Part shown: positions 1 to 64,000 of the stretch, in pieces | Layout: each line of letters opens with the position of its first letter | How positions within the stretch are numbered: the stretch's first letter is position 1 | Assembly (NCBI RefSeq): GCF_003151135.1 | Contig: NZ_QEQK01000002.1 | Location: 62,001-126,000 of the forward strand | Origin: Abyssibacter profundi | GTDB taxonomy: Bacteria; Pseudomonadota; Gammaproteobacteria; Nevskiales; OUC007 | DNA: 64,000 nucleotides | Reading direction: 5' to 3' | Notes under the pieces: generated by a model | The model's input: only the letters and a program-made list of their open reading frames with translations | Databases searched by the model: none | Told to the model about the DNA's origin: nothing | Position numbers and translations under genes: made by a program

Positions 1-368
1 GCGTTGGCGGCCTGGGTGCCCTGGGGTATCTGGCAGTCGGTTCGCAGTTCATCTACGAAGGCCTGGGGCCCATGACGGCCAATATTCTGGTTGGTGTCGC
101 CTCAGCAATCATTGACAACATTCCGGTGATGTACGCGGTGCTCAGCATGGACCCGGTGATGTCCGACGGGCACTGGTTGTTGGTCACGCTGACTGCGGGC
201 GTGGGTGGCTCGCTGCTGTCCATTGGGTCTGCCGCTGGTGTTGCCGTCATGGGGCAGGCGCATGGTCGTTATACCTTCTTCTCGCACCTGCGCTGGAGCT
301 GGGCGATTGCATTGGGTTACGCGGCCGGGATCGCCACGCATCTTTGGTTGAATCAGGGCTTGTTCTAG
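1..368 (+). CDS. nhaD: Na+/H+ antiporter NhaD, C-terminal fragment
   Basis: The reading frame is open from the left edge (frame starting at base 3) and stops at 368, so only about the last 121 residues are present. The piece is membrane-embedded and carries the segments DNIPVMYAVLSM and LTAGVGGSLLSIGSAAGVA, which are typical of the C-terminal half of NhaD-type antiporters in the ion transporter superfamily. These proteins exchange Na+ or Li+ for protons at the inner membrane and are common in marine and halotolerant proteobacteria. The start and the rest of the gene lie outside the window. Confidence 0.88.
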   Translation, partial: VGGLGALGYLAVGSQFIYEGLGPMTANILVGVASAIIDNIPVMYAVLSMDPVMSDGHWLLVTLTAGVGGSLLSIGSAAGVAVMGQAHGRYTFFSHLRWSWAIALGYAAGIATHLWLNQGLF

Positions 369-494
369 CGAAGCTGGCCGGTGGTTAGCGCGATGCCATG
401 CCGACCCAGAGCGGCCACGCGATCACGCTTGGATCTTGGTTGACCGGTTTGTTTGCTGTGGCATGCTCGGCCGGCACCAAATCTTGAAGAGGCC

Positions 495-899
495 ATGCTG
501 ATGATCGTAACGCCGCTTTATGCCGGCCTGCTTGCCTTGTGGTTCCTGGTGCTCAGCATTTGGGTGATTCAGGCTCGATCGGGTCCCGATGGACCGAGTC
601 TGGGTGATGGCGGGCGCGAAGATGTGGCACGTCGTGTCCGTGCCCACGGCAATTTTGCGGAGTACACCGCATTGGTGCTCGTGCTGATCGGTTTTGCGGA
701 GCTGGCCGGATCGCCCGGCTGGCTATTGCATTTGATGGGCCTTTGCCTGCTGATCGGGCGTCTGTTGCATGGCTACGCCTTGGCGTTCACCACGCATTTC
801 CCACTGGGGCGTGTGGTCGGCATGGTGCTGACCTTCATCGCGCTGCTACTGGGGGCTGGTTTTAACGTCGGGTCCAGCATCAGCCGCCTGCTGCAGTGA
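495..899 (+). CDS. MAPEG family membrane protein
   Basis: A 134-residue protein with about four hydrophobic helices. The segment RVRAHGNFAEYTALVLVLIG matches the conserved signature of the MAPEG family (membrane-associated proteins in eicosanoid and glutathione metabolism). Bacterial members are small inner-membrane proteins, some with glutathione transferase or peroxidase activity; the substrate here is unknown. The frame is open upstream to an ATG at 453, but the ATG at 495 is preferred because GAAGAGG lies just upstream and the protein then begins at the first helix. Confidence 0.8.
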   Translation: MLMIVTPLYAGLLALWFLVLSIWVIQARSGPDGPSLGDGGREDVARRVRAHGNFAEYTALVLVLIGFAELAGSPGWLLHLMGLCLLIGRLLHGYALAFTTHFPLGRVVGMVLTFIALLLGAGFNVGSSISRLLQ

Positions 900-928
900 G
901 AGCCGACCAGGGCAGAGGCTGACAGTCG

Positions 929-1699
929 ATGGCCACCGGTGAAGCTATCCGGCCACTGGTTGCCGGCGCCCATGCGCTGCACTGGACGGCGCCATTCGGT
1001 TGGCTTCGGGCAGGCTGGCATGATCTGCGCGCAGCAGCCGGGACCAGCCTGGGCTACGGCCTCGTGATGGTGGGCATTAGCTGGTTGATCGCGCTGGCCG
1101 CTTGGCGGCTGGGCAACCTGGGTTTTTATCTTGGGTTGTTGAGCGGCTTCGTGTTTTTGGGTCCGCTGTTGGCGCTCACGCTTTACGCGGTCAGCGCACG
1201 GTTGGCCTGCGGAGCGCCGGTCTCGCTACGGCGCACGATCGGCGACGCCAGGAGTGCCCTGGGCGATGCGCTGGTCTTTGCTGTGATCCTGCTCGTGGTC
1301 TTCCTGATCTGGGCGCGCGCAGCCGCCATGATCCACGTGTTTTTCCCGCTGGGTGCCGCGCCGTCACTCTCCGCGTGGCTACGGTTTCTCGGCATCGGTA
1401 GCGCCATTGGCGCGATGTTCTGCGCCATCATTTTTATGGCGAGTGCGTTCTCGCTGCCGATGATGCTGGATCGTCAAACCGACACGGTGACCGCCGTGCT
1501 GTCGAGCATCCACGCAACGCTGCGCAACAAGCCGGCCATGCTGGTATGGGCTGGGGTGATCGGCCTGTTTGTGGTGGTTGGGGTGCTCACGGCTTTTCTG
1601 GCCTATGCCGTGCTGCTGCCCTGGCTGGGCCACGTGGTGTGGCATGGCTACCGCGAAACGCTTGATGTCGCTGCGTGGCCACCACGCCCGCTGCTTTGA
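929..1699 (+). CDS. DUF2189 domain-containing integral membrane protein
   Basis: A 256-residue polytopic membrane protein with about six transmembrane segments. The central part (YAVSARLACGAPVSLRRT, then a hydrophobic helix with WARAAA and MIHVFFP) and the segment SAFSLPMMLDRQTDTVTAV are characteristic of DUF2189 proteins. That family is common in proteobacteria, sometimes near cytochrome oxidase genes, and has no established function. It lies 29 bp after the MAPEG gene on the same strand, so the two may be co-transcribed. A strong hairpin follows the stop codon. Confidence 0.78.
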   Translation: MATGEAIRPLVAGAHALHWTAPFGWLRAGWHDLRAAAGTSLGYGLVMVGISWLIALAAWRLGNLGFYLGLLSGFVFLGPLLALTLYAVSARLACGAPVSLRRTIGDARSALGDALVFAVILLVVFLIWARAAAMIHVFFPLGAAPSLSAWLRFLGIGSAIGAMFCAIIFMASAFSLPMMLDRQTDTVTAVLSSIHATLRNKPAMLVWAGVIGLFVVVGVLTAFLAYAVLLPWLGHVVWHGYRETLDVAAWPPRPLL

Positions 1700-1703
1700 A
1701 CAA

Positions 1704-1732
1704 CGCCGGCCGCGGTGTCACCGCGGCCGGCG
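1704..1732. terminator. Bidirectional hairpin between convergent genes
   Basis: A near-perfect GC-rich inverted repeat: bases 1704-1717 pair with 1719-1732 around a minimal loop. It lies between the DUF2189 stop (1699, + strand) and the thiolase stop (1742, - strand). There is no clear T-run on either side, so it may stop or stabilise transcripts in both directions without being a canonical intrinsic terminator. Confidence 0.6.
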
Positions 1733-1741
1733 GAGTCGGTG

Positions 1742-2920
1742 TTAAACGACTTCAAACAGTCCAGCCGCACCCATGCCGCCACCGATGCACATGGTTACGA
1801 CGACATGCTTGGCGCCGCGCCGCTTGCCCTCGATGAGCGCATGGCCGACCAGGCGGCTGCCCGTGACGCCATAGGGGTGGCCGACGGCGATGGCACCACC
1901 ATTGACGTTGAGGGTCTCGTCGGGGATGCCCAGCTTGTCCTGGCAGTACAGGACCTGGACGGCAAAGGCCTCGTTCAGCTCCCATAAGCCGATGTCGTCG
2001 ACACCCAGACCGGCGCGCTCCAGCAGCCGCGGAATCGCGAACACCGGGCCGATTCCCATTTCGTCGGGTTCACAGCCGGCGACCGTGAAGCCACGGAAAA
2101 TGCCCAGCGGCTCGATATTGCGCTGCTCGGCAAGCTTGCTGTTCATGACCACACAGGCGGAGGCACCGTCGGAGAACTGACTGGCGTTCCCCGCCGCGAT
2201 GACACCACCAGGCACGGCCGGCCGGATCTTGGACACCGCCTCGTAGGTGGTGCCGGGGCGGATGCCTTCGTCCTGCGATGACGTCACTTCCTTGGTGACC
2301 AACTGTCCGCTGGCTTTGTCCATGACTCCAGCAGTCACCGTGATCGGCGCGATCTCGTCCTCGAACTTGCCGGCGGCCAGCGCGGCCTCCGCTCGCTGCT
2401 GACTGCGCGCGCCATACTCATCCTGGCGCTCGCGCGAGATGTTGTAGCGCTTGGCCACGGTCTCCGCGGTTTGCAGCATGGGCCAGTAGATCTCCGGCTT
2501 GTTCTGCGTCAGCCAGGATTCCTGAAGCATGTGCATATTGGCTTCATTCTGCACGCAGGAGATCGACTCCACGCCGCCGCCGATCATCACGGGAACCTGG
2601 TCGACGATGACCCGGTGCGCGGCCATGGCAATGGCCTGCAGACCGGAGGAGCAGAAGCGATTGACGGTGACGCCGGACGCGGTGATGGGCAGTCCGGCAC
2701 GCAGCGCAATCTGGCGGGCGATGTTGGATCCGCAGGCGCCCTCGGGCCAGGCACAGCCCATGATGAGGTCTTCGACCTCACCCGGTTCAATGCCCGCGCG
2801 TTCGACGGCGGCCTGGACCACATGACCACCCAGCGTGGCGCCGTGGGTCATGTTGAAAGCGCCGCGCCAGGACTTGGCCAGCGGCGTACGAGCGGTGGAT
2901 ACGATGACAGCTTCAGTCAT
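1742..2920 (-). CDS. fadA: Acetyl-CoA acyltransferase (thiolase II family)
   Basis: Catalyses the last step of beta-oxidation, thiolytic cleavage of 3-ketoacyl-CoA to acetyl-CoA and a shortened acyl-CoA. The 392-residue length is standard for the family. The acylated cysteine is C90 in [12 protein letters not shown]. The C-terminal motifs [16 protein letters not shown] (catalytic His) and [13 protein letters not shown] (second catalytic Cys) are intact. It starts 35 bp after the stop of the hydratase/dehydrogenase gene upstream on the same strand, forming the usual two-gene beta-oxidation operon. A biosynthetic thiolase role cannot be excluded, but the partner gene argues for fatty-acid degradation. 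Confidence 0.93.
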
Positions 2921-2955
2921 GATGGTTCTCTCGAATTCGGTGTGGATGGCAGGAA

Positions 2956-5037
2956 CTAGTTGAAGGTCTTGCCGTCGGCGGCGAGCGTCTTGACCAGTTC
3001 TGCGGGCTCCCAGAATTTGGCATCAGCGCCGGGCAGGGCGGCGAACTGGCGCATGCGGCGCTCGACATTGAACAGCCCCATGGAATCGGCGTAGAGCATC
3101 GGCCCGCCGAGATGCAGCGGGAAGCCATAGCCGTTGAGGTAGACCATGTCGATATCCGAAGCGCGTTGAGCGATGCCGTCCTCGAGAATGCGGGCACCCT
3201 CGTTGACCAACGAGAGCACCAGGCGGTCGCGGATTTCGTCATCGGACAGCGTGCGCCGCTCGATGCCCAGTTCCTGACAGGTGTCGAGAATCATCTGCTC
3301 GACTTCGGGATCGGGCTGCGGTTTGCGGTTCCCCGGCACGTACTTGTACCAGCCCGCGCCGGTCTTTTGGCCAAAGCGGCCCATTTCGCAGAGCTTGTCC
3401 GCAATGGGCATGCGCGGCATGTCGGGGTATTCCTCGTAGTGGCGCTTGCGGATATACCAGCCAACATCATTGCCGGCCAGGTCGGACATCCGGAATGGGC
3501 CCATGGCGAAGCCGATGGACTCCACCGCCTTGTCGACCTGCTGGGGCAGGGCCCCTTCCTGCAGCATCGCCAGCGCCTGGGCCACGTACTTGTTGACCAT
3601 GCGGTTGCCGATGAAGCCATCGCAGACGCCGGCCACAACGCAGAGTTTGCGGATGGTCTTGCCCAGCTTCATGACCGTGACCAGCACATCGTCGGCCGTC
3701 TTGTCGCCGCGCACCACTTCCAGCAGGCGCATGACATTGGCGGGGCTGAAGAAGTGCAGGCCGACCACATCTTCCGGGCGTTGGGTGAAGCTGGCGATCT
3801 TGTTGAGATCCAGCGTCGAGGTGTTGCTGGCGAGGATGGCGCCAGGTTTCATCACGGCGTCCAGCTTCTCGAAGACCTGGCGTTTGACATCCATGTCCTC
3901 GAACACGGCCTCGATGACCAGGTCCGTATCGCCCAGGTCATCATAGGACAGCGTCGGGTGGATGAGCGCCATGCGCTGTTCCAGTTTCTCCTCGGTGAGC
4001 TTGCCCTTCTTGACCCGCCCCTCGTAGTTCTTGCGGATGGTGGCGATGCCACGGTCCAGGGCCTCCTGCTTCATCTCCAGCAGGCGGACCGGAATGCCGG
4101 CATTGAGGAAATTCATGGTGATGCCACCGCCCATGGTGCCGGCACCGATGACCGCGACCTTCTCGATCTGGCGGGTCGGGGTGTCCTTGGGCACATCGGT
4201 GATCTTGCTGGCTGCCCGCTCACCGAAGAACGCGTGACGCAGCGCCTTGGATTCCGGGGTGTTCACCAGTTCGCCGAAGAGTTTGCGTTCGGTGGCGATG
4301 CCCTTGTCGAACTTGCCAACAGAGGCCGCGACGGCTTCTACACACTTGACCGGGGCCGGGAAATGACCCGACATGGCGGCCACCGTGTTCTTGGCGACCA
4401 TGAGGAAGCCTTCCGCTTCCGGGTGCTGGACCTTGATGTCGCGGATCAGCGTGGCGGTCTTGCCGATGACGGTTTCGGCAAAGGCTGCGGCATCGGCGAG
4501 CAGGTCGTCGCCGGCCATGGCATCAAACAGGTCCGTGCCCTTGAATTGCTTGGCCGGCACGATGCTGCCTGAAACGATCAGGTTCAGGGCGGCCTCCAAG
4601 CCGATCACGCGGGGCAGGCGCTGGGTGCCGCCGGCGCCGGGCAGCAGCCCCAGCTTCACCTCGGGCAGCGCGATCTGCGCATCGGCCTTGGCGATGCGAT
4701 AGTGACAACCCAATGCCAGTTCCAGGCCGCCGCCCATGCAGGCACCGTCGATGGCAGCGATGACGGGCTTGGGGCTGGCTTCAATCGCGTCGATCACCGT
4801 GGCCAGCGAAGGCTCGGCGAACATCGCTGGCGTGTTGAACTCGCGGATATCTGCGCCGCCGCTAAACGTGCCGCTGGCGCCGATCAGGATGATTGCGTCG
4901 ACGCCGGCGTCGGCATTGGCGGTATCCAGGCCGTCCACAATGCCCTTGCGCAGCGGATGGCCAAGGCCGTTCACCGGTGGGTTTTGCAGGCGGATGACCG
5001 CAAGGCGGCCCTGGGTTTGGTAGTCAGTCGCGCTCAT
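2956..5037 (-). CDS. Bifunctional enoyl-CoA hydratase / 3-hydroxyacyl-CoA dehydrogenase
   Basis: A 693-residue fusion catalysing the hydration and NAD-dependent oxidation steps of beta-oxidation. The N-terminal crotonase domain (about 1-190) has an oxyanion-hole segment SGGADIREF and the second signature [15 protein letters not shown]. The dehydrogenase half has the Rossmann motif [11 protein letters not shown], the segment [14 protein letters not shown] and the catalytic region [18 protein letters not shown]. The size and domain order match FadB/FadJ and the peroxisomal-type bifunctional enzymes, so a single symbol is not assigned. The ATG at 5037 has GGAG 5 nt upstream; an in-frame GTG lies 6 nt earlier. 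The gene is transcribed with the downstream thiolase. Confidence 0.92.
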
Positions 5038-5196
5038 GTGCACTCCGATCTGGGTTGTCTGATCGGCGCGTGGTCGGTCCGCGCGCCGAAGGAATGATGC
5101 GGTCGCACGAAGATGGCCCGCGCCGCCGTATGGCGGCCGCTGGCCGGGACGGGGTGGAGCCCGTCTCAGTGAGGGTCATCTCCGCACAGGTCCTTG

Positions 5197-5239
5197 CCGA
5201 CTGCAGTCGGTCTTGCCTGTTCTGCGTACGCGAGCGTAC
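5197..5239. promoter_or_regulatory. Two palindromes upstream of the beta-oxidation operon
   Basis: A perfect 14-bp palindrome CCGACTGCAGTCGG (5197-5210) and a 6+2+6 inverted repeat GTACGC-GA-GCGTAC (5226-5239) lie in the 243-bp gap between the RND exporter stop and the start of the hydratase/dehydrogenase gene. They are 160-200 bp upstream of the start, where a repressor of the fad operon could bind. Neither resembles the PsrA or FadR consensus I know, and no confident -35/-10 pair is visible, so the role is inferred from position only. Confidence 0.3.
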
Positions 5240-5280
5240 ACGAACAATTGATAGTCAGCCAAACCATTGCCGGCCTCGGC

Positions 5281-7581
5281 CTAGTCGCGTGGGCTACGGT
5301 CGAAGCGCAGCAACAGGCCCGGCAGGAAGAGCAGGTCGAAGACCAGCGCGATGCCAATGGTCATCGCCGTCATCATGCCCATCGAGGCATTCACGTCGAA
5401 GGAGGACTGCGCCAGGATCAGGAACCCGGCGGCCAGGGCCACGGTGGTCACCGCCAACGCTGCGCCCACCGTGGTGAAGGCATAGCGAATCGCATCCTCG
5501 GTGCTGTGGCCCAGTTGCTGACGGGCTCGCAGGTACTTGCTGAAGAAGTGGACGGTGTTGTCCACGACGATACCCAGCGTGATCGAGAACACGGCCGCCA
5601 CGGCCAGATTGACCTGACCGACGAAGATGCCCCATAGCCCGAAGGAAATCGTGGCTGGAAAGGCATTCGGCAACAGTGACAGCAGGCCGAACTTGATCGA
5701 ACGCAACGCGATGATGAGCGTGAGCGCAATCAGGGCCAAGGCCAGCGCCGACCCGCGCATCATGGCCTCGATATTGTTCTGGCCGATATGGGCGAACATC
5801 AACGACACGCTGGAGCCCGGCGTTTGAATCGCCGGCGCGTTGGTCGCCAGCCAGGCCTGGGCACGGGCCTCCACTGCGATGATCTCTTTGGAGTTCAGGT
5901 TGCTGATGTTGACCTGGAACTTGGTCGCCGACTTGTTGAAGGTGAGCTGGTTGTTGAGGTCCAAGCCCATCGGCAGCGACAGCTCGTACAGCAGGATGTA
6001 CTGGGCGATGAGTTCGCGATCATCCGGCAGACGGTAGTACGCCGGGTCATCACCATGCATATTGCGATTGAGGCGCTTGACCACATCGGTGAACGTGGAG
6101 ACATGCGTGACCTCGGGCTGCTGGCGATACCAGTTGGCAAAGGCCTCGACATCACGCAGGTACTGCGGGTCGACGATGCCGTTCTCCTCGCCGGCGGGCA
6201 GGGAATAGGCAATGCTGTCGACGCCGGTCAGGTTGTCCTGCACAAAGTCGAAGGCCTGGCGAATGGACAGCGATTCGTCGAAGTATTCGACGGTGTCATC
6301 GTTGAATTCATTGCGCGGCACGAAGCTGATCAGCACGGCGGCGACAGCCAGAACGCCCCAGAAGATGATGCGATGCCGGGTAATGATGACGTTGGCCAGC
6401 TTGAGCATGGCGCCGCTGCGGTCGGGATCATCACCGGCAGCCCGCACCCGGATCGGGAGTAGCAGCATGACGCCGGGCAGCAGCACCAGTGACCACAGCA
6501 TCGCCCCCAGCACGCCAAACCCAACCGAGGTGCCCAGTTCGCGGAATGGCGGCGAATCGGAAAAATTCAGGCTGAAGAAACCGATGGCGGTGGTGATGGA
6601 GGTGAGGAACACCGGCTTGATGTTGATCGCCAGCGCGTGCTCCATGGCGGCCGGTTTGTCCAGACCGCGGCGCAGGTCCTTGAGATAGCTGACCAGCACA
6701 TGGACGCAGTCCGAGACGGCCAGCGTCAGGATGATGATCGGGGCCGAGACATTGACCTGGTTGATCTGAAAGCCGAGCCAGCCGCTCACGCCCATGGTTG
6801 CGGCAATCGACACCAGGATGATCACGATCGTGGCCAGCGTCGTCGACAGGCTGCGCATGAACAGGGTGAGCAGCACGATGACGGCCAGGAACATCAACGG
6901 AACTAGCGTGGAGGTGTCCTGCGCGGCGGCCTCATTGAAGCTTTCGTTCACGACCACCTGGCCCATCAGGTAGACATCGAACTGGGGATAGCGCTCGATG
7001 AAGGCATCGCGCAGCTCGTAGACGTCGGCCATGAGCTCAGGGACAACGGCGCTTTGCTCGCGGGAATCGTCCGGCAACTCCACGCGCACATTGACCGAGG
7101 TGACATGAGCCTGCTCGGAGATCAGCGCGTGGACCAGTACGGGCTCGGACAGGGCGATCGCTTCTAGGCGATCCAATGCGGTTTGATCCAGCACCGCGGG
7201 GTCTTCGACCAGGTCGCGGACGATCAGGTCATCCTGCTCAGCCCGGCTGTACTGGAAGTTGGTAATCGAATCCACACGCACCGAGCGCTGCAACTGCCAG
7301 GCCTGGTCGGTTAGCCAGATCACGGCTTCGAGATTGGCAGTTGTGAAGACCTTGCCGTTGTCCGGCGCCAACACAAAGGCAACGTTATCGCCCCGGGTAT
7401 AGGCGTCCTCCATGGCTTCATAGGCCACCAGCCGCGGGTCATCGTCGCTGAAGAAGATCTTGTAGCTGCTCTCGAACCAGAGCTTGCTTGCACCGCTGGC
7501 GATTAGCGCGACCAGGGCGAGTGATAGCAGGGCGAAGATGTAGCGGCGGCGCACCAATAGGGCTGCGAGGCGGGCTTCCAT
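5281..7581 (-). CDS. RND/MMPL superfamily exporter
   Basis: A 766-residue inner-membrane protein with the duplicated RND layout: one N-terminal helix, a large periplasmic loop (about 45-220), a bundle of helices, then a second helix with a second periplasmic loop (about 430-590) and a final helix bundle. The first bundle contains NQVNVSAPIIILTLAVSDCV and the second has GIVVDNTVHFFSKY, the MMPL-type TM4 signatures with an acidic residue for proton coupling. No membrane-fusion or outer-membrane partner is adjacent. MMPL-type proteins move lipids or hydrophobic molecules, which would suit the neighbouring fatty-acid genes, but the substrate is unknown. AAGGA 7 nt before the ATG supports the start. 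Confidence 0.87.
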   Translation of the reverse strand: MEARLAALLVRRRYIFALLSLALVALIASGASKLWFESSYKIFFSDDDPRLVAYEAMEDAYTRGDNVAFVLAPDNGKVFTTANLEAVIWLTDQAWQLQRSVRVDSITNFQYSRAEQDDLIVRDLVEDPAVLDQTALDRLEAIALSEPVLVHALISEQAHVTSVNVRVELPDDSREQSAVVPELMADVYELRDAFIERYPQFDVYLMGQVVVNESFNEAAAQDTSTLVPLMFLAVIVLLTLFMRSLSTTLATIVIILVSIAATMGVSGWLGFQINQVNVSAPIIILTLAVSDCVHVLVSYLKDLRRGLDKPAAMEHALAINIKPVFLTSITTAIGFFSLNFSDSPPFRELGTSVGFGVLGAMLWSLVLLPGVMLLLPIRVRAAGDDPDRSGAMLKLANVIITRHRIIFWGVLAVAAVLISFVPRNEFNDDTVEYFDESLSIRQAFDFVQDNLTGVDSIAYSLPAGEENGIVDPQYLRDVEAFANWYRQQPEVTHVSTFTDVVKRLNRNMHGDDPAYYRLPDDRELIAQYILLYELSLPMGLDLNNQLTFNKSATKFQVNISNLNSKEIIAVEARAQAWLATNAPAIQTPGSSVSLMFAHIGQNNIEAMMRGSALALALIALTLIIALRSIKFGLLSLLPNAFPATISFGLWGIFVGQVNLAVAAVFSITLGIVVDNTVHFFSKYLRARQQLGHSTEDAIRYAFTTVGAALAVTTVALAAGFLILAQSSFDVNASMGMMTAMTIGIALVFDLLFLPGLLLRFDRSPRD

Positions 7582-7630
7582 GGACCAGTCCTTGTCAGTG
7601 GCGCCTCTGAATGCGGGCGCCTGACAAGAT

Positions 7631-7646
7631 CATACCGTCTGGTATG
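7631..7646. promoter_or_regulatory. Inverted repeat between divergent exporter and GFA-like genes
   Basis: The perfect inverted repeat CATACC-GTCT-GGTATG lies 50 bp upstream of the exporter start (7581, - strand) and 117 bp upstream of the GFA-like start (7763, + strand). The size and symmetry are those of a TetR-family operator. No regulator is adjacent, so the binding protein is unknown. Confidence 0.35.
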
Positions 7647-7762
7647 TCCGAGGTGTGAACCCGCTTGGAGGATCCGGGCGACCGGGTGCCGCTGAGGTGC
7701 ACGAGCCGGTGATTCGTTGCATGCTCGGCGCAGGCTTGGGACGCACTGAAGCGGAGTTGATC

Positions 7763-8191
7763 ATGGAAGGGCAATGTCTATGCGGGGCGGTGACCGTGAA
7801 CGCACCGGATTCCCAGCACATCGGCGCATGCCATTGTGGAATCTGTCGTCGCTGGGGTGGCGGTGGGCCCATGCTGGCGGTGCATTGCGGCACTGATGTC
7901 ACCGTCAGCGGCATGGAGCAGGTTAAAACCTTTGCGTCATCTGACTGGGCGGAGCGAGCCTTCTGTTCCCAGTGTGGAACCCATCTGTACTACCGATTGC
8001 TTCCGACCGGGGAATACTTTGTGCCTGCAGGTCTTTTTGAAGGCGCCACCCTGGAGATCGAAAGCCAGATTTACATCGATAAGAAACCGGATTACTACGA
8101 TTTGGCGAATGACACGCCGATGTTGACCGAGGCGCAGGTGCTGGCTGAGTTTGAGGCGACACAGGCCGAGACAACACCCGTGAATCGCTGA
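7763..8191 (+). CDS. GFA family (glutathione-dependent formaldehyde-activating-like) protein
   Basis: A 142-residue protein of the GFA/CENP-V fold. Its zinc-binding cysteines are intact: CLC near the N-terminus, CHCGICRRW about 20 residues on, and CSQCGTHLYYR at about 70. The prototype, Gfa of Paracoccus, was proposed to help glutathione react with formaldehyde, but most homologues have unknown function. The frame opens further upstream (7655), but that extension is not family-like. ATG 7763 has GGAG about 8 nt upstream and begins directly with the first cysteine motif. Confidence 0.85.
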   Translation: MEGQCLCGAVTVNAPDSQHIGACHCGICRRWGGGGPMLAVHCGTDVTVSGMEQVKTFASSDWAERAFCSQCGTHLYYRLLPTGEYFVPAGLFEGATLEIESQIYIDKKPDYYDLANDTPMLTEAQVLAEFEATQAETTPVNR

Positions 8192-8233
8192 CACCACCGC
8201 GCTGTTGATTGATTCATCGATACTTGAAAGGCC

Positions 8234-8896
8234 ATGTCGCAACGTATTGAGTGTTTTTTCGATTTGTCCTCCCCGTGGACCTGCCTGGCCTTCCACAATC
8301 TGCGGCCATTGGCGCAGCGGACCGGGGCCATTGTTCGCTGGCGTCCGTTTCTGGTGGGTGGTGTGCACAATGCCGTGAATCGCGGTTTTGTCGAATCGCG
8401 CAACACGGAGCTCAATTCTCCAAAATGGCGACAGATGGCGCAGTCGCTAATGGATTGGGCTGCGCTGTCCGGTGTGACCATGAATTTTCCGTCCCGACAC
8501 TTCCCGTTGCGGTCGGTCCTGGTGATGCGCTGCTGCTGCGTGCTTGAACCGGATCAGGCGCAGCTGGAGTCTTTTATGGACGCGGCTTTCGCGGCGTATT
8601 TCACCGAGCAGAAGAATCTCGATGAGCCTGCCGTGGTCGAGTCCGTGGCCGGGGCTATTGGCCTGGATGGCCGCGCGTTGCTGGAGCAGGCGCAAACATC
8701 GGAAATCAAGGAAAAGTTGCGCGCCAATACCGACGAGGCGGTTGGCCGGGGTGCCTTCGGTTCACCCAGCCTGTTTGTGCCACTGGGTGATGGCGAACGC
8801 CTTTATTTTGGCAATGATCAGCTGCCGCTGGTCGAATGGGCCTTGGCGCAGCAGCCGATTAATCCCACATCACCGGAGCGGAGCAGCGCCGGTTGA
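8234..8896 (+). CDS. 2-hydroxychromene-2-carboxylate isomerase / DsbA-like thioredoxin-fold protein
   Basis: A 220-residue soluble protein of the HCCA isomerase/kappa-class GST group. The N-terminal beta-strand and active-site loop FFDLSSPWTCLAF replaces the CxxC of DsbA with SSPW, as in glutathione-dependent isomerases. The C-terminal part has GAFGSPSLFV, the cis-Pro loop, and YFGNDQLPLVEWAL, typical of the family. Characterised members isomerise a naphthalene-degradation intermediate, but no other aromatic-degradation gene is nearby, so the substrate is open. It starts 42 bp after the GFA-like gene and may share its transcript. Confidence 0.85.
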   Translation: MSQRIECFFDLSSPWTCLAFHNLRPLAQRTGAIVRWRPFLVGGVHNAVNRGFVESRNTELNSPKWRQMAQSLMDWAALSGVTMNFPSRHFPLRSVLVMRCCCVLEPDQAQLESFMDAAFAAYFTEQKNLDEPAVVESVAGAIGLDGRALLEQAQTSEIKEKLRANTDEAVGRGAFGSPSLFVPLGDGERLYFGNDQLPLVEWALAQQPINPTSPERSSAG

Positions 8897-9040
8897 TCCC
8901 CGCGGGATGCCGGCTAGCATGACGCGCTGGGCCGGGTCGCCTGGATGTCAGCGACGGCGGTCTCCGGAATTGCCGCTGCATCTCCAAATCGCCGGTGAGG
9001 CGTCGGCCTTGCTGGCATACACATTGAAGGAGCCGTGACC

Positions 9041-9649
9041 GTGATCGATTTGGTCGCCACGTTTATTTATTTCTTTGCCGTCATCGACCCGATCGGATCG
9101 GTGCCGGTGTTTATTGCGGTGACACCCGGCTACGACGCGCGTGGCAAGCGTCGGATCGCGCTGATGGCGGTGGGCATTTCCGCGCTCATCCTGATCTTCT
9201 TCGTGCTGGTCGGGGAGATCATTCTGACGGCCATGCAGATTCCGCTGCCGGCCTTTCAGATCTCCGGTGGCATCGTCCTGTTCCTGTTCGCGTTGTCGAT
9301 GATCTTTGGCGAGAGTAAACCGGAGGAGGAGACCCGCCTGGCAGCCGATCACACCGAGACCGCGATTTTTCCGCTGGCGGTGCCGTCCATTGCCGGTCCG
9401 GGGGCGATGCTGGCGGCCGTACTGATGACCGAGAACGCCCGGTTCGGGCTTTGGGAGCAGTTACAGACCGTCGGCGTGATGCTGTCGGTGTTGCTGGTGG
9501 TGCTGGTGCTGTTACTGGCCGCCAGCGGTATTCACAAGATCATCGGCAACGCTGGCGCCAGCGTGATCTCTCGCGTCATGGGCATGGTGTTGGCTGCGGT
9601 GGCGACCACCACCACCCTGGATGGCTTGCGGGGCTACTTTGGATTTTAG
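9041..9649 (+). CDS. MarC family integral membrane protein
   Basis: A 202-residue protein with six predicted helices. Family signatures are the N-terminal FAVIDPIGSVPVF and the central PLAVPSIAGPGAM. Despite the name, MarC proteins are not established multiple-antibiotic-resistance determinants and their function is unknown. Two GTG codons are possible. The one at 9041 lies 8 nt after AAGGAG (9027-9032), while the one at 9035 is only 2 nt away, so 9041 is preferred. Confidence 0.9.
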   Translation: MIDLVATFIYFFAVIDPIGSVPVFIAVTPGYDARGKRRIALMAVGISALILIFFVLVGEIILTAMQIPLPAFQISGGIVLFLFALSMIFGESKPEEETRLAADHTETAIFPLAVPSIAGPGAMLAAVLMTENARFGLWEQLQTVGVMLSVLLVVLVLLLAASGIHKIIGNAGASVISRVMGMVLAAVATTTTLDGLRGYFGF

Positions 9650-9682
9650 GAATGCGCTAATCGTTCAGCGCTGCCCCCACCA

Positions 9683-10120
9683 CTACGCACCGATCATGGA
9701 GCGGATGACGCCCTCCAGCCCCTTGAGCCCAGCCTTGCGGCCATAGTCCAGTGCATCGGCTGGCGCGGCTTCATCGATCAGGTGCGCCTTGAGTGCAAAC
9801 AGGGCGCCGACACGGTTGCTGCTGGCGCAGTGGACCAGCACGGGCTTCGGCAACTCGCTAATCGCCTGCGCCAGGATCGCGGCATTGTCAGGGCTGAGAT
9901 CGCTCGCTGCTGCCACCGGAATCTGCACGTAGGGCAGTCCCAGCGCTTCGACCTTTGCCTGCTCATCCCAGCCGCATTCGCCGGTGGGGCACAGGTTGAC
10001 GATGCTTTGCAGGCCCGCGGCCTTGGCGGCGTCCAGTTGCTCCGGGCTCGGCTGACCCGCGGTCCAGGTCGTCTCGTCCAGTTGGTTTAGATACGGGATG
10101 TCGGTGTGTTCCAGACTCAT
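9683..10120 (-). CDS. DUF442 / beta-lactamase-hydrolase-like phosphatase-fold protein
   Basis: A 145-residue cytoplasmic protein of the TIGR01244/DUF442 family. Signatures are the N-terminal TWTAGQPSPEQLDAAKAAG and LQSIVNLCPTGE, and the active-site-like loop VHCASSNRVGALF. That loop is a C-x4-R version of the dual-specificity phosphatase P-loop, as is usual in this family. Homologues occur alone or fused to metallo-beta-lactamase sulfur dioxygenases and are annotated as putative phosphatases or sulfurtransferases. It is convergent with marC and stands alone, so no pathway can be assigned. Confidence 0.82.
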   Translation of the reverse strand: MSLEHTDIPYLNQLDETTWTAGQPSPEQLDAAKAAGLQSIVNLCPTGECGWDEQAKVEALGLPYVQIPVAAASDLSPDNAAILAQAISELPKPVLVHCASSNRVGALFALKAHLIDEAAPADALDYGRKAGLKGLEGVIRSMIGA

Positions 10121-10248
10121 GCTTGTCTCTCATGCGTGGGCGGGGAAGCGGCGGGCGCCAGCTGGTGGTGCCTGCGTCAGGGATGCATGTTGCCAGTTTG
10201 AGATTGCATGGGCGATCCGATACCTGCGCATGCGGCGGCGGGCGTTGA

Positions 10249-11088
10249 TCAGCCCGATAGGCGCTGGCCGGTTGGGTGGTCGGTCTCGCAGGGGACAATC
10301 GTGACGAATCGCTGATCGACCACCAGCGAGGGCGCGATCCCGAACATCTCGATAAACGTGTGATCTGCATGCGCCAGATCGTAGAAGCCGGCGTCGATGG
10401 CGACCTCCGTCAGGGTGCGATCCGTGCTCCAGCCCTTGATCGCCTTCCAGATGGCGGCCCAGCGCGCGTAATGCTGAATCGTGGTGCCGATCTGCTGTTT
10501 GAACAAAGTCCGGGTACGCGCGGCCGACAGTCCGATCTCGCGCGACAAGGTCTCGACATTCACCTCGTTCAGCGGGGTCTCGTCCAAACGCTGTCGCAGT
10601 GCCTCGATCCGGTCATCCACCCGCTGTGGCGCCGGAATCGTCGCACCCGAAATCACCTCGACCGCCTGGCGTGCCACACCAATCACGGTGTCGGAGGTCA
10701 GCAGTTGTGAAAAAGCCGGCCGCAATACGTCGATGACCTCAGAGAACTGTGAAGCCTCGAAATTAATCCAGTCCCGACCCGCAATTTTCTGTTGTAGACC
10801 CTGATATTCAGGCCATTCGATGGGGAAATAGAACAGGGCAACATGGCTGTCGATCGCGATGACCTTGCGGCGCTCGACCCGTGGGGCGACCAGCGATGCC
10901 CAGGTCTCCATTTCCTCGCCGGCCACATCGATGGTGTAGGGCTTGTTGCAGGCCAGTCTGAGGGTTGCACAAAGCGGTGTGGTGGTTCGCTCCAGCACCA
11001 GCGTCGGCGCCAGCAAGAGCAGCCCGTGACGCCAGTGGTAGATCGTCATGCCCTGCGGGCTTGGATGCGGCAACGAATCTGCGTCCAT
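10249..11088 (-). CDS. AraC family transcriptional regulator
   Basis: A 279-residue regulator. The C-terminal AraC-type double helix-turn-helix spans about 175-265: VNVETLSREIGLSAARTRTL is the first HTH and TLTEVAIDAGFYDLAHADHT the second. The N-terminal half (about 1-150) is an effector or dimerisation domain without a sequence I recognise. The gene is divergent from the M28 lipoprotein gene. The shared gap holds one of two near-identical 20-bp sites that probably bind this protein; the other lies upstream of the lipase/M28 operon. AAGGAG is 12 nt from the ATG at 11088, rather far, so the ATG at 11049 is an alternative start. Confidence 0.88.
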   Translation of the reverse strand: MDADSLPHPSPQGMTIYHWRHGLLLLAPTLVLERTTTPLCATLRLACNKPYTIDVAGEEMETWASLVAPRVERRKVIAIDSHVALFYFPIEWPEYQGLQQKIAGRDWINFEASQFSEVIDVLRPAFSQLLTSDTVIGVARQAVEVISGATIPAPQRVDDRIEALRQRLDETPLNEVNVETLSREIGLSAARTRTLFKQQIGTTIQHYARWAAIWKAIKGWSTDRTLTEVAIDAGFYDLAHADHTFIEMFGIAPSLVVDQRFVTIVPCETDHPTGQRLSG

Positions 11089-11181
11089 TGTGATAAGCGT
11101 CTCCTTGGCGGGCCGATTGGTATCGGTTCTGGATCACATACTGCGGGCTCCAAAGCCTGCGCCGCAAGCCGGATAATCAGC

Positions 11182-11225
11182 GCGCGCGTTTGATACAAGC
11201 CTCAACCGCCAAAGCCCCGGATACT
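11182..11225 (+). promoter_or_regulatory. Putative AraC-activated promoter, copy 1
   Basis: The 20-bp element GCGCGCGTTTGATACAAGCC (11182-11201) differs at one base from the element at 15877-15896. Exactly 18 nt after it is a -10-like hexamer GATACT (11220-11225), and no good -35 hexamer precedes it. The element would overlap the -35 position, the usual placement of an AraC-type class II activator. The promoter points toward the M28 lipoprotein gene at 11354, giving a leader of about 120 nt. The site is also 94 bp upstream of the araC-type gene, so autoregulation is possible. Confidence 0.65.
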
Positions 11226-11353
11226 GGCAATGTGCTCATCGGGCCGTACGCCCGCCGCGGCGATCAGTGTCTGGCGTGTCTCGGCTCTACAAGACCAAAA
11301 AAATTAAAAACAGGGCGCAAAAACCGGCGATCCCGCCTTTCTGAGGAGATACC

Positions 11354-12907
11354 ATGAATAAGCACATCAAGAAGCTGCTGGGTGTGACCCTGGCGAGCCT
11401 GCTGATCCTGTCCGGTTGTGGCGGCGATAGCCCGACCTCAGGTGTCGGCCTGCCTGAGCAGGGGGATGCCTGTGCACGGACGCAGGCACCGGCATCGACC
11501 GGTGTGCCTTCCACACAACGAATCTTCGGGTGGATTGAGGACCTGGTCGGACTGGGCTACCGACGCACCGGCACTGTGGCCGGGTACGCGGCGGCGGCGT
11601 ATGTGAAATGCCAGCTCGAATCCCTGGGTGTTGATGAGGTTTTCTACGAGACGGCGACAACATGGCAGTGGACCGCCGACGAGGCCAGTGTGGAGGTGGA
11701 CGGATCACCCATCGATGCATTCCCCTCGGCGCATTCATTTGTCACGCCGGACGCGCCGTCCAGATTTGCCACGCCGGCGGGTGGTCTGAACGCCGAGCTG
11801 GTCGATGTGGGCCTGGGCACGCCGGTCGAGATCGCGGCTGCGGATTTGCAGGGCAAGATTGCGGTGTTCGATCTGAAGTTCCTGCTGCCGCCGGCCGGGC
11901 TGGCAGCGCTGACCGAGTTTCTCTGGGATCCGGAGGCGAGCATCGCTCAGCCATCGTTGATTACCGGCAATCCCTATATCACCAACTACGACACGGTCCT
12001 GGCCGAAGTCATGGAAGCGGGCGCCGTGGGGTTCATCGGTGTGCTTGCCGACTACTTCAATTCCAATCAGTACTACAACGAGTACTACCGGCGGTTGCAG
12101 GTCACGATTCCCGGCTATTGGGTCGCACCCGGCGAGGGCGCACATCTTCGCCAGCTGATGTCGGAGCAGCCTGGCCTGACGGCATCATTGGTGATGCGCG
12201 GGGAACGCCGGGAGGTCGAGGCGCGCAGCGTGGTCGGCATTCTGCATGGGGCCAGCGATGAGACCATCATGGTTCAGTCTCATCACGATGCGGCCTTCGA
12301 TGGGGCGGTGGAGGATGGCAGCGGTGTGGCCGCAGTCCTCGCACAGGCCCAATACTTTGCTTCGCAGCCAGTGGAGTCGCGGGCCCGCACGCTGATGTTC
12401 GTGACCATGGATAGCCACTTCACCGGTTATCAGGGGCATATGGCCCTGGTGGACAAGTACGTCATCGATCCGGACTCGCCCTATGACATCGTGGCGAATG
12501 TCACGCTGGAACACATTGGCAAGCAGGGTGTGATCGATGCTGATGGCGAGCTGGAGATCCAGGACCAGCACGAAATCCGCGGGGTATTCGAAAACGTCGG
12601 GCCGACACTTAAGACGCAGATTGTTCAATCCGTGGTGGATCATGATCTGAGGCGGTTGGCGGTCCTCAACGGCCAGGCCCTCTGTGCCACGGTGGGCATT
12701 CCGACCGATGCCTCCTTTGTCTGCCTGAACGGCGTGCCCACCGTCAGCCTGATCGCCGGACCCAACTATCTGTACGACATCGCAGATACCCTGGATAAGG
12801 TCGATCAATCGCAGCTGGTGCCGGTGACCGAGGCGTTTATCGAGATTATCGAGGCTATTGACGAGACGCCGCGTGCACTCATTGGTGCGACGCCGTCAGC
12901 TAGCTGA
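11354..12907 (+). CDS. M28-like peptidase lipoprotein with degenerate active site
   Basis: A 517-residue exported protein: signal peptide with lipobox LSGC (Cys at about 22), a PA-type insert (GGLNAELVDVGLG to about 260), then an M28 zinc-peptidase fold. The first ligands are present (SHHDAAFDG, VEDGSGVA). The usual catalytic EE pair appears as HF in TMDSHFTGYQGH, and the last zinc His region reads NYLYDIADTLDKV instead of YHTxxDT. By eye it is therefore likely to be a non-catalytic or altered M28 protein. It is paralogous to the product of 13009-14526, which keeps more ligands. GAGGAGA 4 nt before the ATG fixes the start. It is likely controlled by the AraC site upstream. Confidence 0.82.
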   Translation: MNKHIKKLLGVTLASLLILSGCGGDSPTSGVGLPEQGDACARTQAPASTGVPSTQRIFGWIEDLVGLGYRRTGTVAGYAAAAYVKCQLESLGVDEVFYETATTWQWTADEASVEVDGSPIDAFPSAHSFVTPDAPSRFATPAGGLNAELVDVGLGTPVEIAAADLQGKIAVFDLKFLLPPAGLAALTEFLWDPEASIAQPSLITGNPYITNYDTVLAEVMEAGAVGFIGVLADYFNSNQYYNEYYRRLQVTIPGYWVAPGEGAHLRQLMSEQPGLTASLVMRGERREVEARSVVGILHGASDETIMVQSHHDAAFDGAVEDGSGVAAVLAQAQYFASQPVESRARTLMFVTMDSHFTGYQGHMALVDKYVIDPDSPYDIVANVTLEHIGKQGVIDADGELEIQDQHEIRGVFENVGPTLKTQIVQSVVDHDLRRLAVLNGQALCATVGIPTDASFVCLNGVPTVSLIAGPNYLYDIADTLDKVDQSQLVPVTEAFIEIIEAIDETPRALIGATPSAS

Positions 12908-12928
12908 GCCGCCAGAGCACCGAATAGA

Positions 12929-12963
12929 AAAAGCCGCTGCGGCGTCATGCGGCAGCGGCTTTT
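12929..12963. terminator. Bidirectional intrinsic terminator
   Basis: A perfect 12-bp stem (12929-12940 with 12952-12963) with an 11-nt loop. It is flanked by A-residues on one side and T-residues on the other, so it can terminate both the M28 lipoprotein transcript (+) and the convergent M28/lipase operon (-). Confidence 0.9.
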
Positions 12964-13008
12964 CTCTTGCCCACAGGTGCCCGAGCCGGTCAGGCAGGGT
13001 CCGCCGCG

Positions 13009-14526
13009 TTAGATCGGTGAACGAATCTGCTCGCGGGGCATGGGCAGGATGTCCGTGATGAAGTCACGATGCGCCTTGACGGCCCGGGCAAGCTGTTCCG
13101 GCGGAACACGGTCCGGGGTGTCCTCGACCGTGTGGTAGTGCGGGGTGGCCATTGTCAGGTTGACGCAGGGCACGCCGGCTTCGCCCATGAGTCCTTCGAG
13201 ATCCCCGTTGGCGTTGACGGTTGGAACGGTGGGTACGGGCGCAGCCATGAGACCGTACTGCAGGAGATAAGGCGTAAAGGTTCGCGCCAGTGCAGGATGC
13301 GCCGTGGTGAACAGCGCGCGTTCCTCATCGCCCGGGCGCTCGACCACCAAGCCCAGCATGTCGATGATGCCGGTCGTGCTGAAGTGCTCCTCACCCTTGG
13401 CCGCCAGGTGGTCGAGATTAACGAACAGGTCCAGCTCCGGGAGCCGTTCGGCGTAGGCTTGGGTCCAGCGTGTGACACCACCGTGCGGGTAGCCGGCATC
13501 GTGGCCGGTTACGCCGAGGAAGATCATATCGCGTGGTCGCTCCTGCAGCGGCAGCGATGCAAAGTGCTCCGCCAGCCCGATCAGGCCCGAGACGCCGGTC
13601 GCGTTGTCCAGCGCACCGGAAAACCAGGCGTCGTAATGTGCGCAGATCAACAAGGTGCCGGGCAGTGCGCCGGAGCCGGGCAGATCGGCGATCACGTCAC
13701 GTGATTCGCCCTGCAGGTGATAGGCATCCAGCGACCAGGTCGCCGTGCCGCCGTTGTGCGCAGCCTGCTTGAAGCGTGCGAGGTCTTGGGCCCCGAGCTG
13801 GAAGGCCGGCATTGGGTTATCGGCCTGATCGTTCCGGCTGGAACTGGTCGGGCGAATCAGATTGTCGGGCGCGTCGGATGAAACAAACATCGCCACCGCG
13901 CCGAGCTCGGCTGCGCGGTGGTAGCTGTCGGGGTAGGTCGCGAAGACATTGAGCAGGGCGCGCCCGGTCACGACCACGGCCTTGCCTCGTAGGTCCTGCG
14001 CCAGCAGTTCCGGCTCGGAGCCGAATCCGACGTCGACCAGTTCGGCCGTGCCCTGTCCACCCGGGGTGGACCAGATCGGAAAACTGTTGATGACTTCCGT
14101 GTGCTCACCGAGCGTCAGGCTGACCTGCCAGTCGTCCAGCTGCCACTTGGTGATCGGATAAGGCTCGATGCGCGTGCTCAGGCCGGCAGCGCGTAGCCGG
14201 TTGGCCAGCCACTGACCGGCTTCGGCCTCTGCCGGATACCCGCGCCACCGCGGCTGGTACGCACAGAGCTCCGTGACCCAGCCATGGAGTCGGTTCGGGT
14301 CCATGGGGTCGATCTCGATGATCGGATCGGGCGGCGTGTCGACCGCGCCGGCTGCTGCCGGTGCGCTGTCCTGCCCGCAGGCGGTCAGCAACGCGGGTGT
14401 CCCCAGGACCGATGACAGGGCGGCGGCCTGTTTGAGCAACTGCCTGCGGTTTAGTGGCCGCTGCAGGCCGCCCATGGTGGGATGGCTAGCCGTAGCCGGC
14501 GTCGGGAGGTGGTCTGTTGGTTTCAT
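13009..14526 (-). CDS. Tat-exported M28 family peptidase-like lipoprotein
   Basis: A 505-residue protein with a twin-arginine signal (NRRQLLKQAAAL, RR at 27-28) ending in lipobox LTAC (Cys 50). A PA-type domain (AELVDVGFGSEPELLAQDL onward) precedes the M28 fold. Metal ligands CAHYDAWFSGALDNATG, VNLDHLAAKG and HYHTVEDTPDRV are intact. The catalytic glutamate pair is replaced by HD in GVTGHDAGYPHGG. It is paralogous to the lipoprotein at 11354. The ATG overlaps the stop of the lipase gene by ATGA, so the two are translationally coupled. Tat export suggests a protein that folds, perhaps with its metal, in the cytoplasm. Substrate unknown. Confidence 0.82.
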   Translation of the reverse strand: MKPTDHLPTPATASHPTMGGLQRPLNRRQLLKQAAALSSVLGTPALLTACGQDSAPAAAGAVDTPPDPIIEIDPMDPNRLHGWVTELCAYQPRWRGYPAEAEAGQWLANRLRAAGLSTRIEPYPITKWQLDDWQVSLTLGEHTEVINSFPIWSTPGGQGTAELVDVGFGSEPELLAQDLRGKAVVVTGRALLNVFATYPDSYHRAAELGAVAMFVSSDAPDNLIRPTSSSRNDQADNPMPAFQLGAQDLARFKQAAHNGGTATWSLDAYHLQGESRDVIADLPGSGALPGTLLICAHYDAWFSGALDNATGVSGLIGLAEHFASLPLQERPRDMIFLGVTGHDAGYPHGGVTRWTQAYAERLPELDLFVNLDHLAAKGEEHFSTTGIIDMLGLVVERPGDEERALFTTAHPALARTFTPYLLQYGLMAAPVPTVPTVNANGDLEGLMGEAGVPCVNLTMATPHYHTVEDTPDRVPPEQLARAVKAHRDFITDILPMPREQIRSPI

Positions 14527-15782
14527 TGTGCGAACTGCTCCATGATCCAGGTGGCGATGGCCGGGGCCGCCATATCGGCGGTGGGCGAGTGATCCGCCGG
14601 CCAGCGGGCATAGGTCACCTCGTAGCCACGATCCTGGTAGTCCTTGACCAAGGCCTCGGTGAGGGGCAGCAGGGCCACGGCGTCAAACAGTCCCGCATCA
14701 ATGCGGATCGGCAGGTCCCTGCGCATGGGCAGCAGCCGGACGTCATCTTCCTGCCAGGCCCGGATAAGCTCCGCCGTGGCCTCGTCGCCCCGCGGGCCCT
14801 TGACGGCATCGGGTGACAGCCCGCCCCAGGAGTCCTCATGACTCAGGTCCTCCAAACACAACCGTTCGATATCCGGCCAGAGCGCCACGGCCTGTTCGGA
14901 GAGCCCGCCGTCTTCGAGTAACAGGGTCTCGAAGCCTGGGTCGGTGATGGCCACACCCTTGAGTGCCAGTGCGGCCAAGGCCACCGCCACATCCACGCCC
15001 GGCGCGGCCACGGGCAGATCGCCGGCCGCCGTGAGCAAGACGTCCAGTTGGGTCACGGGCGTGATGGCGACCACGCCAATCAACGCCAGGCCTTGGGCCG
15101 GGGGATGCATGCGATTGCCACTGTTCAGTGCCGCCACGCCGCCTTCGGAATGCCCGGCGGCGACCCAGCGCTCGCCGATCTCAGGCCAGCGATCCGCCAC
15201 TGCCGAGGCCATGTCGCGCATGGCGCGGGCCAGCGAATCGCCGCGCAGGTAGGGGTGGGGGCCGGCTTCGCCCAGACCTTCGTAGTCAGGCCGCGCCACT
15301 ACCATGCCGAGATCCAGCAGTTCGGTGGCCAGGGTGTCGCCTTGTTGCATGCGACGCAATTCGCTGGACTCGGGGACTCCGCGGGTCGGGGCACAGGCAT
15401 CCGCCGCGCCTGTGGTCATATGCCCGTAGACCACCAACGGCCATTGGCCTGCAGGCTCCACCGCTGTCGCGGGCAACAGCACCAGACCGGAGGCCAGTGC
15501 CAGGTCGCCGAAGACGTTGTGGGTGGTGTAGCGGACAAACAGGGACTGACCGGCGGCGTCCAGCTGGCTGGTGGCGGGGGCCTCCAACACCTGCACAATC
15601 CGGCCGGCCGGCAGGTGCTGCCAGCCATGGGCGGGTGCCGGTGGCAGCTCGGCCTGCGGTGTATCGGGCACGCTGGAGCCGGGCTTGGGCTCTGCGGATG
15701 GGGCTGGATGGCCGGCATCGGCACAGCCGAAACAAAGCACCGCCGCCAACAGGGTGACGACCGCCGTGTGGTCCAGTGACAT
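14523..15782 (-). CDS. Exported lipase-like alpha/beta hydrolase
   Basis: A 419-residue protein. The N-terminal signal peptide ends near CFGC (Cys 20), an imperfect lipobox, followed by a Pro-rich linker to about residue 55. The hydrolase domain has the nucleophile elbow AGHSEGG (Ser 212), a segment ARPDYEGLGEAG typical of secretory lipases (PF03583-like), and a late His in WPADHS. It is the first gene of an operon with the Tat M28-like gene. AGGAG 6 nt before the ATG at 15782 fixes the start over the upstream in-frame ATG at 15800. Esterase or lipase activity at the cell surface is likely; the substrate is unknown. Confidence 0.82.
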   Translation of the reverse strand: MSLDHTAVVTLLAAVLCFGCADAGHPAPSAEPKPGSSVPDTPQAELPPAPAHGWQHLPAGRIVQVLEAPATSQLDAAGQSLFVRYTTHNVFGDLALASGLVLLPATAVEPAGQWPLVVYGHMTTGAADACAPTRGVPESSELRRMQQGDTLATELLDLGMVVARPDYEGLGEAGPHPYLRGDSLARAMRDMASAVADRWPEIGERWVAAGHSEGGVAALNSGNRMHPPAQGLALIGVVAITPVTQLDVLLTAAGDLPVAAPGVDVAVALAALALKGVAITDPGFETLLLEDGGLSEQAVALWPDIERLCLEDLSHEDSWGGLSPDAVKGPRGDEATAELIRAWQEDDVRLLPMRRDLPIRIDAGLFDAVALLPLTEALVKDYQDRGYEVTYARWPADHSPTADMAAPAIATWIMEQFAQ

Positions 15783-15852
15783 CGGATTCTCCTCTCGCAC
15801 CTGTCTCTTGTTATTTCGCGGCGCGGAGATAGAGATCGGCGCCGGATCACGG

Positions 15853-15896
15853 ACTCTACCGGCCCGGATTTCGACTGGCTTGTATCAAACCCGCGC
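15853..15896 (-). promoter_or_regulatory. Putative AraC-activated promoter, copy 2
   Basis: On the minus strand, GCGCGGGTTTGATACAAGCC (15896 down to 15877) matches the element at 11182-11201 in 19 of 20 bases. It is likewise followed after 18 nt by a -10-like hexamer, TAGAGT (15858 down to 15853). The promoter points toward the lipase gene (start 15782), giving a leader of about 65 nt. Conservation of both the site and its spacing to the -10 element supports control by one activator, most likely the AraC protein encoded at 10249-11088. Confidence 0.65.
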
Positions 15897-15966
15897 CGAG
15901 CTTGTGGGGTGGGGGGCAGGCGTGGCGTTCGTTGTTTGGTGTGGCGGTGGACGCGAGGCCAGCGCC

Positions 15967-17622
15967 TTATTGGGGCCGGCCCAATAGGGCCACACCATAG
16001 GGGGGGAGGCTGAGCTGGCCTTGCCGGACCGAGCAATCCGTGAGGCCCGCGGCGACGGGGCGCAGATCGGCCTCCGGTGCATGCTGGGTGACGCTATGGG
16101 CGGCGAGGTTGAATACGCCCCACAAGGGCTGCTCGGGGTGATCGCGGACGAGACTCAGCACGGGGTCGGCGGTGGGGAGTAGCCGCAGGGAGCCTGTCCC
16201 CAATGCCGGGTGGCGGCGGCGCCAGTCGATGGCCGCCCGGTAGAACTGCAGCAAGGAGTCGGCGGCGGCGGTTTGCTGGTCGACCGCCAACGGTCGGTGG
16301 GCGTCCGGAATGGGCAGCCAGGTGTCGTCGGCATCGGAGAAGCCGGCCCCCGGGTCATAGCGCGCCCAGGGCATGGGTGTTCGGCAACCATCACGGCCCA
16401 GCAACAGCGGGTAGTTGGCGATGCCGTAGGGGTCGCGCATGCGATCGAGGGGCACCTGCGCCTGGGGCAGGCCCAGCTCGTCGCCCTGATAAATACAGCA
16501 ACTGCCAGGCAGCACCATGAGCAGCAGGCAGAGCAGGCGATCCAGGGCATCCCCATGCTCCACCTGGGAGTCAGCTGGTCGGCCCTGCGGCCACCAGCGG
16601 CTTTTCAGGCGGGGGAAATCATGGGTGCCGAAGGTCCAGCAGAGCCGGTGGTCGGGGAATCGCAGATTGACCTGTTGCACGACCTCCGTGAGGCCTTCGC
16701 GGGTAAAGGGTTCATGGCTGATCAGCGCGGCGTTGTAAGCCGAATGCAGCCGATCATCGCCGTGGACGTATTCGGCCGCTGCGGCCAGGGTGTCTTCGGC
16801 GCTGGAGATCTCACCGAGCGCCATGCGATCGGGGTACTCGTCCAGCAGGCTGCGGATTTCGGTTAACCAAGGCAGGGCCTCGGGTCGACACACCGTGCCG
16901 GTGTTCATGGTTTCGAAATAGGGGTCGCGCGGGTCGGCGCCGGCGGGGCGCGGCATATTGGCGGGTCGGCGCGGATTGTCCGCCAGATCCGGGTCGTGTC
17001 CGAGGAAATTGATCACGTCCAGACGGAAGCCATCCACACCCTCGTCCAGCCAGAAGCGGCCGACATCGAGCATGGCCGCACGCACGTCCGGGTTGAACCA
17101 GTTGAGGTCGGGTTGCTGGGTCAGAAAATTGTGCAGGTAGTACTGCTGCCGCAAGGGCTCCCAGGTCCAGGCCGGACCGCCGAAGGTGGCGCGCCAGTTA
17201 TTGGGTGGGCCGCCATCAGCGGCAGGGTCGGCCCAGACGTACCAGTCGGCCTTGTCGTTGTCGCGGCTGCGGCGGCTGGTCTGAAACCAGGGGTGCTGGT
17301 CCGAGCTGTGGTTCCAGACCTGATCCATGATGAACCGCATGCCCAGGGCATGGGTGCGGTCCAGCAGCCGGCGGAACTGGGTCATGGAACCGAACAGCGG
17401 CTCGATGGCGCAGAAGTCGCTGACGTCGTAACCGAAGTCGGCCATTGGTGACCGCACGAAGGGCGACACCCAGATGGCATCGGCACCCAGCTCAGCCACA
17501 TAGTCCAGCCGTTGGGTGATGCCCGCCAGATCGCCGGTGCCGTCGCCGGTGCTGTCCATGAAGCTGCGCGGGTAGATCTGGTAGATCACCGCATCGCGCC
17601 ACCATGCTGTGGTCGGCCTCAT
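15967..17622 (-). CDS. GH13 alpha-glucosidase
   Basis: A 551-residue cytoplasmic glycoside hydrolase of family 13, oligo-1,6-glucosidase/alpha-glucosidase group. The catalytic triad is intact: nucleophile D202 (GFRLDVINF), acid/base E271 (ALGEISS) and D335 (GTHDFPRL). The first conserved region reads DQVWNHSSDQHPWF. No signal peptide is seen. Its ATG overlaps the stop of the preceding GH13 gene (ATGA), so the two form an operon. It probably hydrolyses short alpha-glucosides such as maltose, isomaltose or sucrose. No transporter, phosphotransferase gene or sugar regulator is in the window, so the substrate source is unclear. Confidence 0.9.
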   Translation of the reverse strand: MRPTTAWWRDAVIYQIYPRSFMDSTGDGTGDLAGITQRLDYVAELGADAIWVSPFVRSPMADFGYDVSDFCAIEPLFGSMTQFRRLLDRTHALGMRFIMDQVWNHSSDQHPWFQTSRRSRDNDKADWYVWADPAADGGPPNNWRATFGGPAWTWEPLRQQYYLHNFLTQQPDLNWFNPDVRAAMLDVGRFWLDEGVDGFRLDVINFLGHDPDLADNPRRPANMPRPAGADPRDPYFETMNTGTVCRPEALPWLTEIRSLLDEYPDRMALGEISSAEDTLAAAAEYVHGDDRLHSAYNAALISHEPFTREGLTEVVQQVNLRFPDHRLCWTFGTHDFPRLKSRWWPQGRPADSQVEHGDALDRLLCLLLMVLPGSCCIYQGDELGLPQAQVPLDRMRDPYGIANYPLLLGRDGCRTPMPWARYDPGAGFSDADDTWLPIPDAHRPLAVDQQTAAADSLLQFYRAAIDWRRRHPALGTGSLRLLPTADPVLSLVRDHPEQPLWGVFNLAAHSVTQHAPEADLRPVAAGLTDCSVRQGQLSLPPYGVALLGRPQ

Positions 17623-19373
17623 GATGGCGTCTCCGGCGCCAAATTGGCGAGAAACGCGGACCAAGGCGACAGCAGCACGCGGTGCCGGTCATCGGCCAGC
17701 GCCGAGTCGTATCCCAAGCGGTGGATATGCTGACAGCGACCGTAAGGCCGCAGGTCGACCTCGACATCTCGCTCGGAGAGATTGAACAGGCATAGCAGAC
17801 GCTGGGCCTGGTAGCTGCGCAGCAAGGCCAGGACGTGGGTGGGTGCGTCGAGTAGTGTCGAGTCGCCGGCGGTCAGTGCGGGCTGTAGCCGGCGCCATTG
17901 CAATAGCTGCCGCCAGCGGTTCAGCAATGAGTCGGGGTCGGCATGCTGACGGTCCACCGCGCGCCGCCGGTGCCGCTCGGGAATGGGCAGCCAGGGTTTG
18001 GCCGAGTCCCGAAGAAAACCGGCGTTGGGCGCTTCGGCAGACCAGGGCATGGGGGTCCGCGAGCCGTCGCGCCCGGTCACGTCCGGGTAAAGCGCCTGGC
18101 CGAAGGGGTCGCGTATCTGATCCGTGGGTATCTCGTCGGGTATCCGGGCCTCGGGCAGCCCGAGTTCATCGCCCTGCCATAGACAGAAGGCGCCGGGTAG
18201 CACCAGCAGCATGGCGGCCGCCATGTGGTAGAAGCGTTCGGGATAATCCCGCTCGTCGCCGCCCCAACGAGAACGCAGTCGTCCGTAGTCGTGATTGCCG
18301 ACGATCCAGCAGGTGCCACCCTCGCCAAACGCCGCGGTGACGCGCTCGATACTGTGGCGCATGAAGGCTGCGGTGATCGGACGGTCGGCCAGCAGCGCAC
18401 TGTGATAGGCCAGATGCAGGCGATCGTCGCCGCGTGTGTAGTCGGCAGCGGTTTTAACCGAGTCCTCGCAGAGTGTCACTTCGCCGAGCAGCATCGTGTC
18501 GGGGTATTGGTCGACCAGATGGCGCAGCGGCGCCAGGTACTGGAGGGTCTCTTCCCGACAAAAGCTATTGACGAAGCATTGCTCGGTCATGGGATTGTCG
18601 GGTGGGATGCCCTCGGGCATCGCATCCTGCTCGCCGCGGGGCGGATTGTCGGTGAGCGCGGGGTCATGGGCGTAGAAGTTCACGGCATCCAGCCGCAGCC
18701 CATCGATGCCCAGGTCCAACCAGTACCGGGCCGCATCGAGCACGGCCTCACGAACCGCCTGGCAGTGCCAGTTGAGGTCGGGCTGACTCTCCAGAAAATT
18801 AAAGAAGTAGTACTGCTCGCGTGTTTCGCAGTAGGCCCAGCCGCTGTCTCCGGTGAACGCGGATCGCCAGTTGTTCGGCGGACCACCATCGGGGGCCGGA
18901 TCAGCCCAGACGTACCAGTCGGCCCGAGGGTTGTCGCGAGATTGGCGGCTTTCCTTGAACCAGGGGTGCTGGCTGGAGGTGTGACTCCAGACCGCGTCCA
19001 GGATTACCTTGAGCCCCAGTTGGTGACTGATGCGCAGCAGGCGGCGGAAGTCTTCGTCGGTGCCGAATTCCGGCGCAACCCCGGTCATCTCGACGACGTC
19101 GTAGCCCAGGTCGTCCATGGGCGAGGGATAAATCGGTGTCAGCCAGATGGCGTCCACACCCAGCGAGGCAACGTATTCCAGCCGCTGGATGACACCGGGT
19201 AGATCACCGCCCGGGCCGTCACCGGTGGCTTGGAAACTCCACGGGCTGAGCTGGTAGATCACCGCATCCTGCCACCAGGCCCCATGTCGGGTGGTATTGC
19301 TGGCGTCCTGCCAGGTCCAGGCCGGCTCGTTAATCTGTGGTGTACGCCACCATTGCGGGTTTCGGGCTTGCAT
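17619..19373 (-). CDS. GH13 alpha-glucosidase, tandem paralogue
   Basis: A 584-residue GH13 enzyme with intact catalytic residues D229 (GLRLDAVNF), E298 (LLGEVTL) and D362 (GNHDYGRL). It is similar along its length to the downstream gene but has about 30 extra N-terminal residues (ARNPQWWRTPQINEPAW) before the (beta/alpha)8 barrel. The ATG at 19373 has AGGA 6 nt upstream; the frame runs on to 19463 without a better start. It is the first gene of the two-gene operon. Tandem GH13 enzymes often differ in linkage or chain-length preference, which cannot be told from sequence here. Confidence 0.88.
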   Translation of the reverse strand: MQARNPQWWRTPQINEPAWTWQDASNTTRHGAWWQDAVIYQLSPWSFQATGDGPGGDLPGVIQRLEYVASLGVDAIWLTPIYPSPMDDLGYDVVEMTGVAPEFGTDEDFRRLLRISHQLGLKVILDAVWSHTSSQHPWFKESRQSRDNPRADWYVWADPAPDGGPPNNWRSAFTGDSGWAYCETREQYYFFNFLESQPDLNWHCQAVREAVLDAARYWLDLGIDGLRLDAVNFYAHDPALTDNPPRGEQDAMPEGIPPDNPMTEQCFVNSFCREETLQYLAPLRHLVDQYPDTMLLGEVTLCEDSVKTAADYTRGDDRLHLAYHSALLADRPITAAFMRHSIERVTAAFGEGGTCWIVGNHDYGRLRSRWGGDERDYPERFYHMAAAMLLVLPGAFCLWQGDELGLPEARIPDEIPTDQIRDPFGQALYPDVTGRDGSRTPMPWSAEAPNAGFLRDSAKPWLPIPERHRRRAVDRQHADPDSLLNRWRQLLQWRRLQPALTAGDSTLLDAPTHVLALLRSYQAQRLLCLFNLSERDVEVDLRPYGRCQHIHRLGYDSALADDRHRVLLSPWSAFLANLAPETPS

Positions 19374-19582
19374 AAGACGTCCTGTCGCAAAAGCCATCGT
19401 GCCGGTTGCGGCACGCCGAACACTCCCCTCCAGGCCTGTGGGCTGACCCTGTATTCCCGACAACCCACGCGAAGACTGGTTCCGTATCCACGGATTGGAG
19501 GATGAGCGCGGACGGTATGTCTGGTCTGATGTGCGTGCACAAAGAGCGTGCGTGTAGAAAGTCTTGGATTGGGGAGCGGTGG

Positions 19583-20203
19583 ATGAGAAGAAGACATACG
19601 GCGCGCGCCTGCGCGGCTTGGTTATGCGTTGCCGCGGTCTGTGGCGCGACGCCGGTCATGGCGCAGGGGACGGCGGTGCCGGATGCCGAAGACGGCAAGA
19701 AACAAGTCACGGAGTTGTCGAAGAGCGCGCGAGTCTGCTTTTCCAGGGGCAGCTTGTCGCAGGCCAATCAGGCCACCCTGGCGGCGGCCGAGAGTTCCGG
19801 CCAGCTGGCTGGATTCAGCATTAATCCACAAGGCGAACTGGAGCCCATTCAGGCCGCCAGCGACAACTGGTTTAGCAAGCGACGCTTGAAAGCTGAACTG
19901 AAGAAGCGGGCCAACGCGGGTCAGGCCGTCCAGCTGATGTCGTCGCTTTGCGGCAACGAAACCGCCGTGACCACACCCGAGTCGGCTGATCCGACGCAAC
20001 TCAGCAAGGTCGGTGGATCGGGAAGTCCAGGGGCGACATCGACTGTCGCCGGTGCTGGAGGGGCGGGTGGTGCTGCCACCGCAGCCTCCACATCCGGGCT
20101 GCTGGTCACCGGCGGGCTGGTGGGTGTGGGGGTTCTCGGCGTGGTCGTCATCGGATCAGCGCTTGATGATGACTCCGGCAGCACGGTCTCGACGACCGAC
20201 TAG
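19583..20203 (+). CDS. Exported protein of unknown function with C-terminal hydrophobic anchor
   Basis: A 206-residue protein I do not recognise. It has a signal peptide with a likely cleavage site after VMA in ATPVMAQG (about residue 28). A soluble region follows with two cysteines (ARVCF and SSLCGN), then a Gly/Ala/Thr-rich linker (about 145-170) and a glycine-rich hydrophobic stretch, LLVTGGLVGVGVLGVVVIG, that could be a membrane anchor before an acidic tail. The frame is open from 19406, but ATG 19583 has a purine-rich site upstream and begins at the signal peptide. It is divergent from the GH13 operon and followed by a hairpin. Confidence 0.65.
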   Translation: MRRRHTARACAAWLCVAAVCGATPVMAQGTAVPDAEDGKKQVTELSKSARVCFSRGSLSQANQATLAAAESSGQLAGFSINPQGELEPIQAASDNWFSKRRLKAELKKRANAGQAVQLMSSLCGNETAVTTPESADPTQLSKVGGSGSPGATSTVAGAGGAGGAATAASTSGLLVTGGLVGVGVLGVVVIGSALDDDSGSTVSTTD

Positions 20204-20210
20204 CGAACCG

Positions 20211-20246
20211 GTCCGGGTCACCCCGAGCAGGGCGGGTGACCCGGAC
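20211..20246. terminator. Hairpin between convergent genes
   Basis: A perfect 13-bp stem (20211-20223 with 20234-20246) and a 10-nt loop. It lies between the exported protein gene (+) and the lpd stop (-). It has no T-run, but its position between two convergent stops and its strength suggest bidirectional termination. Confidence 0.65.
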
Positions 20247-20254
20247 ATCCGTCT

Positions 20255-21652
20255 TCAGGCGTGGATGGCGTGACCCAGCGCCGCCAGCGCGGCCTCATGG
20301 AAGGATTCGCTCATCGTCGGGTGGACCTGGATGATGCCGGCTAAGTCCTCCAGGACCGCGCCCATCTCGATGGCCTGGACGAAGGCGCCCGTCAGTTCCG
20401 AGACATGGGCGCCCACGGCGTGGACACCGACAATCAGATGATTGTCACGACGCGCCGTGACCCGGACGAATCCGCTCTCGCCGGCTTCCATGGTCAGCGC
20501 GCGACCGTTGGCAGCGAGCGGGAAGTTGCCCACCACCACGTCCAGCCCGGCGGCGTGTGCCTCGTCGGGAGACAGGCCGGCACCCGCGATCTCGGGCTCG
20601 GTAAAGCACACGGCAGGGATGGCCGCGGGATCGAACTTGCGGCGTTGCCCGGCAATGATCTCCGCGACCATCTCGCCCTGGGCGGAGGCCTTGTGCGCGA
20701 GCATGGGCTCGCCGACCACATCGCCGATGGCCCAGACCCCACGCATGGAGGTCTGGCAGCTGTCATCAACCTTGATGAACGGCCCGTTCATGTCGATCAC
20801 CAGGCGATCCAGGCCCCAGCCCTGGGTGTTCGGGCGGCGCCCGACGGTGACCAGCACCTTGTCGCAGGCCAGTTGCTCCTCACCGGCGGCGGTTTGTACG
20901 GTGAGCTGTCCATCGGCATAGCCCACCGCCTTGGTCTCGAAGCGGATGTCCATGCCGTGCTGACGGCACCAGTTCCGCACTGGTTTGACCAGATCCGCAT
21001 CATAGGAGGGGAGCATGCGGTCGGTGGCCTCGACGACCGTGACCTCGGCGCCCATCTTGCGAAAGGCCATGCCCAACTCCATGCCGATGTACCCGGCGCC
21101 GACCACCACGAGCCGCTTGGGCAGGGCCCGCAGCGCCAGTGCATCGGTGGAACTGAGCACATTGCCGCCGAAGGGCAGGCCGGGCAGCTCTACGGGTAGG
21201 GAACCGGTGGCGATGATGGTGTGTTCTGCCTGGATGTGGGTGGTGGTGCCGCCATCGCCTTCGACGATGCAGCTCTTGCCGTCCTCGAACCGGGCCCAAC
21301 CAGAGACGACCTGGACACGAGCCTTCTTCAGCAGCCCGGCGACGCCACCATTGAGTTTCTGCACGATGCCGTTCTTCCAGTGCACGGCGCCGCCCAGGTC
21401 GAACTCAGGGGCCTGCGGCAGGCGAATGCCCAGGGCGCCTTCGCCCACATGTTGCTGCAGGGCGTCGAACTTGCTGGCGGCGTGAATCAATGCCTTGGAC
21501 GGGATGCAGCCGCGGATCAGGCAGGTGCCGCCGAGCTGGTCGGCGTCCACCAGCACGGTCTTCAGGCCCAGTTGCCCGGCGCGGATGGCGGCAACATAGC
21601 CGCCGGGCCCGCCACCGACAACCAGGACCTGGGTGCTTAGTGCGTCGCTCAT
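20255..21652 (-). CDS. lpd: Dihydrolipoyl dehydrogenase (E3)
   Basis: The FAD enzyme that reoxidises the lipoyl group of E2 and reduces NAD+. The 465-residue length is normal. Features: FAD Rossmann motif VVGGGPGG at the N-terminus, redox disulfide GGTCLIRGCIPSK, NAD-binding VVGAGYIGMELG, and the dimer-interface catalytic motif VHPTMSE. It is the last gene of the four-gene branched-chain 2-oxoacid dehydrogenase operon and overlaps the E2 stop by ATGA, so it is the dedicated E3 (LpdV-like). It could also serve other 2-oxoacid complexes. Confidence 0.94.
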   Translation of the reverse strand: MSDALSTQVLVVGGGPGGYVAAIRAGQLGLKTVLVDADQLGGTCLIRGCIPSKALIHAASKFDALQQHVGEGALGIRLPQAPEFDLGGAVHWKNGIVQKLNGGVAGLLKKARVQVVSGWARFEDGKSCIVEGDGGTTTHIQAEHTIIATGSLPVELPGLPFGGNVLSSTDALALRALPKRLVVVGAGYIGMELGMAFRKMGAEVTVVEATDRMLPSYDADLVKPVRNWCRQHGMDIRFETKAVGYADGQLTVQTAAGEEQLACDKVLVTVGRRPNTQGWGLDRLVIDMNGPFIKVDDSCQTSMRGVWAIGDVVGEPMLAHKASAQGEMVAEIIAGQRRKFDPAAIPAVCFTEPEIAGAGLSPDEAHAAGLDVVVGNFPLAANGRALTMEAGESGFVRVTARRDNHLIVGVHAVGAHVSELTGAFVQAIEMGAVLEDLAGIIQVHPTMSESFHEAALAALGHAIHA

Positions 21653-22974
21653 GCTTCGCCCTCCATGAACAGGGTGGCGGGGTGCTCCAGCAGCCCCTTA
21701 ATGCGTTGGATTAACGCGGCGGCATCCCAGCCATCGACGATGCGGTGATCAAAGGACGACGATAGATTCATCATCAGACGGGGGGTGAGCTGGCCGCCCA
21801 AGTACATGGGCCGCTGCACCATCTTGTTCACGCCGATAATGCCGACCTCGGGCGCGTTGATGACCGGGGTCGAGGCGATGCCGCCCATCGCCCCCAGGCT
21901 GGTGATGGTGAGGGTCGATCCGGTCAGCTCCTCACGGCTGGCCTTGCCGCTGCGGGCGGCCTCGGCCAGCCGGCGGATGTCGGCCGCCATGTCCCACAGA
22001 CTCTTGGCCTCGGCATGCTGCATGACCGGGACAACCAGACCACCGGGTGTTTGCGTGGCAATGCCAATATGCAGGGCATCGTAGCGATGCAGCACATCCG
22101 CCTCATCATCGAAACGGGCGTTGACCTGCGGGTGTTCCGGCACGGCGATGACCAGTGCCCGGGCCAGAAATGGCAGCATCGTGAGCTTGGCTTGATCGTC
22201 GCGGCGCTGGGCGTTCAGGTGCTGGCGTAGGGCCTCCAGTTCCGTGACGTCGACCTCCTCAACGTAGGCGAAATGCGGGATGCGCTGCTTGGCCTGCTGC
22301 ATGGCCGTGGCGATACGCCGGCGTAGCCCGATGATTCGGATTTCCTCCACACCGGGTTTGGCTGCGCGACCGGCACCGGGGCTCGCGGCACCCTGATGGC
22401 CTTGCACAAAGGCGTCCAAATCCTGCCGGGTGATGCGGCCGGCCGGCCCGCTGCCAGGGACGTACTCCAGGCGAATGCCCAGGGATTGAGCGCGGCGACG
22501 CACGGCCGGCGAGGCCAATGGCTTCTCACCGGCTTTGCGGGGTAAGCCGCCGGACGAAACCTGGCGCGTCGGGGTTGCGGGCGGTGTTGCTTGTGATGCG
22601 GCGGCAGCCGGTGCCGGCGCGGGTTGTGGCGCCGGTGTCGGGATTTGAACCGGGGTTTCAGGATCGGCCGGTGCTGTGCTGCTGGCCGTCTCAACCGGCT
22701 CGCCGTCGTCTTCGACTGCAGTGTTCCCGTCGCCCTCAACCTCGATACGGACCAGCGGGCCACCGACAGCGATCATGCTGCCGGCCTCGCCGCAGAGCTC
22801 CTTGACCGTCCCTCCGACAGGCGATTCGATTTCCACGGCAGCCTTGTCCGTGAGCATGTCGACGATGCCCTGGTCCTCGGCCACCACATCGCCCACGGCG
22901 ATCTTCCACTCGGCGATTTCGGCTTCGGCAATGCCTTCCCCAATATCGGGGAGCTTAAAGGTGTAAATCCCCAT
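21649..22974 (-). CDS. bkdB: Branched-chain 2-oxoacid dehydrogenase E2 (dihydrolipoamide acyltransferase)
   Basis: The 441-residue core protein of the complex, which transfers the acyl group to CoA. One N-terminal lipoyl domain with lipoyl-lysine K44 (TDKAAVEIE) is followed by a Pro/Ala-rich linker, a peripheral subunit-binding domain (ASPAVRRRAQSLGI), a second linker, and the catalytic domain ending with SFDHRIVDGWDAA (His and Asp of the active site). It directly abuts the E1-beta gene (stop 22975, start 22974). The E1 subunits upstream identify the substrate class as branched-chain 2-oxoacids from Val, Leu and Ile. Confidence 0.93.
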   Translation of the reverse strand: MGIYTFKLPDIGEGIAEAEIAEWKIAVGDVVAEDQGIVDMLTDKAAVEIESPVGGTVKELCGEAGSMIAVGGPLVRIEVEGDGNTAVEDDGEPVETASSTAPADPETPVQIPTPAPQPAPAPAAAASQATPPATPTRQVSSGGLPRKAGEKPLASPAVRRRAQSLGIRLEYVPGSGPAGRITRQDLDAFVQGHQGAASPGAGRAAKPGVEEIRIIGLRRRIATAMQQAKQRIPHFAYVEEVDVTELEALRQHLNAQRRDDQAKLTMLPFLARALVIAVPEHPQVNARFDDEADVLHRYDALHIGIATQTPGGLVVPVMQHAEAKSLWDMAADIRRLAEAARSGKASREELTGSTLTITSLGAMGGIASTPVINAPEVGIIGVNKMVQRPMYLGGQLTPRLMMNLSSSFDHRIVDGWDAAALIQRIKGLLEHPATLFMEGEA

Positions 22975-23991
22975 TTATGCGTCCTCCATGACACGGCGCA
23001 GTGCATCGCCCACACGCTTGGGCCCCGGGAAGTACTCCCATTCGAAGGCATGCGGGTAGGGCGTGTCCCAGCCGGTGACGCGCATCAGCGGGGCTTCCAG
23101 ATGGTAGAAGCAGTGTTCCTGGATCTCGGCGATGAGCTCGGCGCCGAAACCGCTGGTCCGTGTGGCTTCATGAACCACGACGCAACGGCCGGTCTTCTTG
23201 ACCGATTCCACCAGGCAGTCAACGTCCAGCGGCAGCATGGAGCGCAGGTCGATGATCTCCCCGTCGATGCCGGTTTCCTCCACCGCTGCCTGACAAACAT
23301 GGACCATCGTGCCGTAACAGATGACCGTCACCTCGGAGCCGGGTCGCACGATGTTCGCTTTGCCAATGGGCACGGTGTAGTAGTCGTCCGGCACTTCGCC
23401 CAGCGGATGCTGGGTCCAGGATTGCAGCGGCTTGTCGTGGTGGCCATCAAAGGGGCCGTTGTAGATACGCTTGGGCTCGAAAAACAGGACCGGGTCATCG
23501 TCCTCGATGGCGGCGATCAGCAGACCCTTGGCGTCGTAGGGGTTGGACGGCATGACCGTCTTGAGCCCGCAAACATGCGAGAAGATCCCCTCGGGACTCT
23601 GGCTGTGTGTCTGCCCGCCGTAAATGCCGCCGCCACACGGGGCCCGCACGGTAATCGGCGCCCAGAACTCGCCGGCCGACCGATAACGCAACCGCGCCGC
23701 CTCGGAGACCAGCTGGTCGAACGCCGGGTAGATGTAATCCGCAAACTGGATCTCGGCGACCGGACGCAGGCCGTTCACGCCCATGCCAATGGCCATGCCC
23801 AGAATGCCGCCTTCGGCAATCGGGGTGTCGAAGCAGCGTTTGGCACCGTATTTTTCCTGCAGGCCCGCCGTGCAGCGGAAGACACCGCCGAAGTAGCCCA
23901 CGTCCTCGCCGAAGATCAGCACGTTGGGGTCGCGGGCCAGCATGTTGTCCAGGGCCGAGTTGATGGCCTGGATCATATTCATACGGCTCAT
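22975..23991 (-). CDS. bkdA2: Branched-chain 2-oxoacid dehydrogenase E1 beta subunit
   Basis: A 338-residue transketolase-like subunit. The N-terminal segment NVLIFGEDVGYFGGVFR, followed by FDTPIAEGGILGMAIG, is typical of BCKDH E1-beta, as is the middle RAPCGGGIYGGQTHSQSPE. Together with E1-alpha it binds thiamine diphosphate and decarboxylates the branched-chain 2-oxoacid, passing the acyl group to the E2 lipoyl domain. The ATG overlaps the E1-alpha stop by 4 bp (ATGA), which supports equal synthesis of the two subunits. Confidence 0.95.
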   Translation of the reverse strand: MSRMNMIQAINSALDNMLARDPNVLIFGEDVGYFGGVFRCTAGLQEKYGAKRCFDTPIAEGGILGMAIGMGVNGLRPVAEIQFADYIYPAFDQLVSEAARLRYRSAGEFWAPITVRAPCGGGIYGGQTHSQSPEGIFSHVCGLKTVMPSNPYDAKGLLIAAIEDDDPVLFFEPKRIYNGPFDGHHDKPLQSWTQHPLGEVPDDYYTVPIGKANIVRPGSEVTVICYGTMVHVCQAAVEETGIDGEIIDLRSMLPLDVDCLVESVKKTGRCVVVHEATRTSGFGAELIAEIQEHCFYHLEAPLMRVTGWDTPYPHAFEWEYFPGPKRVGDALRRVMEDA

Positions 23992-25214
23992 AGTCCGGCC
24001 TCCTGACGCTGACGGCGCAGGTGGGGCGGCAGGTCCTTGAACACATCGTCGAACATGGTGGCCGGACTGCAGGGCCGGACGCCCAAGGTGCCGTGGCTGG
24101 CAGCCTGCTTGAGATCGCGCTTGATCTCCTCGTCCAGCTCGGCTTGCAGCCGGGCGTGGCGGTCTTCATCCCATTCACCCTGTGCGATCAGGTGCTGCTT
24201 AAGCCGGTCGATGGGATCGCCCAGCGGCCAGACCGTGAACTCGTCCTTGGGGCGGTAGCCCGACGGGTCGTCGCTGGTGGAATGCGCGGCCGCGCGGTAG
24301 GTGTACAGCTCGATCAGCGTCGGGCCGAAGTTGTTCCGGGCCCGGTCTGCTGCCCATTTGGTCACGGCATAAACCGCCAGAAAATCATTGCCGTCCACGC
24401 GGATGCCCGGCAGCCCGTAGCCAAGAGCGCGGGCGGCGAAGGTGGACTGCTCGCCACCGGCGATGCCCGAGAAGCTGGAGATGGCGTACTGGTTGTTGAC
24501 GACGTTGAGCACGACCGGGGCCTGGTAGACGGCGGCAAAGGTCAACGCGTGGTGGAAGTCGCCTTCGGCCGTCGTGCCTTCGCCGACCCAGGCGGCGGCA
24601 ATCTTGCTGTCGTTCTTGTAGGCCGAGGCCATGGCCCAGCCGACCGCCTGCGGAAACTGCGTGCCCAGGTTGCCGGAGATCGAGAAAAAGTTGGCGTCCT
24701 TGACCGAGTACAGCACGGGCAATTGCTTGCCTTCGAGCCGATCCTTGGGGTTGTTGAAGATCTGGCACATCAAATCGACCAGTGGCCAGTCCCGCGCCAC
24801 CAGCATGCTTTGCTGGCGGTAGCTGGGGAACAGCATGTCATCGGGGCGCAGCGCCATGGCCTGCGCCACGCCGCAGGCTTCCTCGCCGGTGCACTTCATG
24901 TAGAAGGACGTCTTGCCTTGGCGCTGCTGTCGCAGCATGCGGTCATCAAATGCACGGGTCCGCATCATGTAGGTCAGGCCGCGGCGCAGGGTTTCGGCAT
25001 CGAGTTGCGGGTCCCACTCGCCCACCGCCTGATGATCGTCATCCAGCACGCGGACCAGGCCCAGGGCGTAGTCCCACATCTGATCGTCAGGTTTGTCGAG
25101 TGGTGGCTTGGCCAGGCTGCCGGCCGGCGGCACCTGGATCATGCTCGCATCCGGGTCCATACCCGGACGCGTCGTCGGTTCCGGCAGGTACAGCCGGAGC
25201 GTCTCGTCAGTCAT
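23988..25214 (-). CDS. bkdA1: Branched-chain 2-oxoacid dehydrogenase E1 alpha subunit
   Basis: A 408-residue thiamine-diphosphate subunit. The cofactor motif runs from WVGEGTTAEGDFHHALT to VVNNQYAIS, and the phosphorylation-loop region is YRAAAHSTSDDPSGY. The N-terminal extension (LYLPEPTTRPG) is typical of Pseudomonas-type BkdA1. The ATG at 25214 matches the family N-terminus, with GGAGAG about 10 nt upstream; an ATG at 25232 is in frame. It is the first gene of the operon, divergent from the alkylsulfatase gene across a 196-bp gap. No Lrp-type BkdR gene is adjacent. Confidence 0.94.
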   Translation of the reverse strand: MTDETLRLYLPEPTTRPGMDPDASMIQVPPAGSLAKPPLDKPDDQMWDYALGLVRVLDDDHQAVGEWDPQLDAETLRRGLTYMMRTRAFDDRMLRQQRQGKTSFYMKCTGEEACGVAQAMALRPDDMLFPSYRQQSMLVARDWPLVDLMCQIFNNPKDRLEGKQLPVLYSVKDANFFSISGNLGTQFPQAVGWAMASAYKNDSKIAAAWVGEGTTAEGDFHHALTFAAVYQAPVVLNVVNNQYAISSFSGIAGGEQSTFAARALGYGLPGIRVDGNDFLAVYAVTKWAADRARNNFGPTLIELYTYRAAAHSTSDDPSGYRPKDEFTVWPLGDPIDRLKQHLIAQGEWDEDRHARLQAELDEEIKRDLKQAASHGTLGVRPCSPATMFDDVFKDLPPHLRRQRQEAGL

Positions 25215-25410
25215 GTTGTGGTCTCTCTCCATCGCACCGTCTTTGCGCGGTGGCGTGGATTATTTTGATAGGAAGCGCCGCCTTCGGACGGTCGCAGACC
25301 GGCCGCAGTTTAATGCTTTGGGTCGGCGCGTAGTACCGTACTGCAGCAAAGTGGCAGTGCCATGACCGGAGTCGGCATTGCGAATACAACAACAGCGAGG
25401 AGACAGGGAC

Positions 25411-27411
25411 GTGAAGAGCAAGGGGAGATGGTCACATCGGGTGGCCGGCGTGACGCTGTGTGGTTTTGCGGCCGGCCTGGCCGCCTGCGGTCAGCCAGCG
25501 GTGCCCACGCAAGCCGATGACGACGCCGATGGATTCTCGGCGCCGACAGCGGCGACCATTGAGTCGAATCGGGCGGTGGCCCAAGCCATGCCCGAGGACC
25601 ATCTCGACGGCATGGATGCCGCGCGTCGCGGCCTGATCGCCGAGGCCGATGATCTGGTGGTCAAGCGGGAGGATGGCCGGTCGATCTGGGATCTGCCTGC
25701 CTATGACTTCGTTGATGGCGAGGCGCCGGACAGCGTACATCCGGGGCTTTGGCGGCAGACGCGCATGCACACGATTGCGGGTCTGTTCGAGGTGCAACCC
25801 GGCATCTACCAGCTACGCGGGTTCGACCTGGCCAACATGACACTGATTCGCGGCGATCAGGGCTGGATCGTTATCGACCCGCTGACCAATGCTCAGACGA
25901 CGGCCGCCGCCTGGGACTTTGCCATGGCGCAGCTGGAACCGGGACCGATTACTGCCGTGCTGATCACGCACAGCCATGTCGACCACTTCGGCGGTGTTGA
26001 GGCGCTGGTTGAGTTCATGGCCGAGGGTGCTCCGATCGTGGCACCCGAAGGATTCATGGAAGAGGCCACCAGCGAAAACGTGTTGGCCGGGCCGGCGATG
26101 CAGCGCCGGGCGGGCTTTATGTATGGCCGCAACCTGCCGCGCAGCCCGCGTGGGCACATCGATACCGGATTGGGTAAATCGCCGGCGTTCAACGGTCAGA
26201 TTGGGATACGCCAGCCCACGCTGATCATCGACACCACCGGGCAGACCGAGATCTTCGATGGGGTGCGCTTCGAGTTTCAGAACGCCCCGGGGTCCGAGGC
26301 ACCGGCCGAGTTCACGGCCTATCTGGCCGAGCAAAAGGCCTTTATCGGCGCAGAACTGGCATCACGCACGCTGCACAACCTGTACACGCTACGCGGCGCC
26401 AAGGTCCGTGATGCCCTGGCCTGGGCTCGCTATATCGAGGAGGCACGGCTGCGTTTCGCCGAAGCCGAGGTCTTCGTCGGATCACATCACTGGCCGGTCT
26501 GGGGACGCGACACCGTCCAGACCTTCCTCAAGGAGCAGCGTGACACCTACAAGTACATTCACGACCAGACGCTGCGATTGGCCAACAACGGCCTGACGCC
26601 GCGGGAGATCGCCGAGGAACTGGAGCTGCCGGCCAGCCTGCGTCGGGGCTATCACAACCGCGGCTACTACGGCACGGTACGACACAACTCACGGGCGGTG
26701 TATCAGCGTTACTTCGGTTGGTTCGATGGCAACCCGGCCAATCTCAACCGCCTGCCGCCCAGCGAAGTCGGTCAGCGCTATGTCCGCCTCGCCGGTGGCC
26801 CGGATGCTTTGCTTGACGCCGCCAAAGCCGGGTTCGAGGCGGCCGATTATCGCTGGGTGGCCGAATTGCTTAGCCATCTGGTTTTTGCCGGCGAGGCCTC
26901 GGGCGAAGCGCGCGGCCTGCTGGCACGGACCTACGATCAATTGGGCTATCAGGCCGAATCCGGTCCGTGGCGCGATTTCTATCTCACCGCGGCGTATGAG
27001 CTGCGCCACGGCATGCCGGAGCAGGTGATGAACCTGCCGGATGCCGCCGGACTGCTGTCACATATCGAGATTCCGACACTGCTGGATTCCATGGCGGCGC
27101 GACTCAATGGTCCCAAGGCCGAAGAGGTGGAACTGCGCCTGGCATTGGCCTTCCCGGATCTGGACGAGCGGTATCTGTTGTGGATCGAGAATGCCGTGCT
27201 GCACCATCGCCCGTTGGACTCCGGGGGTGAGGTGGATGTCAGCTTGACGATTAGCCATCCCCTGTTCGTGCGGGTGCTGAGCAAGCAGGCCTCGTTGGGC
27301 GATTTGCTGGGTGGCGACGAGCTGGACGTCAGTGGCAGCCGGCTGAAGCTGCTGAAGTTCTTTTCGCTGCTGGACACGCCGGACGGAACCTTCGCCATCG
27401 TCGAACCGTGA
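25411..27411 (+). CDS. Alkyl sulfatase (SdsA1-like metallo-beta-lactamase fold), lipoprotein
   Basis: A 666-residue exported enzyme. The signal peptide ends with lipobox LAAC (Cys 26). The metallo-beta-lactamase domain carries the binuclear zinc motif THSHVDHFGG (187-192). Further ligand regions include LAEQKAFIGAELASRTLHN and GSHHWPVWG. The C-terminal part has the alpha-helical dimerisation domain and the SCP2-like domain of SdsA1. It would hydrolyse long-chain alkyl sulfates, such as dodecyl sulfate, to alcohol and sulfate in the periplasm. The start is the GTG at 25411, about 8 nt after GAGGAGA; a TTG at 25378 is in frame. The resulting alcohols could feed the window's fatty-acid genes. 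Confidence 0.9.
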   Translation: MKSKGRWSHRVAGVTLCGFAAGLAACGQPAVPTQADDDADGFSAPTAATIESNRAVAQAMPEDHLDGMDAARRGLIAEADDLVVKREDGRSIWDLPAYDFVDGEAPDSVHPGLWRQTRMHTIAGLFEVQPGIYQLRGFDLANMTLIRGDQGWIVIDPLTNAQTTAAAWDFAMAQLEPGPITAVLITHSHVDHFGGVEALVEFMAEGAPIVAPEGFMEEATSENVLAGPAMQRRAGFMYGRNLPRSPRGHIDTGLGKSPAFNGQIGIRQPTLIIDTTGQTEIFDGVRFEFQNAPGSEAPAEFTAYLAEQKAFIGAELASRTLHNLYTLRGAKVRDALAWARYIEEARLRFAEAEVFVGSHHWPVWGRDTVQTFLKEQRDTYKYIHDQTLRLANNGLTPREIAEELELPASLRRGYHNRGYYGTVRHNSRAVYQRYFGWFDGNPANLNRLPPSEVGQRYVRLAGGPDALLDAAKAGFEAADYRWVAELLSHLVFAGEASGEARGLLARTYDQLGYQAESGPWRDFYLTAAYELRHGMPEQVMNLPDAAGLLSHIEIPTLLDSMAARLNGPKAEEVELRLALAFPDLDERYLLWIENAVLHHRPLDSGGEVDVSLTISHPLFVRVLSKQASLGDLLGGDELDVSGSRLKLLKFFSLLDTPDGTFAIVEP

Positions 27412-27414
27412 TCC

Positions 27415-27445
27415 AGTCCCCGCTTGCCCTGGGCAGGCGGGGACT
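27415..27445 (+). terminator. Intrinsic terminator after the alkylsulfatase gene
   Basis: The outer stem 27415-27423 pairs perfectly with 27437-27445, and the inner bases pair further around a small loop. TTTGT follows. It begins 4 bp after the stop codon at 27411. Confidence 0.85.
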
Positions 27446-27539
27446 TTGTCCTCTGTTGTGAGGACGCCGGCACGCCCCGCGCGCACTACCGTATTCCTCG
27501 AAGTCGCGGAAACCTGTCCGCGGCAGCGAGGGAGCAGGG

Positions 27540-28949
27540 ATGATGAACAGGCGATTGGGGTGGATGCTGCTGGTCTGGCCACTGTGGGCCAGTGCGGGGC
27601 CGGATGGATACCTTCGACACGGGGGTGGGGCGGTGAGCAGCCTCAGCACCGGGTCGACCGGGCTGGCGGCCGCACTGGCCAACCCGGCGGCGGGCGCGCG
27701 CTTGCTTGGCGATGAACGCTCGGTGGCGACCGGCGTGCTGTACCTGCCACATGTGGGGTACGAAGTCGGACCGGTGGACAATTTTGCCGAGAATTTCGAA
27801 GAGTTCGAGGATCGCTTTGACGAGGTTGAGGCGCAGATCGAGCAGGCCGAACAAAGCGGTGACCCCAATGATGCCCAGGCCGCCAACGATGCCATCGAAG
27901 CGTTGATCCAGGACTTCAATCCGGTGCTACGCGACATCGTTGACCGCGGTTACTTCAACATCGAACTCCAGCAGCAATTGCCGGTGACGCCAGCCCTGTT
28001 CAAGGCCTTGGGTGGCGTGTTTACCGTCGATGTGTCGGCCGATCTCAAGGCGCGTGTCGAAACGCTGGCATCGGTGGAAGGCGCCGGCATCGTTCAGGGT
28101 CTGGACACCGATGGTGATGGCCTGCTCGACGAGGTGGAGACCAATGACCTGGCCGCGCTGGTGACCAGCGGCGTCTTCACCCAATTGGGCCTGGGCTATA
28201 GCCGGGTGCTGCCATCGGGCCAGTGGTCAGCTGTTCCATCGGATATGACGCTGCTGGCCGGCGCCCGACTCAATATCATCCAGGGCTCGCTGAGCAAGCA
28301 GCTGGCGATCGTTGATGATGACGCCGACGACGAGGAGGACACGGCATTTGACCGGGTCGAGGACAACTACGACGCCAATGAGGCCAGCACCACCGCCGTC
28401 GGGCTCGATGTCGGCTTGCTCGCGCAATGGCGACGCTTCAGCGCGGGCGTGACGATCTTCAATCTGCTGCCACCGTCCTTCGATTTCGGGGATTTCGGTC
28501 AGCGCTGCGACCGGTTCGATGCAGAGTCCGGCCAACGGGCGGATTGCGAGGCGACCCGGCGGCTCATCGATCAGGGCGTGGTGGACGCGGCAGGCAGCTA
28601 CGATGTCGATACGCGTCTGAATATCGAAGGTGCCTACGACATCCCGCGGGTCGGCTGGACGATCGGCCTGACACTGGACCTGAACAAGGCCAGTTCGGTG
28701 CTGGGCGATGACTACCAGTGGTTCGAGCTGGTGGCCGGACATGATTCCGGACGCTGGTGGCTGCCAGATTTCGCCGTCAGTTATCGGCAGAATTTGGCCG
28801 GCAGCGAACAGTCCTATCTCGGCGTGGGCATGGGCCTGCTGCGCGTGTTGCGGCTGAACATTAGCTACGGCCTGGATTCCACTCAGGTTGATGGCAGCGA
28901 CCAGCCGCGTAGCGCGGCGGTCAGCCTGGGCTTCGAAATTCCGTTCTGA
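27540..28949 (+). CDS. TraF-type outer-membrane beta-barrel protein (PF13729-like)
   Basis: A 469-residue exported protein with a signal peptide (cleavage near ASAG). The early segment GGGAVSSLSTGSTGLAAALANPAA and the late one DVDTRLNIEGAYDIPRVGWTIGL are typical of chromosomal proteins called conjugal transfer protein TraF. The C-terminus ends in a strand with terminal Phe (VSLGFEIPF), as in barrel proteins. Residues 81-120 are acidic and probably coiled coil. Residues 189-200 (DTDGDGLLDEVE) form a canonical EF-hand-like Ca2+ loop, and an Asp-rich stretch follows near 255-285. No conjugation genes are nearby, so the family name is misleading. Function unknown. Confidence 0.75.
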   Translation: MMNRRLGWMLLVWPLWASAGPDGYLRHGGGAVSSLSTGSTGLAAALANPAAGARLLGDERSVATGVLYLPHVGYEVGPVDNFAENFEEFEDRFDEVEAQIEQAEQSGDPNDAQAANDAIEALIQDFNPVLRDIVDRGYFNIELQQQLPVTPALFKALGGVFTVDVSADLKARVETLASVEGAGIVQGLDTDGDGLLDEVETNDLAALVTSGVFTQLGLGYSRVLPSGQWSAVPSDMTLLAGARLNIIQGSLSKQLAIVDDDADDEEDTAFDRVEDNYDANEASTTAVGLDVGLLAQWRRFSAGVTIFNLLPPSFDFGDFGQRCDRFDAESGQRADCEATRRLIDQGVVDAAGSYDVDTRLNIEGAYDIPRVGWTIGLTLDLNKASSVLGDDYQWFELVAGHDSGRWWLPDFAVSYRQNLAGSEQSYLGVGMGLLRVLRLNISYGLDSTQVDGSDQPRSAAVSLGFEIPF

Positions 28950-29057
28950 TCACCGTGGGTGGTGATGGGGGTGCCGAAGCCTGCTGCAAATCTGGTAGGC
29001 TTCGCGCCCGCTCGCCGTTGTCGGCTGAGCGCGCCGGCCTCCAGGGCCGGACTCGAC

Positions 29058-29172
<115 letters not shown>

Positions 29173-29290
29173 TTATCTCATCGCGCCTGCGCCGAACCCT
29201 CGGTTCTGTTCTGGCGGCTTGCCGAGCGCGATCCCCGGATGCCGGGCTGATCTGCGACAATCCCCGGCTCGCCGATCCAAGCACATCCGA

Positions 29291-31174
29291 ATGACCTATC
29301 AGGCACTGGCGCGCAAGTGGCGCCCCCGTACGTTCGAGCAGGTGGTGGGCCAGCAGCATGTGGTCCAGGCCCTGAGCAATGCGCTGGCGCAGCAGCGGAT
29401 TCATCACGCCATGCTGTTCTCGGGCACTCGCGGCGTGGGGAAGACGACGCTAGGGCGCATCATCTCCAAGTGTCTGAACTGCGAAACCGGTGTGACCGCG
29501 ACACCCTGCGGCACCTGCGGCGCCTGTGAGCAAATCGATCAGGGGCGTTTTGTCGATTTGATCGAAATCGATGCGGCGTCACGCACCAAGGTGGATGACA
29601 CGCGGGAGCTGCTGGATAACGTCCAGTACGCACCGACACGCGGCCGTTACAAGGTGTACCTGATTGACGAGGTACACATGCTGTCCAAGCACTCCTTCAA
29701 CGCCTTGCTCAAGACGCTGGAAGAGCCGCCGCCGCATGTGCGCTTTCTGCTGGCGACCACCGATCCGCAGAAGCTGCCAATCACAATTCTCTCGCGCTGC
29801 CTGCAGTTCAACCTCAAGCGGCTGCCGCCGCTGCTCATCCGTGAACGGTTGGCGAGTATTTTGGCCGAGGAGGGCGTGGAGGCCGAGACCGATGCCCTGC
29901 AGGCGCTGGCCATTGCAGCCGATGGCAGCATGCGGGATTCGCTGAGCCTGACGGACCAGGCCATCGCATTTGCCGGCGGTGCGCTGACGCTGAATTCTGT
30001 TGAAGACATGCTCGGCTCGGTGGGTGCGCAGGACGTGCTGGCGGTCATCGAAGTGGTCAACGGCCAGGACCCAGATGCGATGGCGGCGCTGCTACACAAA
30101 TTGGATGAACAGGCTCCGGATTTCGACGGATTGCTGGCGCAGATTGCCTCGGCTCTGCAGCAGATCGCACTGGCGCAGCTGGTGCCGGCCTACCGCAACG
30201 AGGCATCGGTGTTCGATGCCGACAAGCTACAGGCGTTGGCCGATGCGGTTTCGCCTGAAGATGTGCAGCTGTTTTATCAGATCGCCATGCAGGGGCGCCG
30301 CGACCTGCCGGTGGCGCCGGATCCGCGGGCCGGCTTCGAGATGACCCTGCTGAGGATGATGGCGTTTCGACCCGCAGCCACCGGCGGCACCACCGGCGCG
30401 GGCACCGGGGGACAGGCCCGGGCACGGGAGCGTCAATCCGAGCCCGCGGAACCCGAGCCCGCATCAGCCGTCATCCCGCGCAGCGAGATTCCCGCCGCCC
30501 CGCCGAAGCCGACGCCGGCCCCGGCGACGCGCGGGTCCGCTGTGGCCGACCGGCTGCAGCGCAGCCGGGCGCGGTTACAGGGCGCCGCAAAGGATCCGGA
30601 GCCGGCACCGCTGTCGAAACCGGATCCAGAGCCTGCAACGCCTAGCCACGTCCCCAACGTAGCCGATACCCCGGTGACAGCGGCTGCGCCGCCCCGCGAA
30701 GCGCCCGCTGCCAAGCAGCCCGCCCCCGACGCAAGCCGGCCCCGCGTGCTGCTCAGCGCTGCTGACTGGCCGGCGCTGGTCCGTGACCTGGCCGTGGATG
30801 GCATGGCCGCCCAGCTGGCCCGGCGATCGGAATGCGCCGAGGTGACCGACGCCAGGATTCGTCTGCGCCTGCCGGCCGAATTGGGGCGGTTTAATCGCCC
30901 GGCGACAGTCGAACGGCTGCGCGACGTCTTGCGCCAGCAGCTGGCCAACCCGGGTCTTGTGCTGGACATCGACATTGTCGAGGCCGTGGGGCCGACGCTG
31001 TCCAGCATCGAGTCCGATGAGGCCGCTGCGCGTCAGGCCGATGCCGAGGCCGCACTGGCTGATGATGACAACGTGTCCGAGTTCGCGCGCCGCTTCGGCG
31101 CAACCATTCTTGAAGGCTCCATCCAGCCGGTCGACCCGACGGCTGTGACACAATCCGACCCCACGATTCACTAG
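29291..31174 (+). CDS. dnaX: DNA polymerase III subunit tau/gamma
   Basis: The 627-residue clamp-loader ATPase. The AAA+ domain starts at once ([19 protein letters not shown]) and has Walker [13 protein letters not shown], a four-cysteine zinc module (CLNC then CGTCGAC), Walker [10 protein letters not shown] and sensor 1 [11 protein letters not shown]. After domain III (to about 365) comes a Pro/Ala-rich linker (about 370-510), then the C-terminal tau domain that contacts the polymerase. The ATG at 29291 begins the family N-terminus; upstream in-frame ATG 29219 overlaps the SRP RNA region. I see no A-rich slippery site for a programmed frameshift, so gamma may be absent or made differently. 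Confidence 0.96.
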
Positions 31175-31185
31175 AAGCGAAACCG

Positions 31186-31518
31186 ATGTCCCAAATGAAA
31201 GGCGCGCTTGGCAACCTCATGCGTCAGGCGCAGGAAATGCAGTCCAAGATGCAGGCGAAGCAGCAGGAGCTGGCCGAGAAGGAAACCGAGGGCCAGTCCG
31301 GTGCGGGCATGGTCAAGGTCGTGATGAACGGCCGTCACGAGGTCAAGCGCGTGACCATCGATCCTTCGGTGCTGGAAGAGGACAAGGAATTTCTCGAGGA
31401 CTTGGTCGCCGCAGCCGTCAACGATGCCGTCACCCGCGTGGAAGAGCAGAACAAGGAAGTGATGTCCGAGCTGACCTCCGGACTGAACCTGCCACCCGGC
31501 ATGAACCTGCCGTTCTGA
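31186..31518 (+). CDS. ybaB: YbaB/EbfC family nucleoid-associated protein
   Basis: A 110-residue DNA-binding protein with family hallmarks: N-terminal helix [20 protein letters not shown], then [20 protein letters not shown] and the second helix [12 protein letters not shown]. It forms tweezer-like dimers that bind DNA. It sits 11 bp after dnaX and 19 bp before recR, the standard dnaX-ybaB-recR operon order. Confidence 0.96.
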
Positions 31519-31537
31519 TTCTGCAGGCCCGTATCCG

Positions 31538-32134
31538 GTGATTTATCCCGCGCGCCTGCAAGCGCTCATCGATGCCCTGCGGGCCTTGCCCGGCGTGGGG
31601 CGCAAGTCTGCCCAGCGCATGGCTTTTCAATTGCTGGAGCACGACCGCCAGGCGGCACGCACGCTGGCGCAGTCGCTCGAGGCAGCGCTGGAGTCTCTGC
31701 GCCGCTGTGTGGATTGCCGCATGTTCAGCGACGCGGACCGCTGTCCGATCTGCCGCTCGCAACGGCGTGATCGTTCCGTGATGTGTGTCGTCGAATCACC
31801 GGCGGACCTGGTGGCGGTGGAGCAGGGCGCCGAGTACAGCGGCCTGTACTTCGTGCTGCACGGCCGTCTGTCGCCGCTGGATGGCGTGGGGCCGGAGGAG
31901 GTCGGGCTGCCGCGGCTGGCCGAGCGACTGGCCGAGGACAGTCTGCAGGAAGTGATCATCGCCACCGGCTCCACCGTCGAGGGTGAGGCCACGGCGCATT
32001 ACGTCGGTGAACTGGCCCGGGCTGCCGGCGTTTCCGTGACCCGGATCGCCCAAGGTGTCCCGATGGGTGGGGAGTTGGAGTACGTGGACGCGGGGACGCT
32101 GTCACACGCATTCCGGGGCCGTCAGACGCTCTGA
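31538..32134 (+). CDS. recR: Recombination protein RecR
   Basis: A 198-residue protein of the RecFOR pathway that loads RecA on gapped DNA. It contains the N-terminal HhH region LRALPGVGRKSAQRMA, the C4 zinc finger CVDCRMFSDADRCPIC, the Toprim domain beginning VMCVVESPADL, and a C-terminal Walker B-like region. Translation starts at a GTG. A strong hairpin overlaps the last codons and the stop. Confidence 0.96.
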   Translation: MIYPARLQALIDALRALPGVGRKSAQRMAFQLLEHDRQAARTLAQSLEAALESLRRCVDCRMFSDADRCPICRSQRRDRSVMCVVESPADLVAVEQGAEYSGLYFVLHGRLSPLDGVGPEEVGLPRLAERLAEDSLQEVIIATGSTVEGEATAHYVGELARAAGVSVTRIAQGVPMGGELEYVDAGTLSHAFRGRQTL

Positions 32135-32144
32135 ACGGCCCCGG
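32113..32144 (+). terminator. Hairpin overlapping the recR stop codon
   Basis: CCGGGGCCGT (32113-32122) pairs perfectly with 32135-32144. CAGA/TCTG inside extends it to about 14 bp with one bulged base and a 3-nt loop. CTTTTA lies about 7 nt downstream. The recR stop (32132-32134) is inside the hairpin. It probably ends the dnaX-ybaB-recR transcript. Confidence 0.65.
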
Positions 32145-32153
32145 AGCCAGCTT

Positions 32154-32495
32154 TTAGCCGTCGACCAGGGCGTCAACCTTGGCGGCGCAGATGAAGTCGT
32201 TCTCGGTCAGGCCTTCCACCGCATGGGTTTCCCACAGCACCGATGCGGTGTTGTACCCGAAGCTGATGTCGGGGTGGTGGTTTTCGTTCATCGCAATCCA
32301 GGCCACCGCATTCACGAATCCGGTGGTCTTGGCGTAGCCCTTGAAGCGAAAGTCCGCGCGTATGGCCTTGCCATCCTTGATGACCTCCCAGCGCTCGCTG
32401 ACCTGCTTGAGATGCGCCTGAACGGCATCTGCATCCAGGGACGGCACACCGCCTTCACAGGGCAGGCAGCGCTTGCCGGCGAGTTCTGAACTCAT
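32154..32495 (-). CDS. phhB: Pterin-4a-carbinolamine dehydratase
   Basis: A 113-residue enzyme with the diagnostic active-site motif NENHHPDI (two adjacent His) and the second motif GLTENDFICAAKVD. It dehydrates 4a-hydroxytetrahydrobiopterin for aromatic amino acid hydroxylases, though it often occurs without them. Other reported roles include moonlighting in molybdopterin or folate metabolism. No phenylalanine hydroxylase gene is in the window. The N-terminal LAGKRCLPCEGG is common in proteobacterial members. The gene is monocistronic and convergent with recR. Confidence 0.92.
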   Translation of the reverse strand: MSSELAGKRCLPCEGGVPSLDADAVQAHLKQVSERWEVIKDGKAIRADFRFKGYAKTTGFVNAVAWIAMNENHHPDISFGYNTASVLWETHAVEGLTENDFICAAKVDALVDG

Positions 32496-32619
32496 GTCTT
32501 GTCTCCATTTGTCAGCAATGGTGGGCGACGGTACAGAACCCCTCTGGCGGGCGTCCAGTGCTGCGCCACCAAGTCCGGCCGATGCCCGGCCGGGTCGCGC
32601 GGTCGGTTAGACTCTGGGC

Positions 32620-33189
32620 ATGACTCAACAAGCCGACAATCTGATCTGGATCGACCTGGAAATGACCGGGCTGGATCCGGACGCACACGTGATCATCGAG
32701 ATCGCGACCATCGTCACCGATGCCCAGCTCAACATCCTCGCCGAGGGACCATCGCTGGCCGTCTCCCAACCAGAATCCGAACTGGCGAAGATGGATGAGT
32801 GGTGCACCCGCCAGCACACGGGGTCTGGCCTGGTGGATCGCATCCGGCACGACAGCGTGTCCATCGAGGCGGCCGAGCAGGCGACCCTGGATTTTCTGGC
32901 GCAGTGGGTACCGGCCGGCGCCTCGCCGATGTGCGGCAACAGCATCTGTCAGGACCGGCGATTTCTCGTGCGCGGCATGCCGCGTCTGGCCGCGTATTTT
33001 CACTACCGAAACCTGGACGTGAGCACCCTGAAAGAGCTGGCACGGCGCTGGGCGCCTGCGGTCGCAGGGGGGTTCACCAAGGAGTCGGAGCATCTGGCAC
33101 TGGCGGACATTCGTGATTCGATTAACGAACTGCGCTACTACCGTCAGACCCTGTTCGCCGCCGAGTACCGTGAGCCGGCCAAAGACTAA
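32620..33189 (+). CDS. orn: Oligoribonuclease
   Basis: The 189-residue DEDDh 3'-5' exonuclease that degrades 2-5 nt RNAs, including the pGpG product of c-di-GMP turnover. Motifs: [20 protein letters not shown] (first D and E), [13 protein letters not shown] (second D), and [18 protein letters not shown] (catalytic H and last D). The length is close to E. coli Orn (181). It is followed 12 bp later by a small membrane-anchored protein gene. Confidence 0.96.
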
Positions 33190-33201
33190 GGAGTACCGCA
33201 C

Positions 33202-33537
33202 ATGCCGCTGATCACCATCGTCGTTACGGCCGTGCTGACTGCATGCGTGACCGTGGGTCTGATGGCCCTGGTGCATCACTGGGTGCTACGACCGCGGCTG
33301 GAGCAGCGCATGGAGGCGCTGGCCGAGGAGCTGGAGCAGCGCGTGCGCGCAGGGGTGATGTCCGGCGGCGAGGAGCTGCTCCCCAAGTTTCGTCAGCAGG
33401 TCACCGCAGGTTTTCGCGATGCCCTGGTGGCGACGGCCAAGGGCGAGCATGTCGAAGAGTCGGTGCGGGCCATGGCCCGTAGCGGGGCGGATTTGCTGGA
33501 AGAAGGGCTTGGCGCGCTGCTGGGGCGTCGCCGCTAG
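33202..33537 (+). CDS. Small membrane-anchored protein of unknown function
   Basis: A 111-residue protein I do not recognise. One N-terminal transmembrane helix (about 3-27, ITIVVTAVLTACVTVGLMAL) is followed by a charged, probably coiled-coil region (RLEQRMEALAEELEQRVRAG) and an amphipathic C-terminal half. TAAGGAG before the ATG gives a strong ribosome site. It lies 12 bp after orn and is probably co-transcribed. Confidence 0.75.
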   Translation: MPLITIVVTAVLTACVTVGLMALVHHWVLRPRLEQRMEALAEELEQRVRAGVMSGGEELLPKFRQQVTAGFRDALVATAKGEHVEESVRAMARSGADLLEEGLGALLGRRR

Positions 33538-33540
33538 CGC

Positions 33541-34176
33541 CTAAAGCTTGCGGAACAGTTCCACCATCGCGGGTTGTTTGGTGTAAGCGCGCATCATGGT
33601 CCGTGCCAGCACCCCCAGCGTTTGATACACCTCTGTGGTGGTGTGCGCCTGTAGCGGCAGCACAATGGCCTCCATAACGGCGATCATCGCCCGCGCCATA
33701 TCGACAAGGTCATCGGCCAGATCCAGGACTTCCTGTTCGACGGCCAGTCGCAGCGTCTCTTCCATGATGCCGGAGGTGCGGGCTTCGAAGGCTCGCTGTA
33801 CCGCGTCCACTTCCTTCAGGTCGGCCCGGTTGCTGCGCTGCCAGTACCCGGCAATACCGGCCTGCAGGGCATTATCCTGAACCAGGTCGGCAATGCCGTG
33901 GAAGTACAGCTGCATTCGGCGGATCGGATCGGGTTCGGCCTGGACCACGTCGAAAATGTGCTGATCGAAGTAGCCATGTAAGCGGCGCAGGCAGTCGATG
34001 TACAACGCATCCTTGCCCTGGAAGTGCCAGTACATTGCGCCCTTGGATAGGCCCGAGGCCTTGGCGATATTGCCGATGGACACCCCGTCATACCCGTATT
34101 GCCCGAACAGCTTAAAAGCCTGGGTGCGAATCGTATCCAGTGTCGCGGCCTGATCGGTGGCCGATTTGCGAGGCAT
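33541..34176 (-). CDS. TetR family transcriptional regulator
   Basis: A 211-residue repressor-type protein. The N-terminal HTH (about 15-60) reads TQAFKLFGQYGYDGVSIGNI then KASGLSKGAMYWHFQGKDAL, and the C-terminal ligand domain is helical. The frame runs to 34818 through the divergent sirtuin gene on the other strand, so the ATG at 34176, which begins the family N-terminus PRKSATDQAA, is chosen. A 16-bp palindrome lies 31 bp upstream and may be its own operator. Confidence 0.88.
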   Translation of the reverse strand: MPRKSATDQAATLDTIRTQAFKLFGQYGYDGVSIGNIAKASGLSKGAMYWHFQGKDALYIDCLRRLHGYFDQHIFDVVQAEPDPIRRMQLYFHGIADLVQDNALQAGIAGYWQRSNRADLKEVDAVQRAFEARTSGIMEETLRLAVEQEVLDLADDLVDMARAMIAVMEAIVLPLQAHTTTEVYQTLGVLARTMMRAYTKQPAMVELFRKL

Positions 34177-34206
34177 GGGGTGTATCGGATCCTTCGAAGT
34201 CAGAGC

Positions 34207-34222
34207 CCGCGTCGCGACGCGG
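34207..34222. promoter_or_regulatory. 16-bp palindrome between tetR-type and sirtuin genes
   Basis: CCGCGTCGCGACGCGG is perfectly self-complementary. It is centred in the 75-bp gap between the divergent TetR (start 34176) and sirtuin (start 34252) genes, the usual place for a TetR operator. In GC-rich DNA one such palindrome per window could occur by chance, so the evidence is mainly positional. Confidence 0.4.
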
Positions 34223-34251
34223 CGACGCTGCGGTAGTGGGCAAAATGTAAC

Positions 34252-35043
34252 ATGGCGTCCATGACGGAATGGACCGAAGCGCAGCAAGACGCAGTAGACA
34301 AGGCGGCTGCTTGGCTCGCCTGCGCCCGACGTGTGCTGGCGATTACCGGGGCAGGGATGTCGGCCGAATCCGGCCTGCCCACTTATCGTGGCGTCGGCGG
34401 CCTGTACGAGGAGGCCGATGGCGAAGACGGGCTGCCCGTAGAAGTCGCGCTCTCCGGTGAGCGCTTTGCTGCCGAACCTTGGCGGACCTGGCGACATCTG
34501 CGGCAGATCGAGTCCGCCTGCCGGGGCGCCCGGCCGCATGCCGGTCACCATGTGCTGGCAGCCTGGCAGGATCGTTTCGAGCTCACGGTGCTGACCCAGA
34601 ATATCGACGGCTTTCATGGCGCAGCGGGGAGCCGGCAGCTCATCGAAATGCACGGCAACATGCACCGCCTCGTTTGTACGGTCTGTGCCTGGTCCCAGAC
34701 CGTGGATCACTATGGGGAATTGGCTGACGACAGCCCGTGCTGTCCCGACTGCGCTGCCGTGATCCGGCCGGCGGTGGTGCTGTTCGGCGAGATGCTGCCA
34801 ACGGCGGCGCTGGAGCAATACGATCAGGTCATGGCCTCTCGGCCTGATGTGGTGCTGTCAATTGGTACGACCAGCGTATTTCCCTACATCGCGGCGCCGG
34901 TGCACTGGTGTCGTCAATGGGGCGGACGCAGCATCGAGATCAACCCGAGTCGCACGGAGGTGTCCGATGCCGTGGATGTGTGCATTCGCGCACCCGCTGC
35001 AAAGGTGCTTCAGGCCCTGGATGCGGCGTTGACGGCTGGCTAG
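34252..35043 (+). CDS. Sir2 family NAD-dependent protein deacylase
   Basis: A 263-residue sirtuin. NAD-binding motifs are ITGAGMSAESGLPTYRG, TQNIDGFHGAAG and IGTTSVFPY. The catalytic His is in LIEMHGNMHR. The zinc module has CTVC and, about 30 residues on, CCPDC. It removes acetyl or other acyl groups from lysines using NAD+. The Tyr/Arg pair that marks SIRT5-like desuccinylases (Y-x2-R) is not evident around WRTWRHLRQIE. Start could be the ATG at 34252 or 34261. The gene is divergent from the TetR gene, which may regulate it. Confidence 0.92.
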   Translation: MASMTEWTEAQQDAVDKAAAWLACARRVLAITGAGMSAESGLPTYRGVGGLYEEADGEDGLPVEVALSGERFAAEPWRTWRHLRQIESACRGARPHAGHHVLAAWQDRFELTVLTQNIDGFHGAAGSRQLIEMHGNMHRLVCTVCAWSQTVDHYGELADDSPCCPDCAAVIRPAVVLFGEMLPTAALEQYDQVMASRPDVVLSIGTTSVFPYIAAPVHWCRQWGGRSIEINPSRTEVSDAVDVCIRAPAAKVLQALDAALTAG

Positions 35044-35047
35044 CGCA

Positions 35048-35596
35048 TTAATCCGGGGTGTCAGCGCTGGTCGGGGCATCGCCGGCGGATGGCTTCACGC
35101 CTTGTCCGTCTTCCGGCAGCACGATGCGCGGGCCGACGTTGCGTTTGACCTCGGCGGCATTGAATACGTAGCCATCATCGGTTGTGGGCGCGGCCTGCAA
35201 CATTTTGAACTGTGCGCCGGCCTCGAATCGGCTGCTGCCCTTGATGGTGCTGATGCGCGTGCCGAAGATCAGCGGATAGCTGTACACACCGTGCCCGGCG
35301 GAGACGATGACTGACTGATCGTCCTCAATTTCTTCCACCTGCTGATCAAGCATGCGAAAATGCGTATAGCCATTGGCGAGCGTTAGCTCCGCGGCCCGGA
35401 ACAGCAGATAGTTCTGCACGGTGTCACGGTCGGTCACGTCGTTGCCGGAAAAGCGCACGCGGTACCGATCAGACTCCAGGCGCTGCTCGCTATAGCCGTA
35501 GCGGCTATCGCCTTTGGCCTTGTAGGGTGTGGGCTGCAGTACGCAGGCACCCAGCAGCAGCGTTACGATGGTCAGGCAGGCAAGACGATTGATCAT
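35048..35596 (-). CDS. CC0125/CC1285-type lipoprotein
   Basis: A 182-residue lipoprotein: signal peptide with lipobox LGAC (Cys about 18). The conserved start of the mature domain is GYSEQRLESDRYRVRFSGN, followed by YLLFRAAELTLANGYTHF. This pattern is shared by a family of proteobacterial lipoproteins of unknown function first named from Caulobacter. The ATG at 35596 is the start that gives a proper signal peptide; an ATG at 35644 is in frame. It is convergent with the sirtuin gene, 4 bp apart, and divergent from the next envelope gene. Confidence 0.78.
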   Translation of the reverse strand: MINRLACLTIVTLLLGACVLQPTPYKAKGDSRYGYSEQRLESDRYRVRFSGNDVTDRDTVQNYLLFRAAELTLANGYTHFRMLDQQVEEIEDDQSVIVSAGHGVYSYPLIFGTRISTIKGSSRFEAGAQFKMLQAAPTTDDGYVFNAAEVKRNVGPRIVLPEDGQGVKPSAGDAPTSADTPD

Positions 35597-35671
35597 GTGG
35601 GAAGACGTTGCGTCGGTTCTTGGCGTTAGACCGAACCAATACATTCAAGTTCGAACCAACATGGGGTTTCA

Positions 35672-36307
35672 ATGAGCACTCGAATCATATCCAAATCGAC
35701 GCTGCTGCCGCTGGCAGTGGTGCTGGGCAGCGGCCTGGCCTCGACGGCTGCCGCACAGGATGCGGACGAGCGTATCGGCGGCAGCGATCAGCCGTTCTAC
35801 AGCGGCACCAGCTTCATCTCGGTCGATCCTGGGCTGGACAACCTCGATGCCGCCTATGGCCTGGCCCAGACCGTCGGTATCCGCGTCCCCGGCGTGTCCT
35901 GGCTGGGTTTTGAGCTGGATCTCGGGTTCACGTTGTTCGGAGGTGAGAACTCCGGTTCCACGACCACCGCGGGTGGCGGCGGTGGCGGTGGTGGCCTGAT
36001 CGGTGGTGGCGGCGGTGACGAACAGCAGAACACCACGTCGTCCGACGATGACTTCCAGGCCATTACCTATGGCCTGTTCAGTGCCTTCCGGACCCCAGGT
36101 CGCTTTTTTGTCGGCACGCGCCTGGGTGTGGCTGGTTTCAGCACCAACATCGAAGAACTGGACGAAGACAACACCGGCTTTGCCTATAGCCTGCAGGCGG
36201 GTTACCGCTGGAGCGAGGCCAGCCACAACCTGATCCAGTTCGAGTACCTCGAGTACGATAACGACGTCGAATACATGGCGATTACCGCCTACTACGCCAT
36301 CGACTAA
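35672..36307 (+). CDS. Small outer-membrane beta-barrel-like protein with polyglycine loop
   Basis: A 211-residue exported protein with signal peptide cleavage near TAAAQD (about 29). Alternating hydrophobic strands (SWLGFELDLGFTLFG, FFVGTRLGVAGF, GFAYSLQAGYRWS, MAITAYYAI) suggest an eight-stranded porin-like barrel. Residues 101-115 are almost all glycine, followed by an Asp/Gln/Thr-rich stretch, probably a surface loop. The underlying GGN-repeat DNA could slip. It precedes the ExbD gene by 11 bp and may be co-transcribed with it. Function unknown. Confidence 0.72.
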   Translation: MSTRIISKSTLLPLAVVLGSGLASTAAAQDADERIGGSDQPFYSGTSFISVDPGLDNLDAAYGLAQTVGIRVPGVSWLGFELDLGFTLFGGENSGSTTTAGGGGGGGGLIGGGGGDEQQNTTSSDDDFQAITYGLFSAFRTPGRFFVGTRLGVAGFSTNIEELDEDNTGFAYSLQAGYRWSEASHNLIQFEYLEYDNDVEYMAITAYYAID

Positions 36308-36318
36308 TCGAGGTCTGA

Positions 36319-36780
36319 ATGAACCTGCAGGATGCCGGCCCGTCGTCTTCGCTGCCCCCGTTCGAGACGGGGCAGCGGGAGCGTGTCCGGATCAGCCTGA
36401 CGCCGCTGATTGACGTGGTGTTCATCCTGCTGGTGTTCTTCATGCTGGCGTCCAGCTATGTGCAATGGGGCGCCATCAACCTGATGTCGGGCAGCGATCT
36501 GGCTTCCGACACCGGCAACCGGCCCACGCTGACGTTGTCCCTCGGCGCCGATGGCGTGCTGAGAGACTCCGCCGGCGTGGCCTTTTCGTCACAGGCCGAC
36601 CGGTTGCTGGATGGGGTTATGGCCCGGCTGGATGGCCAGCGCGGCCCGGTTGTGGTGGCACCTGGCGACGCCGTATCGCTACAGACGGTGGTGTCGGCGC
36701 TGGATCAGCTGACCCTGGCCGGCGTGACGCCGCTGTCCATGGCGCGCGAAGACACGCTGACGGACGACATCACGCCCTAG
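36319..36780 (+). CDS. ExbD/TolR family biopolymer transport protein (first copy)
   Basis: A 153-residue protein with one N-terminal transmembrane helix carrying the proton-relay Asp: LTPLIDVVFILLVFFML. A periplasmic domain of about 90 residues follows. ExbD proteins work with an ExbB/TolQ channel to energise TonB or Tol-type processes. No ExbB, TonB or TonB-dependent receptor gene is in the window. A second, different ExbD lies at 42283, after the mutasome genes. Confidence 0.88.
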   Translation: MNLQDAGPSSSLPPFETGQRERVRISLTPLIDVVFILLVFFMLASSYVQWGAINLMSGSDLASDTGNRPTLTLSLGADGVLRDSAGVAFSSQADRLLDGVMARLDGQRGPVVVAPGDAVSLQTVVSALDQLTLAGVTPLSMAREDTLTDDITP

Positions 36781-36881
36781 TTCCCGCGCGTTCGCGCATC
36801 CTCACCGCCTGAATCACCGTTCATCGTCTGTCCGGCGCGGCTTTGCTATGCGCGAGGGACAAGTCGGGCCCGTCTGGTAAA

Positions 36882-36897
36882 CTGTAAAAATAAACAG
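36882..36897 (+). promoter_or_regulatory. LexA (SOS) box upstream of imuA
   Basis: CTGTAAAAATAAACAG matches the gammaproteobacterial LexA consensus CTG-N10-CAG, here CTGT-N8-ACAG, with an AT-rich centre. It ends 7 nt before the imuA ATG. TAAACT (36878-36883) could be the -10 element, so LexA would cover the transcription start. The leader would be very short with no visible Shine-Dalgarno site. Confidence 0.9.
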
Positions 36898-36904
36898 TCT
36901 TACC

Positions 36905-37534
36905 ATGACCCAGCCCATCGACACGCGCCTGCAAGCCCTGCTGCAATCAGAGCCCGCCCTGTGGCGGGGACAGCAGCGTCATGCCGATCACCGGGCTTTT
37001 CAGTCCACGGGATACCGCGCATTGGACGCGGTACTGCCCGGTCAGGGATGGCCTGTGGCCGGGGTGGTCGAGGTGGTGACCCGAACGGATCAGGCGCCGC
37101 CGCTGCGACCCTTTGTGCCGCTGATGGCGCGCTGCACCCAGGCCGGGCAGACCGTGTTGCTGGTGGATCCACCGCCTGCTCTGGTGCCCTTTGCCCCGGC
37201 CTGGCAGCAGGCCGGGGTTGCGTTGTCCACGCTGTTCACGGTCCAGGCCCAGACCCACAAGCAGGCCTGGTGGGTGATGGAAACCGCCTTGCGCGCCACG
37301 GCCTGCGCGCTGGTGCTGCTCTGGCCCTGTGCTCGGGGTGGTCGGCTGGGCGTGGCAACGGTGCGGCGCTGGCAGGTGGCCGCGGCAGCCGGTTCCACGC
37401 TGGGCGTGTTGTTCGTGCCGGAGTCCATGCAGGGTCAGGCCAGCAACGTGCATCTGCGCCTGCGTATGCAAGGGCAACAACTGACCGTGCTGAAAGCCCG
37501 GGGCATGCACGACTGTCCGCAGGTTTCGCTGTGA
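36905..37534 (+). CDS. imuA: Translesion synthesis accessory protein ImuA
   Basis: A 209-residue RecA-like protein of the mutasome. Conserved parts are the N-terminal WRGQQ, the segment STGYRALDAVLPGQGWPVAGVVEV, and RPFVPLMARCTQAGQTVLLV. It works with ImuB and DnaE2 in SOS-induced mutagenesis. Its stop overlaps the imuB GTG (GTGA). It is the first gene after the LexA box, which makes the three-gene operon DNA-damage inducible. Confidence 0.92.
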   Translation: MTQPIDTRLQALLQSEPALWRGQQRHADHRAFQSTGYRALDAVLPGQGWPVAGVVEVVTRTDQAPPLRPFVPLMARCTQAGQTVLLVDPPPALVPFAPAWQQAGVALSTLFTVQAQTHKQAWWVMETALRATACALVLLWPCARGGRLGVATVRRWQVAAAAGSTLGVLFVPESMQGQASNVHLRLRMQGQQLTVLKARGMHDCPQVSL

Positions 37535-39123
37535 GTGCAGGGGCCCAGGTCCAGGTGGACTGGCTGGCCGAGCCGGCCGGCGCGGGCGTGGCCGATGCCC
37601 GGCCATCGACCCCCATCCCGTCGAAGGCCGCCGAAGGGTCGGCGCCCGTCCAGTCATCACCGGCGACATCAGCCGGCAAGCTCTGGCTTTGCCTGCAGTT
37701 TTCCGATCTGCCGCTGGAGGTGCAGCCGGAGTATGACCCGCGGACGCCTCTGGCCGTGACGACGGTCGTGCGGCAGCGGGTGGTCGTGATGGCCGTATCG
37801 CCTGCAGCGCGGGCCTGCGGGGTGGAACCGGGTTTGCACCCGGCGGCGGCACAGGCGATGTGTCCTGAGTTGCGGTTGGAGCGTCGTGATGAGCCGGCCG
37901 AGGCCCGCCGGCTGGATGCGTTGGCGCGCTGGGCCATGCGGTGGTCATCCTGGATTTCGGTGTCCACACCGGATCGCCTGTTGCTGGAGGTTGGCGGCAG
38001 TCGCCGCTTGTTCGGGGGGCTGCAGGCCCTGCAGCAACGGGTGGTCGATGAACTGAGCGGGCAGGGGCATGCGGTGCAAACGGCCATGGCCCGGTCGGCG
38101 CGGGCGGCCGCCTGGTTGGCGCCCTGGGTGTCCGGGGCCGTGGCCGAGGACGAGGACGCCACACGACGTCTGCTGGCCGCGTTGCCGGTGGAGGCGCTAG
38201 GCCTGCCGTCCAAGGGGCAGACACGTCTGCAGCGGGCGGGTTTGCACCATCTGGGACAGCTGATGCGGCTGCCGCGAGATGGTCTGGCACGGCGCTATGG
38301 GGCCGGTGTGCTGCGCGAGCTGGACGAGGCACTGGGTCAGCGGCCCGAGGCCATGCCACGGTTCTCGCCGCCGGAGCGGTTCGTCGCTGAACTGGAACTG
38401 CCCATGCCCGAGTCGGCCACGCCGCGTCTGCGGGCCGCCGCCGAGCATCTCATCGAGCAGCTGGTGCGCTATCTGCGTGGACATGATGCGGCCGTGGATT
38501 GCCTGCGTCTGCGGCTTTTCCACGAGCGACAGCCCGCGAGCCGACTCGACATCGGCCTGGCCATGGCTGGTCGTGACCCGGTGCGAATCGGCCGTGTACT
38601 GGCCGAACACCTGGATCGACTCGGCCTGCCCGAGCCTGTACGCAGCCTGCGCCTGGAGGCGCCGCGCATTGTGTCGCTGGCCGCCGGTACACAGGACTGG
38701 CTGGACAGCCGTGGCGATGATGACTGGCTGGCCACGCTGGAGCTTTGGCAAAGCCGGCTTGGCGCCAAGGCCGTACAGGGTCTGTCTGCCCGGGCCGATT
38801 ACCGCCCCGAGGCGGCCTGGGTCCAGCATCCGCCCGGTGCGGTGAACGCGGCCTGCCCGCCTGTGACGGCACCGCGGCCGATGTGGCTGCTGCGCGAACC
38901 CCAAGCCATGGTCGTGCGTCATCATCAGCCGACATACAACGGCCCGCTGATTCGCGAGTCCGGTCCGGAACGAATCGAGCAGGGCTGGTGGGACACGACC
39001 AGCGACCAGGGCGGTGACATCTGCCGGGACTACTACGTCATGCGTGACCGTTTCGGCGCGCGCCTATGGGTCTTCCAGGATCGACAACGTCTGGGCTGGT
39101 GGCTACACGGCCATTTCGCATGA
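37531..39123 (+). CDS. imuB: Y-family polymerase-like protein ImuB
   Basis: A 530-residue protein. The Y-family fold is recognisable (LWLCLQFSDLPLEV, VTTVVRQRVVVMAVSPAAR, WISVSTPDRLLLEVGGSRRLFGG). The acidic catalytic residues of true Y-family polymerases are not in their usual places, as is known for ImuB, which acts as a scaffold linking the beta clamp, ImuA and DnaE2. A helix-hairpin region and a little-finger-like region follow. Start: the frame is open upstream inside imuA, but GTG 37531 overlaps the imuA stop; the first 50 residues are Pro/Ala-rich before the conserved domain at KLWLCLQF. Confidence 0.91.
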   Translation: MSAGAQVQVDWLAEPAGAGVADARPSTPIPSKAAEGSAPVQSSPATSAGKLWLCLQFSDLPLEVQPEYDPRTPLAVTTVVRQRVVVMAVSPAARACGVEPGLHPAAAQAMCPELRLERRDEPAEARRLDALARWAMRWSSWISVSTPDRLLLEVGGSRRLFGGLQALQQRVVDELSGQGHAVQTAMARSARAAAWLAPWVSGAVAEDEDATRRLLAALPVEALGLPSKGQTRLQRAGLHHLGQLMRLPRDGLARRYGAGVLRELDEALGQRPEAMPRFSPPERFVAELELPMPESATPRLRAAAEHLIEQLVRYLRGHDAAVDCLRLRLFHERQPASRLDIGLAMAGRDPVRIGRVLAEHLDRLGLPEPVRSLRLEAPRIVSLAAGTQDWLDSRGDDDWLATLELWQSRLGAKAVQGLSARADYRPEAAWVQHPPGAVNAACPPVTAPRPMWLLREPQAMVVRHHQPTYNGPLIRESGPERIEQGWWDTTSDQGGDICRDYYVMRDRFGARLWVFQDRQRLGWWLHGHFA

Positions 39124-42100
39124 AGGCCCAGCCGGTGGACTATGCCGAGCTGCACTGCCTGAGCAATTTCACGTTTCTGCGTGGCGCCTCGCATCCACAG
39201 GAGCTGGTCGAGCGGGCGGCGGATCTGGGCTATACGGCGTTGGCGTTGACCGACGAATGCTCGGTGGCCGGCGTGGTGCGGGCACATGAGGCGGCCAGTG
39301 AGCGGGGCCTGCCGCTGATCATCGGTGCCGAGTTCACGACCGTTCAGGAGCATCGCCTGGTGCTGCTGGCCACCGACCGGGCAGGCTATGGACAGCTGTG
39401 CCAACTCATCACGCTGGCGCGAGGCCGCCGTGCCAAGGGTGACTACGCGCTGGAGTTGAACGACCTGCTCACCGAGCCGCTGGATGGATGCCTGCTGCTA
39501 TGGCTGGACGGTGATGAGGCCGACTTGCAGGGACTGGCGCAGCGGTTTGCAGGGCGAACCTGGTTGGTGGCCGAGTTGTTCGCCACGGCGGATCGTGAGC
39601 AGCGTTTGGCAGATTGGCAGGCCCAGGCGCAGCGCTTGGGTCTGCCTGTGGTCGCGGCAGGTGATGTGCATATGCATGCCCGGGGGCGCCGCGCCCTGCA
39701 GGACACCCTGACGGCGATTCGTTTGGGTCGGCCCATTGCCGAACTGGGATATGCCTTGTTTCCCAATGGCGAGCGACATCTGCGCCCGCTGGCCAGCCTG
39801 CAGGCGCTATATCCACCCGAGTGGTTGGCCGAAACGCAGGCCGTTGCCCGGCGCTGCCGGTTTCATCTCACCGAGCTGCGTTATGAGTATCCGCATGAGT
39901 TGATCCCGTCCGGTCATACCCCCAGCTCCTGGCTACGCAGTCTGGTGGAGCAGGGCGCGCGGCGCTTATATCCATCGGGGGTGCCGGGGGCGGTTCAGCA
40001 GCAAATCGATCATGAGCTGGCGTTGATCGCTGAACTGGCATACGAGTTCTTCTTCCTGACGGTGGAAGACATCGTCCGGTGGGCGCGGACGCAGGGCATT
40101 CTGTGCCAGGGGCGGGGATCGGCGGCCAATTCCACGGTGTGCTATTGCCTGGGGATTACAGCGGTGAACCCGGCTGAGCAAAGCCTGTTGTTCGAGCGCT
40201 TCGTCTCCAAGGACCGGGGGGAGCCGCCCGATATCGATGTGGATTTCGAGCATCAGCGGCGCGAGGAGGTCATCCAATACATTTATCGCAAGTATGGGCG
40301 GGACCGGGCAGCGCTGGCTGCCACGGTGATTTCGTACCGGCCGAAGTCAGCGATTCGCGACGTGGGCAAGGCGCTGGGGCTGACGCTGGACCAGGTCGAT
40401 GCCCTGACCAAGACCCTGACCTGGTGGGATAGCAGCGAAGAATTGCCGGCGCGAATTCGCGAGGTGGGGTTGGACCCGGACGCGCCGGTCATCCAGCGCC
40501 TGATCGTGCTGGTCCGCGAGCTGATCCGCTTTCCCCGCCATTTATCTCAGCATGTCGGCGGTTTTGTGATCAGTCAGGGGCCGGTGTCTGCGTTGTGCCC
40601 CATCGAACCGGCGTCCATGGCCGGGCGCAGCGTGATTCAGTGGGACAAGGACGACCTGGAAAGCCTGGGCATGCTTAAGGTCGATGTGCTGGCACTGGGC
40701 ATGCTGACGGCGATTCGCAAATGTTTTGACCTGATCGAGGGTTGGACCGGCGAACGCCTGCAGCTGGCCACGATTCCACGCGACGATTCCGACACCTACG
40801 CCATGATCCAGCGTGCCGACACCATCGGCGTCTTCCAGATCGAATCGCGGGCGCAGATGAGCATGCTGCCCCGGCTCAAACCCGCCAATCTTTATGACCT
40901 GACCATCCAGGTGGCCATCGTCCGACCCGGGCCCATCCAGGGGGATATGGTCCACCCCTACCTGGCGCGGCGCGCCGGTCGCGAGCCTGTGCGCTACCCC
41001 AGTCAGGCCGTGCGCGACGTGCTCAAACGGACCCTGGGCGTCCCCATCTTCCAGGAACAGGTCATGCAGCTGGCCATGGTGGCAGCCGGCTTTACCGCCG
41101 GGGAGGCCGACCAGCTGCGACGGGCCATGGCGGCCTGGAAGCGCAAGGGTGGCTTGGAACCCTTCGAGGTCAAGCTCAAGGCCGGGATGGCCCAGCGAGG
41201 ATACAGCCCCGAGTTTGCCGATCGGATCTACCAGCAGATTCTGGGCTTTGGCGACTACGGGTTCCCAGAATCCCATGCGGCCAGCTTTGCACTGCTGGCC
41301 TATGCATCGTCCTGGCTGAAGTGCCATCACCCGGCCGCCTTTACCGCTGCGCTGCTCAACAGCCTGCCAATGGGGTTTTACGCACCGGCTCAGCTCATCG
41401 GCGATGCGCGTCGACATGGCGTCGAGATCCGGCCTGTGGATGTGTTGTTTTCCGAGGTCGAATCGACGCTGGAATCCGGCCCGCAGGGGGTGCCGGCCAT
41501 TCGTCTGGGCCTACATCGCATCAAGGGGATGGATCTGGCCGTGGCTGCACGCATTGTCCAATGGCGTCGGCAATTGCCAGCCGGCCAGCCTGCGCGCGGC
41601 GCCGAGGCGCTACGGCAGGGTTTGATGCAGATTGCCGGCCTGGGCCGCGAGCAGATGGAAGCCCTGGCGGCGGCCGGGGCGCTGCAAAGCCTGTCCGGCC
41701 ACCGGCATCGGGCCTACTGGGACGCCGCGGGGGTGGAGGCTCCGACACCGCTGCTGGGGCGGCCACAGTTTGCCGAGGGCCAGCCCCTGCTCAGTGCGCC
41801 CACCGAAGGCGAGGATCTGCTGGCCGATTACGCCAGCCTGCGTTTCACACTGGGCCGCCATCCGCTGGCGCTGCTGCGGTCACGGCTGGATGCACATGGG
41901 GCGATCTGCGCCCGCCGTCTGCGCGAGCTGCAAACCGGTCGCCCGGTGTGTGTCAGCGGTCTGGTCACAGGACGTCAACGGCCGGGGACCGCCTCCGGTG
42001 TGATCTTCATGACCCTGGAAGACGAGAGCGGCCTGATCAATCTGGTGATCTGGCCCAAGGTGCTGGAGCAGTATCGCAGCGCCGTGCTCCATGCCCAGTT

Positions 42101-42221
42101 GCCGCTGATTCACGGCCATGTCCAGAACGAGGATCAGGTGGTGCACGTCATCGCCCGGCACCTGGAAGACCGGTCCGACTGGTTGGGCGGGCTGGCCGTT
42201 GCCTCGCGGGATTTTCACTGA
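39120..42221 (+). CDS. dnaE2: Error-prone DNA polymerase DnaE2
   Basis: The 1033-residue C-family polymerase of the mutasome. The N-terminal PHP domain begins YAELHCLSNFTFLRGASHP. The polymerase core has CQGRGSAANSTVCYCLGIT, PPDIDVDFEHQRREEVIQYI (the catalytic Asp pair DID and D) and VRPGPIQGDMVHPYL. The C-terminus has an OB-fold (VSGLVTGRQRPGTA) and ends shorter than DnaE1. The ATG overlaps the imuB stop (ATGA). It performs the mutagenic bypass step after DNA damage. Confidence 0.95.
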   Translation: MKAQPVDYAELHCLSNFTFLRGASHPQELVERAADLGYTALALTDECSVAGVVRAHEAASERGLPLIIGAEFTTVQEHRLVLLATDRAGYGQLCQLITLARGRRAKGDYALELNDLLTEPLDGCLLLWLDGDEADLQGLAQRFAGRTWLVAELFATADREQRLADWQAQAQRLGLPVVAAGDVHMHARGRRALQDTLTAIRLGRPIAELGYALFPNGERHLRPLASLQALYPPEWLAETQAVARRCRFHLTELRYEYPHELIPSGHTPSSWLRSLVEQGARRLYPSGVPGAVQQQIDHELALIAELAYEFFFLTVEDIVRWARTQGILCQGRGSAANSTVCYCLGITAVNPAEQSLLFERFVSKDRGEPPDIDVDFEHQRREEVIQYIYRKYGRDRAALAATVISYRPKSAIRDVGKALGLTLDQVDALTKTLTWWDSSEELPARIREVGLDPDAPVIQRLIVLVRELIRFPRHLSQHVGGFVISQGPVSALCPIEPASMAGRSVIQWDKDDLESLGMLKVDVLALGMLTAIRKCFDLIEGWTGERLQLATIPRDDSDTYAMIQRADTIGVFQIESRAQMSMLPRLKPANLYDLTIQVAIVRPGPIQGDMVHPYLARRAGREPVRYPSQAVRDVLKRTLGVPIFQEQVMQLAMVAAGFTAGEADQLRRAMAAWKRKGGLEPFEVKLKAGMAQRGYSPEFADRIYQQILGFGDYGFPESHAASFALLAYASSWLKCHHPAAFTAALLNSLPMGFYAPAQLIGDARRHGVEIRPVDVLFSEVESTLESGPQGVPAIRLGLHRIKGMDLAVAARIVQWRRQLPAGQPARGAEALRQGLMQIAGLGREQMEALAAAGALQSLSGHRHRAYWDAAGVEAPTPLLGRPQFAEGQPLLSAPTEGEDLLADYASLRFTLGRHPLALLRSRLDAHGAICARRLRELQTGRPVCVSGLVTGRQRPGTASGVIFMTLEDESGLINLVIWPKVLEQYRSAVLHAQLPLIHGHVQNEDQVVHVIARHLEDRSDWLGGLAVASRDFH

Positions 42222-42282
42222 CGACGAGGCCATCTCGGCGTTATGATGCGGCCATGAGTCGAACCCTGACAGGCCAGCACCG

Positions 42283-42681
42283 ATGATGGAGTGGGAACAC
42301 ACCCGGCGTCTGGCCCTCACCGACGATCACATGCTGCCACTGATCAACGTGGTCTTCCTGCTGTTGATCTTTTTCATGTTGGTGGGGGCGGTCACGGTGC
42401 CCGAGCGCCTCGACGTGCTGCCGCCATCGTCGGTGTCCTCGTTCCAGCCCAATGAAGTCGGTCTGGAAATCGTGATCGACCAGAGTGGTGATGTGCTGAT
42501 CGACGATGCCGTGGTGACGATGGAGCGGCTGGTCACGGCGCTATCCGGCGACAACCGGCCGGACCGGGTGCGGCTCAAGGCCGATGCCAATCTCAATGCC
42601 AACGGCATTCTCGACGTGCTGGACATTCTGCGCGACGCCGGCGTGGCGCACGTGCAGTTGGTCACGGTCTCCAAGCGCTAG
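42283..42681 (+). CDS. ExbD/TolR family biopolymer transport protein (second copy)
   Basis: A 132-residue protein with the ExbD pattern: N-terminal helix LPLINVVFLLLIFFMLVGAV, followed by a periplasmic domain (DVLIDDAVVTMERLVTAL). The usual proton-relay Asp (LIDVVF in the first copy) is Asn here (LINVVF), as in one member of the paired ExbD1/ExbD2 sets of some bacteria. It lies 61 bp after dnaE2 on the same strand, so it may be read as part of the SOS transcript. A hairpin follows. Confidence 0.87.
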   Translation: MMEWEHTRRLALTDDHMLPLINVVFLLLIFFMLVGAVTVPERLDVLPPSSVSSFQPNEVGLEIVIDQSGDVLIDDAVVTMERLVTALSGDNRPDRVRLKADANLNANGILDVLDILRDAGVAHVQLVTVSKR

Positions 42682-42714
42682 CGCTCGATTCGCGCCGCCG
42701 GGTGGCCGCTTGCA

Positions 42715-42740
42715 AACAGGCCGGCATGCGCCGGCCTGTT
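42715..42740. terminator. Hairpin between exbD and hisI (convergent)
   Basis: A perfect 11-bp stem (42715-42725 with 42730-42740) and a 4-nt loop, 34 bp after the exbD stop and 27 bp before the hisI stop on the other strand. Only short T/A tracts flank it. Confidence 0.65.
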
Positions 42741-42766
42741 GCTCAATACGGCGATGTAACCGCCCG

Positions 42767-43231
42767 CTACAGAATCGTGGGATTCGGTGCGTCGCCGTAG
42801 ACCGCTTTGGGGTCGAAGCTTTTCTCGGATTCCTCGAACCGCAGATCACCGCTGTCCTGCCCGATGGGGATGGACCGGTAGAAGCAGGAGCGATAGCCCA
42901 CGTGACAGGAGGCATCGCCCGGAATCTTGACCCGAAGCCAGACTGCATCCTGATCGTCGTCGATGCGGATCTCGGTGACGGTCTGCACCAGGCCGCTGGT
43001 CGCGCCCTTGTGCCACAGCACCTGACGCGAACGGCTCCAGTAGTGCGCTTCACCGGTTTCGATGGTCTTGCGCAGGGCTTCGGCATTCATGTAACCCAGC
43101 ATCAACACTTCACCCGATTCGTGGGCGGTGGTCACACAGGGGATGAGGCCGTCTGCGTCGAACTTGGGTGCCAGTTCCTGGCCTTCTTCCACCTGTTCGA
43201 TGGTCTTGCGTTCTGCGAATTCGATGCTCAT
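42767..43231 (-). CDS. hisI: Phosphoribosyl-AMP cyclohydrolase
   Basis: The 154-residue zinc and magnesium enzyme for the third step of histidine synthesis. Motifs: [34 protein letters not shown], the Mg-binding DDDQDA and the zinc ligands CHVGYRSCF. It is a stand-alone cyclohydrolase without the HisE pyrophosphatase domain, and no other his gene is near. It begins 6 bp after folE on the same strand. A folE-hisI pairing is also known from alphaproteobacteria; both enzymes open purine-type rings by hydrolysis. Confidence 0.94.
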
Positions 43232-43237
43232 GGCGCG

Positions 43238-43876
43238 TTACATATCGTTCGGAGTCGGGCGGATCATCTGCATGAAGCGGTCATGCAGGCGCATGTCTTC
43301 CTTGAAGCGTCCGGTGAAGCGTGACGTGATGGTGAACACGCCTGGCTTGCGAATGCCGCGGGTGGTCATGCACTGATGCGCGGCATCGACCAATACGGCC
43401 ACGCCAGCCGGCTTGAGCACTTCCTCCAGCACGTTGGCGATCTGTGCGGTCATGGTTTCCTGGGTCTGCAGGCGACGCGCATAAATCTCGATGACGCGGG
43501 CCAGCTTGCTAATGCCCACGACACGGCTGACCGGCAGGTAGGCGATATGCACACGACCGATGATCGGCACCATGTGATGCTCGCAATGCGACTCCAAACG
43601 GATGTCGCGGAGCATGACCATGTCGTCGTAGCCGTCGACTTCTTCGAAGGTCCGCGACAGGATTTCACGCGGGTCTTCCTTGTAGCCGGCGTAGAATTCC
43701 TCATACGCGCGCACGACGCGGCCGGGCGTGTCGAGCAGCCCCTCGCGATTCGGGTTGTCGCCAGTCCAGGCGATTAGGGTGCGAACAGCCGCTTCGGCTT
43801 CTTCGCGGGTGGGACGCGTGACAGCGTCGCTGCTGGTATCAACTGCCGCCTTGGCAGTGGTCACACTGGTATCCAT
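43238..43876 (-). CDS. folE: GTP cyclohydrolase I
   Basis: A 212-residue enzyme converting GTP to 7,8-dihydroneopterin triphosphate, first step of tetrahydrofolate synthesis. The zinc ligands are present: [12 protein letters not shown] (Cys and His) and HQCMTTRGI (Cys). The N-terminal 25 residues are variable. It is the first gene of the folE-hisI operon and divergent from cysS. A -10-like CATAAT reads on the minus strand at 43960-43955, with no convincing -35. Confidence 0.96.
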
Positions 43877-44029
43877 TCAAGATTCTCCGCACGGCGGGAA
43901 GGGCAGCGCAGGCCCCCGCTAAGGCGCAACCAAGTACGGGTTGCGTGAGCTAAATTATGTCACATCGCAGGTAATCAAGACCTGAAGCGGTACAATCCCG
44001 GCCCGCATTGCACGCAATTTCATAAGGTC

Positions 44030-45394
44030 ATGCAGATCTACAACTCTCTGACGCGGCAAAAAGAGCCGTTTCAGCCGCTCAACCCCGAGCATGTCACGAT
44101 CTACGTCTGCGGACCGACCGTGTACAGCTACGCCCATATCGGTAACGCGCGTCCGGCCGTGGTTTTCGACGTGCTCGCACGGCTGATGCGCGTGCTCTAC
44201 AAGCGCGTGACCTTCGTGCGCAACATCACCGACATTGACGACAAGATTAATGCAGCCGCAGCCGCTGCCGGCGTCGAGATCGGGGAGATCACCAGCCGCT
44301 ACGAGCAGGCCTACATGGAGGACCTGGCAGCGCTGGGTGTCGCGCCGGCGGATCGCACGCCGCGGGTGACCGAGCACATGGAGGACATCATCCGGGCGAT
44401 TTCCGACCTGATTCGCGGCGGCCATGCCTACGAGGCCGAAGGTCATGTGCTGTTCGATGTGAACAGCTATCCCGAATACGGCCGGCTGTCCGGACGCGAC
44501 CGTCGCGAGATGATTGCCGGCGCCCGCGTCGAAGTGGCGCCATACAAGCGCGACGCCGCCGATTTCGTGCTGTGGAAGCCCTCCGCCGACGATCAGCCCG
44601 GCTGGGACAGTCCTTGGGGACGTGGACGCCCGGGCTGGCATATTGAATGCTCGGCCATGGCGGCGGCGCATCTGGGTGAGACCATCGATATTCATGCCGG
44701 TGGCAGCGATTTGCAGTTTCCCCATCACGAGAACGAGATCGCCCAGTCCGTGTGCTGGCATGGCGGCAAGGAGTACGCCCGCTACTGGATGCACAACGGC
44801 TTGCTGAATCTGGATGGCCAGAAGATGGCCAAGTCCACCGGCAATCTGGTCAACATCCGCGATGTGCTGGAACAGGTGCCCGGAGAAGTGGCCCGCTATG
44901 TACTGCTGTCAGCGCATTACCGTCAGCCACTGGACTGGACGGACGAGGTGCTGGCCCAGGCGCGTTCGACGCTGGACCGCGTCTACCGTGCCCTGGAAGG
45001 GCTGGCCGAGGTCGAGTCCACGGATTCCGAGCCGTCCGTGGAGTTCATGGATGCCCTGGAAGACGATCTCAACACGCCTCGGGCCCTGGCCGAGGTGGCG
45101 GAACTGGTGCGCGCCGCCAACAAGGCAGAGAGCGATCGAGAACGCGGCGCCATCAAGGGCCAGCTACTGGCCTGCGGCGAGTTGCTCGGACTGTTCCAGG
45201 CCGATCCTGCCGAATGGTTTAGCGGCGGCGCCGATGACGAGAGCGCCGAAATCGACGCTCTCGTCGCCCAGCGTCAGACCGCGCGGTCAAACAAGGACTT
45301 CGCCACCGCAGACCGCATTCGCGATGAGCTGGCCGCACGCGGGATCGTCATTGAAGACAGCGCAGACGGCGTGCGTTGGCGCCGGACCGGCTAG
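44030..45394 (+). CDS. cysS: Cysteinyl-tRNA synthetase
   Basis: The 454-residue class I synthetase. The zinc-binding start [18 protein letters not shown] contains the HIGN version of HIGH. The second zinc region is WHIECSAMA with [13 protein letters not shown], and the KMSKS loop reads KMAKSTGN. It charges tRNA-Cys. A -10-like TACAAT at 43991-43996 precedes the start, with no clear -35. Its last 4 bp overlap the 3' end of the dihydroorotase gene tail to tail. Confidence 0.97.
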
Positions 45395-46725
45395 GCGGCG
45401 AAGCGCAGCCGCTGACCGCCGTCGGTGACGATGACCTGCTGGCCATCGAATGCCAGTTGTCCGTTGACCCAGGTGGAGTCGATCCGGCCGCGGAAGGTGG
45501 TGCCCTCGTAGGGTGACCAGCCACAGTGGTACAGGATGGACTCGGGGGTCACGGTGGTGGTGGCGTCCAGGTTCGCCAGCGTGAGATCGGCGTAGTAACC
45601 CTCGCGCAGATAGCCGCGCTCCTGCACGCCGTAGCACAGCGCAGGCGCGTGGCAGACCTTGTGCACCAGCGTCGTCAGGGGCAGCCAGCCGTCATTGACG
45701 TGATCCAGCAATGAGACCAGCGAGGTCTGCACCAGCGGCAGTCCGGCCGGCGCATCGACATAGGGACGGGCCTTCTCCTCGGCGGTATGCGGCGCGTGGT
45801 CGGTGGCGATGACATCCAACCGATCTTCCAGCAGGGCTTGCCGCAGGGCGGCCCGGTCCGTCGTCGACTTGATGGCCGGGTTGCACTTGATGAGATTGCC
45901 GAGGCGTTCGTAGTCCTGTTCCGAAAACCACAGGTGATGAACGCAGGCCTCGGCGGTAATGCGCTTGGACTCGATCGGTCCGGCATCGAACAGCTCCATT
46001 TCGCGGGCTGTGGTCAGATGCAGCACATGCAGCCTGGCCCCGTGTTCTTTCGCCAGGCCCACGGCCATCGACGAGGACAGCCAGCAGGCTTCCGCCGAGC
46101 GAATCTTCGGGTGCGCCTGGGCGGTCAGCGTCTCACCGTAGCGTTCGGCGGCCTCGGCCTCATTGGCCAGAATGGTGGGCGTGTCTTCGCAATGAGTGGC
46201 GATGAGCCCCGGTGCATCGCGAAAGATCGCATCGAGGGTCTCTGCACGGTCGACCAGCATGTTGCCGGTGGACGCACCCATGAACACCTTGACGCCACAG
46301 GCCTCGTCGATCTTCAGCGCGCGAATCTCATCGATATTGTCGTTGGTCGCGCCGAGGTAGAACGCGAAATTGGCAGCGACGCGGCCGGCCGCCCGGTCAT
46401 ATTTGTCGGCCACGGCCTGGCGGGTGGTCGTCGTCGGATTGGTGTTCGGCATGTCCATGAAGCTGGTCGTGCCGCCGGCCACTGCGGCAATCGATTCCGA
46501 GCGCATGTTGGCCTTGTGTGGCGCGCCAGGCTCACGGAAATGCACCTGGTCGTCGATCATGCCGGGCATGAGTACCCGGCCAGCGGCATCGACAACCGTC
46601 ATGCTGTCATCAGCGGTAATTGAGGAGGCGATCTTGCTAATGCGGTCGCCTTCGATCAGCAGGTCGCCTTCCTGGGTGCCGCCTTCATTGACGAGCAGGG
46701 CATTGGTGATCAGCGTCTTGGTCAT
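45391..46725 (-). CDS. pyrC: Dihydroorotase (class I type)
   Basis: A 444-residue amidohydrolase that closes N-carbamoyl-aspartate to dihydroorotate in pyrimidine synthesis. Motifs: [26 protein letters not shown], the carboxylated lysine in [24 protein letters not shown] and IATDHAPHT. The first metal-binding HxH is QxH here (DQVHF), a variant I know from one class I subgroup. The ATG at 46725 begins the family N-terminus ([15 protein letters not shown]); the frame is open to 46914. Allantoinase or hydantoinase activity is the main alternative. Confidence 0.86.
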
Positions 46726-46848
46726 GGTGGTCGGGTTTTCCGGGTGGAGACGTGCCGCTATCATACGCGCCGCTCTTTTTGCTCCGGTATGTCCGTGTCG
46801 CATCCCGCCTTTCGAACGATCGCCCTGACCCGGGCGCGAACTTGGGCC

Positions 46849-46870
46849 CCAGCCGCCTAACAGCGGCTGG
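46849..46870 (+). promoter_or_regulatory. Hairpin in the thrS leader
   Basis: CCAGCCGC pairs perfectly with GCGGCTGG around a 6-nt loop (CTAACA), 67 nt before the thrS ATG. E. coli ThrRS represses its own translation through leader stem-loops that mimic tRNA-Thr. This hairpin lies at a similar distance, but its loop does not look like a Thr anticodon loop, so it may instead be an attenuation or stability element. Confidence 0.3.
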
Positions 46871-46937
46871 CCGCGCTCCTGTCTCCCTTTATCTGGCTGG
46901 TTGTCAGCCATCACCCATTCGTTCGAGAGGACACCCC

Positions 46938-48887
46938 ATGAGTATTTCTATTCGCCTGCCTGACGGTTCCGAGCGCCCCTTTGACGCGCCCCCCACCGGC
47001 ACCGATGTCGCCCTGTCGATCGGGGCCGGGCTGGCCAAGGCCGCGTTGGCGATCAAGGTGAATGGCGAGTTACGTGATCTGACCCGCGTCATCGAGCAGG
47101 ATGCCGATGTCGAGATCATCACCGGGAAGTCGCCTGAGGCTTTGGAGTTGCTGCGCCATGACGCCGCCCACGTGATGGCCGAGGCGGTCCAGGAGCTATA
47201 CCCCGATACCCAGGTCACGATTGGGCCTGCCATCGAGAACGGTTTCTACTACGACTTCGCCCGCGATGAGCCCTTCAAGCCGGAAGATCTGGAAAAGATC
47301 GAGGCGAAGATGCGCGAGATCGTCAAGCGTGATGAGCCGATAGCCCGTGAGGTCTGGGACCGCAATGAGGCCATCGAATGGTTCAAGGCGCAGGGCGAGG
47401 CCTACAAGGCCGAGATTATTGCGGACCTGCCGGAAGGCGAGACGATCACGGTGTATCGCCAGGGGCAGTTCGTCGATCTTTGTCGCGGCCCGCATCTGCC
47501 GTCCACCGGCAAGCTGGGCAAGGCGTTCAAGCTGATGAAGCTGGCCGGTGCCTACTGGCGCGGGGATTCGAACAACGCGATGCTGCAGCGCATCTACGGT
47601 ACGGCCTGGACCAATGACAAGGAACTCAAGGCGTATCTGACGCAGCTCGAAGAAGCGGAAAAACGTGACCACCGCCGCCTTGGCAAACAGCTCGATCTGT
47701 TCCACATCCAGGACGAAGCAGTAGGGCAGGTGTTCTGGCACCCCAAGGGCTACACCTTGTTCCGTCAGCTTGAGGCCTATGTGCGCGAGAAGATCGACGC
47801 CCGCAACTATGTTGAGGTCAAGACGCCGCTGCTGATGGATCGCAAGCTCTGGGAAGCCTCTGGTCACTGGGACAAGTACCGCGAGAACATGTTTATCGCG
47901 GAGGTCGACGAAGGCAGCAACGAAACCCGCATGTTGGCGGTTAAGCCGATGAACTGCCCGGGGCACGTCCAGCTGTACGCCAATACGCTGCATAGCTATC
48001 GGGACCTGCCGCTGCGCATGGCTGAGTTCGGCGCCTGTCATCGCTACGAGCCATCCGGCGCGCTGCATGGCTTGATGCGCGTGCGTGGCTTCATCATGGA
48101 TGACGCACATATTTTCTGTACGCCCGAACAGCTGCCTACCGAAGCCGCCGAAGCGGGCAAGCTCATCTTCGAGATGTACCGCGAGCTGGGCTTCGACGAG
48201 GTGGAGGTCAAGCTGGCCACACGCCCCGAGCAGCGGATTGGTTCGGATGCCATCTGGGATCGCGCCGAGAGCGAGCTCAAGCAGGCCTGCGAAATGATGG
48301 GCGTGGACTACGTGGTGGCCGAAGGTGATGGCGCGTTCTACGGCCCGAAGCTGGAATTCACGCTGTACGACGCGATCGGGCGTGGCTGGCAGTGCGGCAC
48401 GGTGCAGGTGGACTTCAACCTGCCGGAACGCTTCGGAATCGAGTACGTCGCCGAAGACGGCAGCCGCCAACGTCCGGCCATGCTGCATCGGGCCATTCTG
48501 GGCTCGCTGGAGCGCTTCATCGGCATTCTAATCGAGCAATACGCCGGTGCATTGCCGCTGTGGCTGGCGCCGGTGCAGGTGGCGGTGACGACCATCGTCT
48601 CCGATGCCGACGACTATGCACGCGAGGTGGTGGCGGCGCTGAAGCAGGCCGGCATTCGCGCCGAGCTGGACATCCGCAACGAAAAAATCAATCGCAAGAT
48701 CCGCGAGCACAGTAACAACAAGGTGCCGGCCATCTTCGTGCTGGGTCGTAACGAGGCCGAGGAGGCGCAGGTGACCATCCGCCGCCTGGGCCAGAAACAG
48801 CAGAAGACACTGGCGCTGGCTGAGGCCATCGAATGGCTGCAGGCGGAGATTCGTGAGCGTCGTCGCCCGCAGTCGGACGCCGCTTGA
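46938..48887 (+). CDS. thrS: Threonyl-tRNA synthetase
   Basis: The 649-residue class II synthetase. Order: N-terminal TGS domain ([15 protein letters not shown]), the editing domain with [11 protein letters not shown] and the later [15 protein letters not shown], then the catalytic core with zinc Cys in MNCPGHV and motif 2 ([21 protein letters not shown]), and the anticodon-binding domain (about 545-640). The ATG at 46938 has GAGAGGA upstream. In most Gammaproteobacteria thrS is followed by infC, rpmI and rplT; here a convergent permease gene follows instead. Confidence 0.97.
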
Positions 48888-48943
48888 GACGGCATAGGTC
48901 TTTGCGCCCAGCGTGGGGCTGTCGCTAGCCGGCGGCTCCGCGT

Positions 48944-50701
48944 TTAATGGACATGCGCGCTGTGCTCGCCACGCAAACCCTCCGAGAAAAACCGTCTGGC
49001 CCCGTGATTAAGCATGGCCAGCCCCAGTAGCGTGGTGAGCAGGGCAAGGCAGGACCAGCGAATCCACCCGGCATGCTCATGGGGCAGCGGCGGCGCCTGA
49101 AACCCGCTGCTGCCGCCCAGGGCGACGTTGGTGAGCCACCCCAGCAATACCGCCCCACCCAGCATGCCCACAGCGAATCGGCGTGCCGTGGCCAGGTCAT
49201 GAAGACTGGCCAACAATCCGAAGCTGGCCACGTTGGTGGCCGGTCCGGCCAGCAGAAACGCCAGGCCCGCTCCCGGAGACAGGCCGCCCGCCAGCAGGAC
49301 CGCAACGATGGGTGTCGCGCCGCTGGCGCAGACGTACACCGGCACGCCGATCACCGCGAAGCAAAGCACCTGCAAGGCATCTGGCCAGCCCAGCAGCGGG
49401 GTGTGGGCTAGGACCGGCTCCACGATGGCCGCCAGTAGCAGCCCGACGATGAGCCAAGGGCCTGTGGAGCGCAGCAGCTCATCGAGTTGACCGGTGAACC
49501 GTTGCATGCCTGCCGGCACCTGGGCTGCGGGCTCGGTTGCACAACAGCCCCCGGCCGGGGTGGCGGCCGCATGGACTTCGATCTGGCGGCCAACCCACCA
49601 GCCCACGGCGAGGGCCAGGGCCGCCGCAGCCAGCACGCGGGCAATGGTCATGTCCACACCCAGCAAGGGAATGGACAGCAGCAGCGCATCCAGGCCCAGC
49701 TCGGGCGTGGCCACCAGAAACGCCACACCGGCCGCGCCGGGGACGCCGCGATTGACCAGCGTCCGGTACACGGGCAAGACACCACAACTGCAAACCGGCA
49801 GAGGCAGTCCAAAGATCATGCCCCGCCATGCCTGACGCAGCTGCGGTCCTCGCTGCAACCAGTTGAGTGGGGTGCTGGGCAGCCAGGCGCCCAGCGCAGC
49901 AGCGAGCCCGAAGCCGATGACCAGCGCCGGGGCGCTGATCAGCGCAAGGTCCAGAAACCGGCCCCAGGGCAGGGCGCCGGTTCCATGCGCATCGCCGTCC
50001 TGGTGGAGCAGCGCCACGGCAACGACAACCGCCAGACCCAGGGCATTGCCCAGGCCCTCGTATCGAGGAGAGACATGAGCGTGTGTGTCCACGGCATATC
50101 GATCACCCAGATGCGGCTTGTTGAACACCACATGGAGTATGGATCCGGCAATAAAGGCCTGGAATACCGCCAGCAGCGGGGTGGTGCCGTGCGCCATCAC
50201 TGTGTCGCCGAGGCTGAATCCGAGGACGGTGCCGGCCAGCATGCAGCCTAGCGTCATCCAGGCGACGCGCAGGCCGAAGGTGGGGCGTAGCAGCCACCAG
50301 ATCGCCAGTCCCACGGGGAGTCGATGCAGGATGACGGCAATGGCCAGGCCCGGGCCCGTGTGCGCGGGCTCTGACAGCGCTGCGCCGTCGACCGTCGCGT
50401 GGACAATCAACCCGAAGCCACCGAGCAGCAGGGTGGCCAGGTGGGTTTCGCGCGCAGCGTGGTGGAGCAGCCGTTCGGCAATGCTGGGACCGAAAAAACC
50501 GACAGCCAGCGCGATCCAGGCCAGCAGGCCGCCGTGGTGCACGGCTTCGGGCAGGGCCTCGAGCAGCACGATGCCGCCGATGCTGAGAAAGACGAAGCCG
50601 TCGAGCACGGCGCTGAGTTTGCGCTGGCGGTTCAGCCAGGCATAGGCCAGGGGGCCGAACAGCAGCGCGAGCAGGCTGGCGGCGAGAATGGTCGAGTGCA
50701 T
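48944..50701 (-). CDS. ZIP-like domain fused to PF03773-type metal permease
   Basis: A 585-residue inner-membrane protein. The first half (about 1-240) resembles ZIP metal transporters in layout and in remnants such as LLEALPEAVHHGG and HRLPVGLAIW, ending in a His-rich loop (VDTHAHVS). The second half (about 255-585) is a PF03773/ArsP-type permease with the hallmark LPVCSCGVLPVYRTLVNRG and a repeat CASGATPIVAVLLAGG; these export metal(loid)s in known cases. A central loop has a Cys pair (GGCCATE) and the C-terminus ends EHSAHVH. The product may export copper, zinc or an arsenical. A PCu(A)C chaperone gene lies upstream. Confidence 0.8.
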   Translation of the reverse strand: MHSTILAASLLALLFGPLAYAWLNRQRKLSAVLDGFVFLSIGGIVLLEALPEAVHHGGLLAWIALAVGFFGPSIAERLLHHAARETHLATLLLGGFGLIVHATVDGAALSEPAHTGPGLAIAVILHRLPVGLAIWWLLRPTFGLRVAWMTLGCMLAGTVLGFSLGDTVMAHGTTPLLAVFQAFIAGSILHVVFNKPHLGDRYAVDTHAHVSPRYEGLGNALGLAVVVAVALLHQDGDAHGTGALPWGRFLDLALISAPALVIGFGLAAALGAWLPSTPLNWLQRGPQLRQAWRGMIFGLPLPVCSCGVLPVYRTLVNRGVPGAAGVAFLVATPELGLDALLLSIPLLGVDMTIARVLAAAALALAVGWWVGRQIEVHAAATPAGGCCATEPAAQVPAGMQRFTGQLDELLRSTGPWLIVGLLLAAIVEPVLAHTPLLGWPDALQVLCFAVIGVPVYVCASGATPIVAVLLAGGLSPGAGLAFLLAGPATNVASFGLLASLHDLATARRFAVGMLGGAVLLGWLTNVALGGSSGFQAPPLPHEHAGWIRWSCLALLTTLLGLAMLNHGARRFFSEGLRGEHSAHVH

Positions 50702-50762
50702 GGCTCTATTCTACGCCGAGCCGGGGTGAAATCCCCCACCCGGAGCCGGGTGGGGTGCAGAC

Positions 50763-51212
50763 CTACGGGGCGCTTTGCCTCAGGTCAAAGCGGCTTTCGA
50801 CGGACACCAGTTCACCATCGGCCCCGCGAAATGCCAACGACACGGGGATCTGCCCGTTCGATTGCTCCAGATCACGCGGGAACCGCATCATCAGATGGTC
50901 GCCGCCCGAGGCCAGCGTCAGTGTCTCGCCCGGGGCGATCTTGTAGCCATCGACCATGCGCATCTGCTGGACGCCGTCTTCGAGATACACGCTATGCATT
51001 TCGATCCGGCCGAAATTGGGGCTGGAAACACCCAGCATCCGGAGTTCGCCGTCACCGTTGTTGGTAATGCTGACGTAGCCGGCCGTCATCTTCGCCCCCG
51101 GTGGCAGGGCACGCACCCAGCCATCTTCGACCACGATGGGGTCCTTGGGCTGACCGCAACCGGTCAAGGCAAACACGGCGACCAATATGGCGCCAAGCAG
51201 GCTTCGTTTCAT
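50763..51212 (-). CDS. PCu(A)C periplasmic copper chaperone, lipoprotein
   Basis: A 149-residue lipoprotein (lipobox LTGC, Cys 19) of the DUF461/PCu(A)C family. It has the exact copper motif H-x10-M-x21-H-x-M: H73, M84, H106 and M108. These proteins deliver Cu(I) to the CuA or CuB site of cytochrome oxidase. The ATG at 51212 has GAGGGA upstream; the frame runs further back to 51686 into the ligase gene without support. It precedes the permease by 61 bp on the same strand, suggesting linked copper handling. Confidence 0.93.
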   Translation of the reverse strand: MKRSLLGAILVAVFALTGCGQPKDPIVVEDGWVRALPPGAKMTAGYVSITNNGDGELRMLGVSSPNFGRIEMHSVYLEDGVQQMRMVDGYKIAPGETLTLASGGDHLMMRFPRDLEQSNGQIPVSLAFRGADGELVSVESRFDLRQSAP

Positions 51213-51345
51213 GACTTCCCTCATACGCACAGGTGGACAGGGCCGAGTCTTGTGCAGGGCGAGGCCGCATCCCCAGTATCGCCCGGTCGCTCGGTCTGTA
51301 AGAAGTGGCTCAGCCCGCCGGTGGCGGATGAACACATGTCCTGCA

Positions 51346-52299
51346 TTATGCCGGGGTGTGGCGGGCGAGCAAGTCCAATCCGAGTGCGACCCGGTCTTCG
51401 GCCGTATCGGGGATTGTTTTTTGTTGTTCGATTGCCCTGAGCACGGGCAGCAGACCGCGGCGATTCGCCAGCTGGATGGACAGACCCGGCCGGGCGTTGA
51501 GCTCCAGCACCAACGGGCCGTGATGGCGATCCAGCACCACATCCACTCCCAGATAGCCCAGCCGGGCCAAGTCATAGCAGCGGGCGGCGAGCAACAGGAG
51601 CGTGTCCCAGCCGGGAATGCCAATCCCGGCCAGCGGCGCGCCGGTATCGGGGTGGCTGGAAACCCGAGCGTTCTGACAGACGCCATCCTGGGTGATCCCG
51701 CTGGTCAGCTCGATTCCGGCGCCGACCGCTCCCTGATGGAGATTGGCCTTGCCGTCCGATGACCGTGTCGGCAAGCGCACCATCGAAGCGACCGGCACGC
51801 CCCGGAAAACGATGGTGCGGATATCCGGTACACCCTGAAACGCCACGTTTTCGAAGATCGGGTCGAACTGCACGCAGTACTCGATCATGGCCTGGTCCGG
51901 CATGCCGCCCAGGCTGAACATCCCCGATAGGATGTTGGAGATGTGATGGCCCAGTTCGCTATCCGACATCATGCTGCCGCTGGCCTTGATATAGCCGCGG
52001 GCGCGACGGTCCTTGACCACGAGAATCCCGTTGCCGCCGCTGCCATGGGCTGGCTTGACGACAAAGGAGGTCTTGTCGCCCAGGGTATCGGCCAGCTCGC
52101 GGATGGCGTGCTCGGTTCGCACGACGCCATAGAGCTCCGGCACGGCGATACCGGCCTTCTGTGCCAGTGCCTTGGTCTGCAGCTTGTCATCCACCAGCGG
52201 GTAAAGCCGGCGCGCGTTGTGGCGCATGATGAAATCGGCATTGCGCTGGTTCATCGAGAGGATGCCGGCCTCTCGAAGTATGGTACCGGGCCACCGCAT
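51346..52299 (-). CDS. Alpha-L-glutamate ligase-like ATP-grasp protein
   Basis: A 317-residue ATP-grasp enzyme of the RimK-related group (TIGR02291). The N-terminal NQRNADFIMRHNARRLYPLVDDK is typical. The ATP-binding part is FVVKPAHGSGGNGI, and the Mg-binding end is VLELNARPGLSIQLANR. Family relatives add glutamate to amine or peptide substrates, but this subgroup has no proven substrate. Its ATG overlaps the stop of the transglutaminase-7TM gene by one base (TGATG), so the two are translationally coupled. Together with the retropepsin-like gene they form a conserved cassette. Confidence 0.9.
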   Translation of the reverse strand: MRWPGTILREAGILSMNQRNADFIMRHNARRLYPLVDDKLQTKALAQKAGIAVPELYGVVRTEHAIRELADTLGDKTSFVVKPAHGSGGNGILVVKDRRARGYIKASGSMMSDSELGHHISNILSGMFSLGGMPDQAMIEYCVQFDPIFENVAFQGVPDIRTIVFRGVPVASMVRLPTRSSDGKANLHQGAVGAGIELTSGITQDGVCQNARVSSHPDTGAPLAGIGIPGWDTLLLLAARCYDLARLGYLGVDVVLDRHHGPLVLELNARPGLSIQLANRRGLLPVLRAIEQQKTIPDTAEDRVALGLDLLARHTPA

Positions 52300-53834
52300 C
52301 AGAGCTGTTTACCCGCAATCACGGCACGGAACCGCCAGAACTCGGACAGCCGGTAACCGGTGTAACGCCCCAGAATCAGGCAGCCCCCGAGCAATACCAG
52401 CAGCAGTTCGGGGAACACGAACACGAGATGGGTCAGCGTCGGGTTGCTCATCACCAAGAACCCTGCGGCGGCGACCAGTAAGCTGCCACAGCCCTGCAGC
52501 GTGGCTTCGCCCGCGCCGTGCTCTTCCCAAACCAGCGACATGCGCTCAATGGTCATCGCCAGGATCACCATGGGGAACAGGGCAATCGAGAGGCCCTTCT
52601 CCATGCCGAGCTGATGGCTGATCAGACTGACCAGCAGCATCAGGAAGATGACAATGATCAAGACCGAGGCCAGCCGGGGAACCAGCAGCAGTTTCAATCG
52701 CTCCAGGGCGAATCGCAGACCCAGTCCCAGTGCCACGATGAGCGAGAACAGAATAATGCCCCACAGCAGTTTGGTTTCGCGGAAGGCCAGGGCAATCAGG
52801 ATGGGCATGAAGGTCCCAAACGTCTTCACGCCCACGACGTTGCGTAGCAGCACGACCAGGAATGCACCGAGCGGCACCGTCAGCAAGACCTTGTAAACGT
52901 TCTGGGTTTGCACCGGCAGCGCAAACAACGAGTAATCCAGCAGCAACGAGCCGTGGTTGCGTGCCCGGTCCCGCGCGATGGAGACGATTTCCCGCTGGCT
53001 GCGCGCCACCGAGAACCGCACATCCGGCTGTGCGCCGCCGTCGACCGCGAGTAACGGGTCGTTGCCAACGCGCCAGACCAGGAAGTCGTCCGGCAGTCCG
53101 GTCTTGCCGGTGAGCGGAGACATCGGAATCCAGCGCTGCTCGTTATGGACTTCGATGTACGGCACCAGCGAGGCATCTCGGGTGCCATCGACCAGTGGCA
53201 GGCCCCAGATCACCCGGGCAGGAATTCGGGCACCCGCCAGTACATCCACCAGCCACTGCGCCCAGGCGCCGGGGCTGTTGCTGCCACTGCGTAGGCTGTC
53301 GACAGACGGGTTGCTGCCCTCGCGGTTCATGCGCTCGATGAGCGCGCGGGCGAAGGTCACGATATCTGCGGATTCGGAACGCACTTCCTCTAGCAGCGCG
53401 TTGACGGCCGCCTGGGTGGATTCGCCATAGGCAGGCACCTGCGGGTAGCCCGGGAAGGGGTCGGTATGCGTGGCCGGGCGTGTTTCGGATTCATAGACGG
53501 TGACCCGGTAATAAAGCGCCTGGGTGCCGTTGGCGCGCCGGATGGCCCACAGCGCAGCCCGGTTCAGACCACTGTCTTCCTGGCTCACACCAAATCCGCT
53601 GGAGATGAAATCCTCGTCCAACTGCTCGAAGCCCGGCGGCTGCCCAGGAATGAGCAAGGTGGCTTTCACGGGGCCGCCCCTCGCGCGGAAGGCTGCCCGG
53701 GCTTCGACGGTCCATACCGCCGCTTCCGTGCTGGGTGTTAGGGGCAGGCCCAGGCTGCGGGCCTTATACGCCGTAAGTGACAGCCCGGCGGCGATCAGCA
53801 GCGCGGCGATGATCCAGACAGGCAGGTTTCTCAA
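52299..53834 (-). CDS. Inactive transglutaminase domain fused to 7TM (UUP1 family)
   Basis: A 511-residue protein: one N-terminal helix (about 7-25), a periplasmic region (about 30-310) with a transglutaminase-like fold (SPGAWAQWLVDVLAGARIPA) where the catalytic Cys is replaced by Ala, then about seven transmembrane helices (315-500) with the signature FGTFMPILIALAFRETKL. This architecture (PF14400 plus PF14402) always travels with an ATP-grasp ligase and a retropepsin-like protein. It may bind a peptide in the periplasm and relay it to the cytoplasmic ligase. Function unproven. Confidence 0.9.
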   Translation of the reverse strand: MRNLPVWIIAALLIAAGLSLTAYKARSLGLPLTPSTEAAVWTVEARAAFRARGGPVKATLLIPGQPPGFEQLDEDFISSGFGVSQEDSGLNRAALWAIRRANGTQALYYRVTVYESETRPATHTDPFPGYPQVPAYGESTQAAVNALLEEVRSESADIVTFARALIERMNREGSNPSVDSLRSGSNSPGAWAQWLVDVLAGARIPARVIWGLPLVDGTRDASLVPYIEVHNEQRWIPMSPLTGKTGLPDDFLVWRVGNDPLLAVDGGAQPDVRFSVARSQREIVSIARDRARNHGSLLLDYSLFALPVQTQNVYKVLLTVPLGAFLVVLLRNVVGVKTFGTFMPILIALAFRETKLLWGIILFSLIVALGLGLRFALERLKLLLVPRLASVLIIVIFLMLLVSLISHQLGMEKGLSIALFPMVILAMTIERMSLVWEEHGAGEATLQGCGSLLVAAAGFLVMSNPTLTHLVFVFPELLLVLLGGCLILGRYTGYRLSEFWRFRAVIAGKQL

Positions 53835-53931
53835 GATCGCTGCTCCGGGCAGGCAGCCGCAGAGTCTGCGGCGGGCTTGATGGCTAACATGGGTCCAACT
53901 CCCTTTGAAGGCTGGCCGGCAGAGTCCCCGC

Positions 53932-54441
53932 CTAGCGGCAGGCAGCCTGGGTCATAAAGGTGGCCGCCGGGTCCACAACCGCGACGTCTTCGAGAAAACG
54001 CCGCCCCAGCAGCACGGGATAGATAAAGCTGCCACGATCGGCCAGCGAGAACTGCGTTCTGCGTCGGCGACCGTCAAAACAGAACTCCAGCTCAACCACA
54101 GCGCGACGAGAACTGGGGTCGTCATGGTCCTTGATGCGCACGCTGCGTGTCAGAGGCGCTTCGGTTTCGATACGGTGCACTTCGTCGTCGGCATCTTCCA
54201 GCACCAGCGTAAAACGGACCCAGCGCTCATCATCTTTCTCGAAGCGCTCAATGTCTTCAGCATAAATCGATGAGGTCAGCGCCCCGGTGTCGAGCTTGGC
54301 TGAAACGACGATGTCCCAAGGCAGGACGGTCATTTTCTCGACCCAGCCTGCGATGACCTTGCCGGGCGTGCGGCTGTCCGCGGCCACTGTTTGAGGAGCC
54401 AGCGCCGCCAGTACCAACGCTGTGCTGAGGAACCTTCGCAT
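53932..54441 (-). CDS. Retropepsin-like (ATP-dependent zinc protease family, PF05618) protein, exported
   Basis: A 169-residue protein. A signal peptide (cleavage near TVAAD, about 21) is followed by a single-domain aspartic-protease fold with active-site-like motif AKLDTGALTSSI (D51-T-G-A) and the late flap-like YPVLLGRRFLEDVAVVD. The family name (zinc protease, RimB-like) is historical; the DTGA motif indicates a dimeric retropepsin. It lies 97 bp upstream of the transglutaminase-7TM gene on the same strand. The ATG at 54441 gives the signal peptide; the frame is open to 54501. Confidence 0.88.
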   Translation of the reverse strand: MRRFLSTALVLAALAPQTVAADSRTPGKVIAGWVEKMTVLPWDIVVSAKLDTGALTSSIYAEDIERFEKDDERWVRFTLVLEDADDEVHRIETEAPLTRSVRIKDHDDPSSRRAVVELEFCFDGRRRRTQFSLADRGSFIYPVLLGRRFLEDVAVVDPAATFMTQAACR

Positions 54442-54561
54442 GGCGAGATGCGTCTGTTGAGTGCCTGGCGAGAGTCTATGGAATCGCCAAGCGCTTCGCA
54501 CGATCGGGCGCTAGGGGCGGTGATTCGCCAGCCAGGCATGACCTTGATAGCTTGGAGTCGC

Positions 54562-55983
54562 ATGAACCATTGCAGATCGCATCGTTGGCCAATTCTTGTC
54601 TTGTTGGCAGGGGTTGTTCCTGCGCTGTCCGCCCAGCAGCCCACCGAGCCGCGCGCGGAGGCAGACCGAACAACAGCGCAGCCAAGCGCACAGCCGGATA
54701 CGCAAGACACGCAGGTTAAGGCCCCCGCAGCTGCGGCTGAGGCCGCAGCGGTCCCGGTGACCGCCCCAGAACCCACCCCAGCGCCCCCTGCAGTTCAAGC
54801 GTTCGAGTTGCTTGGGGAGGCTGTGCAGCCGGGGACTTGGCGCCAGCTTGCCTGGTCGGCCAGTTATCACTTCGGCGAGCTGGGTGGTGCCACGCCGGTG
54901 CTGGTCTCCCACGGGGCCGAGCCGGGTCCGGTGTTGTGCCTGACAGGCGCCGTGCATGGGGACGAACTCAACGGCATCGAAATCATTCGTCGTGTGGTGC
55001 ACTCGCTGGACCCCAAAGGGCTGTCCGGAACGGTGATCGGTGTGCCGATTGTCAATCTGGCGGGTTTTCAGCGGAACTCGCGCTATCTGCCAGACCGGCG
55101 TGATCTGAACCGCTACTTCCCCGGTTCGCCAACTGGCAGTCTGGCATCCCGCGTTGCCCATTCGTTTTTTACCCAGATCATCGAACGGTGCGATCGTTTG
55201 GCCGATCTACATACCGGTTCGTTCCACCGCACCAATCTTCCGCAGCTTCGCGCGGATTTGAGTAATCCAGCGGTGGTGGAGCTGAGTCGCGGCTTTGGAG
55301 GCATTGCGGTGCTGCAAACCCAGGGCGCAAAGGGCACGCTGCGTCGCGCTGCGGTCGATGCCGGCATACCGGCCGTGACGCTGGAGGCGGGTGAGCCGTT
55401 GCGATTGCAGCCACAACAGGTGGATCAGGGGGTCCGCGGCATCGAAACCCTGATGCACAAGCTCGGCATGATCAACCGTCAGCGCAACTGGCCGAACCCG
55501 CAGCCGGTGTTTTACGAGTCCTACTGGGTGCGCTCGGACCATGGCGGCATCTTGCTGACCCAGGTGGATGTGGGCGATGTGGTTCGTGAGGGGACGGTGC
55601 TGGGCACGGTGACCGATCCGATTACCAACGTGCGGCATGAGGTGTTGTCTCCGTATCGCGGGCGGATCCTGGGCATGGCGCTTAATCAGGTGGTCATGCC
55701 GGGGTTTGCCGCGTTCAGGGTCGGGATCCAGACCACGGAGGAGGCCGTGCAGGAAGAGGCCGCGACTGCCGCTGACACGCAGCCCGTGCCGGCGCAAGAG
55801 GCCCGCGATGACACCTCCGAAATCGAACGCCCCCCGCCGGAACGCGCCGAGGAGATGCCGCCCCGCATCGAGGGCGATGACGCGCCCGAGGAGGAGTCGG
55901 GCGAGGGGGGTCCTGCGGCGCCGGAGCGCGCAGGCGAAACCGACGACGCGCCGGCTGCTGTGGCCGCACCTCCTGAGCCTTGA
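54562..55983 (+). CDS. Exported M14-type succinylglutamate desuccinylase/aspartoacylase family protein
   Basis: A 473-residue exported zinc hydrolase. It has a signal peptide to about residue 24 (VVPALSAQQ) and a Pro/Ala-rich spacer (25-78). The AstE/AspA-type domain has zinc ligands H132 and E135 (GAVHGDELNG), a third His in LADLHTGSFHR, and the catalytic Glu likely in VTLEAGEPL. An AspA-like beta-domain follows (QVDVGDVVREGTVLG), then an acidic Pro/Glu-rich tail of about 80 residues. It is divergent from the retropepsin gene; homologues commonly accompany this cassette, so it may remove what the ligase adds. GGAG 5 nt before ATG 54562 supports the start. Confidence 0.87.
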   Translation: MNHCRSHRWPILVLLAGVVPALSAQQPTEPRAEADRTTAQPSAQPDTQDTQVKAPAAAAEAAAVPVTAPEPTPAPPAVQAFELLGEAVQPGTWRQLAWSASYHFGELGGATPVLVSHGAEPGPVLCLTGAVHGDELNGIEIIRRVVHSLDPKGLSGTVIGVPIVNLAGFQRNSRYLPDRRDLNRYFPGSPTGSLASRVAHSFFTQIIERCDRLADLHTGSFHRTNLPQLRADLSNPAVVELSRGFGGIAVLQTQGAKGTLRRAAVDAGIPAVTLEAGEPLRLQPQQVDQGVRGIETLMHKLGMINRQRNWPNPQPVFYESYWVRSDHGGILLTQVDVGDVVREGTVLGTVTDPITNVRHEVLSPYRGRILGMALNQVVMPGFAAFRVGIQTTEEAVQEEAATAADTQPVPAQEARDDTSEIERPPPERAEEMPPRIEGDDAPEEESGEGGPAAPERAGETDDAPAAVAAPPEP

Positions 55984-56021
55984 GTCACCCCAGGCGCCCG
56001 ACCGGCGGCCAAGCTAAAACT

Positions 56022-56071
56022 TGACGCTGGTGTCATGAATTCGCCATCCTCGAAAAATGACGCAAGTGTCA
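56022..56071 (+). promoter_or_regulatory. Duplicated operator upstream of the monooxygenase-tetR operon
   Basis: Two copies of the imperfect palindrome TGACGC-N2-GTGTCA lie at 56022-56035 and 56058-56071, with centres 36 bp apart. The first overlaps a -35-like TTGACG (56021-56026); the second lies between the expected -10 region and the ribosome site of the ATG at 56089. This arrangement fits repression by the TetR protein encoded by the second gene of the operon. Confidence 0.65.
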
Positions 56072-56088
56072 TTTATGAGGAGACGACC

Positions 56089-57471
56089 ATGAATAAGAAC
56101 GAACGCATCGCCGTCATCGGCGCCGGGCCATCTGGCATCACGGCCGCAAAGAATGTGATCGAGGCGGGCTATGGGGACGGGCTCACCCTGTTCGAGATGT
56201 CCGATCAAGTCGGTGGCAACTGGGTGTTCCGGGATGAGCCCAGCCATTCCAGCGTCTACGAAACCACCCACATCATCAGTTCCAAGTACTGGTCGGCCTA
56301 CGAGGATTTTCCGTTCCCGGAAGGCACGCCCGACTATCCGTCGCATCGCCATCTGCTGAAGTATTTCCAGGACTATGCCGAGCATTTCGGCGTGCTGGAG
56401 CGCACGGAGTTCAACACCCGAGTGGATTCGGCCGTGCGTCGTGACGACGGGTTGTGGGAATTGACCGTGACAGGCCCCAAGGGCTCACGTACCGAGGTGT
56501 TCGATCACCTAATGGTGTCCAACGGGCATCACTGGAATCCGCGTATGCCGGAGCTGCCGGGCGAGTTCGCCGGCGAAGTGATGCATTCGCACCAGTTCAA
56601 AAAGGCCGCGCCCTTTGCGGGCAAGCGGGTGCTGGTGGTCGGCGGGGGCAACTCCGCTGCAGATGTCGCGGTGGAATGCTCGCGCGTGGCCGAGAACGTG
56701 TGCATCAGCATGCGTCGCGGCTACTGGTTCCTGCCCAAATTCATGATGGGTAAACCGGGTGATGTGGTGTATCACAAGACGGAATGGATGCCGTCGTGGC
56801 TGCGTCAGAAGTTGCTCACGCTGAGCGTGCGGTTGGTGCAGGGCAAGAACGCCGACTACGGCCTGGAGGAACCTGAGTACTCGATTCTCCAGGGGCATCC
56901 CACGCTGAACTCCGAACTGATGTACTTCATCGGCCACGGTGAGTTGCAGCCACGCCGCGGTATCCAGGCGATTGACGGGCATACGGTGACCTTTACCGAC
57001 GGCCGGCAGGACGACTTCGACGTCATCATCTGTGCGACGGGCTACCGCACGACCTTCCCGTTCTTCGACAAATCGTTCATCGACTGGGAGGAGGCGACGC
57101 AGATCCCGCTTTATCGCAAAATGTTCCACGCCGACTACGACAACCTGTTCTTTATCGGGCTGTTCCAGCCTCTGGGTTGCATCTGGCCGCTATCGGACTA
57201 CCAGGCCAAGCTGGCGATGAAGGCGATCACGGGCGAGTGGCAGCGACCGGATAACCTCGCCGACAAGATTGCCGAAGAGCTCAGCAGCCCGCATTACGAC
57301 TTTGTGGCGCATACCAAGCACGCGGTCGAGGTGGACTACACGCGCTTCCGCCGTGAGTTGCTGGATGAGCTCAAGACCGCAGGCTCGGGTCCTTATGTGT
57401 CCCAGGTCGATCGCAGTGGTGCGGCCGCCGAACCGGAGACGCCCAAGTACTCGCATCGGAAGGCGGCGTGA
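56089..57471 (+). CDS. Flavin-containing monooxygenase
   Basis: A 460-residue class B flavoprotein monooxygenase. It has the FAD motif VIGAGPSG (11-16), the FMO-type segment AGEVMHSHQFKKAAPFAGK, the NADPH motif VVGGGNSAADVA, and a late IICATGYRTTFPF. It oxidises a soft nucleophile (N or S) or performs Baeyer-Villiger chemistry; bacterial relatives act on trimethylamine or indole, but the substrate here is unknown. The ATG at 56089 has GAGGAGA upstream; the ATG at 56035 would put the second operator in the coding region. It is followed, with overlap, by the TetR gene. Confidence 0.88.
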   Translation: MNKNERIAVIGAGPSGITAAKNVIEAGYGDGLTLFEMSDQVGGNWVFRDEPSHSSVYETTHIISSKYWSAYEDFPFPEGTPDYPSHRHLLKYFQDYAEHFGVLERTEFNTRVDSAVRRDDGLWELTVTGPKGSRTEVFDHLMVSNGHHWNPRMPELPGEFAGEVMHSHQFKKAAPFAGKRVLVVGGGNSAADVAVECSRVAENVCISMRRGYWFLPKFMMGKPGDVVYHKTEWMPSWLRQKLLTLSVRLVQGKNADYGLEEPEYSILQGHPTLNSELMYFIGHGELQPRRGIQAIDGHTVTFTDGRQDDFDVIICATGYRTTFPFFDKSFIDWEEATQIPLYRKMFHADYDNLFFIGLFQPLGCIWPLSDYQAKLAMKAITGEWQRPDNLADKIAEELSSPHYDFVAHTKHAVEVDYTRFRRELLDELKTAGSGPYVSQVDRSGAAAEPETPKYSHRKAA

Positions 57472-58082
57472 GTGCAACGGTCCAGGCACGTCCGCTGAGC
57501 CGACGAGAGCAGAACAAAGCCGCTAACCGGTCGGCGATACTGGCGGCCGCCCGGCGGCTGTTCATCGAGCGTGGGTTCGATGCGGTGAACGTGCGCGACA
57601 TCGTGCGCGGAACCCACCTGGCGGCCGGCACCTTCTACAACTATTTCCCGGACAAGGAGTCTGTTTTTCGTGCCCTGGTGGACGAACAAATGGCCTCTCT
57701 AACGGTGCAGCTGACCAGCATCCGGCAGTCGGCGGATTCATTAGAGGTGTTTCTGCACGCGACCTACGCGCTGGTGTTCCGTACTGCGTTGGATGAACCG
57801 CTGTTCTACCAGTTCATCTTTCGCAATCAGGCGGTGATGCAGGACATGTACGAAGGTAGCGTGCTGGGACTATCCGTTCATGCCCTGCGCCAGGACATCG
57901 AAGCGGCCCAGGCCCGTGGGCTGATTGACGCAGACATCGATGCCGATTACCTGGCGGCCGCGTTCTACGGCGTCGGCTTTGAACTGGGCCGGGAGCTGGT
58001 GTCTCGCGAGACCCCGGACCCGGATGCTGTCGCAGCCTTGGCGACACGTATTTTTCTCGCTGGCGTGGCGCCGCAAAGCTGA
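57468..58082 (+). CDS. TetR family transcriptional regulator
   Basis: A 204-residue regulator. The HTH (about 17-63) reads RSAILAAARRLFIERGFDAV then GTHLAAGTFYNYFPDKESVF. The C-terminal domain is helical. Translation starts at GTG 57468, overlapping the monooxygenase stop (GTGA). It most likely represses its own operon through the two TGACGC-N2-GTGTCA sites, and may also act on the different inverted repeat before the next gene. Confidence 0.9.
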   Translation: MSATVQARPLSRREQNKAANRSAILAAARRLFIERGFDAVNVRDIVRGTHLAAGTFYNYFPDKESVFRALVDEQMASLTVQLTSIRQSADSLEVFLHATYALVFRTALDEPLFYQFIFRNQAVMQDMYEGSVLGLSVHALRQDIEAAQARGLIDADIDADYLAAAFYGVGFELGRELVSRETPDPDAVAALATRIFLAGVAPQS

Positions 58083-58161
58083 ACCGAACCTGGGCTGGCG
58101 CGGGATCGCCCAGCCCAGGTCAGATTGCGCGACCGGGACAGACTCGCCTGGGTCAGGCTAT

Positions 58162-58181
58162 GGTGTACCTGTTTGTACACC
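58162..58181 (+). promoter_or_regulatory. Inverted repeat before the TPP enzyme gene
   Basis: GGTGTAC-N6-GTACACC is a perfect 7-bp inverted repeat, ending 36 nt before the TTG start at 58218. Its location in the promoter region suggests an operator. It differs from the operator pair upstream of the monooxygenase, so a different regulator is possible. Confidence 0.5.
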
Positions 58182-58217
58182 GTTAGATTGGCCGCACATC
58201 CAAGCGAGAGCACTGCG

Positions 58218-59870
58218 TTGAAAACATCAGATCTGCTGGTCCGCTGCCTGGAGCGAGAGGGCATCGAGTACGTCTTCGGTGTGCCCGGCGAGGAGAACGC
58301 CGATTTCATGCTGTCGCTGGAAGACTCCAGCATCCAATTCATCTTGACCCGGCATGAGCAGGGTGCGGCCTTCATGGCGGAAGCCTATGGCCGCCTGACC
58401 GGAAATCCGGCGGTCTGTCTGGGGACGCTGGGGCCGGGAGCGACCAATCTGCTAACCGGAGTCGCCGATGCCAATATGGATCGCGCACCGCTGATCTGCA
58501 TTACCGGGCAGGGCGCAACCAGCCGGCAGCACAAGGAAAGCCACCAGATCATGAATGTGGTGGATATGTATGAGCCGGTGACCAAATGGTCGCAGACCAT
58601 TACCGACCCGGATGCCGTGCCGGAGATCGTTCGCAAGGCGGTCAGAGTGGCACGGCGTGAAAAACCCGGCGCCGTGCTCATCGAACTGCCGGAGAATCTG
58701 GCCAAGCGCGATGCGGCCACCGATCCGATCGAACCACGCCGTTTCCGCCGCCCGGTGCCTGACGACAAGATTGTCGATCGCGCCTACGAGCTGCTGCGCA
58801 CCGCGCGCTCACCCGTGATTATTGCGGGCAACGGGGCCATACGCCGGCGCGCCTCCCACCAGCTGCGACAGCTTTGTGAGCGCACGGGAATCGGCGTCAT
58901 GAGCACCTTCATGGGTAAGGGGGCCGTCGACATGGACGCTCCGTACTCGCTGTTCACCATTGGCTTGGGCCAGCGGGACTACGTCGTCGATGCTCTGGAG
59001 GCGGCCGATGTGGTGATCACGCTGGGCTACGACATGGTGGAATATCCCCCCAGCCGGTGGAATGCCGGGGGCGACCGCTGTGCCGTGATTCACATCGACT
59101 TCGAGCCGGCCGAGATCGACCGCGACTATCACCCGGATGTCGAGGTCGTGGGCGATCTGGCGCATTGCCTGTGGATGCTTAACAAGCGCTTCGAGCGTGA
59201 CGGCGTGCCGGAGTATGACTTCGCCACCCAGGCGGATGTTCGCGCGCGCATGCTGGCCGAGTTTCGCGAGCATGCCGACGACGATGGCGAAGGGCCGATC
59301 CGTCCGCAAAAAGCCATCTGGGACGTGCGCCAGGCATTGTCCGCCGGCGACATTCTGTTATCGGGCGTCGGCGCCCACAAAATGTGGATTGCGCGTTACT
59401 ACCATTGCCATGAACCGAATTGCTGCCTGATTCCCAATGGGTTTTGCTCCATGGGACAGCCCTTGCCCGGGGCCATTGCCGCGCATCTGGTGCATCCGGA
59501 TCGCAAGATTCTTGGCATTGCCGGAGACGGTGATTTCCTGATGAACGTCCAGGAAATGGAGACAGCCACCCGCCTGAACGCAGATATCACCCTGCTGGTC
59601 TGGGAAGACGGCGGCTACGGGCTGATTTCCTGGAAGCAGCAGGATGAATTCAACCGGCACACCAACCTGTCGTTCGGCAACCCAGATTGGTTGCAGCTGG
59701 CCGCAAGCTTTGGCTGGCAGGGTGCTTATGTGCAGCGCGCCGCCGACCTCAAGCCGGCACTCGAAGCGGCCCTGGCTCACCGCGGGCCCTCGCTGGTGGT
59801 CATGCCGGTGGACTACCGGGAAAACCAGAAGCTGACCGAACGGCTGGGCCGGATCAAAGTCAACAACTAG
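58218..59870 (+). CDS. Acetolactate synthase large subunit-like TPP enzyme
   Basis: A 550-residue thiamine-diphosphate enzyme. It has the cofactor-activating Glu in LTRHEQGAAFMAEAYGR, the central domain (SPVIIAGNGAIRRR), and the C-terminal TPP motif GDGDFLMNVQEMETATRLN. It has no small regulatory subunit next to it, and its partner is an aldehyde dehydrogenase. It is therefore probably a catabolic acetolactate synthase, carboligase or decarboxylase and not IlvB of valine synthesis. The frame opens at 58125, but the conserved start is KTSDLLVRCLEREG, so the TTG at 58218 is chosen. Confidence 0.85.
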   Translation: MKTSDLLVRCLEREGIEYVFGVPGEENADFMLSLEDSSIQFILTRHEQGAAFMAEAYGRLTGNPAVCLGTLGPGATNLLTGVADANMDRAPLICITGQGATSRQHKESHQIMNVVDMYEPVTKWSQTITDPDAVPEIVRKAVRVARREKPGAVLIELPENLAKRDAATDPIEPRRFRRPVPDDKIVDRAYELLRTARSPVIIAGNGAIRRRASHQLRQLCERTGIGVMSTFMGKGAVDMDAPYSLFTIGLGQRDYVVDALEAADVVITLGYDMVEYPPSRWNAGGDRCAVIHIDFEPAEIDRDYHPDVEVVGDLAHCLWMLNKRFERDGVPEYDFATQADVRARMLAEFREHADDDGEGPIRPQKAIWDVRQALSAGDILLSGVGAHKMWIARYYHCHEPNCCLIPNGFCSMGQPLPGAIAAHLVHPDRKILGIAGDGDFLMNVQEMETATRLNADITLLVWEDGGYGLISWKQQDEFNRHTNLSFGNPDWLQLAASFGWQGAYVQRAADLKPALEAALAHRGPSLVVMPVDYRENQKLTERLGRIKVNN

Positions 59871-59939
59871 GACGGACAGGCCAACGGGCGGCGAGGGCCA
59901 CGCCCGGTGGCGGTCGCACCCCATCATCCAGGAGGACGC

Positions 59940-61370
59940 ATGCTGAAGGATCAATACCCCTATTACCTTGCCAACAAGCCGGTTCAGGCCAATGCCGAGC
60001 TGGAGGTCACGGACAAGTACCGCGGTCAGGTGGCGACCCGCGTTGCCCTGGCCGACGCCCAGGCGCTGGATCAGGCCATCGCCGCAGCCGAGGCCGCAAC
60101 CCCTGCGATGGCCGCGCTTAAGCCCTATCAGCGACGGGAGGTGCTGGAGCATTGTGTCAGCCGGTTCCGTGCGCGATTCGATGAGCTGGCCGAGAGTCTC
60201 TGCATTGAAGCCGGCAAGCCGATCAAGGACGCCGAGGGCGAGGTCACGCGCTTGATCGAGACCTTTCGCGTCGCCGCGGCAGAGACCGAGCGGGATATCG
60301 GCGCGGTGGTGCCGCTGGCCAATGCCGCGCGTGCCGCCGCCTACGAGGGCATGTACAAGCGTGTGCCCATCGGCCCCTGTGCCTTTATTTCGCCGTTCAA
60401 CTTTCCCCTGAACCTCGCCGCCCACAAGGTGGCACCGGCCATTGCTGCGGGCTGTCCTTTCGTGCTCAAGCCGGCATCGCGCACGCCCATCGGAGCGCTG
60501 ATCATCGGGGAAACGCTGGCCGAGACAGACCTGCCGGAAGGCGCCTTCTCCATCCTGCCGATGACGCGCAAGGCCGCGGATGCACTGGTCGAGGATGACC
60601 GGCTCAAGCTGCTGTCGTTTACCGGCTCAGACACGGTGGGCTGGGAGCTCAAGGCCCGCGCCGGCAAAAAGAAGGTCGTGATGGAACTGGGGGGCAACGC
60701 CGCCTGCATCATCGATGAGACCTGGGACGATCTCGATGACGCCGTCGCCCGTTTGATCATCGGGGCGTTCTACCAGTCCGGCCAGAGCTGCATCGGCGTG
60801 CAGCGGGTGCTGATCCATCGTAGTCGATATGAGGCCGTGCGCGACCGGTTCGTCGAGGCCGCAAGCCAGCTCAAGGCCGGTGACCCCAGTGACCGGGAGA
60901 CCTTCATCGGGCCGATGATCTCGGAAGGTGAGGCCGAGCGGCTGCATGGCTGGATTCAGGAGGCCGAAGCCGCTGGAGGCCGCATCCTCTGTGGCGGTGG
61001 GCGCGATGGGGCCATGCTGCAGGCGACGCTGATGGAAAACGTGGATGACGACCAAAGACTGGTGACCGAGGAAGCCTTCGGGCCGGCGGCCGTACTGTCC
61101 AGCTTTGACGATTTCGACGAGGCGCTAGCGGCGGTCAACAACAGCCGATTCGGCTTGCAGGCGGGCGTGTTTACGCAGGACCTTTATCGAATGCAACGAG
61201 CTTGGGACCACCTCGATGTCGGTGGTGTGATCATCGGCGATGTGCCGTCCTGGCGCACGGATCAGATGCCTTACGGCGGGGTCAAGGACAGCGGGCTGGG
61301 GCGCGAGGGCCTGCGCTTTGCCATCGACGACATGTCCGAGATCCGTCTGCTGGCGATCCGTACGCCCTGA
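59940..61370 (+). CDS. NAD(P)-dependent aldehyde dehydrogenase
   Basis: A 476-residue ALDH superfamily enzyme with the general base E249 (VVMELGGNAAC) and the catalytic C284 (SGQSCIGVQRV). Other parts are ISPFNFPLNLAAHK, FTGSDTVGW and EEAFGPAAVL. CCAGGAGGACGC just upstream gives a strong ribosome site for ATG 59940. It lies 69 bp after the TPP enzyme gene and is probably co-transcribed; the TPP enzyme could form an aldehyde or hydroxyketone that this enzyme oxidises. Substrate unknown. Confidence 0.9.
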   Translation: MLKDQYPYYLANKPVQANAELEVTDKYRGQVATRVALADAQALDQAIAAAEAATPAMAALKPYQRREVLEHCVSRFRARFDELAESLCIEAGKPIKDAEGEVTRLIETFRVAAAETERDIGAVVPLANAARAAAYEGMYKRVPIGPCAFISPFNFPLNLAAHKVAPAIAAGCPFVLKPASRTPIGALIIGETLAETDLPEGAFSILPMTRKAADALVEDDRLKLLSFTGSDTVGWELKARAGKKKVVMELGGNAACIIDETWDDLDDAVARLIIGAFYQSGQSCIGVQRVLIHRSRYEAVRDRFVEAASQLKAGDPSDRETFIGPMISEGEAERLHGWIQEAEAAGGRILCGGGRDGAMLQATLMENVDDDQRLVTEEAFGPAAVLSSFDDFDEALAAVNNSRFGLQAGVFTQDLYRMQRAWDHLDVGGVIIGDVPSWRTDQMPYGGVKDSGLGREGLRFAIDDMSEIRLLAIRTP

Positions 61371-61407
61371 GTTGTCAGGCGCCTTGGGTCGGCGGCGGTA
61401 GAACGCG

Positions 61408-61436
61408 TTGCGCGTCCATCTCGCTTTGCGTATAGT
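61408..61436 (+). promoter_or_regulatory. Sigma-70 promoter of tRNA-Pro
   Basis: -35 TTGCGC (61408-61413), a 17-nt spacer and -10 TATAGT (61431-61436). A GC-rich discriminator (CCGCCGCCGG) follows, as in stringently controlled stable-RNA promoters. The predicted start is about 30 nt before the tRNA. Confidence 0.75.
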
Positions 61437-61471
61437 CCGCCGCCGGTTGGGGCGGCGCCCCGACCACGGTT

Positions 61472-61548
61472 CGGGGTGTAGCTCAGCCTGGTAGAGCACT
61501 GTCTTCGGGAGGCAGGGGTCGTAGGTTCAAATCCTGTCACCCCGACCA
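61472..61548 (+). tRNA. proK: tRNA-Pro(CGG)
   Basis: A 77-nt tRNA with encoded CCA. Acceptor CGGGGTG pairs with CACCCCG. The D-arm is GCTCAGCCTGGTAGAGC, the anticodon stem CTGTC/GGCAG with loop TTCGGGA gives anticodon CGG, and the T-arm GTAGG-TTCAAAT-CCTGT follows. It reads CCG codons. The sequence resembles E. coli tRNA-Pro(CGG). Confidence 0.96.
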
Positions 61549-61580
61549 AATATCCCGCCCGGCCTTGAAAGCCGGACACG

Positions 61581-61609
61581 AAAAAGGCGACCTGCGGGTC
61601 GCCTTTTTT
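61581..61609. terminator. Bidirectional intrinsic terminator between tRNA-Pro and ispB
   Basis: A 12-bp stem (61581-61592 with 61597-61608) with loop TGCG, starting in a run of A and ending in six T. It serves the tRNA transcript on the + strand and ispB on the - strand. Confidence 0.93.
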
Positions 61610-61631
61610 GTTCAAGCGTGGCGCGGGTCTG

Positions 61632-62600
61632 TCAGCTGACGCGTTCGACGGCAAAGCGGGCCAGTCCAGCCAGCGTGTCCCGGCCTGGGGTGGCAGGGAG
61701 TGCGTCCAGTGCGTCCACGGCAGCATCGGCATAGTGCCTGGCCAGCTGCAGCGTCTGATCAATGGCGCCAGCGGCGTGGATGTCCTGGATGATGGCGTCG
61801 AGTTCTTCGTCGGTTGCCTCGGTAATCGCCCGACGCACCCGCGCCTGGGCGGCCGGACTGCCATCGCGCAGCACCCGAAGCAACGGCAGCGTCGGCTTGC
61901 CTTCCGCGAGATCGTCACCGACATGCTTGCCCAGACTTGATTCGTCGCCAAGGTAGTCGAGCGCGTCGTCGACCAGCTGAAACGCCATGCCCAGCGATTG
62001 ACCGTAGTGATCCATCGCGTCGATTTGCGGCTGCGAACTACCCGCCAGCAGGGCGGGCAGCATGGTGGCCGCACGAAACAGCCGGGCGGTCTTGCGATCA
62101 ATCACATCCAGGTACTGGGCCTCGCTGATGTCCGGATTGCCGATGTTCATCAGCTGCAGTACTTCGCCCTCTGCAATGGCGTTGGTGGTGCTGGCCAGCA
62201 GCTCCATCACCGGCATCGTGTCCAGACGCACCATCAGTTCGAAGGCCCGTGAGTACAGGAAGTCCCCGGTCAGGACGCTGGCCGCATTGCCAAATGCAGC
62301 ATTGGCCGTCTCCCGCCCACGGCGCAGGCTGGATTCGTCCACCACGTCGTCATGCAGCAGTGTGGCCGTGTGGATGAATTCGATGATGGCCGCAGCGGTA
62401 TGAACCCGCGGGTCATCGTGGCCCAGCGCCTGGGCGGCCAGGGCCACCAATGCAGGTCGCATGCGCTTGCCACCACCGGCGACGATATGGTGTCCGATCT
62501 GATTGATCAGGACGACGTCGGACTGCAATTCGTCTCGGATCAGTTGGTCAATGGCGCCCATGTCGGCGGCAATCGGAGACAGCAGTTCGGCGAGTTCCAT
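61632..62600 (-). CDS. ispB: Octaprenyl (polyprenyl) diphosphate synthase
   Basis: A 322-residue trans-prenyltransferase making the ubiquinone side chain. Both Asp-rich motifs are intact: HDDVVDES and QLVDDALDYLG. GGGKRMRPALVALA binds substrate. The ATG at 62600 gives the usual N-terminus (ELAELLSPIAADM); the frame extends to 62657. It is divergent from rplU-rpmA-obgE, the same layout as in E. coli. The chain length (C40 in E. coli) cannot be read from the sequence with certainty. Confidence 0.95.
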   Translation of the reverse strand: MELAELLSPIAADMGAIDQLIRDELQSDVVLINQIGHHIVAGGGKRMRPALVALAAQALGHDDPRVHTAAAIIEFIHTATLLHDDVVDESSLRRGRETANAAFGNAASVLTGDFLYSRAFELMVRLDTMPVMELLASTTNAIAEGEVLQLMNIGNPDISEAQYLDVIDRKTARLFRAATMLPALLAGSSQPQIDAMDHYGQSLGMAFQLVDDALDYLGDESSLGKHVGDDLAEGKPTLPLLRVLRDGSPAAQARVRRAITEATDEELDAIIQDIHAAGAIDQTLQLARHYADAAVDALDALPATPGRDTLAGLARFAVERVS

Positions 62601-62781
62601 TCGTTTCGGGGGCAGGGCGATTGCGCGGATGCTAGCCGCCCGGATCATCAGGGACAACCCACGGTCAGGATAAGCGATTGATTTTCAGGCATAAGCCGCG
62701 CAATCTTCCACGCTCTATTCGGCCCACGGCCTGGGCGAATCACCCGAGCGTCGGTCCGGGTCAGGTCATCGCCTATTTGCG

Positions 62782-62810
62782 TTGACCCAGCGGGGTTCTA
62801 TCCGTAGAAT
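62782..62810 (+). promoter_or_regulatory. Sigma-70 promoter of rplU-rpmA
   Basis: -35 TTGACC (62782-62787), a 17-nt spacer and -10 TAGAAT (62805-62810). The predicted start is about 55 nt before the rplU ATG at 62871. This is one of the best consensus matches in the window, as expected for a ribosomal protein operon. Confidence 0.8.
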
Positions 62811-62870
62811 TCGCGCCCTTGAATTTTGGCCGTGGCGTGCGTGCTGCGGTCTAGTCCCGGAGAATCCCAG

Positions 62871-63182
62871 ATGTACGCGGTCATTAAGACAGGTGGCAAG
62901 CAGTATCGCGTGGCCGAAGGCGACGTGATTCGCGTTGAAACCCTCGAAGCCAACGCCGGTGAAACGATTACTTTCGATCAGGTCCTCATGGTTGGCGAAG
63001 GTGAGTCGATCAAAGTCGGCAAGCCCTACGTGGACGGGTCCAGCGTGACCGCCGAAGTCACGGCCGAAGGTCGGGGTGACAAGATCCGCGTCATCAAGTT
63101 CAAGCGTCGCCAGGGTTACAAGCGCACCATTGGCCATCGCCAGAACTACACCGAACTGAAGATCACCGGCATCGCCGGCTAA
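62871..63182 (+). CDS. rplU: Ribosomal protein bL21
   Basis: A 103-residue large-subunit protein with the classical start [17 protein letters not shown] and the late [20 protein letters not shown]. It binds 23S rRNA. The ATG at 62871 is preceded by GGAGAA; the frame opens earlier at 62826 without family support. The next gene, rpmA, is 11 bp away. Confidence 0.97.
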
Positions 63183-63193
63183 GGAGCACACTC

Positions 63194-63460
63194 ATGGCAC
63201 ATAAAAAGGCAGGCGGTAGTACCCGCAACGGCCGCGACTCAGAGTCCAAACGACTTGGCGTCAAGGCTTTTGGTGGCGAAGTGGTTTCCGCCGGCAGCAT
63301 CATCGTGCGCCAGCGTGGTACCCGTTTCCGCGCAGGCGAAAACGCCGGTGTTGGCAAGGACCACACGGTGTTCGCCAAGGTGGACGGCCGTGTCGTGTTC
63401 GAAGTGAAGGGTGCCGAGAAGCGCAAATTTGTGCGCATCGAGCCCGTCGAGCTGGCCTAA
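63194..63460 (+). CDS. rpmA: Ribosomal protein bL27
   Basis: An 88-residue large-subunit protein whose N-terminus ([20 protein letters not shown]) reaches the peptidyl-transferase centre. [17 protein letters not shown] and [15 protein letters not shown] are family signatures. AAGGAG upstream gives a strong ribosome site. It is co-transcribed with rplU and followed by a terminator. Confidence 0.97.
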
Positions 63461-63479
63461 GCCGCACGACGCGAATCCG

Positions 63480-63515
63480 AAAAGGCCTCGCCGGCGTGCC
63501 GGCGGGGCCTTTTTT
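63480..63515 (+). terminator. Intrinsic terminator after rpmA
   Basis: AAAAGGCC followed by a GC-rich arm pairs with the arm ending GGGGCCTTTT (one G-T pair), with a short GTG-type loop and a run of T. It lies 20 bp after the rpmA stop and separates rplU-rpmA from obgE, at least partly. Confidence 0.88.
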
Positions 63516-63533
63516 GTAGGCCGGGTGTCATGA

Positions 63534-64000
<467 letters not shown>

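Follow-up and report, generated by a model that had tools for sequence, protein, structure and literature searches.

The rloABC operon of Pseudomonas aeruginosa is a named operon that has been described with three genes only (PMC12239564). Its RloA cleaves stretches of 8 to 10 Glu residues, but not of 6 or fewer, and the rloA triple mutant is rescued once either rloB or rloC is deleted (PMC12239564). The phenotypes associated with the operon are hypo-osmotic survival, beta-lactam tolerance, biofilm and cell shape; the hypo-osmotic survival phenotype and the RloB/RloC epistasis are known from P. aeruginosa only (PMC12239564). The RimK-RimB module (PMC11957791, PMC10092738) likewise combines an ATP-grasp ligase with a retropepsin, and its substrate is polyglutamate (PMC11957791). 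In many Gammaproteobacteria we also see an M14 of the same family as the hydrolase below directly adjoining RimK. The module differs from the locus described here in that its protease and M14 are cytoplasmic, it has no RloB, and RimK carries an N-terminal domain.

An rlo-type locus with a fourth gene

The window analyzed here is a stretch of 64,000 nucleotides from Abyssibacter profundi. The original prediction placed in it a ligase, a 7TM protein, a protease and a hydrolase, and all four open reading frames were recovered at that place:

51346..52299, minus strand: RloC-like ATP-grasp ligase, 317 aa (TIGR02291, E=5.8e-132; PF14397)
52299..53834, minus strand: RloB-like membrane protein, 511 aa, TTG start (PF14400 and PF14402)
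53932..54441, minus strand: RloA-like retropepsin, 169 aa from the ATG at 54441 (PF05618)
54442..54561, no strand: intergenic gap of 120 bp separating rloA from the divergent M14 gene
54562..55983, plus strand: AstE/AspA-type M14 zinc hydrolase, 473 aa from the ATG at 54562 (PF24827)
54955..54966, plus strand: HGDE motif with presumed zinc ligands H132 and E135, invariant in aligned homologues
55210..55212, plus strand: presumed third zinc ligand H217 in a D-x-H-T-G motif, invariant in aligned homologues

The predicted one-base overlap of the ligase and 7TM genes is borne out by a minus-strand TGATG, in which base 52299 is common to both. The starts most likely lie at ATG 54441 for the retropepsin and ATG 54562 for the hydrolase, a refinement of the earlier calls, so that both proteins open with a signal-peptide-like stretch; with these starts the predicted residue numbers D51, H132 and E135 are correct. 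As in the rlo operon, rloA, rloB and rloC are contiguous on one strand. The M14 gene is divergent across the 120 bp gap, and an operon is thus possible for three genes only. This divergent layout is retained in the genomes of relatives (six loci). A search of the gap for a sigma-70-type site, and for a shared motif or conserved box, found none. GC content is even across the window.

Judged by family models and motifs, the ligase, 7TM protein and retropepsin are RloC, RloB and RloA of the recently described rlo envelope-stress operon. RloC scores 439.5 bits against TIGR02291 (cut-off 314.2) and also matches PF14397. Aligned with the RimK of the same genome, it retains the motifs DIR, NLHxG, GVD and ExN and is missing the N-terminal domain, and it reaches only 55.7 of the 143.4 bits that define the RimK family (TIGR00768). 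RloC is a cytoplasmic ligase, and its active-site motifs are intact. Because the N-terminal region through which RimK contacts glutamate is absent, glutamate as the amino acid of RloC is not proven.

RloB has an N-terminal anchor, a periplasmic inactive transglutaminase domain and about 7 C-terminal transmembrane segments, as read from PF14400, PF14402 and the hydrophobic segments. The transglutaminase domain had been called catalytically dead, and this holds family-wide: in 51 aligned RloB proteins there is no conserved Cys/His/Asp triad and no catalytic Cys. No solved structure was found to match RloB by sequence, and a predicted model built from a three-sequence alignment (pLDDT 34) was set aside.

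RloA, seen in one copy in this genome, has the active site AKLDTGA, with the catalytic D51 at codon 54291-54289 on the minus strand, and an N-terminus that is signal-like by a simple hydropathy rule, the combination of DTG and signal found in the rlo operon. It is thus likely exported, with its active-site motif intact. In alignment, K49, R99, R113 and R136 are the equivalents of the polyglutamate contacts K46, R92, R114 and R137 of the P. aeruginosa protein, a mapping derived from the spacing of the motifs and from the report that RimB lacks R92. The contact residues are conserved, including R99, which RimB is without. Solved relatives are 9g59, 9g58 and 2pma. Against the narrow models NF052267 and NF052264 (RloA3), RloB scores 445.8 bits (cut-off 900) and RloA 152 bits (cut-off 210); by these scores the two proteins are homologues that lie outside those named subfamilies.

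The locus thus resembles P. aeruginosa rloABC in its three families: an exported DTG retropepsin that keeps the polyglutamate contacts, an RloB with an inactive transglutaminase and 7 TM segments, and a cytoplasmic ATP-grasp RloC. It differs in having one RloA rather than three paralogues and in the addition of a fourth, exported M14 gene.

The exported M14 hydrolase and its cytoplasmic counterpart

The M14 protein scores 140.5 bits against PF24827 (gathering cut-off 25) with its HxxE...H motif intact. It is built from a signal-like N-terminus, a low-complexity linker, the catalytic domain, a C-terminal beta domain and an acidic tail. Among 15 exported members, and again among 12 members of both the exported and the leaderless kind, H132, E135 and H217 do not vary; we take these to be the zinc ligands typical of the M14 family. 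The hydrolase is likely exported, with its zinc-site motif intact. An AlphaFold2 model of residues 76-400 (pLDDT 92, pTM 0.90) gave 3cdx, 6twm and 3na6 as best fold matches, with Z of 32-34.5. The same fold and HxxE...H zinc site occur in EutE/DoeB (6twm), the cyanophycin dipeptide hydrolase CphZ (8ein) and aspartoacylase; in contrast to these, the window's M14 has a signal-like N-terminus, a long linker, an acidic tail and an RloB partner. Against the DoeB/EutE ectoine deacetylase model it scores 70 bits, far below the curated cut-off of 402.7. The fold spans N-acyl-amino-acid deacylases, isoaspartyl dipeptidases and peptidoglycan carboxypeptidases, a range so broad that the substrate is not readable from it. 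A scan of viral contigs for the M14 gave no match.

The window's genome holds both sets of genes, rlo with the exported M14 and a RimK-RimB-M14 cassette. In the M14 tree the exported subfamily forms a clade apart from the rim-linked leaderless M14s (SH-aLRT 100). By the hydropathy rule, signal-like N-termini are present in the majority of exported M14s and in almost every RloA protein, in no RimB and in 1 of 21 rim M14s. RimK directly adjoins the M14 in 16 of 21 rim-type loci. The papers on RimB and RimK that were searched make no mention of an M14; the hydrolase is possibly a missing piece of the rim system too.

Co-occurrence with RloB

Among 274 gammaproteobacterial genomes, the exported M14 is present in 16, all of them RloB-positive (P=4.9e-14; the P values given here ignore shared ancestry, except to the extent that sampling within the order and the genus corrects for it), and is found in none of the 227 that are without canonical RloB. 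RloC is present in 46 of the 274, and all 46 carry RloB. Independent distribution of the four families, which would speak against a joint ligase, protease and hydrolase system at the envelope, was looked for and not found, and the M14-RloB and RloC-RloB co-occurrence supports such a system. For the 78 genomes of the same sample with other M14s only, no association with RloB was seen (P=0.11). The association is one-way: the exported M14 is missing from 31 of the 47 RloB genomes of the class sample and is therefore dispensable for rlo function.

Smaller samples gave the same picture. When 50 genomes were picked via the M14 alone, 49 had RloB, and in the single exception rloC adjoins the M14 at a contig end. 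In the window's order, RloB is present in 14 of 15 M14 genomes (P=7e-9); in the fifteenth, the contig starts within the M14 gene. Within one genus the M14 occurs in 9 of 11 RloB-positive and 0 of 7 RloB-negative genomes (P=0.002). The exported M14 thus depends near-strictly on RloB, and its partnership with rlo is well supported by co-occurrence. Chance neighborhood is rejected on the class, order and genus samples.

Adjacency had been considered as the main argument. The first sample implied that linkage was the rule, and indeed the M14 lies within ~1.3 kb of rloABC in 10 of the 16 class-sample genomes. However, only 3 of the 80 best-matching M14 loci adjoin rlo genes and 77 do not, and the argument was moved to co-occurrence for this reason.

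A proposed envelope cycle and its alternatives

The original prediction held that such gene combinations have no settled biochemical role. This is only partly right, in that three of the parts are the published rloABC, with phenotypes and with polyglutamate cleavage by RloA. New here is the exported M14 as a fourth rlo partner, so far unrecognized, that may finish the removal of a glutamate tag. The ATP-grasp amidoligase survey of Iyer et al. 2009 may contain some such neighborhoods already, possibly with the M14 link.

We propose, on an evenly balanced judgment, that the locus is an rlo-type envelope system with the exported M14 as its fourth member, the envelope counterpart of the RimK/RimB cycle. 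What RloC joins, the role of RloB, the substrate of the M14 and the order of steps we infer as follows. By analogy to RimK, cytoplasmic RloC would use ATP to ligate glutamate, or a similar acidic amino acid, into a chain on an acceptor, and RloB would present, export or dock the product at the envelope. The long acidic chains would be cut by exported RloA, and the exported M14 would hydrolyze the short acidic remnants beyond the reach of RloA, leaving free amino acids or the bare acceptor. The whole would mirror the cytoplasmic RimK-RimB-M14 cassette of the same genome.

The M14 could instead share only the envelope-stress response of rlo and have another substrate of its own, for instance an N-acylated amino acid or a stem peptide of peptidoglycan, the two being joined by shared need, not by chemistry. 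Its lack of linkage to rlo in most genomes fits this, as do the M14 fold of the peptidoglycan-acting Csd4 and MpaA and the cell-shape and beta-lactam phenotypes of rlo mutants. We nevertheless consider it unlikely, given that a generic stress hydrolase would be expected also in genomes without RloB, where 0 of 227 have it, and that the leaderless M14 counterpart is grouped with RimK-RimB, a module with polyglutamate as its substrate (PMC11957791).

The peptide-tagging cycle originally envisaged, in which the retropepsin trims, the 7TM protein senses, the ligase amino-acylates and the M14 de-acylates, is improbable. The locus has all four activities, and they do co-occur, but the ligase and the protease are in separate compartments, and RloA requires a run of at least ~8 Glu rather than peptides in general. 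Moreover, the rescue of the protease mutant by rloB or rloC deletion (PMC12239564) sets the protease downstream: RloC and RloB would act first, making something that RloA must remove, and the order of that cycle finds no support. There is likewise only a slim chance that this is the known rloABC beside an unrelated divergent neighbor, with shared ancestry behind the M14 link. The M14 is divergent, not co-transcribed and often at another locus, and on the RloB tree the genomes that have it fall together (6 changes, compared with 13.4 when labels are shuffled), for which common descent is partly the cause. However, the co-occurrence persists between families in the class sample, inside the order and inside a genus with variable RloB, and M14-rlo linkage takes several layouts, so that this explanation is already largely refuted.

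In eukaryotes, tubulin is glutamylated by TTLL ligases, which are ATP-grasp enzymes, and deglutamylated by CCP enzymes of the M14 family. The pairing of an ATP-grasp ligase with an M14 hydrolase is alike in the two settings, and CCP5 is a fold match to the window's M14 at Z ~15.9, a value that many other M14 enzymes equal; the relation is distant, and common ancestry is not claimed. More tentatively than for the four-member system as such, we suggest that the M14 might complete a bacterial envelope glutamylation-deglutamylation cycle, with RimK-RimB-M14 as its cytoplasmic twin and a TTLL/CCP-like pairing of folds. That the ligase-endopeptidase-M14 triple recurs in the cytoplasm and at the envelope suggests that both share one chemistry. 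In Gram-negatives, osmotic survival, cell shape and beta-lactam tolerance are linked to the physiological substrate that RloA cuts and to whatever RloB and RloC make; a dedicated exported hydrolase dependent on rlo provides one more enzyme for trapping that substrate. RloD would be the natural name for the exported M14.

An rlo-type operon with a divergent hydrolase gene

The four genes of the candidate cassette all lie where the original prediction placed them, and Pfam/NCBIfam matches assign each to a family:

51346-52299, minus strand: RloC-like alpha-L-glutamate-ligase-like ATP-grasp protein (TIGR02291)
52299-53834, minus strand: RloB-like transglutaminase-7TM protein (PF14400 and PF14402)
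53932-54441, minus strand: RloA-like retropepsin (PF05618)
54562-55983, plus strand: M14 hydrolase (PF24827)

The ligase and 7TM genes do overlap by a single base, as had been proposed (TGATG on the minus strand, common base 52299). With the preferred start codons, ATG 54441 for the protease and ATG 54562 for the hydrolase, the residue numbers D51, H132 and E135 are also correct. Because the hydrolase gene is divergent, at most three of the four genes can form an operon. The three on the minus strand constitute an rlo-type operon like that of P. aeruginosa (PMC12239564). There, RloA cuts stretches of 8 or 10 glutamates and leaves those of 6 or fewer uncut; a triple rloA mutant does not grow in low-salt medium, and growth is restored by loss of rloB or rloC (PMC12239564).

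The RloA of the window retains the catalytic D51, and in alignment K49, R99, R113 and R136 are conserved as counterparts of the published polyglutamate contacts. R99 is found in nearly all RloA sequences and is missing from RimB, matching the published description of R92 as missing from RimB (PMC12239564). The view that the transglutaminase domain of the 7TM protein is dead holds for the family as well, since none of the 51 RloB sequences examined has a catalytic triad. RloC shares the DIR, NLHxG, GVD and ExN motifs with RimK but lacks any equivalent of the N-terminal domain of RimK, where most of the polyglutamate contacts sit in the RimK structure. Therefore, the acceptor of RloC is likely to differ from that of RimK, and glutamate is a putative substrate of RloC. 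In the RloA homologues of loci L048, L085, L087, L088, L090 and L093, the N-termini look like lipoprotein signals, with a hydrophobic stretch that ends in GC, and not like ordinary signal peptides.

Co-occurrence of the exported M14 hydrolase and RloB

The original prediction had called for a co-occurrence analysis, which bears out the association. In 274 gammaproteobacterial genomes spread evenly over the class, M14 matches fell into two groups with a clear score gap (at least 376 bits versus at most 263 bits). All 16 genomes with an upper-group, exported M14 (one truncated copy included) were among the 47 with canonical RloB (Fisher P = 4.9e-14, not fully corrected for ancestry), and RloB was present in 46/46 genomes with RloC over the curated cut-off. 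The relation is one-way, as 31 of the 47 RloB genomes have no exported M14. Lower-group M14s, where they were the only M14s of a genome (78 genomes), were not associated with RloB (P = 0.11) but were strongly associated with retropepsins overall (P = 4e-23).

Other routes gave the same picture. A scan of named genomes yielded 80 best-matching exported-M14 loci, only three of which adjoin rlo genes, so that linkage is optional; RloB was nevertheless present in 49 of 50 genomes taken from these loci, nearly always elsewhere. In the sole exception (L184), the contig ends within an rloC adjoining the M14 gene. Within the window's order, RloB accompanies exported M14 in 14 of 15 genomes, and in the fifteenth (G408, locus L211) the contig begins within the M14 gene itself. 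In one genus with variable RloB, M14 was found in 9/11 RloB-positive and 0/7 RloB-negative genomes (P = 0.002, ancestry not fully corrected). On the RloB tree, exported M14 is clustered (6 changes versus 13.4 in shuffles), as expected both of an inherited partner with losses and of simple common descent. Co-occurrence gives the M14-rlo partnership good support.

The rim parallel and a possible substrate

Among 21 rim-type loci hand-picked from the class-sample M14 matches, the lower-group M14 directly adjoins RimK in 16, most commonly in the order RimB-RimK-M14. In a tree, the split between the two M14 groups is fully supported (SH-aLRT 100). A simple hydropathy rule assigns signal-like N-termini to the majority of M14s in the exported group and to almost every RloA, to no RimB and to 1/21 rim M14s. 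Thus, the rlo and rim cassettes comprise the same three enzymes, rim in the cytoplasm and rlo, with RloB in addition, at the envelope. The window's own genome has a rim locus (L043, C1:312000-331000) in which RimB, RimK, a diacylglycerol-kinase-like gene, a small gene and a leaderless M14 follow one another at 8388-12157. In two other genomes (L044, L050) rloABC directly adjoins rimK, and L050 also has rimB, so that the rlo and rim loci are joined.

The M14 catalytic region has a confident predicted fold (pLDDT 92) matching the AstE/AspA enzymes 3cdx, EutE/DoeB and 3na6 (Z 32-34.5), CphZ, which hydrolyses cyanophycin dipeptides (Z 26.6), and, at a Z of about 16, a large number of M14 carboxypeptidases, including the deglutamylase CCP5. 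Alignment of both groups shows no variation at the zinc site or at several Arg/Asn residues around it. The predicted fold and these residues are compatible with acidic amide substrates and single out no particular one.

In the best-supported reading, RloC would make an acidic chain, RloB would carry it to the envelope or keep it there, RloA would cut long chains, and the M14 enzyme would clear short remnants that RloA cannot use, which would explain the usefulness of a second hydrolase. Both the substrate and the role of RloB are what we infer here. The main rival is that M14 and rlo serve a common role in envelope stress, with M14 acting on a different substrate. Remnant clearing, if true, predicts M14 activity on Glu2-Glu6.

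Other genes in the window

Overlapping imuB-like and dnaE2-like genes at 36961-42221 (plus strand), identified by eye from translations, constitute an ImuB/DnaE2 mutagenesis cassette. The thrS gene (46752-48887, plus strand) lacks infC-rpmI-rplT downstream, the following genes being on the opposite strand. At 48944-50701 (minus strand) is a 585 aa membrane protein whose ArsP_1/SO_0444 Cu-Zn efflux permease match is confined to the C-terminal part; the N-terminal ~240 aa resemble a ZIP-type membrane half, and the protein may be a fusion. Next to its gene, within 50763-51686 on the reverse strand, lies a gene for a PCuAC copper chaperone.
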